A DNA stretch of 25,350 nt from a virus. How positions within the stretch are numbered: position 1 is the first letter of the stretch; every line of letters begins with the position of its first letter. A program made the position numbers and the translations under genes. The notes beneath the pieces are model-generated. The model was given only the letters and a program-made list of their open reading frames with translations, ran no database searches and was not told the DNA's origin. The stretch spans positions 1 to 25,350 of IMG/VR virus record IMGVR_UViG_3300032331_003108; one strand, 5' to 3'. This document shows positions 1-25,350 of this stretch, piece after piece.

Positions 1-204
1 ACGACCACGTTGAGTAGGTAAGGCAGCTAATTCTTTTTTACCTAATTTTTTATTTTGGGTGTGTTTAAATATTTTTTTACCTATATATTGGCGATTTGTT
101 TCTAAATTGGTTGTTAGGTAAACATAACCGTAGTACTCGTCTGTGTTGAAATCTGGATTGTTTATGAGATCTTCAACATAGGTACATTTTTCTATTTGAA
201 CCAT
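1..204 (-). CDS. GIY-YIG endonuclease-like protein, 3' part cut by window edge
   Basis: The first 68 residues of a protein run off the left edge of the window; the start ATG is at 204. Residues 26-29 read GYVY and residues 40-42 read YIG, separated by ten residues, which is the two-strand signature of the GIY-YIG nuclease fold. It is followed by GKK and a basic stretch, as in the phage-encoded GIY-YIG proteins often annotated as homing or Seg-like endonucleases. The catalytic Arg and Glu of the family would lie further on and cannot be seen. The gene starts two bases beyond the stop of the 302-aa structural gene, so it is probably co-transcribed at the end of the late operon. The fold is a reasonable call; the homing role is inference. 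Confidence 0.6.
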   Translation of the reverse strand, partial: MVQIEKCTYVEDLINNPDFNTDEYYGYVYLTTNLETNRQYIGKKIFKHTQNKKLGKKELAALPTQRGR

Positions 205-205
205 A

Positions 206-1114
206 TTACATGTCTAAATTTATTAATATTGTTGTGTCTGTTGTAGCACTGGTTGGTAATGGTTGAGATAATTTACCTACAGCTAATAGATTTTGTGCTT
301 CATCATATAAACCAACGGTTGATACATAAGGAGCCCATTGTGAACTTGTTGTGTAAGAATATACTGAACCACTTGTGTCGTATTGAAGAGTTGGATTTAA
401 TGTGTAGTTAAATTCATTTTCTCTAAATGTACATTTATATTGTGTTTCATATATCATGTAAGAAGAAGAAAATGAACATGTTACATTTGATGAAACAATT
501 GAACCAGATGCTAAACCTTGATCTGTTATAGTAATCATACCATGTGGATAAAATATATTTCCTACTATAGCACTGCCTGATTTTAAATTACCCTCACCAT
601 CATCTGTAAGTACAAAAGTACTACCTGAAGTGAAAGAATATCTAAATGAGTTTGGTAATATATAATCTCCAAATAATCGAGATGGGACTGATATTACTCC
701 AACAAATTTATTAGATCCAGTTGGAAACGATTTAGCAAACGTTAATGTGGTTTGGTTGTAAGTATCGTACATTCCTGGAGATGGAGTTGTACCTACTAAT
801 ACATTACTACCTGTATTTACTCCAGGGATTATACTTGATGTATTTACATTATCACCATAACTAGAACTTAAATAATTACTATAATATAATTGTTGTATTG
901 AATCATATACTAACTCTTGATCTTGGGTTGATATGTATCCTGTTGTTGGGTTTGAACCAGATATAAAGGGTCTTGAATTTATATTCTTACCCAAAAATCT
1001 ATCTATACCAACAGTAGGAGCAATCATACCAGAACCACTAAAAGTAAACGATTTGTTTACTTCGAATGGTGTCACTATGACATCAGATGCTAAAAGTTGT
1101 TTAAATGCTATCAT
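206..1114 (-). CDS. Phage structural (tail/baseplate-associated) protein, paralogue of the upstream 348-aa protein
   Basis: This 302-aa protein is rich in Ser, Thr, Gly, Asn and Tyr with repeated TSGS/SGS turns, as expected of a beta-rich virion protein. Its last 90 residues match the C-terminus of the next gene upstream: an NEFNYTLNP block, a VGLYDEAQNLLAVGKLSQP block, and a terminal INLDM that corresponds to IKLDF. The N-termini also correspond loosely (a hydrophobic start, then a D-V-V strand). No signal peptide, membrane segment or enzyme motif is visible. It begins three bases after its paralogue ends, without room for a promoter, so the pair should be co-expressed late. The exact virion position (fibre, baseplate or whisker) cannot be read from sequence. 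Confidence 0.7.
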   Translation of the reverse strand: MIAFKQLLASDVIVTPFEVNKSFTFSGSGMIAPTVGIDRFLGKNINSRPFISGSNPTTGYISTQDQELVYDSIQQLYYSNYLSSSYGDNVNTSSIIPGVNTGSNVLVGTTPSPGMYDTYNQTTLTFAKSFPTGSNKFVGVISVPSRLFGDYILPNSFRYSFTSGSTFVLTDDGEGNLKSGSAIVGNIFYPHGMITITDQGLASGSIVSSNVTCSFSSSYMIYETQYKCTFRENEFNYTLNPTLQYDTSGSVYSYTTSSQWAPYVSTVGLYDEAQNLLAVGKLSQPLPTSATTDTTILINLDM

Positions 1115-1117
1115 TCT

Positions 1118-2164
1118 CTAAAAATCAAGCTTAATCCTTACAAGTGCTTCTTTTGTGAAATTTTTAAGTAATGGTCTAGATAATTTAGCTACAGCCAGTA
1201 ATTCACTTGTATCATTATATAATCCAATTGTAGTAATATATGTTTGTGGATTGTTAATGAAATAAGGATATAATACTTCACCAGTTGAACCCGAAATATA
1301 AGATGGATTTTCTGAATAGTTATATTCTGAACTTCTAGGTCTTACAAAGATATAATCTGATGTTATTGTTTCTTGACTGTTGATTGAGAAACTTGCTGCT
1401 CCACTTATAGCTTGGAACATACTTCTATTAGGTGGAGTTGCAGGTCCATTTACTAAAGAACCAGTTGCTGAACCACTATATTGAAATCCTATACCCCCAC
1501 TTGTTGCAAAATCTGCTAATGCTAAAGGATTTAAGATAATGGAACCAATATCAGGTAATAACCAACCATATGAACCAGAATTTGCTGAGTATCCAGCTGC
1601 TGTATTACGAGCAGTAATAGTTGCTTTAGTACCTTGAGAACCAGTTATAAGTTGGAATACTCTACCAGCTTCAGTGTATTGAACTGTAGTAACATAATTA
1701 CTATCATCTGTTAAAGTTATTGAGCCAGAACTACCTGATAATCTTAGAGATAATGAGCCTAAAAATAAAGCTTCTTTATATCGTGTTCTATCAAATGTTA
1801 AAGCATAAAATTGAGATGATATTATTGTTCCGAATGCAAAATTTGTATTCTCATCACCAATAACTAAATCTTGCCACTGTCCAAAAATAGTACCTGTAGG
1901 AGATTTACCATTAACTGCTTGGTTATAATTAGTACTACCACTACCATTTGCATTACCATAAGCTATAGCAAATTGAATAGACGCAGCAGCATCAGTAGAT
2001 GCAGTTTGATATACGTTTAAGTAAAAATCACCTGATGAACCAGCTTCTTGAGTTGATGAGGAAAAAAATGTAGTTAATGTTGGACTCCCGTTTGACCATA
2101 AAGTTGCTGATATAGCATCAGAACTCACTACAAAATCTTCAGGGGCTAAAGGACTAAATGCCAT
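1118..2164 (-). CDS. Phage structural (tail/baseplate-associated) protein, paralogue of the downstream 302-aa protein
   Basis: This 348-aa Ser/Gly/Thr-rich protein is the larger of two adjacent paralogues. The shared C-terminal module includes SEYNYSENPSY, then TYITTIGLYNDTSELLAVAK, and ends IKLDF. This module is familiar from T4-like phages of marine bacteria, where it is annotated only as structural. The middle of the protein (roughly residues 60-250) differs from the paralogue and may be the variable, surface-exposed part. The 29-base gap before it is almost pure A/T on the coding strand and contains AATATTATAA, a weak variant of the motif seen before other late genes. The start at 2164 is the first ATG after the preceding stop. 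Confidence 0.72.
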   Translation of the reverse strand: MAFSPLAPEDFVVSSDAISATLWSNGSPTLTTFFSSSTQEAGSSGDFYLNVYQTASTDAAASIQFAIAYGNANGSGSTNYNQAVNGKSPTGTIFGQWQDLVIGDENTNFAFGTIISSQFYALTFDRTRYKEALFLGSLSLRLSGSSGSITLTDDSNYVTTVQYTEAGRVFQLITGSQGTKATITARNTAAGYSANSGSYGWLLPDIGSIILNPLALADFATSGGIGFQYSGSATGSLVNGPATPPNRSMFQAISGAASFSINSQETITSDYIFVRPRSSEYNYSENPSYISGSTGEVLYPYFINNPQTYITTIGLYNDTSELLAVAKLSRPLLKNFTKEALVRIKLDF

Positions 2165-2193
2165 GTTTATATATTTTTATTTTTATAATATTT

Positions 2194-2847
2194 TTAGGAT
2201 ACTTTTGTTACAGTTACAGGAATAGATAATCTAGCACCACTATCTCTACCAATTACAGTTAGTGTAGTATACAATGCTGTATTACTACCAAATAACGTGT
2301 TTACTGTGGTTGCACGTAAATTTATAGTGGCACCAACTACTGTTTTAGATACGCTTGTACCTAATGTTGTAGTTGTATTTAAAGCAGTAGCAGCTGGAGT
2401 ATTGATACCAACACCTTCAAACGTTTGCATTGTTCTAACATCACCTATTGTAGCTGTATATCCACTTGTTTCAAATGTATTACCACCTAAGTAATTTAAT
2501 GTTTGGGGAGTAATAGCTAATGAAACACCTTGTTTGATTACAATAGCTGGTAAACCTAAATCTAATATAGGTAATTTAGCTGTACCACGAGGTAATGTAA
2601 CTAATTTATATTTCATTGTTTGAGTTTCTTGAGGAAAAGCCTCAAGTAAAGGCATGTTATCTATAGCTTCTCCATAATATGCAGAACCTGAAGGATGGTT
2701 TGGGTTGTATAATGTATAATCAATTTCATCATCTGCTAATGCAAATTGTGTTATACGAAACGTTCCGTTATTTTGAGCCATAAGTTGACGACCTTTAGTT
2801 GTTAAGATAGCATCTACTGTTACAATAGTGTTATTTAAATATCCCAT
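2194..2847 (-). CDS. Conserved phage structural protein with YLNNTIVTVDAILT N-terminus
   Basis: This 217-aa protein has an N-terminal block (residues 3-50) with VDAILTTKGRQLMA and FRITQFALADDEIDYTLYN, followed by SGSAYYGEAIDNMPLLEAFP. I recognise this block as a well-conserved, functionally unassigned family in T4-like phages of aquatic bacteria, usually beside baseplate genes. The C-terminal half is Thr/Val-rich and looks like an Ig-like or other beta-sandwich domain (alternating hydrophobics, for example LYTTLTVIGRDSG). No catalytic residues are evident. It is preceded by a gap of about 70 bases holding a TATTTATAAT motif, so it may begin its own late transcript. Structural role is likely; the exact location in the particle is unknown. 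Confidence 0.72.
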   Translation of the reverse strand: MGYLNNTIVTVDAILTTKGRQLMAQNNGTFRITQFALADDEIDYTLYNPNHPSGSAYYGEAIDNMPLLEAFPQETQTMKYKLVTLPRGTAKLPILDLGLPAIVIKQGVSLAITPQTLNYLGGNTFETSGYTATIGDVRTMQTFEGVGINTPAATALNTTTTLGTSVSKTVVGATINLRATTVNTLFGSNTALYTTLTVIGRDSGARLSIPVTVTKVS

Positions 2848-2864
2848 TTTAATTGTTTGTTTAT

Positions 2865-2872
2865 TATAAATA
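2865..2872 (-). promoter_or_regulatory. Candidate late-promoter motif TATTTATA (copy 1)
   Basis: The coding strand reads ACATATTTATAATAAAC, ending about 15 bases before the start of the 217-aa structural gene. The same core is found just before four other genes. On the opposite strand the core is exactly TATAAATA, the T4 late -10 octamer. Function is inferred only from recurrence and position. Confidence 0.35.
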
Positions 2873-2890
2873 TGTTAAAGTTAAGGTTTA

Positions 2891-2968
2891 TTACCATATG
2901 TTTTTTAAGAATATAGTTTATGTTGGTTGATTACCATATGTTTTAAGAATATAGTCTAGGTTTTGAGT
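2891..2968. repeat. Imperfect tandem direct repeat, two copies of about 40 bp
   Basis: Positions 2891-2930 and 2931-2968 both begin TTACCATATG, then a T-run, AAGAATATAG and TYTAKG-like sequence. The copies differ by two bases in the T-run and a few substitutions near the end. The right-hand copy encodes the last residues of the 814-aa protein (LDYILKTYGN); the left-hand copy lies beyond its stop codon, with the reading frame altered by the T-run difference. It looks like a local slippage or duplication at the gene's 3' end. Confidence 0.8.
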
Positions 2969-5362
2969 TATTACCTGTTTAGGGTATTGTGATAATATAT
3001 AACCCTTTCCTGCACCTGCAAAATTTGAGTTTGGAAGACCAAATATAGTTAAACCATTTGTTGGATATTGGGCTTTAGTGACTAAAATACCTGCGTTACT
3101 TGAACCAGAATATTCTCCTATAAAAATAGGAGAGATTAATGAAGAATAAGCTGATCCTGTTTTAAACCAATATTTTATAGCAGCGGCGTTTTTAAATGTT
3201 ATATAATTATCACCAGGACCAGGACTAATATATTGATCTATTTCAAATGGAAATCCAACTTGCTGTAATGTTGTATTGCAAGTTGATGGTAAACCTCCTG
3301 TTAAATTAGTGATAGGTCCACTACCACTATAAAAACTTACAAAATATCTACCCCCATCATTTAAATTATCTAAAAAATAAGTATTTTCTATAAGTGATGA
3401 TGTATTTTGGAATAAATTTCCATTGATACTTATATCAGCTGATGGAATGTAAGTACTTTGATTATCTTGAATATAAATATATGGGGTGCCATTCATAAAG
3501 GATGGTGAACCTGTAGGATAAAATGTACCCCATGATTGTGCTATACTGTAATATGCATTAATTATACTTCTATTTTGAAAAGGATTACTTGTATTCCATG
3601 GTCCTAAACCAGCGGCACCAGTAAAGAAAAAAGAAATAGAGTCTGTTGTAGAATTATATGTAGTGAATTGAGTTAATTGATTAGCATAGGTTAAATCGAT
3701 GGCTTGCGCTAAAAAATTATTAATATTGTTAACCGCAAATCCTGGCATTAGTACAGAAGCAGAAACTGTTACTTTATAAATACGATTAGATGCTACAGAA
3801 GCAGAATATATTGGATCAAAATTTAATTCTGCCCAAGATGCTGTAACTACTGAACCAGTTCCCGCAGCTGCTGGTGGTGGTGGATTACTTCCATTAACAG
3901 AACCTGTAACATAACCACCAACAAGGATTAGAGGTCCTGCTGTTGGTTGTATATAATTAGATGCTAAATAATAAGTTGCACTAGGTAATGTTAATGATGG
4001 GTACGTTATATTAAGCTGAGTAGGTAATGTTGGAGAATTAGTATATTGATATTGAAATGCTGGTGAACCAGATGGAAATGTTTTTTCTAAAATATCATAA
4101 TATATGTCAGTTCCTGGTTTAATAACAGCAACATCATCTCTAGTTTCACCTACTAAATAAATATTACCCATACTTAACCCACCACCATTAACATTTTCAG
4201 GATACCCAGGACCACCCCAATTCATTTCATATATGCAACTATCTAACCATTGTATTACTACATTGCCTGGAGAGGATTTTTGGAGCATTCTTCTAGAATT
4301 TGGATTAGTAGAAGTAGGAGATACTGAATCTCCAGGCCAAGATCCTGTATAACCATATACTGAAGCTGTTGTAAATTGGCTAGCACTTGTATAAACATTT
4401 AAAGCTATAGCATTTTGTTGTTTACCAACATATCTTCCACTTATTTGAGAATAATATGAATAGTTCCATGGTTGTACTTGAGCACGAGGTGCGCTACCAT
4501 TTAATATAGCTGCTTGATTTTGAGCTACTATTTGACCACCATTAAAATCAACATCCATGTATAATGCACTAATATTGTTTGCATCAACATTGTTTTGAAT
4601 AACATTACAGTCACTATTATAAAAATTGTAACTAGCATATGGTTCAAGTACAGTTATATCGTAGTTTGAAGCTTCAGGGGCGTATGATTGGGTAATATAA
4701 AGGTTCGCACTACTTAATGTGACAGTTACTCCACCAGTTCCAATTACTCCTGTATCAATTTTCACAACATATTTATCTCCTTCTATTGGAGTAAATGAAC
4801 CAGAAGCGCTCCAACTATTTGTTCCAAATGATGGGATTTGAGCTAGAGGAACTGGACTTAGTCTAAAAGAAGTACCGTTATTTAAATTATACAATGATAT
4901 ACTTCCAGATACTTGAGAATATGGGGGACTATCTGGGGACCATGAAAAACTTATAACAACTTCAACATCCATGGAAACATTTGGTGTATTACCTAAGGTC
5001 CATTCACCTGTAGATATATTAAGATATCCTAATGAATTAGCAGTTGCACTATTATAGCTATTAACTGTAAATTCTCTATTAAAGTAATTTTGAGGAGTAG
5101 ATTTATATCCATTTACTACATAATCTAATATCTCTTGATCAGCAGATGAAGTTACATTTAATGGAACTATCTTATAAAGATAGTATGTTGAGTATTCTGA
5201 TATAGATACTACATTATATTGTACAGCATTATTTATATCAGAAAACTTAATTCTAATATCAGTTAGATTTTGTAATTCAATTGAATTATCTAAACTACCA
5301 CTATCTTGTTTAGCGATTTTAATATATTTTACTCCGTCTGTGTATACTGGTGTATTAGGCAT
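2918..5362 (-). CDS. Large beta-rich phage structural protein (tail/baseplate or fibre component)
   Basis: This 814-aa protein is dominated by Ser, Thr, Asn, Gly and Tyr with many SGS/TGS turns and no visible membrane segment, signal peptide or enzyme motif. Residues from about 120 to 225 contain VSMDVEVVISFSWSPDS and a GDKYVVKIDTG stretch, resembling a carbohydrate-binding-like beta-sandwich, though I cannot assign a family. The C-terminal segment has an extended Tyr/Asn-rich region followed by GLPNSNFAGAGKGYILSQYP. It lies between the 1250-aa and 217-aa structural genes with only 12 bases to the former, consistent with co-transcription. In T4-like baseplate order this is where gp8-gp10 analogues sit, but sequence similarity is not visible to me. 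Its 3' end carries a tandem duplication. Confidence 0.68.
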   Translation of the reverse strand: MPNTPVYTDGVKYIKIAKQDSGSLDNSIELQNLTDIRIKFSDINNAVQYNVVSISEYSTYYLYKIVPLNVTSSADQEILDYVVNGYKSTPQNYFNREFTVNSYNSATANSLGYLNISTGEWTLGNTPNVSMDVEVVISFSWSPDSPPYSQVSGSISLYNLNNGTSFRLSPVPLAQIPSFGTNSWSASGSFTPIEGDKYVVKIDTGVIGTGGVTVTLSSANLYITQSYAPEASNYDITVLEPYASYNFYNSDCNVIQNNVDANNISALYMDVDFNGGQIVAQNQAAILNGSAPRAQVQPWNYSYYSQISGRYVGKQQNAIALNVYTSASQFTTASVYGYTGSWPGDSVSPTSTNPNSRRMLQKSSPGNVVIQWLDSCIYEMNWGGPGYPENVNGGGLSMGNIYLVGETRDDVAVIKPGTDIYYDILEKTFPSGSPAFQYQYTNSPTLPTQLNITYPSLTLPSATYYLASNYIQPTAGPLILVGGYVTGSVNGSNPPPPAAAGTGSVVTASWAELNFDPIYSASVASNRIYKVTVSASVLMPGFAVNNINNFLAQAIDLTYANQLTQFTTYNSTTDSISFFFTGAAGLGPWNTSNPFQNRSIINAYYSIAQSWGTFYPTGSPSFMNGTPYIYIQDNQSTYIPSADISINGNLFQNTSSLIENTYFLDNLNDGGRYFVSFYSGSGPITNLTGGLPSTCNTTLQQVGFPFEIDQYISPGPGDNYITFKNAAAIKYWFKTGSAYSSLISPIFIGEYSGSSNAGILVTKAQYPTNGLTIFGLPNSNFAGAGKGYILSQYPKQVITQNLDYILKTYGNQPT

Positions 5363-5374
5363 ATTTATTATTTA

Positions 5375-8300
5375 TTATTGAGTATTATTATTGTTACCAC
5401 CATCATTATAAGTTGGTGCATTGTAACTTCCAAAATCCCAATATAAATATATTTCACCTGGATTAGGTGACGTATTTGGGTTAAGAAATACGTTAAGAGA
5501 ATTATCAGAACCTAAAAGTTGAGTTGACTTATAAAAAATAGGTTTATATTTAGTTTCTATTGTATTAGCACGTAAATATATTTCACAATCTGGGTCGGTT
5601 AGATTACCGTTTGAAACTGTAATTACTGAACCACTAAGTTCACCATTGAAAAATTCATCTTGATTTGATTGAGTAAATACTACATTACCAACTAAACTAG
5701 GTGTAGTACCACTCCAACTTTGAGTAATATTAACATATAAGTCAGTAGATGCAGTTCCATTAAATTCAGGCATTACTCCACCAGAACTACCTGTTACTTG
5801 TTCAATAGGAAATGATTCGTAATCTGTAGATGATGTGTAAATTCTTTGACCATCTAGTATTCCAGGTATACCTCGTATTGAACCTGTTATTGTTATATCT
5901 TCAAATACATTAGGACTATTCCATACTGGAGTACTACCACTACCATAAACAGATTGGGTTGTATATAAATCCATTTGTGGAGTTGGGTAACGATTACGTT
6001 CCAATAAATGTTGTTTAATTACAACACCTGATGCTAGAGCGGTATGTGCAGGAACAAAATCTTGAAGCATCTTAAATAAAGAGTTATCAAAGAATTTGAT
6101 AAGTCTTACATAATCCCAAATGTTATAATTTGACTTATATTTTTCAAAATATGTGTTACGTAGTGTATCTAATGCGGTATAACTAGTATTTCTAGACGGT
6201 ATATAACGTGGATCACCAATATATTCACCCATATTGAAATATCCAAATGTATCGTTGATATCGTCGTTTATTTCGTTTTGAGGTGAGAATGCTACTTCAA
6301 CATAATCAACATTATTAGTATAAGAACTACTTATTGATGGTTGTTGTTGAACTGATACAAATGGTGATAAAACTTTATTATCAGGTATGTTACTATCACT
6401 TCCCGAGTATGGTAATACTATATTTTTATTTTGGATTTTTTCAGATACAGCGTTTTGTATACCTGCGGGTACTTGGTCATAAAAGAATGTTTCTGTATTA
6501 GAGACAAATTGTCCATCTGTTAAATTTATACTAGCAGTACTAGTAGATACAAAAGATGATGTTGTTGTCCAAGAACCAGTAATTTTAGGATGGATAGATG
6601 TACTACCTGTATATAGTTCTCCACCTAATGGTAATCTAAAAGCTAAATAATCATATCCATCTCCAACTCCATTCCCTTCAATAGAGTATGGGTTCATGAT
6701 ATAATCTTTAATACTAGATTCGTTTAATGCTAAATTTCCATAATAACGTACTTCCTGTAATGAACCAGATAATGGTTTGTATTGAATTGAATTATATGTT
6801 GAGGCAGAAGGTAAGAATGATGATGTTACGGCATTTGTCCATCCAGAAAAACCACCTAAAGAATAAGTATATGATGCGGATGCATAATATCCTAATTTAT
6901 TTCCGTCGTATCCATCATATTGAATATTACCAGCATATATTGTAGCAGTTGTACTTGTAACTGTTAACGTTACTGACCACCAATCTTCATTTAAAAAAGG
7001 TAAATATAATGTTGGGGTAAGTGCAGGAAGACTTGGTCCAAAAAATTTTAACTCTGCATATTGATTGTAAGGGTCAGGTATTGAACCAGCATATGATCCA
7101 CTAGTTAAGCCAGATCCAGTATAATTTAATACTACACATGGTTTATCAATCCCATTATCTAAACACCATAATGTTGTTTTAGTGTTGGTAAAAATATCTT
7201 CAGTATTTGCTACTTTAAATCTAAATTGTAGTGTAGTTGGTCTATTATTATTAATAACAGAATTCCAATTTGAGTTAAGTTGAAAATTTGTTCTTACAGC
7301 AGGAGCTGTAGGAGCTGAAGATGTGTAGTTGTAAGCATAATTATATTCATCTTGCCAGTAATCCCAAGTGTTAGAATCTTTATTTTTTCCTCCAAACTCA
7401 TTTATACGTAAAATGGTATCTGGTATACCATATGATGTTATTAAAGCACGTAAACCTTCAGGCGTACCTTTTTTCTTTAAAATATAAGGTAAATTATGAT
7501 ATATACGTTTATAAGTTTCAGCATTAATATCAAATGTAGGATCCAATGAACCTGTACTTGAGGCTGTAACGTAAGTGTTAATATAATCTAAAAAAGAACC
7601 TGTTGGAACAGGTAATGATCCTGTTGTAAAAGGTAAATTATATAAGCTACCTGAAGGTGTTATACCTAATAGAGCTGAGTATAAGTCGTCTGTTGAGAAG
7701 TTGTTTTGGTATATTTTAATTCCTAAATCTCTTAAAACATCTGCTACTAAATCTTTAGATACACCATGATCAACACGATTATCAGCATTATATTTATTTG
7801 TTACATCTTTTATATATACCCAAACACTATCAAAGTTTTGACCAACCATATCAACAAATAATATATATTGATCGTTATTTGAATCATCTGTTAAATATGA
7901 TGGTATAGCGTTTATTAAACGATTATTATTTTGTGAATCATAATCTTCAGCAACTATTGATTGTGATGCTAAAAATGCTAAACCGTTAACTGAGTTAGGA
8001 GATGAATTTATATATGGGTATGTAGAGTTAGTTTTAGGCCATGCTGTACTACCTGATTCATAATATAGATAATACTCATATCCATCAAATCCTGTTATAA
8101 TTTCATCTATTTTATTTGTCCAAATATTACTACTATTTATAATAAAAGAGTTCGTTGTACTTGTGATTAAGTTAGCATTTGATTGATATTGATCAATTAA
8201 AGATAATTTATAATAAAAATTTTCTAACCGTGTTTTAGCTGAAGAGAAAAAAACAAATTCAGAGTAATCTGAATAGTTTATATTTATTTCTAAACCTTTT

Positions 8301-9127
8301 TCGGCTAATATACTATTAATCTGGTATTGTAGACTATTTGATCCTAAAGGTGATGTATTTGAAGTTAAACTATTATACGTGACATATGGGGTAGAATTAT
8401 TAATTTGATCTTTTATTGCTATGTTAGTGTTAGGACCTCTAAGATAAATATTTTGATCTAATTCATCAAATGTTTGGATAATATTAATATTATAAGCAAC
8501 TGGTTCAGCTATAGATTCTACTACCCAACATTGTGATTGAATGCTGAAGTTGTTAGGTAAAGGTTCATATAATTTAATTAATACTGTTGGATCATTTGGG
8601 TTAGTAGTAACATCTAATAAAATATTATTAGCAATAATGAGGTTATTATCACCAAAATCAAGGTAAAAATCTATAAATAAACCACTAGAATTTCTATAAG
8701 TAATAAAATCACTTACACTTGTTATCACTTCACCGTTAGGAATAACAGTTGTATTAAGTCTAACTTCAGTTCTATCTGAACTAATTTGGTCTATATAATA
8801 ACGATTAAGAGGACTTGAACCTGCTCTATTTCTTAAAAAATTATATAATGTATTATAATTTCCTTCAGTATAACCTTGAGTTTTTAAATCATTTTCAGGA
8901 TCTATAAAAAGATTATTATTTAATAAAGTAAATTGTAGATATCCAATAGTATTTGAAAATAATATATTATTATTTAAATCATATATGAAATATTCTATAT
9001 GATCCGTAGTTGAATCAAAATTCTCAAACGTATCTGTTGTAGAGATGAGATTAATATCATCTGGAGTGTAAGTTTGGAGTTCAAATGTTACTGCGTCTAA
9101 ACTCTGTATGTTAACAATTTCGGCCAT
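5375..9127 (-). CDS. 1250-aa baseplate/tail structural protein with LamG-like domain (gp7 position)
   Basis: This is the largest gene in the window. The N-terminal 500 residues are Asn/Ser-rich beta structure. Residues about 540-582 form a conserved block (YHNLPYILKKKGTPEG, then RALITSYGIPDTILRINEFGG). Residues about 605-815 look like a LamG/concanavalin-like jelly roll: LQFRFKVANTEDIF, WCLDNG, WWSVTLTVTSTTATIYAG and a closing LSGSLQEVRYYGNLAL. A second conserved block around residue 1020-1055 reads FFDNSLFKMLQDFVPA and then HLLERNRYP. These blocks recur in large structural proteins of phages from aquatic Bacteroidetes. Being downstream of gp25 and gp6 matches the position of T4 gp7, but homology to gp7 is inference. 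The LamG-like module could bind glycans. Confidence 0.7.
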   Translation of the reverse strand: MAEIVNIQSLDAVTFELQTYTPDDINLISTTDTFENFDSTTDHIEYFIYDLNNNILFSNTIGYLQFTLLNNNLFIDPENDLKTQGYTEGNYNTLYNFLRNRAGSSPLNRYYIDQISSDRTEVRLNTTVIPNGEVITSVSDFITYRNSSGLFIDFYLDFGDNNLIIANNILLDVTTNPNDPTVLIKLYEPLPNNFSIQSQCWVVESIAEPVAYNINIIQTFDELDQNIYLRGPNTNIAIKDQINNSTPYVTYNSLTSNTSPLGSNSLQYQINSILAEKGLEININYSDYSEFVFFSSAKTRLENFYYKLSLIDQYQSNANLITSTTNSFIINSSNIWTNKIDEIITGFDGYEYYLYYESGSTAWPKTNSTYPYINSSPNSVNGLAFLASQSIVAEDYDSQNNNRLINAIPSYLTDDSNNDQYILFVDMVGQNFDSVWVYIKDVTNKYNADNRVDHGVSKDLVADVLRDLGIKIYQNNFSTDDLYSALLGITPSGSLYNLPFTTGSLPVPTGSFLDYINTYVTASSTGSLDPTFDINAETYKRIYHNLPYILKKKGTPEGLRALITSYGIPDTILRINEFGGKNKDSNTWDYWQDEYNYAYNYTSSAPTAPAVRTNFQLNSNWNSVINNNRPTTLQFRFKVANTEDIFTNTKTTLWCLDNGIDKPCVVLNYTGSGLTSGSYAGSIPDPYNQYAELKFFGPSLPALTPTLYLPFLNEDWWSVTLTVTSTTATIYAGNIQYDGYDGNKLGYYASASYTYSLGGFSGWTNAVTSSFLPSASTYNSIQYKPLSGSLQEVRYYGNLALNESSIKDYIMNPYSIEGNGVGDGYDYLAFRLPLGGELYTGSTSIHPKITGSWTTTSSFVSTSTASINLTDGQFVSNTETFFYDQVPAGIQNAVSEKIQNKNIVLPYSGSDSNIPDNKVLSPFVSVQQQPSISSSYTNNVDYVEVAFSPQNEINDDINDTFGYFNMGEYIGDPRYIPSRNTSYTALDTLRNTYFEKYKSNYNIWDYVRLIKFFDNSLFKMLQDFVPAHTALASGVVIKQHLLERNRYPTPQMDLYTTQSVYGSGSTPVWNSPNVFEDITITGSIRGIPGILDGQRIYTSSTDYESFPIEQVTGSSGGVMPEFNGTASTDLYVNITQSWSGTTPSLVGNVVFTQSNQDEFFNGELSGSVITVSNGNLTDPDCEIYLRANTIETKYKPIFYKSTQLLGSDNSLNVFLNPNTSPNPGEIYLYWDFGSYNAPTYNDGGNNNNTQ

Positions 9128-9130
9128 ATT

Positions 9131-9478
9131 TTATATATTTGTTAAGTCTAAGACGTTTTGTTGTAAATCAAAATTTTCTTGTCTTAATTGGTTTATTTCT
9201 TCAAGGAGTGATTGTATTAATTCATCATTTTCATTTGATGTTTCTCCAATATATTCAGTACTTGTCTTTACAAGATACTCATGGGAATTGACTTCTCCAA
9301 ATTTAGGTATAGTAAAGAATAATTGTTGATAGTATGTAAAGAATTGTTGTACAGATATAGGTTGATCTGCTGCTGTATTTATAGTAGGTTGGGTAAGTTG
9401 GCTAAAAGATGTGTCAATTACTTTTTCATAAGAACTCTTATTAAATGATGGTTTTAATATTATTATTTGATCTGCCAT
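9131..9478 (-). CDS. Small phage protein with C-terminal coiled coil
   Basis: This 115-aa protein ends in a clear heptad-like region (residues about 84-112, ELIQSLLEEINQLRQENFDL) and has an aromatic FFTYYQQLFFTIPKF segment in the middle. It sits between the DNRLRE-like protein and the 1250-aa protein, starting with a one-base TAATG overlap with the former and ending three bases before the latter. That arrangement argues for coupled translation with the baseplate genes and suggests an oligomerising accessory or chaperone of the neighbouring large protein. I do not recognise a named family. Confidence 0.6.
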   Translation of the reverse strand: MADQIIILKPSFNKSSYEKVIDTSFSQLTQPTINTAADQPISVQQFFTYYQQLFFTIPKFGEVNSHEYLVKTSTEYIGETSNENDELIQSLLEEINQLRQENFDLQQNVLDLTNI

Positions 9479-10659
9479 TATCCATTAATTATTTTAAAAC
9501 TATAATTATCATTATATACTATTGTTGAATTATTGATTGTGGTTTTAATTAAAACAGTATAATATCTTTCAGTTTGTAATCCATTCATATTTAAATCAAA
9601 ATAACTACCACTAGAGTCAGCATTAAGTTGAGTAAATTGATTATCAAAATTTATAACAAATTCATTTGTATCTAAATCTTTAATAGCCCAATATGATGCT
9701 GTAGGTAAATAATAATTTTGAGTGTAAACTGATGATGTTTGCCATAATTGAGGTGGATATTCTGGTCTAGAATTTATTCTAAATCTATTAACACTACCTG
9801 AATAGAAATAACCTGGATTTTGGGCTAATGTTATTACAGCTGGGAGTGTTTTAAGTATTGTTAATGTTGAAGATCCAGTATTCCATATGTAATCTCTCCA
9901 TTTAAATTCTAATAATGGTGGGTATATTGTATTAGTATCAACTGAAAAGAATTTAAGTTCAGGTTGAACATTAATATTACTTATAAATTCAGTTGCAGGG
10001 GATAATTTTACTATAAATCCATCGTCTGAAATTGCTCCTGTGTACCAAGCTCTTATTATATTAGAAACATTTAAATTAACATCTTTATCACTAGAATAAC
10101 TGAATATTTGTGAGGCTGTTATAGGATATAGGTTAGAATTAAAATAATTAACATTAGATCCTGTCCACCAGTTTCCTCCACCAGCTTGAGCATAACTAGT
10201 ATTAAATGAACCAGTTCTATTAGCTGGGAAACTTCCTGTTAGCCACCTAGTAGAACCGGAATAGTCTAACCATATCCAACTAGTTCCATTAGATATTTCA
10301 GGCTCATCTAAATATTTACCTGTACCCATACCCCAATTTCCATATATAGGAAAGCAATCAATTTGAGTGTCTAATGCTAATCCAGTTTCAGTAGAAATAA
10401 AACAATTTAAAGTCGCGCTCCAAGATGATGTATTCATTAACTGGGCTGAGCTGCTAATACCCATTTTATTTTCTATAATATCATTAATTTCATCTTGTGA
10501 AAATTGAATAAGAAATCTACTTACTTGTGGGTTACTGTTATTTTCAGTTGCTATTTGAGTTTGAGTAGATTCAATAATTTCATCCAACCCAGTATTCATT
10601 TGGGGAAACATTGAATACAGAGTAGCATCTTGAGTAGGGAATATTTTATATACGGCCAT
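9478..10659 (-). CDS. Phage structural protein with DNRLRE-like beta-sandwich
   Basis: This 393-aa protein starts AVYKIFPTQDATLYSMFP, and continues with SRFLIQFSQDEI, a VNLNVSNIIRAWYTGAISDDGFIVKLS block and a PPLLEFKWRDYIW strand near residue 255. This order (opening strand with DAT, a soluble chain, then V-T-x-I-x-x-W followed by G-F-x-x-K) resembles the DNRLRE domain found in surface-exposed and virion beta proteins; the match is by eye. The region after about residue 260 is a separate beta domain ending in TTINNSTIVYNDNYSFK. It follows gp6 by 18 bases, with a TATTTATAAT motif in the gap, so it could start a separate late transcript. A baseplate or proximal-fibre role is inferred from position. 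Confidence 0.65.
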   Translation of the reverse strand: MAVYKIFPTQDATLYSMFPQMNTGLDEIIESTQTQIATENNSNPQVSRFLIQFSQDEINDIIENKMGISSSAQLMNTSSWSATLNCFISTETGLALDTQIDCFPIYGNWGMGTGKYLDEPEISNGTSWIWLDYSGSTRWLTGSFPANRTGSFNTSYAQAGGGNWWTGSNVNYFNSNLYPITASQIFSYSSDKDVNLNVSNIIRAWYTGAISDDGFIVKLSPATEFISNINVQPELKFFSVDTNTIYPPLLEFKWRDYIWNTGSSTLTILKTLPAVITLAQNPGYFYSGSVNRFRINSRPEYPPQLWQTSSVYTQNYYLPTASYWAIKDLDTNEFVINFDNQFTQLNADSSGSYFDLNMNGLQTERYYTVLIKTTINNSTIVYNDNYSFKIING

Positions 10660-10669
10660 TATTTTTGAT

Positions 10670-10677
10670 TATAAATA
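10670..10677 (-). promoter_or_regulatory. Candidate late-promoter motif TATTTATA (copy 2)
   Basis: The coding strand reads ATAATATTTATAATCAAA in the short gap between gp6 and the 393-aa gene; TTTATAAT ends eight bases before the ATG. The opposite strand carries the exact octamer TATAAATA. The recurrence before several late genes is the only evidence. Confidence 0.35.
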
Positions 10678-12552
10678 TTATAGTGGTACTACTTTACCTT
10701 GTATATCTTGGTTTAAGTATTTAACTTCGAATATAGATGGATCAAGTGAAGGATATATTACGTTTGCTGATGTAGCTCCTTTAATATCGTAAGCATAAGG
10801 ACTATATCCTAAATATTCTCCAACTAAATTTGTTATCTCAATATTCTTAACAGTTTGAACACCTTGTATTTTATCTAATAAGATATATAATTCTCTTAAT
10901 ATTATAGGTTGATTAATTTGCCAATTATCTATAGCGAAATATACTTTTAAAGCGTCAATACATTTAATTAATACTTCATTATTATTATAATTAGGTAATA
11001 TTATTATTTCAAAATTTACACCTATATTAATTATAAATCCATCTTTAATATTAACAGCATCACCAATCATTCTATATTGAGATAAATATGTTGTTAAGTT
11101 TTGTTTTAAAGCATCTGAACATGTACGTAGTGTTTTGTCACTATTATAACTTAAGGTATATAGATCTAATACTGAATTAGATTCTCCAGTTGATATTAAA
11201 GCGTCTCGTTTAGTTGGTTCAATATAAGCTTTAGATATAACACCATATTTAGCTGGCATAGATAATGCTCTTACTAAATAATCATCTTGGGTTACATTAC
11301 GTAATTGTGATGCAAAATTCGCCATAGAATTTTGTCTAATTTCTTCAATTGTATCTCCATCACCTCCTCCATCAGCTGCTAATGGATTAGTAACAGCTAA
11401 TGAATTAAATACAGTTGTAGCTGTTGTAGAATTTAAATTAGAATTCAAAAATGTAGGAGTTGAATTTAATGTATTCAAAACATTAGCATTAACATTTGAT
11501 GTAACACCACCGCCTGTTAAATATCTTACAGTTAATGTTGTGTTAGATGGTGCAATACCATATGTTTTTGTAAATAAGAAATTAGATGGAGAATAAGCAG
11601 TTGTAAGTTTTGTTTTTTCAAATGGTAAACCTATACCAACGTTATTTGGGTTTGGAGTTATTTCTTCATCAGAATCATTTACTGTACCTGCACCAAACTG
11701 GAATTGTAGTGTTGTTGAGTTTAAGAAACGTGTTACAAATCGACGTTGTTGTTTTTCTAATTTAAGAAGATAAGGTGCGTTACCTTGATTAACATAAAAA
11801 TTAGGATCATTAGGATTAGTATTTTTAATAGAATTATAAACCATCTCTTGACCTAAATGGTCTACTTCATACCATTGATTGCCATCACTATCAAATACAT
11901 CTAATATACCTATAATATTATTACCAATTAAATCAACAGTTGTAAATTTCTGTGGGTTACCAAAACTAAATGTTGTTGTGTTAATAGTTGATGATATTGC
12001 TTTTCTTGTTTTTTTAAGTAAGAAATAAGTTGGATTACTTCCAGCCACAGAATATACAGTTACTTCTGTTGGATCTTGAGATGAGGACACAGTAAAATCT
12101 ACTGGATCTTCTACTAAAAATGTTGTTGTTACATTTGTCAATGTTGATGATACTGTGGAATTAGTTGGTACAACTAAAGCATAATTATAATCAGGTATAT
12201 ATTGACCTCCTGAGGATATTGATGGAACTTGTTGATAAAAATCAATTTCTGTTATTGCTACTTGTGTTACGTTTGGTTTATACCCAAACATATAAGCTAA
12301 TTCAAATAAATTATTTGTTTGACGAGCATATTGTAAGAAATTTTCTTGAAATTGATTGTCAAGATAAAAAGATAAAACATCACCAACATAAGATGCCATC
12401 TCCATAAACATCATACCAGGAGATGTAGGACTAAAGTCATTATATGTTGTAGGAAAATACGTTTGAGCATAGTTTATTAGACTGGCTCTTAACTCAGTAA
12501 AATCCTTATTTATGTATTTTATATCTTTTTTAGTATTATTATTTGTAGCCAT
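10678..12552 (-). CDS. gp6: Baseplate wedge protein, gp6-like / baseplate J family
   Basis: This 624-aa protein is close to the length of T4 gp6 (about 660 aa), which forms the inner ring of the baseplate wedge. Diagnostic stretches are the N-terminal DIKYINKDFTELRASLINYAQ and SPGMMFMEMASYVGDVLSFYLD, and a central DGDTIEEIRQNSMANFASQ followed by QDDYLVRALSMPAKYGVI, which is typical of gp6 and the baseplate J superfamily. The C-terminal part (ALKVYFAIDNWQINQPIILRELY, then IQGVQTVKNIEITN) is also family-like. It starts with a TAATG overlap with the gp25 gene, matching the gp25-gp6 order of T4-like genomes. Assignment is firm. Confidence 0.93.
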   Translation of the reverse strand: MATNNNTKKDIKYINKDFTELRASLINYAQTYFPTTYNDFSPTSPGMMFMEMASYVGDVLSFYLDNQFQENFLQYARQTNNLFELAYMFGYKPNVTQVAITEIDFYQQVPSISSGGQYIPDYNYALVVPTNSTVSSTLTNVTTTFLVEDPVDFTVSSSQDPTEVTVYSVAGSNPTYFLLKKTRKAISSTINTTTFSFGNPQKFTTVDLIGNNIIGILDVFDSDGNQWYEVDHLGQEMVYNSIKNTNPNDPNFYVNQGNAPYLLKLEKQQRRFVTRFLNSTTLQFQFGAGTVNDSDEEITPNPNNVGIGLPFEKTKLTTAYSPSNFLFTKTYGIAPSNTTLTVRYLTGGGVTSNVNANVLNTLNSTPTFLNSNLNSTTATTVFNSLAVTNPLAADGGGDGDTIEEIRQNSMANFASQLRNVTQDDYLVRALSMPAKYGVISKAYIEPTKRDALISTGESNSVLDLYTLSYNSDKTLRTCSDALKQNLTTYLSQYRMIGDAVNIKDGFIINIGVNFEIIILPNYNNNEVLIKCIDALKVYFAIDNWQINQPIILRELYILLDKIQGVQTVKNIEITNLVGEYLGYSPYAYDIKGATSANVIYPSLDPSIFEVKYLNQDIQGKVVPL

Positions 12553-12959
12553 TATTGGAAGGTTATTTGTACTTGGTCTGAGATTCCTGTGTCTATGATA
12601 TTATATTTTAAAACCATTGTGACTTCATTATTATCAGTATCTGATTCTATATTTAAAGAAGCTACAAAAACATTAGGAAAATATAAAGCTATTTTTGATT
12701 GTATATCTTGTTTAAGTCCATCTAAATTACCACTAGTAATTTGTTCAAAAATGAATGCTCTTAAATTAGCTCCAAACGTTGGATTTAAATATATTTCACT
12801 AGTATTAGTTAAAAAATAATTAAGTAAATTATTTCTAACAGCATCTTTAGTAGTATATGTAGAAAAAAATACCGCAGGGGCATTAAAAGGAATGCTTACT
12901 CCAACAGCCGTTCCCGGCTGTGTATCAATAGGAAATATTTTTTTAGGTCCGAATGCCAT
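12552..12959 (-). CDS. gp25: Baseplate wedge protein, gp25-like
   Basis: At 135 aa this matches T4 gp25 (about 132 aa), the conserved small wedge protein that helps initiate sheath assembly. The core reads NLLNYFLTNTSEIYLNPTFG followed by ANLRAFIFEQIT, and the C-terminus has the DNNEVTMVLKYNIIDTGISDQVQITF strands usual in the gp25/TssE-like family. The first residues (FGPKKIFPIDTQPGTAVGVS) resemble other phage gp25 N-termini. It overlaps its upstream and downstream neighbours by one base each. Position directly before gp6 supports the call. Confidence 0.92.
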   Translation of the reverse strand: MAFGPKKIFPIDTQPGTAVGVSIPFNAPAVFFSTYTTKDAVRNNLLNYFLTNTSEIYLNPTFGANLRAFIFEQITSGNLDGLKQDIQSKIALYFPNVFVASLNIESDTDNNEVTMVLKYNIIDTGISDQVQITFQ

Positions 12960-13303
12960 TATCTATTCATTAAACCCATTATCTGATCTAATCCTAATTC
13001 ACCTTCAGGTAATTGTCCATTTACAGGATCAACAGGTCCTGCTGATCTAAATGGTATGTTTTCAGTTGATGCTATCCCTCCGTTTTGCATGTCTTCAAGT
13101 ATATTGCCAAACATTGCTCTACGTTCAGATGGAGTTAGTTGTTTAGATGATTGGGTATTAGATTGTGTATTAAAAGGTTGCACACTTTCTGTAACTACAT
13201 TTTTTGGAGCTTTAACGGCTTCAAGTAAGATATCACGTAATTCTTCTTGAATTACTTCTTTTACTGATTCTTTAATGATTTTTTTAAATTTTGTAACGTC
13301 CAT
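12959..13303 (-). CDS. Conserved small phage protein upstream of gp25
   Basis: This 114-aa protein begins with an amphipathic charged helix (KFKKIIKESVKEVIQEELRD) and continues with a Gln/Ser-rich linker, an SERRAMFGNILEDM helix, and a Gly/Pro-rich tail ending in GLDQIMGLMNR. It looks like two short helices joined by disorder, as in assembly factors or small virion proteins. It sits between the 633-aa gene and gp25, with a TATTTATAAC motif just before its start. I do not recognise a named family and assign no function. Confidence 0.6.
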   Translation of the reverse strand: MDVTKFKKIIKESVKEVIQEELRDILLEAVKAPKNVVTESVQPFNTQSNTQSSKQLTPSERRAMFGNILEDMQNGGIASTENIPFRSAGPVDPVNGQLPEGELGLDQIMGLMNR

Positions 13304-13307
13304 ATGT

Positions 13308-13315
13308 TATAAATA
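13308..13315 (-). promoter_or_regulatory. Candidate late-promoter motif TATTTATA (copy 3)
   Basis: The coding strand reads CCCAATATTTATAACAT directly before the ATG of the 114-aa gene, in an 18-base gap. TTTATAAC ends only two bases before the start codon. If it acts as a -10 box the transcript would be leaderless or start inside the gene, so a translation or processing role is also possible. Confidence 0.3.
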
Positions 13316-13321
13316 TTGGGT

Positions 13322-15223
13322 TTAATAAGCTTTTAAATTATCTCTATCAATTATTAATTTAAGTTCATTAATTAATATTAAATCTTGTGTTGTGAATGAT
13401 AGTTCGGTTTGTACTAATATAATACCACTTTGATTTTTCCCCACAGCTCTTCTACGATTTACTGTTGGAGTGTATGGTACTTCTTCAATTTCTATTAAGA
13501 ATCCAGCATATGTAACTTGATTAATTGTATTATCTGCTTGAGTTTGTTGAGCTGCTATAGATATTAAATCATTTGAAATTGGTGTTAAACCGGGGAATAC
13601 TGGAGCGTTTGGTGGGGTATTAGATACATTACCTGCTAAATCAGGGGCACATTGTTTTAATTTAATATCTAAAGCTGACAATATTCCTACTATCTGTTGT
13701 ATATATAGGTTCACTAATGATATTGCGAGTGATGCAGATGCTATTGAATTAGCAATTTTGGGTAAACGTGGTGTACCATCTTTTTCAAATGTTGATTTAT
13801 TTATTATAGTTTCTAAATCACTTAATGTTGAAGTAACAACACCAGGAACACCAGGAGGACTAGGTACAGTTTTAACAGCCAATGATGTTGCTGTTTTTGT
13901 AGTTTTTAAAGCATCTATAACTGTTTGACTTATACTAAGAAATGTATTTAATCCGGTTAATGCTAATGTAAGTGTATTTAATTGTTTACCAATAATATTT
14001 AAAGATGTTACTAAATTATTTCGAGTGGCAATAAGTTCTTTAATAGTAGAATCATTTGGATTTGGACAACCATCAGCAAATACTGTTTTTAATATTGTAA
14101 CTATTTGTTTAGGAAGTTCATTAAATGTGAATGATCCAAAATTTATCAATTGGGTGCGTAAATTATCTTCAGCAATTTGTAAAGTTACAGGTATTGCTTC
14201 TTTTTTAGCAGTTAATGTTTTTATTAATGCTTCTGTTTCTGATCCTTTAATACCATTTTTTACTTTTTCATTTAAAGCATCAATTTGATCTTGAATTTTT
14301 TGTTGTTCTTTTGGTACTTTTTCTTTTAATTTTTTAATCTCATTTTCTACTATTTGAGTAATAAATTTTTTAACAATACCAATAGCAATAGGTATTAATA
14401 CTACTATTATTTTTTTACCTAAAGCTGTTATAGCTTTACTCAACTTAGCATTACCTTTAGCTTTTAATGATTCTGGGGTTGCGTTTTCAATAGCAGGTAA
14501 ATCAACATCTATAATTTTAGTATTATCACTTTTAATTTGCTCTGCTTCTTTTTTTCTTGTATTTTCTATATCTAATGGGGTTGGTACTTTTTCACCAATA
14601 CTATCTAGGGGTGGGGTAGAAAGAAGGGGAGGAATAACTTCAATGATAGTAAATGTTTTATCTATTTTTTCTTTTGAAAAAGCCTCTATGATCTTCTCTA
14701 GCATACCATTTGCTAGTTTTTCATAATCTTCATTAGATATGGGTTCATTTGGAGATGTATCGTCAAATTCATTGGTAAGAGTTGTACCTGCTAAATTATC
14801 ATATTGATATGTATCTATGAGTTGTAAAAAAGCGTCCGCACCTTCTGTTGAGTTAAGACTGTCGTCTCTCTCAGGAGGAGAATTGGGAAAAGTCGTAGTT
14901 ACTTTTATTATAGATCCTTCTATGGTGAAAGTAATTTCCTGTCTATAATTTCTTTCATTTGTAGATATTGGATTTGTTATACCAATTATGTAAATAGGGG
15001 TAGAATTTATACGGTTTTGAGTAGGAGATATTTCAGAAGTATTTAATTCTGGAGTTGGGTTATTAATTTTCTTAATAAGACTTATATTTTGACTAGCGGT
15101 ACCTGTATAATTTTGTATACCTTTTTCTTCAGCTAGTTTTTTTCTATTTGCAAAAGAAGAATCTATTCCTTTAGATCTAAGAAAATCAATAATACTATTT
15201 GTATAGTTTGAAGAAGATGCCAT
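13322..15223 (-). CDS. 633-aa phage protein with cell-wall-like N-terminal module and central coiled coil
   Basis: Residues 5-52 (YTNSIIDFLRSKGIDSSFAN, then RKKLAEEKGIQNYTGTASQN) strongly resemble a short module I associate with phage and bacterial cell-wall hydrolases and tail proteins of the pattern DYLKSxGxDSSFxxRxxLAxxxGIxNYTGTAxQN. Residues about 265-290 form a hydrophobic helix (IIVVLIPIAIGIVKKF), followed to about residue 340 by a charged coiled coil. The C-terminal third has long helices and ends with a beta domain (YAGFLIEIEEVPYTP). Lying between the gp5-like spike and gp25, it could be a baseplate hub protein or one that meets the cell envelope during injection; neither can be shown here. 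It is too unlike T4 gp53, gp27 or gp29 by eye to name. Confidence 0.62.
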   Translation of the reverse strand: MASSSNYTNSIIDFLRSKGIDSSFANRKKLAEEKGIQNYTGTASQNISLIKKINNPTPELNTSEISPTQNRINSTPIYIIGITNPISTNERNYRQEITFTIEGSIIKVTTTFPNSPPERDDSLNSTEGADAFLQLIDTYQYDNLAGTTLTNEFDDTSPNEPISNEDYEKLANGMLEKIIEAFSKEKIDKTFTIIEVIPPLLSTPPLDSIGEKVPTPLDIENTRKKEAEQIKSDNTKIIDVDLPAIENATPESLKAKGNAKLSKAITALGKKIIVVLIPIAIGIVKKFITQIVENEIKKLKEKVPKEQQKIQDQIDALNEKVKNGIKGSETEALIKTLTAKKEAIPVTLQIAEDNLRTQLINFGSFTFNELPKQIVTILKTVFADGCPNPNDSTIKELIATRNNLVTSLNIIGKQLNTLTLALTGLNTFLSISQTVIDALKTTKTATSLAVKTVPSPPGVPGVVTSTLSDLETIINKSTFEKDGTPRLPKIANSIASASLAISLVNLYIQQIVGILSALDIKLKQCAPDLAGNVSNTPPNAPVFPGLTPISNDLISIAAQQTQADNTINQVTYAGFLIEIEEVPYTPTVNRRRAVGKNQSGIILVQTELSFTTQDLILINELKLIIDRDNLKAY

Positions 15224-16446
15224 TATGCTGTTTTTACATATTTTGATTTAATATTATCTAAATTAGTACTCAATTGAGATAATGTTGTAGTTAATTGGGA
15301 TGCAACAGCATTTAATGGAGCTAAAGGAGTACCAGGTGGTACACCTACTAATGTACTACATATTTGTGTAAAAGATTGTAAATTTTGTACTAATGTTTTT
15401 AATAATGAGACTGTTGTATCCCCCAATAATACTGATTCTGTAGCATCTTTGGAACCTAAATAAACATTAGTTGATTGTATTATAGTATTTGGAGCATCAA
15501 TATTAATAGATGAGACTGCATTTAGATTAATAGATTTTTTAGAACTTAATAATATATGATCCTGAGTGGTATTAAATATTAATCGTCCTGAATTTAGGAT
15601 GATTTGTGGATTGTCTTTATATTCTTTAGGGTTAGTAGGTGGGTCTGTTTTATAACTTACATAACTAGTACTTGATGCTTCTAATGGTATTTTTTGAGTA
15701 CTAGTACTATATATTGAAGATAAATCTTCATTTATACCTTCAGTAATGGGTATCCATCCTTCCTCATTAGATAATGGTGATTGTCCATTACGTAATATTG
15801 TTATTGGGTCTCCATTAATACCAGTAGTAGACCAATTATTTTGTCTATTTGCAACTGTTGAACCAAATCTTATACTATTTCCCCATCTTCCTTCTTGTAT
15901 TATATCACCCTCAAATGGGAGTAATGGATGAATATTTGAGCGTTCTATAAAGGTTTGTCCTAAATATATTTCAGTACTTTGATCAGTGACACGTCTAACA
16001 CTACCTACTTCAGTTTGAGTATAATCTTTTACTTGTGATGGTGGTGGTACGAAAGAATTTTCAGGGTAAGCGTTATGATGGGGATGATTCCATAATGAAA
16101 CAATATTAACATAATATGGACGAGTCGCGTTCCATGTTAATTCAATTCCTGTACTAGGTAACGCCATTAAAAATACTATTTCATTTACTAAAGGATAATT
16201 TTTAGTATTAGGATGTAAAGGATAAGCTACTGATAATGTATTTGATATACCAGATGGGTTAGATACATCTTCAAATTCTATAGCTCCTAATGAATTCCAT
16301 TCACCTAATTCTTTAAATTTTGGATGTTCTTCATTAAGTATTATACTTTTAACACGAACCGGAACAAATTGAGGTTGATTAATAATTCCAGATTGTTGAT
16401 TAATCTGAGCACTGACAAATGAATTTAATCCGTATTTAGTAGCCAT
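15223..16446 (-). CDS. gp5: Baseplate central spike protein, gp5-like (OB fold plus beta-helix)
   Basis: This 407-aa protein has an N-terminal OB-like domain (residues about 25-130: FVPVRVKSIILNEEHPKF, LGAIEFEDV, YPLVNEIVFLMALPS), a conserved HPLLPFEGDIIQEGRWGNSI stretch near residue 175, and a repetitive beta-helix-like segment at about 280-345 (IILNSGRLIFNTTQDHILLS, then SINLNAVSSINIDAPN). This layout matches the T4 gp5/VgrG spike that pierces the outer membrane. The last 60 residues are helical and may trimerise. I see no lysozyme domain between the OB fold and the spike, unlike T4 gp5, so peptidoglycan digestion would need another protein. It overlaps both neighbours by one base. Confidence 0.82.
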   Translation of the reverse strand: MATKYGLNSFVSAQINQQSGIINQPQFVPVRVKSIILNEEHPKFKELGEWNSLGAIEFEDVSNPSGISNTLSVAYPLHPNTKNYPLVNEIVFLMALPSTGIELTWNATRPYYVNIVSLWNHPHHNAYPENSFVPPPSQVKDYTQTEVGSVRRVTDQSTEIYLGQTFIERSNIHPLLPFEGDIIQEGRWGNSIRFGSTVANRQNNWSTTGINGDPITILRNGQSPLSNEEGWIPITEGINEDLSSIYSTSTQKIPLEASSTSYVSYKTDPPTNPKEYKDNPQIILNSGRLIFNTTQDHILLSSKKSINLNAVSSINIDAPNTIIQSTNVYLGSKDATESVLLGDTTVSLLKTLVQNLQSFTQICSTLVGVPPGTPLAPLNAVASQLTTTLSQLSTNLDNIKSKYVKTA

Positions 16447-16787
16447 TAGTTATTTTCTGTGTGGATTTTTTGTATTTCTGTTAATAATTGAGCTTTTTCT
16501 TCTTCAGATATACCATAATCACTAGCGTCAACTGATGATGAGTTTAATATTCTTTGAATAATAGTAGACATTTTGATAAGTTGTTCATCGTTCTTTACAC
16601 CTATCTCCATGTACTCTTTAATTAATGGTACTATTAAGGTAGCATCACCTATATCATTAATCAATGGTTTTAATTCAGATATTAAAGCAGATATTTGTTT
16701 TTCTTTCTTCTTTTGGTTATCGTATATCTCTTCTAAAATATCGCTAAATTTTTTCTTACTAAATACTATATTATCTAATGCACTCAT
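16446..16787 (-). CDS. Small helical phage protein, unknown function
   Basis: This 113-aa protein is predominantly charged alpha-helix, with heptad-like stretches at residues 12-40 and 55-85 and a C-terminal EEEKAQLLTEIQKIH helix. It opens the late structural run and ends in a TAATG overlap with the gp5-like gene. Before it lies a 28-base gap with a TATTTATAAT motif. Candidates by position are a small baseplate or hub assembly factor. No family is recognised. Confidence 0.58.
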   Translation of the reverse strand: MSALDNIVFSKKKFSDILEEIYDNQKKKEKQISALISELKPLINDIGDATLIVPLIKEYMEIGVKNDEQLIKMSTIIQRILNSSSVDASDYGISEEEKAQLLTEIQKIHTENN

Positions 16788-16801
16788 GTGTATAAATTTA
16801 T

Positions 16802-16809
16802 TATAAATA
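16802..16809 (-). promoter_or_regulatory. Candidate late-promoter motif TATTTATA (copy 4)
   Basis: The coding strand reads TTACATATTTATAATAAAT between the sigma-factor gene and the 113-aa gene. TTTATAAT ends 12 bases before the ATG. This is the junction between the regulatory block and the structural run, exactly where a late promoter would be expected. Confidence 0.4.
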
Positions 16810-16815
16810 TGTAAC

Positions 16816-17541
16816 TTAAAAATTTGTATATCCCTCTTCTAAATAAAATAAATATTTTTTCTTAAAAATACTATGTAATTTATCTGCTACTTTGGTAATT
16901 TTTGATGTTTTTACATCAATAATCTCACGGATATATATATAAAGTGCTTTTTTATTAAATATATCTAAACTATTTCGTTTACGGAATAATTCCAAAATAG
17001 CATCAGCTGTTTGAGCCTCGATGTCTTTAGGGAATAATTCAAATATATTATTTGTACAATACTCAACATATTTGTCTATAAAAAATGATAAATTAGTACT
17101 AATTACAGATGATTTCACATCATCTAATTGATATGAAAATTTTTCATCTTCTTCAATAGAAGCTATAGGTACTTTTTCTACTTGTTTTTTATAGTTATTT
17201 TGATTAGATAATATTAAGTAACGTTTAGCTATAGTTCCAAAGTAAGAAAATGCCTTAGTACCTTTACTTTGATCATATAAATGAATCTTACTGAGTAAGA
17301 ATATAATAACTTCATGTTGAAGGTCAGTAATATTATCTACTTCAGTATAGTAGAATTTAAATGTGTGTATTATATTTTCAGTTAATTTGAAAAAAGCAGG
17401 ATGAATTCGTTCATTATATATTCTATTACGCTCCTCTTCATCAGTACTTACTACATACTCTACAATAGCATTTTCTGTGTCTTGTGTAAAATAAACATTA
17501 GACTTTTTCTTTTTCTTCTTTACTACAACTTCTTCTACCAT
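16816..17541 (-). CDS. gp55: Late-transcription sigma factor, T4 gp55-like
   Basis: This 241-aa protein has the layout of phage late sigma factors related to T4 gp55, which redirects host RNA polymerase to late promoters. A lysine run (residues 8-13) precedes VYFTQDTENAIVEY. Residues about 47-112 correspond to sigma region 2: FFKLTENIIHTFKFYY, then DLQHEVIIFLLSKIHLYDQS and KGTKAFSYFGTIAKRYLI, the best conserved stretch. Residues about 180-232 are helical with a possible helix-turn-helix (REIIDVKTSKITKVADKL). It is longer than T4 gp55 (about 185 aa), like the homologues in marine T4-like phages. It starts with a TAATG overlap with the membrane-protein gene and seems to be read from promoter P4, which has host-type elements. 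A gp33-like co-activator was not found here. Confidence 0.85.
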   Translation of the reverse strand: MVEEVVVKKKKKKSNVYFTQDTENAIVEYVVSTDEEERNRIYNERIHPAFFKLTENIIHTFKFYYTEVDNITDLQHEVIIFLLSKIHLYDQSKGTKAFSYFGTIAKRYLILSNQNNYKKQVEKVPIASIEEDEKFSYQLDDVKSSVISTNLSFFIDKYVEYCTNNIFELFPKDIEAQTADAILELFRKRNSLDIFNKKALYIYIREIIDVKTSKITKVADKLHSIFKKKYLFYLEEGYTNF

Positions 17542-17834
17542 TATATATTTTTAATATTAAATTTATTCAATACTTCTTGTATTGATAATAATTGCTCAAA
17601 GAAGAAACCTACCTCATCGTCACTTTTAAATGAACCTTTAGAATCTACTTCTTTAAGTCTTCTATCAGAATGTTCTATAATATCTGCTATTTTATTTAAA
17701 TAAGACATGTATCCACTTAAAATTTTAGATTGGTTTTCAACCATGTCTTCTAATTTTTCATTCTTGCGTAATAAATTAAAAGTAGTGTAACTTAAAATTA
17801 AAATTAACGCGATTAAAACGTATGTTAGTACCAT
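17541..17834 (-). CDS. Small one-pass membrane protein
   Basis: Residues 1-20 (MVLTYVLIALILILSYTTFN) are a single strongly hydrophobic N-terminal helix followed by positive residues (LRKNEK), which predicts an N-out/C-in inner-membrane anchor. The remaining 75 residues are charged helix with heptad-like spacing. The gene is wedged between the HD-domain gene and the sigma-factor gene with one-base overlaps at both ends, so all three should be made together. It could be a spanin- or holin-like protein or a membrane tether, but there is no lipobox or second membrane helix to support a lysis role. Confidence 0.6.
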   Translation of the reverse strand: MVLTYVLIALILILSYTTFNLLRKNEKLEDMVENQSKILSGYMSYLNKIADIIEHSDRRLKEVDSKGSFKSDDEVGFFFEQLLSIQEVLNKFNIKNI

Positions 17835-18619
17835 TATATATTATTTAATAAGTTTTTAAGACCTTCAGATTTCATATTTCCTAAAACCTTAGTTTTAGCA
17901 GCTTTAGCATTTGGTTTATTTGAATTATTTGAACCTAATGAAAAATTAGTTTTTACATCTTTTGTTTCTCCTTTAAATTTAGGGAACCATTCACGTTCAA
18001 ATTCTATTTTAGCAGCTAATAAATCAGCTTGGTGTACGATATGTACTAATGCTGTTCTAACTTTAGTTTCTGGAGCCCATGACATAAGATATGGTTTATT
18101 TGATTCATCGTATAACCCATCATGTAATTTAATAGCTAACCATTCATTTTTAGTATAGTTAATCCCATGTGAATTTAATAAAAATAAACCTCTATCTGGA
18201 ACGGACATAAATTCAAGTTTATTATTGAATGTATAATCTTCACCTAATTTATCTTTACGCCATTGATCTGTTTGAGGAATATATGACTCATTATTTTCAT
18301 CCCCCATTTTACCTAAATCATGATTCATAGCTGAGAATACTAATTCTTCAACAGTGTAATTTTGTTCTGCTCCAAATTCTACCCATATTGAGTTAATTTT
18401 AAGTGCGGCTTCAATAACACGATTAACATGTTCAACATATCCTCCTGGGAATGCGTTATGGTATTCTTTCTTATGGGCAGCGGGCATTATAATAATTCGT
18501 TCCGAATATTGTTCATAAAATGCTTTTAATTTAGATGCCCTAGGTTCTGAGATGTATGTATCTATATAGCCTATAAATTTATTCCAGTTCTCTTGGATTT
18601 GTTCTGCTGTTAATTTCAT
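17834..18619 (-). CDS. HD-domain metal-dependent phosphohydrolase
   Basis: This 261-aa protein shows the HD-superfamily metal ligands in order: H64 in GGYVEHVNR, H100-D101 in AMNHDLGKMGD, H166-D167 in AIKLHDGLYDE, and H196 with D199 in VHIVHQADLLA. Such enzymes hydrolyse phosphoester bonds in nucleotides or cyclic/linear signalling nucleotides; the substrate cannot be read here. The last 40 residues are a Lys/Asn-rich tail ending in a short helix. It lies 18 bases after a 66-aa gene and overlaps the membrane-protein gene, in the operon that also makes the late sigma. dNTP salvage or removal of a host alarmone are both plausible; this is inference. Confidence 0.82.
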   Translation of the reverse strand: MKLTAEQIQENWNKFIGYIDTYISEPRASKLKAFYEQYSERIIIMPAAHKKEYHNAFPGGYVEHVNRVIEAALKINSIWVEFGAEQNYTVEELVFSAMNHDLGKMGDENNESYIPQTDQWRKDKLGEDYTFNNKLEFMSVPDRGLFLLNSHGINYTKNEWLAIKLHDGLYDESNKPYLMSWAPETKVRTALVHIVHQADLLAAKIEFEREWFPKFKGETKDVKTNFSLGSNNSNKPNAKAAKTKVLGNMKSEGLKNLLNNI

Positions 18620-18637
18620 AACTTTTATTTTTGTTTA

Positions 18638-18838
18638 TTAATAAGATGAGTTTATTTCATTTGCTGATCTAGGTTCATATTCAATGAATGCCTTAATTTC
18701 ATCAACTAATTCTTTCAGTTCGGCTGTAGTTTGTAAAAACATTTCACCATCACCTCCTCTTTTAACTAAGAAATCTAGTTTACCTAAACCCGATTCCACT
18801 TTTTCTAATTTTCGTCTAATTATTTCACGATTTACCAT
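18638..18838 (-). CDS. Small helical protein, unknown function
   Basis: This 66-aa protein is mostly one or two amphipathic helices (REIIRRKLEKVESGLGKL; TAELKELVDEIKAFIEY) joined by a Gly-rich turn (KRGGDGE). The pattern resembles small phage accessory proteins that act as dimers, but I do not recognise it. It is the first full gene after promoter P4 and a purine-rich leader, and is followed closely by the HD-domain gene. Confidence 0.6.
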   Translation of the reverse strand: MVNREIIRRKLEKVESGLGKLDFLVKRGGDGEMFLQTTAELKELVDEIKAFIEYEPRSANEINSSY

Positions 18839-18944
18839 ATATTGTATTTTAAATTTTATATTAAATGTTCCATTCTCTCCCCTCTTATCTCACCTCGTTT
18901 CCTATTCTCTCTCTTATTATCCTAATTCCCTTAAATCCGTAATT
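18839..18944 (-). other. Purine-rich 5' leader of the late-sigma operon
   Basis: From about 18870 to 18935 the coding strand is nearly all A and G (runs such as AAGAGAGAGAATAGGAAACG and GAGATAAGAGGGGAGAGA). It contains the strongest Shine-Dalgarno-like sequence I noticed in the window (AGGGGAGAGA) just before a six-codon mini-ORF, MEHLI, at 18856-18873. The segment after it is A/T-rich up to the real start. It may be a leader controlling translation, or a protein-binding site. Confidence 0.4.
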
Positions 18945-18976
18945 AGAAAATACGATTTATTTTTTATACCTCCAAA
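18945..18976 (-). promoter_or_regulatory. Promoter P4, Bacteroidetes-type, before the HD/late-sigma operon
   Basis: The -33 element TTTG lies at 18973-18976 and the -7 element TATTTTCT at 18945-18952, with exactly 20 bases between them. This is the Bacteroidetes primary-sigma spacing also seen in P1-P3. The spacer ends ATCG, as the others end GTCG or GTCA. The -33 element lies within the last codons of the 144-aa gene. Confidence 0.55.
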
Positions 18977-19398
18977 TTTTCCTGGGAGAGCTTTAAAATT
19001 TCTTTTATAACCGCACATTTTTCATATTCTTCATATTTGATAAAAAAGTTCATGGCTGAGGTTAAGTTATTGACTAGGTAACTTTGCTTAAATTTAATCA
19101 GCAAAGCATTTCTATGATCATCATTATTTAAATCCAGCATTTCTATAAATGAATAAGCCCGACTATAAACAATAATATCACCAGCCTCTATCAATAATCC
19201 AGGGTCATAATGTTCATCATGTTTAAACATTAATTCAAGCTGGTGGTTAAATACATTATTATTTTGTATCAATTTTTCAAACATACTAATCCAAAACAAC
19301 GGAGTCTCATATAATTCAATAATAGTGTTGTCATTTTCAGATAATGGCTTATCTCCGTTTTTATGATCGAATAATGCGAATAATTTATCTACATCCAT
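18964..19398 (-). CDS. 144-aa phage protein of unknown function
   Basis: This acidic, helical protein starts MDVDKLFALFDHKNG and has aromatic-rich stretches (LYETPLFWISMFEKL; YSRAYSFIEML) and a C-terminal region that includes NFFIKYEEYEKCAVIKEIL. The pattern suggests a small all-alpha domain. A strong terminator and a TATTTATA motif lie immediately upstream, so this gene seems to start a new transcript. Its final codons double as the -33 box of promoter P4. No family is recognised, though similar-sized proteins occur near late regulators in T4-like phages. Confidence 0.6.
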   Translation of the reverse strand: MDVDKLFALFDHKNGDKPLSENDNTIIELYETPLFWISMFEKLIQNNNVFNHQLELMFKHDEHYDPGLLIEAGDIIVYSRAYSFIEMLDLNNDDHRNALLIKFKQSYLVNNLTSAMNFFIKYEEYEKCAVIKEILKLSQENLEV

Positions 19399-19401
19399 GT
19401 C

Positions 19402-19409
19402 TATAAATA
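19402..19409 (-). promoter_or_regulatory. Candidate late-promoter motif TATTTATA (copy 5)
   Basis: The coding strand reads ATATATATTTATAGAC just before the ATG of the 144-aa gene and directly after a terminator. Starting a transcript here makes sense because upstream transcription should stop at the terminator. The match ends in TAGA rather than TAAT. Confidence 0.35.
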
Positions 19410-19415
19410 TATATT

Positions 19416-19445
19416 AAAAAAAGCACCAACGGTTATGTTGGTGCC
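19416..19445 (-). terminator. Intrinsic terminator of the lipoprotein gene
   Basis: On the coding strand GCACCAAC (19444-19437), a six-base loop, and GTTGGTGC (19430-19423) form a perfect 8-bp stem followed by seven T residues (19422-19416). It lies about 20 bases after the lipoprotein stop codon. It is the clearest intrinsic terminator I found in the window. Confidence 0.92.
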
Positions 19446-19466
19446 TTAAATTGTTCAAAAAACCTA

Positions 19467-19640
19467 CTAATCAGCGCAACAGCTAGTGTCAGCTTTAACA
19501 ACGTGTGTTGTATCAGTATTATCAACACAAGTTGAATCAATTACTGTTTCTGTAGAAACTGTAGTATTTGTCTCTTTAGAGTTGCAAGAAATTGCGAACA
19601 TGGTAGCGATTGCAATCGCTGTAAAAATTGTTTTTTTCAT
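19467..19640 (-). CDS. Small secreted lipoprotein, 57 aa
   Basis: Reading from ATG at 19640 to TAG at 19467 gives 57 residues: MKKTIFTAIAIATMFAISC, then NSKETNTTV, and a Thr/Asp-rich chain ending in DTSCCAD. The first 18 residues are a classic lipoprotein signal peptide (KK, hydrophobic core, lipobox AISC with Cys19). Cysteines at 38, 54 and 55 could bind metal or form disulfides. The SC-N start of the mature protein is typical of Bacteroidetes, and no +2 Asp retention signal is seen. It is a single-gene unit, with promoter P3, a structured leader upstream and a strong terminator downstream. Such surface lipoproteins can mediate superinfection exclusion (as T5 Llp does), but that role here is inference. 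The start ATG is preceded by AATAAAAACAAACAAA without an SD. Confidence 0.8.
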   Translation of the reverse strand: MKKTIFTAIAIATMFAISCNSKETNTTVSTETVIDSTCVDNTDTTHVVKADTSCCAD

Positions 19641-19680
19641 TTTGTTTGTTTTTATTTATTAATTAATATTTACTAACTTT

Positions 19681-19760
19681 GGGCAATTAAGGCTTATAGT
19701 AGGTGGTACATTTTCTACCATTTAACCTATTCGTGAGTACCTGTTAAGTACCTTAATTCC
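19681..19760 (-). ncRNA. Candidate structured RNA in the lipoprotein leader
   Basis: On the coding strand GGAATTAAGG (19760-19751) can pair with CCTTAATTGCC (19692-19682), giving ten base pairs with one bulged G. Inside, TGGTA (19720-19716) pairs with TACCA (19708-19704) around a GAAAATG loop, extendable by TAGG/CCTA across a bulge. A competing TTAAC/GTTAA pairing (19747-19743 with 19726-19722) could form an alternative hairpin. It lies between promoter P3 and the lipoprotein start. Folding was done by eye, and no known riboswitch or ribozyme signature was recognised. Confidence 0.4.
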
Positions 19761-19805
19761 AACCCCTTTATATCTTCAATAATTTTAATTTCATTTCTTA
19801 TATCA

Positions 19806-19837
19806 TAAATATATGACCCTAATTTCAGATAACCAAA
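19806..19837 (-). promoter_or_regulatory. Promoter P3, Bacteroidetes-type, before the lipoprotein unit
   Basis: TTTG at 19834-19837 and TATATTTA at 19806-19813 are separated by exactly 20 bases. The spacer begins GTTATCTGAAATTAG and ends GGTCA, closely matching P2 (GTTACCTGAAATTGG...GGTCG). Transcription would start about 160 bases before the lipoprotein start. Confidence 0.68.
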
Positions 19838-19842
19838 TTTTT

Positions 19843-20331
19843 CTAAATATATTTTTGTCCTATTTGTTTAACAATATCTATCGCTTCATTGATGGGTAAT
19901 TTAAAAAATTCTCTATTATTGCTCACCCGGTACATATCTAAAGATCTATGAATTTCATTTTCTAAAAATTCACCTTCATGACATTTAAATGCAAATTCAA
20001 TTACAAACGGTGTAGGTACTCCAGTAGTCGATGATATTTGTCTAGCACGTTCTTCTGGTGTTAATTTAGTATGACCTATCTTAACCATATCTGGCATTGA
20101 AGTATTAGATAAAACATATATCCAATATTTACCCTCACCTGTTCTAACCAATGGATGCTTTTTACGGTTAGTGTAATAAAATACATCATCCCATTCCTCC
20201 CATCCTTCTTCAAGACACTGAACACGTGTAAAATATTCAGCTGGATATCCTAAAATATCATCATCTACATTGATATATTCTTCAGCTTCTTCTGGTGTTA
20301 TATATTTCGGCTTCTTCGGGATATATTTCAT
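19843..20331 (-). CDS. T5orf172 / GIY-YIG-superfamily protein
   Basis: This 162-aa protein has a C-terminal domain (residues about 69-150) with YWIYVLSN, then MVKIGHTKLTPEERARQIS, STTGVPTPFVIEFAF, and finally IHRSLDMYRVSNNREFFKL. This order of motifs is the T5orf172 (MUG113-like) branch of the GIY-YIG superfamily found in phages and in mobile-element or anti-phage proteins. The N-terminal 65 residues are acidic and aromatic (DDILGYPAEYFTRVQ, GWEEWDDVFYYTNR) and unassigned. It lies 15 bases beyond the tRNA 3' end and probably shares the P2 transcript. DNA nicking is the family expectation; the target is unknown. Confidence 0.78.
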   Translation of the reverse strand: MKYIPKKPKYITPEEAEEYINVDDDILGYPAEYFTRVQCLEEGWEEWDDVFYYTNRKKHPLVRTGEGKYWIYVLSNTSMPDMVKIGHTKLTPEERARQISSTTGVPTPFVIEFAFKCHEGEFLENEIHRSLDMYRVSNNREFFKLPINEAIDIVKQIGQKYI

Positions 20332-20346
20332 TTCAGGATATTTAAG

Positions 20347-20421
20347 TGGACCTTGTAGGACTTGAACCTACGACCTTCACATTATGAGTGTGCTGCTACT
20401 AACCAACTGAGCTAAAGGTCC
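20347..20421 (-). tRNA. tRNA with CAU anticodon, probably tRNA-Ile2 (AUA-decoding)
   Basis: The coding strand folds as a cloverleaf of 75 nt: acceptor GGACCTT with AAGGTCC (seven perfect pairs) and discriminator A; anticodon loop CTCATAA on a GCACA/TGTGA stem whose outer pair is G-A; variable loop AGGTC; T stem GTAGG/CCTAC with TTCAAGT loop. The D stem is short (GCT/AGC) with an extra base in the loop. CCA is not encoded. CAU could be Met or lysidine-modified Ile2. The C4-G69 and C5-G68 pairs, reported as TilS determinants in E. coli tRNA-Ile2, and the TTCAAGTCC T-arm favour Ile2, which would help translate the many AUA codons of this genome. Confidence 0.9.
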
Positions 20422-20429
20422 TATATTTA

Positions 20430-21230
20430 TTAGTTAGCGTATTCTAAAGCTAAATCATATAATTTCTCGTTTAAAACCATATCTTGGTTGAAATTTTTAA
20501 TTTTACGAGCTTTACGATTCTTACCAGCGTATGAATAATTAAACATACCATGTACTAATTTCTCTTGAAGTACATTAAAAATACTCCATAAATCATCTCC
20601 TTTATCTTCATTACGAGTTGGTGTTAATAAACCATTAATATCAACACTTATGTTAGATAATTCATCTTCTGAGAAACGAACCGATAATGCTTTGGTTGCT
20701 AATTCTTCTGCTTGTTTTTGATTTAATTTTTTAGATTTAAACTTGTTCATTGACTCAACTGTCAATGGTAATCTTTCAACTATTTGTTTAATAGTATCTT
20801 GAAGTGTTTCAAAATCATAACCATAATGGCGAATTTTCATATTTTCAAATTCTTGAGTTGATACTACTAATCCGTTTTCACAAATCATTCTAAATAGTCC
20901 TGCAGTAAATGTAAATGCATTTTTACCGTCATGACTGTTTGTTAATAAAATTTGTGGATAAACTGTATCACCATCATCACCATTAATGACTATATCATTA
21001 TTACGGAATACAACTAAATGTTTTTGATAACCAATTTGCTTACGAGCTTTAACTTCCTTAGCATCGATTACATTCCATCCTAATAATGCCATATCCTCAA
21101 CAATTTGATTGGTTGGGATGTGTGAATATTTTTCTGATGTTGAATCCGCACCTTGTGCTGTAAATACTGATGGTGCAATTGTTTTAATTTGTTCTTGACT
21201 TAAGAATTCTTTACCTTTAATGTTTAACAT
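20430..21230 (-). CDS. DUF932 family phage protein
   Basis: This 266-aa protein matches the DUF932 family common in phages and plasmids: an N-terminal SHIPTNQIVEDMALLGWNVI block, then HLVVFRNNDI, ILLTNSHDGKNAFTFTAGLF and RMICENGLVV, followed by a helical region and a C-terminal LTPTRNEDKGDDLWSIFNVL and basic GKNRKARKIKNFNQD. The biochemical role of the family is not established; association with DNA replication or recombination has been suggested from context. It follows promoter P2 with a leader of about 20 bases carrying AAAGGTT before the ATG. The tRNA starts nine bases after its stop, so both probably share one transcript. Confidence 0.85.
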   Translation of the reverse strand: MLNIKGKEFLSQEQIKTIAPSVFTAQGADSTSEKYSHIPTNQIVEDMALLGWNVIDAKEVKARKQIGYQKHLVVFRNNDIVINGDDGDTVYPQILLTNSHDGKNAFTFTAGLFRMICENGLVVSTQEFENMKIRHYGYDFETLQDTIKQIVERLPLTVESMNKFKSKKLNQKQAEELATKALSVRFSEDELSNISVDINGLLTPTRNEDKGDDLWSIFNVLQEKLVHGMFNYSYAGKNRKARKIKNFNQDMVLNEKLYDLALEYAN

Positions 21231-21253
21231 AACCTTTATATTTTTTGTTTAAT

Positions 21254-21285
21254 TAAAGATACGACCCCAATTTCAGGTAACCAAA
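21254..21285 (-). promoter_or_regulatory. Promoter P2, Bacteroidetes-type, before the DUF932/tRNA unit
   Basis: TTTG at 21282-21285 and TATCTTTA at 21254-21261 are separated by exactly 20 bases (spacer GTTACCTGAAATTGGG...GTCG). It overlaps no coding sequence other than the end of the clpP-like gene nearby, and would yield a leader of about 20 bases for the DUF932 gene. Confidence 0.72.
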
Positions 21286-21291
21286 TTTTTC

Positions 21292-21843
21292 TCAACAAAT
21301 TTCATCAATTATTCCGTAAACTAGCGCATCTTCAGCGCTCATGTACCAATCTCTATGTTCTTTCTTAACAATATCTAACTGTTTTTTAGTTAAATTGGTA
21401 CTTTCTAATATAATAGAGTCATATATATTCATGATTCGTTTACCTTCTTCAACTTCACGTTTATGTGATGATAACTTTTCATCATTTAAAGACCATAATA
21501 TTTCATGATACATGAAGGTACTATGTTTACTAGCACTACGTTTATGTCCTGAAGCCATTATAATAAATCCCATTGATAAAGCAGCACCATAACATACTGT
21601 ATGAACTGGAGTAACACTATCTATAATAGCGTCTACAACACCGAAACCCCGGTATATATCACCACCATACGAGTTAACGATGATAGTTATTGGGTCTCGT
21701 TTACTCTCAGTTTTTTCCGCGTCTAAATAGTTGATTTCGTGTATGAATTGTATGATATCGTTAGCATTTTCTTCGTCAATATCACCTAAGGTTATAATAC
21801 GGTTGTCTTGATATCTATAAGAATTATGCGCTGATTTTTTCAT
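21292..21843 (-). CDS. clpP: ClpP-like serine protease subunit
   Basis: At 183 aa this is near the length of bacterial ClpP (about 195-205 aa). The catalytic triad is visible: S90 in YGAALSMGFIIMASG, H113 in STFMYHEI, and D165 in HRDWYMSAEDA. NSYGGDIYRGFGVVDAI matches the substrate-channel strand and helix of ClpP, and it ends with YGIIDEI as in bacterial ClpP. ClpP normally forms a 14-mer and needs an AAA+ unfoldase; no ClpX or ClpA is in the window, so it may use the host's, or act as a prohead protease or host-proteolysis modulator (T4-like phages normally use gp21 for proheads). It may share the thyA transcript; an AATAAATA-type motif also lies 17 bases upstream. Confidence 0.9.
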   Translation of the reverse strand: MKKSAHNSYRYQDNRIITLGDIDEENANDIIQFIHEINYLDAEKTESKRDPITIIVNSYGGDIYRGFGVVDAIIDSVTPVHTVCYGAALSMGFIIMASGHKRSASKHSTFMYHEILWSLNDEKLSSHKREVEEGKRIMNIYDSIILESTNLTKKQLDIVKKEHRDWYMSAEDALVYGIIDEIC

Positions 21844-21878
21844 AGTATTTAATTCATACTAATAAATATATGTTAATT

Positions 21879-22124
21879 CTAGATTATTGGGTTAATTATT
21901 CGTACATCTGATTCTGTTTCTATTATAACCCTAGCACCACAAGATAGCAGTGGTTTAGCACCATGTCCATCCCCACCATATATTATTCGACTTGGTCCTA
22001 GAATCTCAACTTCATTACAGTATGTATTCGTTTTACCTTGTTTAACTGTTATAACAGGTAAATTAGTTCCTTTAGTTTTATTAGAACGTATATTATGTTG
22101 ATTTACATGTATTCTTGTTTTCAT
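21879..22124 (-). CDS. Small conserved phage protein with Gly-rich GPSRIIYGGDG motif
   Basis: This 81-aa basic protein reads MKTRIHVNQHNIRSN, then LPVITVKQGKTNTYCNEVEI, a LGPSRIIYGGDGHGAKPLLS segment, and CGARVIIETESDV. It looks like a small all-beta fold. I recognise the pattern I-H-V-N-x-H, TVK...N-x-Y...V-x-I-x-GPS and SCGARV-x-IET as a widespread family of short phage proteins of unknown function. It begins three bases after the thyA stop and probably belongs to the thyA transcript. Confidence 0.7.
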   Translation of the reverse strand: MKTRIHVNQHNIRSNKTKGTNLPVITVKQGKTNTYCNEVEILGPSRIIYGGDGHGAKPLLSCGARVIIETESDVRIINPII

Positions 22125-22127
22125 AAT

Positions 22128-23258
22128 CTAGTTGGATAAAGGTGCTTTAATTATTGGGTGAGATTGATAATTACTTAACTGAATATCTTCTTCTAATAAA
22201 CATTTGCAGAAGTTGTCATTTTTAAACGATTCAAACACTTTAACAGCATCCAAAGGACCTACACCACACTCACCACCTTCATAAGGCCAAAACTCTGTGT
22301 TAATGTTTAGTTTAGGTAATTCAAATGGTTCTCTACCAATTTGCTCTTTTGCTTGTTCTATATGGTTATTGTACAAGTGTACATCACCTAAATTACCAAT
22401 TAGTTCATCAGGAACCATATTAACTGAAGTAGCAATGATCTCTAATAATAAGCCATAAGAAGCAATGTTGAATGGTAAACCTAAAAATGTATCTACTGAT
22501 CTTTGATTCCACATTAAAGAGATTGCTCTAGTTGGGATATTTTGTTCATCTGCTTTTTTTATTAACAATTCTAAACCAAAAGCCATTAACCCATCTGCTT
22601 GTTCTGTAACATTTGGTAATAATATTTGTAACCGTTCTTTTTCACTCAACTCTCTTGTATAAACTTGAAATCCATAATGACAAGGCGGAAGAACCATTTG
22701 GTCTAACTCTCCAATATTCCAAGCATTAACCATTAATCGTCTTGAGTCTGGATTTGTTTTAAGGTTGTTGATTAGATTTTGGATTTGGTCTATGCCTGGT
22801 TTAAGAACTTTTTTAGGTACATCAATCGTAGCCCATTCACCCCAATTTTTCCATTGTGCCCCATAAATTTTTCCCAAATCCCCAAACTTCTTAGCAAACT
22901 CATCATCTGTTTTGATACGTTCGATGAACTCATCCATCGTATCGGGCCAATCACCTTTATATTCATTTGTCTTACTGATGTAATTCTTAAAAGCGTCACC
23001 ATTCCAAATATTACAACCATTATCAACTAAGAATTTAATATTAGTATCACCACGTAAAAACCATAATAATTCAACTACCATAGTTTTCCATGCCATCTTC
23101 TTAGTTGTAAGTAATGGAAACCCTTCACTCATTTTGTGACGTATTTGTCTACCAAATACTGAAGTGGTACCTGTACCTGTTCTGTCTTGTTTTGTAACAC
23201 CGTTATCCAAGATGTCTTGGAGTAGGTCTGTGTATGCTTTATCTAATTTATTATTCAT
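22128..23258 (-). CDS. thyA: Thymidylate synthase, ThyA type
   Basis: This enzyme methylates dUMP to dTMP with methylene-tetrahydrofolate. Visible landmarks are R26 in DRTGTGTTSVFG, MVVELLWFLRGDTNI, SRRLMVNAWN near residue 172, the catalytic C193 in LPPCHYGFQVY, and QRSVDTFLGLPFNIASYG around 252-269. At 376 aa it is about 110 residues longer than E. coli ThyA (264). The extra length includes an insert of about 40 residues (about 203-245) between the catalytic Cys strand and the QRSVD motif, and longer loops around residues 85-125. It is a continuous ORF without the intron found in T4 td. It starts in an ATGA overlap with the 88-aa gene. It supports phage DNA synthesis from an AT-rich genome. 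Confidence 0.95.
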   Translation of the reverse strand: MNNKLDKAYTDLLQDILDNGVTKQDRTGTGTTSVFGRQIRHKMSEGFPLLTTKKMAWKTMVVELLWFLRGDTNIKFLVDNGCNIWNGDAFKNYISKTNEYKGDWPDTMDEFIERIKTDDEFAKKFGDLGKIYGAQWKNWGEWATIDVPKKVLKPGIDQIQNLINNLKTNPDSRRLMVNAWNIGELDQMVLPPCHYGFQVYTRELSEKERLQILLPNVTEQADGLMAFGLELLIKKADEQNIPTRAISLMWNQRSVDTFLGLPFNIASYGLLLEIIATSVNMVPDELIGNLGDVHLYNNHIEQAKEQIGREPFELPKLNINTEFWPYEGGECGVGPLDAVKVFESFKNDNFCKCLLEEDIQLSNYQSHPIIKAPLSN

Positions 23259-23521
23259 AACTCTTTATTGTTTATTCTATATATGTTATTGTTGTTTATT
23301 AATTGAGGGTTTATTTCTAATATATTAACAATAGCGTGTACAATCTCTTTTGGACTAAATGAAGTCTTCCAATCACACTCTTCAGATACTTCATCTACCC
23401 ATTGCATGTAGAGTTTATATAATTCATCTTTGTCTATTTCAAGACGTTCGAAGGCACCGTCTGGGCCTATTTGAAAGTCGTCTGAGATGTATGGTGGGTT
23501 GTCTTTATTTACTTTGTTCAT
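23255..23521 (-). CDS. 88-aa protein between thioesterase and thyA
   Basis: This acidic protein reads NPPYISDDFQIGPDGAFERL, then a helical segment (KDELYKLYMQWVDEVSEECD) and a C-terminal helix (SPKEIVHAIVNILEINPQL). Its start overlaps the end of the thioesterase gene by 17 bases and its stop overlaps the thyA ATG by four bases (ATGA), so the three genes look translationally coupled. No domain is recognised. Confidence 0.62.
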   Translation of the reverse strand: MNKVNKDNPPYISDDFQIGPDGAFERLEIDKDELYKLYMQWVDEVSEECDWKTSFSPKEIVHAIVNILEINPQLINNNNIYRINNKEL

Positions 23522-23927
23522 TATTTAAACTTTCAATTAATTTTGTAATTCTATTTTTACCTTTCTCATTAATAGGGATTGGATTTCCTTCTTCATCAAT
23601 TCTAACAAATCTTATGTTAGTCTTTAATACAACAATTTGATTACCTGTATACACATTGTGTGCTCGAGCCTCCATATACAACGTTAATGATGTATTACCT
23701 AGTTTATTAGGATATCCATAAATCTTTAATAACTGGCCTTCTTTTGCTGGTTTCTCAAAATAGCATTTATCAATAGACACAGTTACCATTCTTGGACTAT
23801 CACATAATTGCATTGAGTAACCAGCGGCTGCTGAGTCAATCCATGCTAATAATTTTCCTCCAAATAGATTTCCATGAAAACCTAAATCAGATTTTTTAAT
23901 TGGGTGTGTATTTAATAATTCCATCAT
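23505..23927 (-). CDS. Acyl-CoA thioesterase-like hotdog-fold protein
   Basis: This 140-aa protein has the YciA/BACH hotdog pattern: FHGNLFGGKLLAWIDSAAAG (residues 17-36), where an H-x-N/D and a central-helix Asp (D31) line the active site, then SIDKCYFEKPAKEGQLLKIY, and TSLTLYMEARAHNVYTGNQI with a terminal FVRIDEEGNPIPI strand. These enzymes hydrolyse acyl-CoA thioesters in the cytoplasm. ATGs at 23927 and 23924 are both possible starts. It sits just before the 88-aa gene and thyA. A phage copy could change host acyl-CoA pools, lipid synthesis or membrane composition; this is inference. Other hotdog activities (e.g. acyl-ACP thioesterase) cannot be excluded. Confidence 0.86.
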   Translation of the reverse strand: MMELLNTHPIKKSDLGFHGNLFGGKLLAWIDSAAAGYSMQLCDSPRMVTVSIDKCYFEKPAKEGQLLKIYGYPNKLGNTSLTLYMEARAHNVYTGNQIVVLKTNIRFVRIDEEGNPIPINEKGKNRITKLIESLNNEQSK

Positions 23928-23936
23928 TTATTTATT

Positions 23937-24374
23937 TTAACAACCTATACCAGGTATTCTACGATCTGTTTCAGGTTTTCCTATATTAATATTTTCACAA
24001 TTGTAATACTTAATCCAACCTTTTTCTATCAACTCTCCAACAAGTGCTTTTAATTCTGTAACCCCATCCATATCCATCACCTCTAACGCCTCATTTATAG
24101 ATGTTCTATCATTATCATAAATTCCACGTAACCAACTAGTATTATCCCAATCATCCGTTTTCCTAGGTTGTGTTCGTTTATCTGTAAATTTGATATCTAT
24201 ACAATCAGAATAAAATTCAACCTTGTCATAGTCCCTATATATTCGTGTTACTTCAAAACAGTATTTATCAGTTTCATGTACACAACCCTCAAAATGAGTT
24301 AAATCTAATTTTACAGGTGGAGTAGTTAATTCTTTAACGTACCACTCTCCATTTACTTGTATTCTATCTTCCAT
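23937..24374 (-). CDS. 145-aa protein, unknown function
   Basis: The protein reads RIQVNGEWYVKELTTPPVKL, a Cys-containing stretch (FEGCVHETDKYCFEVTRIY), a FYSDCIDIKFTDKR strand, WDNTSWLRGIYDND, and a final helix and Cys-containing tail (LKALVGELIEKGWIKYYNC; PGIGC). It looks like a small alpha/beta fold, perhaps with metal-binding cysteines, but no family is recognised. It lies 10 bases upstream of the thioesterase gene and about 56 bases after the AT-hook protein gene, with no terminator seen between them. Confidence 0.62.
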   Translation of the reverse strand: MEDRIQVNGEWYVKELTTPPVKLDLTHFEGCVHETDKYCFEVTRIYRDYDKVEFYSDCIDIKFTDKRTQPRKTDDWDNTSWLRGIYDNDRTSINEALEVMDMDGVTELKALVGELIEKGWIKYYNCENINIGKPETDRRIPGIGC

Positions 24375-24430
24375 TTTATATATTATTTTTAATTAACTAA
24401 ATGCTTACCAAACCCCCAATACATCAATAC

Positions 24431-24964
24431 TTATATACGCTTTTTTCTACCACGTTTACCGCCTTTACTAGCCTCAACTTTGGCTTGTCGCACCGCTTTT
24501 TCTTCAGGCGTGTACTTAGATGGACGACCTCGCTTACCATTACTCTTACTATGTTTTAATGCTTTTTCTTGTTCACGTTTTGCCTTCTCTTCTACGGATA
24601 ATGGTTTACGACCTTTTTTACCCGGTGTGGTATTTTTAGGTTTAGAGATTTTAACTTCATTTGTATTTTCTTTATTACCAAATGTTTTAATTCCCAGAAC
24701 ATATGGGTGTACAATCACTTGATCTAAATCATAACTATATACACAACCACCATCACCGTAGTATACTTCAAATCCACCATTTGGAAATGTTTTTTTCTCA
24801 CCTGGATTATACATTGCTTTTAGTGTGAAATATTCGTTGGGCTCATGGAAAAAATCCGCGGGCAACACTCGTACAGATTTTACAAAGTTTTTGAATTGTA
24901 ATTCAACATCCTCATATACTTTATATGGAATGTAACCGTCTTTTAATTTCTCTATTATTTTCAT
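24431..24964 (-). CDS. DNA-binding protein with three C-terminal AT-hook-like motifs
   Basis: The first 95 residues of this 177-aa protein form a compact alpha/beta-looking domain (YKVYEDVELQFKNFVKSVRV; GGFEVYYGDGGCVYSYDLDQ). The C-terminus is a basic tail with three AT-hook-like cores: KKGRKP (116-121), KRGRPSK (144-150) and KRGRKKR (170-176), separated by EEKAKREQEK-like helices. AT hooks bind the minor groove of A/T-rich DNA. Promoter P1 sits directly upstream, with its -7 element ending four bases before the ATG, so the message may be leaderless. A role in binding or organising AT-rich phage or host DNA, or in transcription control, is inferred; no enzyme domain is recognised. Confidence 0.76.
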   Translation of the reverse strand: MKIIEKLKDGYIPYKVYEDVELQFKNFVKSVRVLPADFFHEPNEYFTLKAMYNPGEKKTFPNGGFEVYYGDGGCVYSYDLDQVIVHPYVLGIKTFGNKENTNEVKISKPKNTTPGKKGRKPLSVEEKAKREQEKALKHSKSNGKRGRPSKYTPEEKAVRQAKVEASKGGKRGRKKRI

Positions 24965-24968
24965 GTTG

Positions 24969-25000
24969 TAAATATACGACCTTTATTTTGGGTAGCCAAA
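24969..25000 (-). promoter_or_regulatory. Promoter P1, Bacteroidetes-type, before the AT-hook protein gene
   Basis: TTTG at 24997-25000 and TATATTTA at 24969-24976 are separated by exactly 20 bases (spacer GCTACCCAAAATAAAGGTCG). The -7 element ends just four bases before the ATG, implying a leaderless or nearly leaderless transcript. Confidence 0.7.
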
Positions 25001-25007
25001 CTTGTTT

Positions 25008-25208
25008 TTAGTAATCGTAACTATATTCGATGTTCACTTCGTACCCTAAGTGCTCAAGCACTTGACGTAATATGGTTTCTGTGTCTTGGTTGTTGTACGG
25101 TAATTCCACACCGTTAACAGTTGTTATTGTCCCATAAGTAGTGCAACAACCATCACTACAATCATATGTGTACTCTGTTAGGTTTATGTTTAATTTGTTT
25201 TTTTCCAT
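25008..25208 (-). CDS. 66-aa Cys-containing protein, unknown function
   Basis: The protein reads MEKNKLNINLTEYTYDCSDG, then CCTTYGTITTVNGVELPYNN, and a helix with a Tyr-rich end (ILRQVLEHLGYEVNIEYSYDY). Three cysteines in a CxxxCC arrangement (17, 21, 22) could bind metal. The pattern resembles small uncharacterised phage proteins of aquatic Bacteroidetes phages. It starts directly after the stop of the membrane-protein gene with no gap. Confidence 0.6.
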   Translation of the reverse strand: MEKNKLNINLTEYTYDCSDGCCTTYGTITTVNGVELPYNNQDTETILRQVLEHLGYEVNIEYSYDY

Positions 25209-25350
25209 TTATTTGTCTTCTTTACAGGGTTTAAAAATTCGTTGATAAATACTCATTATAAATCCGATAAACATCGCACTATAAAGTACCACAATCGTCC
25301 CAATAATCCACGCATACTTTCGTAAATTAGAATCGTAATTATTATTTGCC
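25209..25350 (-). CDS. Membrane protein, C-terminal part only (start beyond window)
   Basis: An open frame enters from the right edge and ends in TAA at 25209-25211. The visible 46 residues include YDSNLRKYAWIIGTIVVLYS, then AMFIGFIMSIYQRIFKPCKEDK, that is, one membrane helix with a short basic, Cys-containing cytoplasmic tail. It abuts the next ATG (25208), so the two genes share a transcript. The N-terminal part and any further helices are outside the window. Too short to assign a family. Confidence 0.65.
   Translation of the reverse strand, partial: ANNNYDSNLRKYAWIIGTIVVLYSAMFIGFIMSIYQRIFKPCKEDK

Follow-up and report, generated by a model that had tools for sequence, protein, structure and literature searches.

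Three promoter-like elements of a dispersed class in a stretch of viral DNA related to Flavobacterium phages

The window considered here, a stretch of 25,350 nucleotides of viral DNA, contains four sites at which TTTG is followed, after 20 bases, by a box beginning with TA. Are these sites promoters, do they belong to a single set, and which polymerase would read them? An earlier note had taken them as four dispersed promoters of the Bacteroidetes primary-sigma pattern. All four are located on the minus strand:

P1, 24969..25000, minus strand: class-A site, TTTG-N20-TATATTTA, preceding ORF 24431-24964
P2, 21254..21285, minus strand: class-A site, TTTG-N20-TATCTTTA, 5' of the DUF932 ORF 20430-21230
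P3, 19806..19837, minus strand: class-A site, TTTG-N20-TATATTTA, 5' of the 57-aa ORF 19467-19640
P4, 18945..18976, minus strand: TTTG-N20-TATTTTC, rejected as a class-A member

Class A is defined by TTTG(G) or GTTG, 20 bases and TATATTTA, and it occurs mainly in coding-strand gaps in all seven relatives scanned. It is clear that P1, P2 and P3 are genuine copies of it, beyond chance. The extended pattern, with up to three mismatches allowed, is found in the window at exactly these three places; 100 shuffles yield a mean of 0.00. Scored with a matrix built from 61 sites in three other phages, they take the first three ranks in the window (P1 29.7, P3 24.7 and P2 23.7 bits; the next match has 11.6), and the best match per copy in 40 Markov copies of the window has a mean of 11.2 and a maximum of 23.6. 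The proposal of a dispersed promoter set, as opposed to chance matches, thus holds for three of the four sites. Chance matches in AT-rich DNA, with which P4 agrees and to which the bare core TTTG-N20-TAnnTTT lends itself, not being clearly enriched alone (five matches in the window against 1.91 expected, with at least five in 6 of 100 shuffles), are refuted for P1-P3 by the long motif, the independent matrix and their controls, and are extremely improbable as an explanation of the sites.

P4 is the exception. It breaks TAnnTTT at the final base, scores 5.7 bits (rank 9), and has its TTTG in coding sequence, within the last codons of ORF 18964-19398. The sequence TATTTTCTA at P4 is conserved in the five sequences compared (5/5), and L005 has CTTG for TTTG; this site could be a weak promoter unrelated to class A.

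The same element is far more abundant in the relatives. With a leave-one-genome-out matrix and a threshold of >15 bits, the matches on the coding strand, on the opposite strand and in the reversed control number 17/0/0 in immuto, 25/1/1 in G005, 25/2/0 in G010, 20/0/0 in G011, 18/0/1 in G006, 3/0/0 in G012, 7/0/0 in G001 and 3/0/0 in the window. The motif also favors gaps over coding sequence, as a promoter set should according to the check proposed earlier: in the five large records, 76-85% of the coding-strand matches are noncoding, whereas noncoding sequence makes up 4-7%. The spacing is equally narrow. Of 157 noncoding TAT[AC]TT[TG]A boxes from seven phages, 95 have a TTG-type box at a distance of 20 and 72 have one at 19, TTTGG being scored at both spacings, and the other spacings account for 0 to 7 each. 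As for location, 19 of the 30 class-A sites of immuto fall within 60-77 kb, while other relatives have dispersed sites. A strict form of the motif is missing from 3/9 and 4/6 relatives' records in two scans, and the upstream regions of DUF932 genes in relatives carry.TTG-N20-TAnnTT in 45 of 65 loci, the remaining 20 being without even that.

The closest isolated relatives of the window phage are the immuto phages of Flavobacterium, which supports the suggestion that the promoters point to the host phylum. On the preferred reading, P1-P3 represent a promoter type that a large set of T4-like Bacteroidota phages would share.

How close is class A to the promoters of such hosts? In PMC6847099, the primary-sigma (sigma-ABfr) promoters of F. 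johnsoniae are given as TTTG / TAHHTTTG with a nearly invariant G-5, a weak -33 signal, leaders longer than 10 nt in 87% of cases, and a start of transcription 4-5 nt past the -7 box. The full host consensus is TANNTTTG, of which the earlier note gave a shortened form. P1-P3 and the class-A consensus share with it TTTG at about -33 and TA..TTT at about -7, and as for the 20-nt spacing, a TTG lies at 20 before 7 of the 16 noncoding TAHHTTTG boxes of the unrelated crAss001, against 0/7 host-consensus boxes in 6H and 1/11 in phi38:1. In contrast, the base after TAnnTTT is A at P1-P3, and the 91 family sites have A in 86 cases, G in 2 and T in 3, so that the nearly invariant G is absent from P1-P3 and rare in the family; class A also has a much stronger -33 box (TTTGG) and one rigid spacing. 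The assignment to the Bacteroidetes primary-sigma pattern therefore stands for TTTG and fails for the full consensus, while the spacing agrees with crAss001 and not with 6H and phi38:1: class A is host-like, not host-consensus.

P1 departs from the host promoters in its leader as well. The ATG of ORF 24431-24964 starts 12 nt past the T of TATA in P1, and by the start-site rule of PMC6847099 the P1 mRNA is predicted to be leaderless, whereas most F. johnsoniae leaders exceed 10 nt. P1 is identical in L006, the sole relative found for this ORF. The predicted leader is 19 nt from P2 to the DUF932 ORF and 161 nt from P3 to the 57-aa ORF. Two further features belong to the predicted P3 transcript:

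19680..19766, minus strand: block within the P3 leader, conserved almost without change in five sequences
19420..19447, minus strand: terminator-like hairpin with a T-run past the 57-aa ORF, fold z -5.18

The block is possibly a structured RNA. It gave no Rfam family beyond the tRNA, no significant nested fold and no match among the genome contigs; L222, its single remote match among viruses, falls within a coding gene and was put down to chance. The hairpin, a strong one, would end the P3 transcript; it is what the analysis covered of the earlier note's suggestion that the sites divide the accessory region into transcription units. The terminator pattern scan gave 2 sites against 2.7 expected, and a sigma-70 style promoter scan of 16700-25350 gave 46 against 54.2.

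The next question concerns the spacer. As the earlier note had observed, P1-P3 share bases past the core: of 20 positions, P1 and P2 differ at 6, P1 and P3 at 7, and P2 and P3 at 3. Its further idea, that the spacer might be a regulator site, finds no support. Among orthologs, changes number 0/108 in the core and 18/180 in the spacer; half of these 18 arise in a single ungapped alignment, that of P3 in L005, and leaving it out gives 0/96 and 9/160 (p 0.015). In addition, the spacer sequence varies from phage to phage. The likeness between the three spacers probably reflects a common origin of the cassettes, not a conserved regulator site.

In the relatives, the spacer often holds a stem-loop. 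Folding was found at 36 of 91 sites against 8 of 91 shuffled copies, and the 8-base tails of hairpin sites are richer in T (4.88 versus 3.63, p 4e-4). The stem-loop sits between the -33 and -7 boxes, its 5' arm taking in the -33 box at many sites, and some copies resemble a terminator nested within a promoter; hairpin sites precede, for instance, immuto 130598 and G010 70811. The folding of P1-P3 does not stand out from that of shuffles (z 0.12, 0.88 and 0.57).

Do these elements also serve recombination? In ten of 36 compared loci, picked for similarity to G010 and representing that lineage only, 117 of 485 break edges lie within 30 nt of class-A sites against 113.6 expected at gene boundaries, which is no excess, and 148 lie within 60 nt against 136.7 expected (sd 9.3). 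A finer test of edge position in seven of those loci (L053, L062 and L079 left out) compared 99 sites with 173 control gene starts: the resumption of homology falls at -10..0 of the site start in 33 cases, against a single case for the controls, and its end falls at +45..60 in 49 cases against 29. Homology breaks thus pile up at the cassette edges in one lineage, G010. For T4-type phages, promoter-early stem-loop (PeSL) cassettes were reportedly described by Arbiol in 2010 and Comeau in 2014, works cited in PMC4503421. It is possible, if not favored, that the elements are mainly cassettes of this kind, combining terminator and promoter and kept for gene shuffling, a view compatible with their being promoters. 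The hairpin excess, the T-rich tails and the edge positions speak for it; but break edges are not commoner than at gene boundaries, functional conservation of the cassette alone may produce the pile-up, P1-P3 lack hairpins, and the breaks come from a single lineage. Like the PeSLs, the elements pair dispersed early-type promoters with stem-loops, as in variable regions of T4-like genomes, and have breaks at their edges in one lineage. In the relatives they are scattered, largely where variable small genes lie, and the window has just three. Unlike in PeSLs, the stem-loop here lies between the two boxes, its 5' arm often including the -33 box; most sites, P1-P3 among them, have no strong one; and the host polymerase is of a different type. 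The SAS/ESAS of cluster K mycobacteriophages (PMC3203893) are another comparison: like class A, these start-associated sequences are repeats that lie immediately 5' of start codons, and some of them contain inverted repeats, with arms that vary by phage group; their proposed role is in translation initiation, whereas class A carries two promoter boxes.

Which polymerase would read class A? Once class A is masked, a second box, ATATTTATAA, appears in immuto, G005, G010 and G011, before tail and other genes. The window has four exact copies, and a candidate gene for their reader:

16801..16810, minus strand: ATATTTATAA box (class B, late-like), 13 nt to ORF 16446-16787
13307..13316, minus strand: ATATTTATAA box, 3 nt to ORF 12959-13303
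10669..10678, minus strand: ATATTTATAA box, 9 nt to ORF 9478-10659
2864..2873, minus strand: ATATTTATAA box, 16 nt to ORF 2194-2847
16816..17541, minus strand: candidate gp55-like late sigma factor, whose orthologs in G005, G006, G010 and G011 match Sigma70_r2

The expected number of exact copies is 1.39, and 8 of 100 shuffles contain at least four; with one mismatch there is no excess in the window (26 against 27.04). Of the four orthologs' Sigma70_r2 matches, one is above the curated cut-off, and none of these orthologs matches Sigma70_r4 or r4_2. Across the seven records, Sigma70_r2 matches at one place in six, immuto being the one without; Sigma70_r4 matches in none, and Sigma70_r4_2 has one weak match elsewhere. 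The window product itself gave nothing in PHROGs or Pfam at E 0.01 and one irrelevant match among PDB sequences. Its AlphaFold model is poor (mean pLDDT 65.5), and the Foldseek matches listed for it, largely sigma factors, all fall short of significance (best E 0.27). Presumably ATATTTATAA is read by this region-2-only sigma of the phage. With this second box present, and a sigma gene in which region 4 is not detected, the host polymerase is the most likely reader of class A. In T4, middle promoters use MotA and late promoters use gp55. The division into early/middle and late-like classes recalls T4, as does a late-like box that has no fixed upstream partner and goes with a sigma gene lacking a detectable region 4; the box sequences differ. 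P1-P3, with their fixed upstream box, are unlike T4-type late promoters, which the ATATTTATAA class fits better, and they precede the DUF932 gene, the 57-aa ORF and the unassigned ORF 24431-24964.

A phage activator or co-sigma, like MotA of T4, might instead bind TTTGGC and part of the spacer, the host polymerase then using TATATTTA. The rigid 20-nt spacing, the strong TTTGG(C) against a weak host -33, the A in place of G, the scarcity of TAHHTTTG on the coding strand of five phages (13, versus 24 on the other strand) and the GGCTnCCCAGG common to 13 of 65 DUF932-upstream regions agree with this. Yet spacer sequences vary from one phage to another, and among orthologs it is the spacer that changes and the core that stays constant; TTG at 20 also occurs in unrelated phages, before noncoding TATMTTTA boxes in 6H (one) and phi38:1 (two) and before the full host box in crAss001. 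Host sigma alone could therefore explain the spacing, and an activator seems unlikely. Similarly doubtful is a phylum-specific class in which a phage factor redirects the host polymerase to TTTGGC and TATATTTA at the rigid spacing, and the -33 box of many copies is taken up in a terminator hairpin nested within the spacer, the ~35-base element ending one transcript, starting the next (sometimes leaderless) and serving as a gene-swap patch.

The preferred reading remains that P1-P3 probably represent a dispersed promoter of the early (or early/middle) type, rigid in its spacing and read by the host polymerase, alongside which stands a second, late-like class. The host enzyme, carrying the primary sigma, would recognize TTTG(G) at about -33 and TATATTTA at about -7, held 20 bases apart; the last base of the phage -7 box is A, in place of the G of the host consensus. 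In the relatives, the strongest stem-loops, with their T-run, may act as terminator for the preceding gene and promoter for the next within ~35 bases.

No paper describing these promoters is among the matches listed, most subscription journals being outside the search. If the preferred reading is right, it would supply a sequence rule by which promoters of the early and late types could be located in a large and mostly uncultured set of T4-like Bacteroidota phages. A promoter, a terminator and a recombination patch in one short element would be a testable case, for which isolated phages (immuto) exist.

Three sites in the window, P1 (24969-25000), P2 (21254-21285) and P3 (19806-19837), all on the minus strand, are as the earlier note had described them: TTTG, 20 bases and TAnnTTT, with spacer bases in common. 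Its view that they are not chance matches is borne out, the extended motif (up to three mismatches) having three matches against an average of 0.00 over 100 shuffles. The proposed fourth copy, P4 (18945-18976), has to be given up: its last base breaks the pattern, its TTTG lies in coding sequence, and it lacks the shared spacer. Because the bare core by itself is not clearly enriched, it is the extended motif and the relatives that carry the case. When the window was scanned with a matrix of 61 sites from three relatives (G005, G010 and G011), the top three places were P1 (29.7 bits), P3 (24.7) and P2 (23.7); the next best scored 11.6, and P4, at rank 9, 5.7. The best scores in 40 Markov copies of the window had a mean of 11.2 and a maximum of 23.6.

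The window is an entire IMG/VR virus record of 25,350 bases with its main ORFs on the minus strand.

Features of the window
206-16787, minus strand: ORF block that includes the baseplate wedge protein gene
10678-12552, minus strand: baseplate wedge protein, within this block
16816-17541, minus strand: sigma-like gene, adjoining the block
Past 17541, minus strand: other genes, for T5orf172, DUF932 and ClpP-like proteins and thymidylate synthase (name from the matching feature)
20346-20421, minus strand: tRNA-Met (CAT), between the DUF932 and T5orf172 ORFs

Among named phages, the Flavobacterium immuto phages come closest (baseplate protein 46%, sigma-like protein 45%), and since the immuto annotation has gp20 and gp23, we infer that the window phage is T4-like. 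Within the first 25000 bases, megablast matches them at a single place, 22646-22793, in the thymidylate synthase ORF (22128-23258): 148 bases, 94.6% identical. By eye, the neighbouring part of the protein is very different in the window and in the related locus L006, and the two observations suggest recombination inside thyA. Near 16-17 kb the GC skew, mostly positive up to there, becomes negative, despite nearly all long ORFs lying on one strand. In the stretch matching the tRNA-Met region, another relative (L007) has an extra 125-aa ORF with CxxC pairs. Before ORF 18638-18838, the stretch 18841-18930 is purine-rich on the minus strand (77% purine), a character kept, by eye, in four relatives.

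Applied to intergenic gaps, our own EM motif finder recovered a single long motif from immuto (log-likelihood 577 vs 113 in shuffled gaps), G005 (350 vs 104), G010 (562 vs 111) and G011 (279 vs 100); for G006, G012, G001 and the window, the motifs it returned were weak or of another kind. The matrix scan proposed in the earlier note, with each genome excluded from its own matrix, speaks for the element: matches above 15 bits fell almost all on the coding strand (coding vs other strand: immuto 17 vs 0, G005 25 vs 1, G010 25 vs 2, G011 20 vs 0, G006 18 vs 0, G012 3 vs 0, G001 7 vs 0, window 3 vs 0), and the reversed control gave 2 matches in all eight records together. These sites, TTTG(G) or GTTG, 20 bases and a -7 box nearly always ending in A, are called class A here. 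The window-like spacer is not general, since the strict pattern (up to three mismatches) was present in only 6/9 and 2/6 relatives' records in two earlier scans.

What, then, does the shared spacer mean? Nine ortholog comparisons of the window with four relatives, which are not independent, gave 0/108 core and 18/180 spacer changes (Fisher p 2e-4), half of the latter from P3 in L005, aligned ungapped; with this pair excluded, the counts are 0/96 and 9/160 (p 0.015). Because the relatives are 89-98% identical to the window around P1-P3, the rate of change in the spacer is close to background. The P2 and P3 spacers differ at 3/20 positions, and the spacer consensus varies from phage to phage. 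Common descent of the cassettes is the simplest reading. Against it weigh the regions upstream of DUF932, the gene downstream of P2 (65 of 79 loci, excluding those with too little upstream DNA and duplicates): GGCTnCCCAGG occurs in 13/65 and GGCTnCnCAGG in 22/65, and.TTG-N20-TAnnTT in 45/65, being missing in 20/65.

As far as PeSL cassettes, the promoter-early stem-loops of T4-type phages, are portrayed where PMC4503421 cites them, the relatives' family resembles them, and P1-P3 lack their stem-loop; passages of PMC4177764, PMC2988021 and PMC3203893 were also consulted. In ten G010-like loci, gene-content breaks were not concentrated near class-A sites beyond what gene boundaries in general would give (117/485 vs 113.6 within 30 nt, 148 vs 136.7 within 60 nt; for uniform positions, 29.4 and 47.8). 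When seven of these loci were mapped more finely, homology was seen to resume in the 10 bases preceding the site start 33 times at 99 sites, against once at 173 control gene starts; in the controls it resumes closer to the start codon, which is what one expects where no upstream element is conserved. It ended 45-60 bases past the site start 49 times vs 29 in controls. Such a pile-up of edges is predicted by PeSL-type exchange, but conserved cassette function alone could also produce it.

Stem-loops are frequent in the relatives. In a 36-nt stretch that begins 10 bases ahead of TTTG and reaches TA, 36/91 class-A sites (34/91 in a first run) folded at z < -1.5 vs 8/91 single shuffled copies, although these are not independent events, since sites within one phage are related. 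Examples are GCCTC-TTCG-GAGGC and the T-run-tailed hairpins ahead of DNA primase and PhoH in immuto; tails at hairpin sites hold more T (4.88/8 vs 3.63/8, p 4e-4). None of P1-P3 folds in this way (z 0.12, 0.88, 0.57). For one DUF932-upstream lineage (9/12 loci aligned, the other three repeating given sequences; 8 distinct sequences), 92% of cells are paired, and the covariation score of 0.091 was reached by 1/500 shuffles, the two pairs changed on both sides by 35/500 and the count of pair types by 117/500; covariation is therefore suggestive. In four phages, an ATG lies within 14 nt past TA at 7/34 strong-hairpin sites vs 3/57 of the rest; at those noted in G010 and G011, stop signal, promoter and start codon would be packed together.

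The P3 leader, ahead of ORF 19467-19640, holds an 87-base block (19680-19766, minus strand) that is nearly invariant in five sequences, in contrast to the diverging sequence around it. A three-way junction can be drawn for the block, with two hairpins that have complementary loops (GGTAC/GTACC); it had no Rfam match, its nested fold was not significant, and it varies too little to show covariation.

A second, late-like class emerged once class-A sites were masked in immuto, G005, G010 and G011: a ATATTTATAA-like box about 10 nt ahead of many genes (log-likelihood 127 vs 55, 110 vs 48, 176 vs 51 and 91 vs 51, respectively). G001, masked by pattern only, gave 63 vs 45; G006 and G012 were unmasked, and the G006 motif mixes both classes. 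In immuto, the genes behind the box include sheath, tube, tape measure and portal, together with hypothetical genes. For the window, searching after masking gave no significant motif (41.3 vs 36.0), and one-mismatch words showed no excess; exact ATATTTATAA occurs 4 times vs 1.39 expected (at least 4 in 8/100 shuffles), always on the minus strand, 3-16 nt ahead of ORFs in the baseplate-containing block.

Which sigma factor reads class A? Sigma70_r2 matched one place in 6/7 relatives' records (one match above the cut-off; immuto had none), within the ortholog of the sigma-like gene in 4/4 compared (G005, G006, G010, G011). Sigma70_r4 matched 0/7 records, and Sigma70_r4_2 matched once, weakly, in G006, away from this place. 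Since it is sigma region 4 that recognises the -33 box, class A is more likely to be read by the host sigma.

In seven phages, 157 noncoding TAT[AC]TT[TG]A boxes have a TTG-type box precisely 20 bases upstream in 95 cases and at 19 in 72 (TTTGG scores at both), other spacings having 0 to 7 boxes each. In 46-50 kb of each of three unrelated phages, TTG stands at 20 before noncoding host-consensus boxes in 7/16 (crAss001), 0/7 (6H) and 1/11 (phi38:1); one TATMTTTA box in 6H and two in phi38:1 have TTG at 20. In one of the three controls, then, the spacing agrees with the host pattern; the -7 box is a variant. After TAnnTTT, class-A sites have A in 86/91, G in 2/91 and T in 3/91. According to the sections of PMC6847099 consulted, F. 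johnsoniae has a nearly invariant G there (G-5), a weak -33 signal, starts 4-5 nt downstream and a mean leader of 33 nt. If P1 follows this rule, its transcript would begin with the A of ATG 24964, leaderless, and P2 and P3 are predicted to have leaders of 19 and 161 nt; in the relatives, an ATG lies 12 or 13 nt past TA in 7/91 sites. The full host consensus, with its G-5, is not supported, and the element is therefore not classed as a canonical Bacteroidota host promoter; it would nevertheless work like one.

Follow-up and report, generated by a model that had tools for sequence, protein, structure and literature searches.

A predicted YciA/ACOT-type thioesterase encoded near thymidylate synthase in Bacteroidota phages

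Known hotdog thioesterases

Among the acyl-CoA thioesterases of family TE6 in the ThYme classification the closest described relative of the protein discussed here is YciA (HI0827), in which Asp44 was identified as catalytic by mutagenesis (PMC2698920). In mouse ACOT7, Asn24 works together with Asp213 in catalysis (PMC2698920), such that a role of the asparagine is cited for ACOT7, whereas for YciA the aspartate alone is cited. TE6 enzymes are marked by an F/H-G-G triplet where the central helix starts; the first glycine of this triplet has been suggested to polarise the carbonyl of the thioester through its backbone NH (PMC10560148). The cytosolic ACOT7 and ACOT12 belong to the same family and are double hotdog proteins. 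Their aspartate-bearing domain has a threonine in the place of the asparagine, which is supplied by the second domain, itself devoid of the aspartate.

Related proteins have been annotated in phages. The product of immuto26A_50 in phage immuto_2-6A is recorded as 'hydrolase/thioesterase' and is 66% identical to the protein described here. Xanthomonas phage XacN1 encodes an 'acyl-CoA thioesterase', ORF409, and Stenotrophomonas phage RAS14 a homologue of it; both are 4HBT hotdog proteins of jumbo phages, with 39% and 36% identity, respectively. The matching protein family in PHROG, 18230, is listed as of unknown function. A literature search yielded no paper on an acyl-CoA thioesterase of the phage clade described below.

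The gene and its surroundings

The gene was found in a virus contig fragment of 25,350 nucleotides (25 kb), positions 1 to 25,350 of IMG/VR record IMGVR_UViG_3300032331_003108, which as a whole is called the window. Aquatic Bacteroidota are the hosts of its carrier, a large tailed phage. The positions of all features are collected in Table 1. The product is probably 139 rather than 140 amino acids long, starting M-E-L-L from the second ATG at 23924, because this is the start used by most relatives; residue numbers below refer to the 140 amino acid frame. Four minus-strand genes follow each other in the order 145-aa open reading frame, thioesterase, orf88, and thyA. The thioesterase gene overlaps orf88 by 17 nt and orf88 overlaps thyA by 4 nt, so the link to thymidylate synthase claimed in the original prediction holds in the window, with a single 88-aa reading frame in between. 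This small frame is kept intact in one relative (L007); in another near relative (L006) most of it is lost, and its first residues run in frame into thyA.

Table 1. Positions of the features in the window and in related phage records
Record	Feature	Position	Strand	Basis or remark
window	thioesterase ORF	23505-23927	minus	140 aa, ATG start; Pfam PF03061, PHROG 18230, structure model
window	codon of Gly16	23880-23882	minus	position of partner Asn in other TE6-type enzymes
window	F22-G23-G24 triplet	23856-23864	minus	start of central helix; F/H-G-G signature of TE6
window	codon of invariant Asp31	23835-23837	minus	aligned with catalytic Asp44 of YciA
window	orf88 (88 aa)	23255-23521	minus	ORF call; between thioesterase and thyA, overlaps both
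window	thymidylate synthase ThyA (376 aa)	22128-23258	minus	PF00303, E=1.8e-91; PHROG 160
window	AT-hook-like protein (177 aa)	24431-24964		K/R-G-R-K/P motifs
window	ClpP-like serine protease	21292-21843		Pfam CLP_protease, 9e-27
window	tRNA-Met	20346-20421
window	T5orf172/MUG113 protein	19843-20331		GIY-YIG-like
window	633-aa protein	13322-15223		near baseplate genes
L007	orf88, intact	1090-1356
L006	thyA with fused orf88 start	1673-2905
L001 (immuto_2-6A)	cassette: thioesterase and two tiny ORFs	7645-8385
L002 (immuto_3-5A)	unrelated ORF (82 aa) at the same site	8073-8354

Open frames of ThyA relatives extend to about 440 amino acids, and the Pfam model of the family covers 266 positions. 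A search for promoters and terminators gave 19 sigma-70-like sites as compared to 19.7 in shuffled sequences, i.e. no excess, one match to a Bacteroidetes-type promoter where 1.4 were expected, located on the opposite strand, and no terminator. These results therefore do not inform on the timing of expression.

Fold and family

The window protein passes the cut-off of the Pfam family 4HBT (60.8 bits, E=1.6e-16, cut-off 20.6) and matches PHROG 18230 over nearly its full length with 82.7 bits. The YciA equivalog NCBIfam NF007970 is matched only weakly, with 30.2 bits against a cut-off of 162, which argues that the protein is not YciA itself. Sequence matches in the PDB are nearly all acyl-CoA hydrolases or thioesterases (best E 2.6e-16).

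A single-chain AlphaFold model, computed from 24 sequences (window, viral contigs, and bacteria), predicts the fold with high confidence (pLDDT 93.9, pTM 0.87) and contains the expected central helix (residues 24-42) and beta sheet. Its top structural match is YciA HI0827, with Z 19.2 and 24% identity (rmsd 1.8 over 135 of 140 residues), followed by y2039 (Z 18.3) and Cj0915 (Z 17.6), and the 11 best entries by Z score, ranging from 16.6 to 19.2, comprise these three, NmACH, and other acyl-CoA hydrolases. Chains of the YbgC type scored lower, with Z of about 14.1-14.3. A viral structure library yielded only two convincing matches, one of them annotated as a PaaI-type thioesterase. By its modelled structure the window protein has a hotdog fold of the YciA/ACOT (TE6) type, in agreement with the hotdog thioesterase that had been proposed from the sequence. 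A fold and an enzyme family can thereby be given to PHROG 18230, which is abundant in environmental viral contigs.

A variant active site

The HGNLFGG...D pattern noted in the original prediction spans residues 18-31 (H18, G19, N20, F22, G23, G24, and D31). Among 63 distinct viral proteins the F22-G23-G24 triplet and Asp31 are kept without exception, as are D14, G16, H18, G19, and N20, which makes nine invariant motif positions. Asp31 is likewise found in all 59 rows of a wider alignment, and Thr49 is invariant in the viral proteins as well as in the wider alignment.

The partner of the aspartate is replaced. Fifteen residues before it, at the position of Asn24 in ACOT7 and, by position, of Asn28 in the S. 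aureus enzyme, the phage clade and its sister clade have glycine in every row (36/36), whereas the remaining bacterial and phage rows have asparagine (23/23). In the window protein this is Gly16, a difference from YciA, with which fold, F-G-G triplet, and catalytic aspartate are shared. Histidine at position 18 accompanies the glycine in 35 of the 36 rows and is found in two of the 23 others; judged from this alignment His18 is a candidate replacement for the lost asparagine. The HGN letters are therefore a mark of this clade rather than the classical catalytic motif. The domain fold is the same as in ACOT7 and ACOT12, but the phage protein has one domain only, so that its homo-oligomer would be without any such asparagine.

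Conservation of the active-site residues, on which the assignment as an acyl-CoA hydrolase had been made to depend, is thus found for the aspartate and not for its partner. Since a catalytic role of the asparagine is cited for ACOT7 and not for YciA, its loss lowers the claim that the protein is a standard TE6 enzyme, not the claim that it works like one.

Distribution and selection

The gene had been considered uncommon among phages. This is true for cultured phages, where a homologue was found in 9 of 50,697 records, including distant ones from Enterococcus and Staphylococcus phages (29-31%) that fall outside the phage clade. It is not true for phages from the environment: one exact-peptide scan gave confirmed matches in at least 347 IMG/VR contigs, and a second scan at least 562 matches.

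In a tree of 59 proteins, the bootstrap of which is not fully settled, a phage clade (support 98/91) unites immuto_2-6A with 28 viral-contig representatives, an uncultured phage of 642 kb, and one contig (L087) of a Sphingobacteriales bin that we judge from its neighbouring reading frames to be a phage contig. Sister to it are five proteins from Bacteroidota chromosomes (98/96), and both clades together have a support of 99/96. Some relative is present in 291 of 296 Bacteroidota genomes, a member of the sister clade in five only. The same Asn-to-Gly change was seen in rare chromosomal thioesterases of Bacteroidota that lie in unrelated gene contexts (L196, L197, L198, L199, L200, and L088). 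The thioesterases of XacN1 and RAS14 have kept the asparagine and fall in a Pseudomonadota-type clade; jumbo phages have therefore captured such enzymes at least twice.

The phage clade spans phages from 160 kb to 642 kb, and the median dN/dS is about 0.06 (48 pairs with dS of 0.1-1.0). The thioesterase gene has long been part of phage genomes and is under strong purifying selection. A stray insertion, which would have left the gene absent from all relatives, is rejected by the viral contigs counted above, the supported clade, and the low dN/dS. Recent transfer from the host's own enzyme is also rejected in the case of the common Flavobacterium enzyme, as this one shows about 40% identity, belongs to another clade, and has kept the asparagine.

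A natural experiment in Flavobacterium phages

Phages immuto_2-6A, immuto_3-5A, and immuto_13-6C are all recorded from Flavobacterium sp. LMO8. The first carries the thioesterase a few hundred nt from thyA, in a region of queuosine/7-deazaguanine genes. The genome of immuto_3-5A was searched for a copy and has none, a different small reading frame being present at the site, and no thioesterase match came from immuto_13-6C in the search of cultured phage records. The flanks of the cassette are 94.5-99.7% identical between immuto_2-6A and immuto_3-5A. This pair is a natural experiment: on one Flavobacterium strain, two almost identical phages differ in a small gene cassette that includes the thioesterase. 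As sister isolates without the gene grow on LMO8, the thioesterase is not needed for plaque formation there. The swap spans about 740 nt and includes two other small reading frames, so phenotypic differences between the two phages could not be attributed to the thioesterase alone. A 2020 study of LMO8 phages makes no mention of immuto phages or thioesterases.

Association with nucleotide metabolism genes

In 10 of the clade's 15 lineages a gene of the thymidylate synthase family is located no more than 3 kb from that of the thioesterase, as compared to 0.70 expected at random; the corresponding P of 7.5e-11 is valid only for independent lineages, which these are not. The synthase gene is upstream in seven lineages and downstream in three, and because the side varies the linkage appears to be maintained and not merely inherited as a gene order. 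Across the records the neighbours of the thioesterase are genes of nucleotide metabolism. A gene of the IMPDH/GMP-reductase family is found within 3 kb in two of seven lineages (P about 0.02 if independent) and also in the vicinity of the thioesterase that XacN1 and RAS14 acquired separately. This association is suggestive only, and GMP reductase as a real partner of the enzyme is a weak candidate. Neighbour counts per 90% thioesterase cluster were not used as statistics for either gene, since many contigs end near the thioesterase gene.

Genes of lipid metabolism were sought in 21 virus records, possibly incomplete, of which 20 contain the thioesterase and one is a thioesterase-negative sister. 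AMP-binding proteins and PlsC were each found in 0/21 and ACP in 2/21, while control genomes gave matches. A phage lipid pathway built around the thioesterase, with ACP, acyl-CoA synthetase, and PlsC, was rejected on this ground.

Proposed role and alternatives

The reading we prefer, with a probability of about 0.6, is that of an accessory YciA/ACOT-type acyl-CoA thioesterase which shifts the acyl-CoA/CoA balance of the host during phage DNA synthesis. In the infected cell the protein, probably a hexamer formed as a trimer of dimers, would split host acyl-CoA thioesters into free CoA and an acid. The general base or nucleophile of this reaction would be Asp31, and polarisation of the thioester carbonyl would fall to the backbone NH of Gly23, located at the helix start. 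Gly16 in the place of the partner asparagine, nearly always combined with His18, makes the active site a variant one, which may differ from that of YciA in rate or in the range of substrates. The gene is carried in a nucleotide-metabolism block together with thymidylate synthase. As it is optional on at least one host strain, tuning of the CoA/acyl-CoA pool in replication fits better than an essential step in lysis or at the membrane. If active, the enzyme would give the phage a handle on the host CoA/acyl-CoA pool, for which no description in a paper was found.

A repurposed hotdog protein, binding CoA or a nucleotide-like ligand or cleaving a non-acyl thioester, and serving nucleotide metabolism alongside ThyA, joined in some phages by GMP reductase, is unlikely, although several observations point in its direction. 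These are the clade-wide change of Asn to Gly, the strong and order-independent thyA linkage, the IMPDH/GMP-reductase-family neighbours, and the near absence of lipid genes; in addition, related enzymes are regulated by GDP according to the titles of PDB entries 5szu, 5szv, and 5szy, or bind ADP (4mob). The catalytic aspartate, the F-G-G triplet, and the threonine are, however, kept without exception and would be needless in a pure binding protein, and clusters of phage genes often reflect expression class rather than pathway. A further form of this idea, in which the hotdog enzyme of the Bacteroidota-phage clade, with its site rebuilt by the Asn-to-Gly change and His18, has moved off lipid metabolism to act on CoA or a nucleotide-linked or other thioester for nucleotide supply, would explain why the linkage to thyA is independent of gene order, but we consider it quite unlikely.

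Equally doubtful is the lipid-directed takeover put forward in the original prediction, here taken as the release of fatty acids from long-chain acyl-CoA to alter the membrane lipids of the host before lysis. TE6 enzymes do include long-chain acyl-CoA hydrolases, and hydrolysis of acyl-CoA releases a fatty acid in any case, but beyond the fold nothing in the data favours this role: save for ACP in two records no other lipid genes accompany the thioesterase, its neighbours are nucleotide genes, and it is dispensable on LMO8. Phospholipid synthesis in bacteria, moreover, draws mostly on acyl-ACP or acyl-phosphate rather than on acyl-CoA. That the phage carries a functionless host gene as a passenger is hardly credible and as a general statement refuted by purifying selection, since absence from two closely related isolates stands against the low dN/dS, the invariant motif positions, and a clade old enough to span the range of genome sizes given above.

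Further features of the window

The C-terminal half of the 177-aa protein contains repeated AT-hook-like motifs, and the protein has no family match in Pfam or PHROG. The 633-aa protein begins with ~65 residues that match a part of the L-alanyl-D-glutamate peptidase and endolysin families of phages (PHROG 2307, 5115, and 5182); the long region after them has no peptidase or endolysin match. The best PHROG match of the stand-alone ClpP-like protease is a head maturation protease, with no recognised head genes adjoining it in the window. The GIY-YIG-like protein directly adjoins the gene for tRNA-Met.
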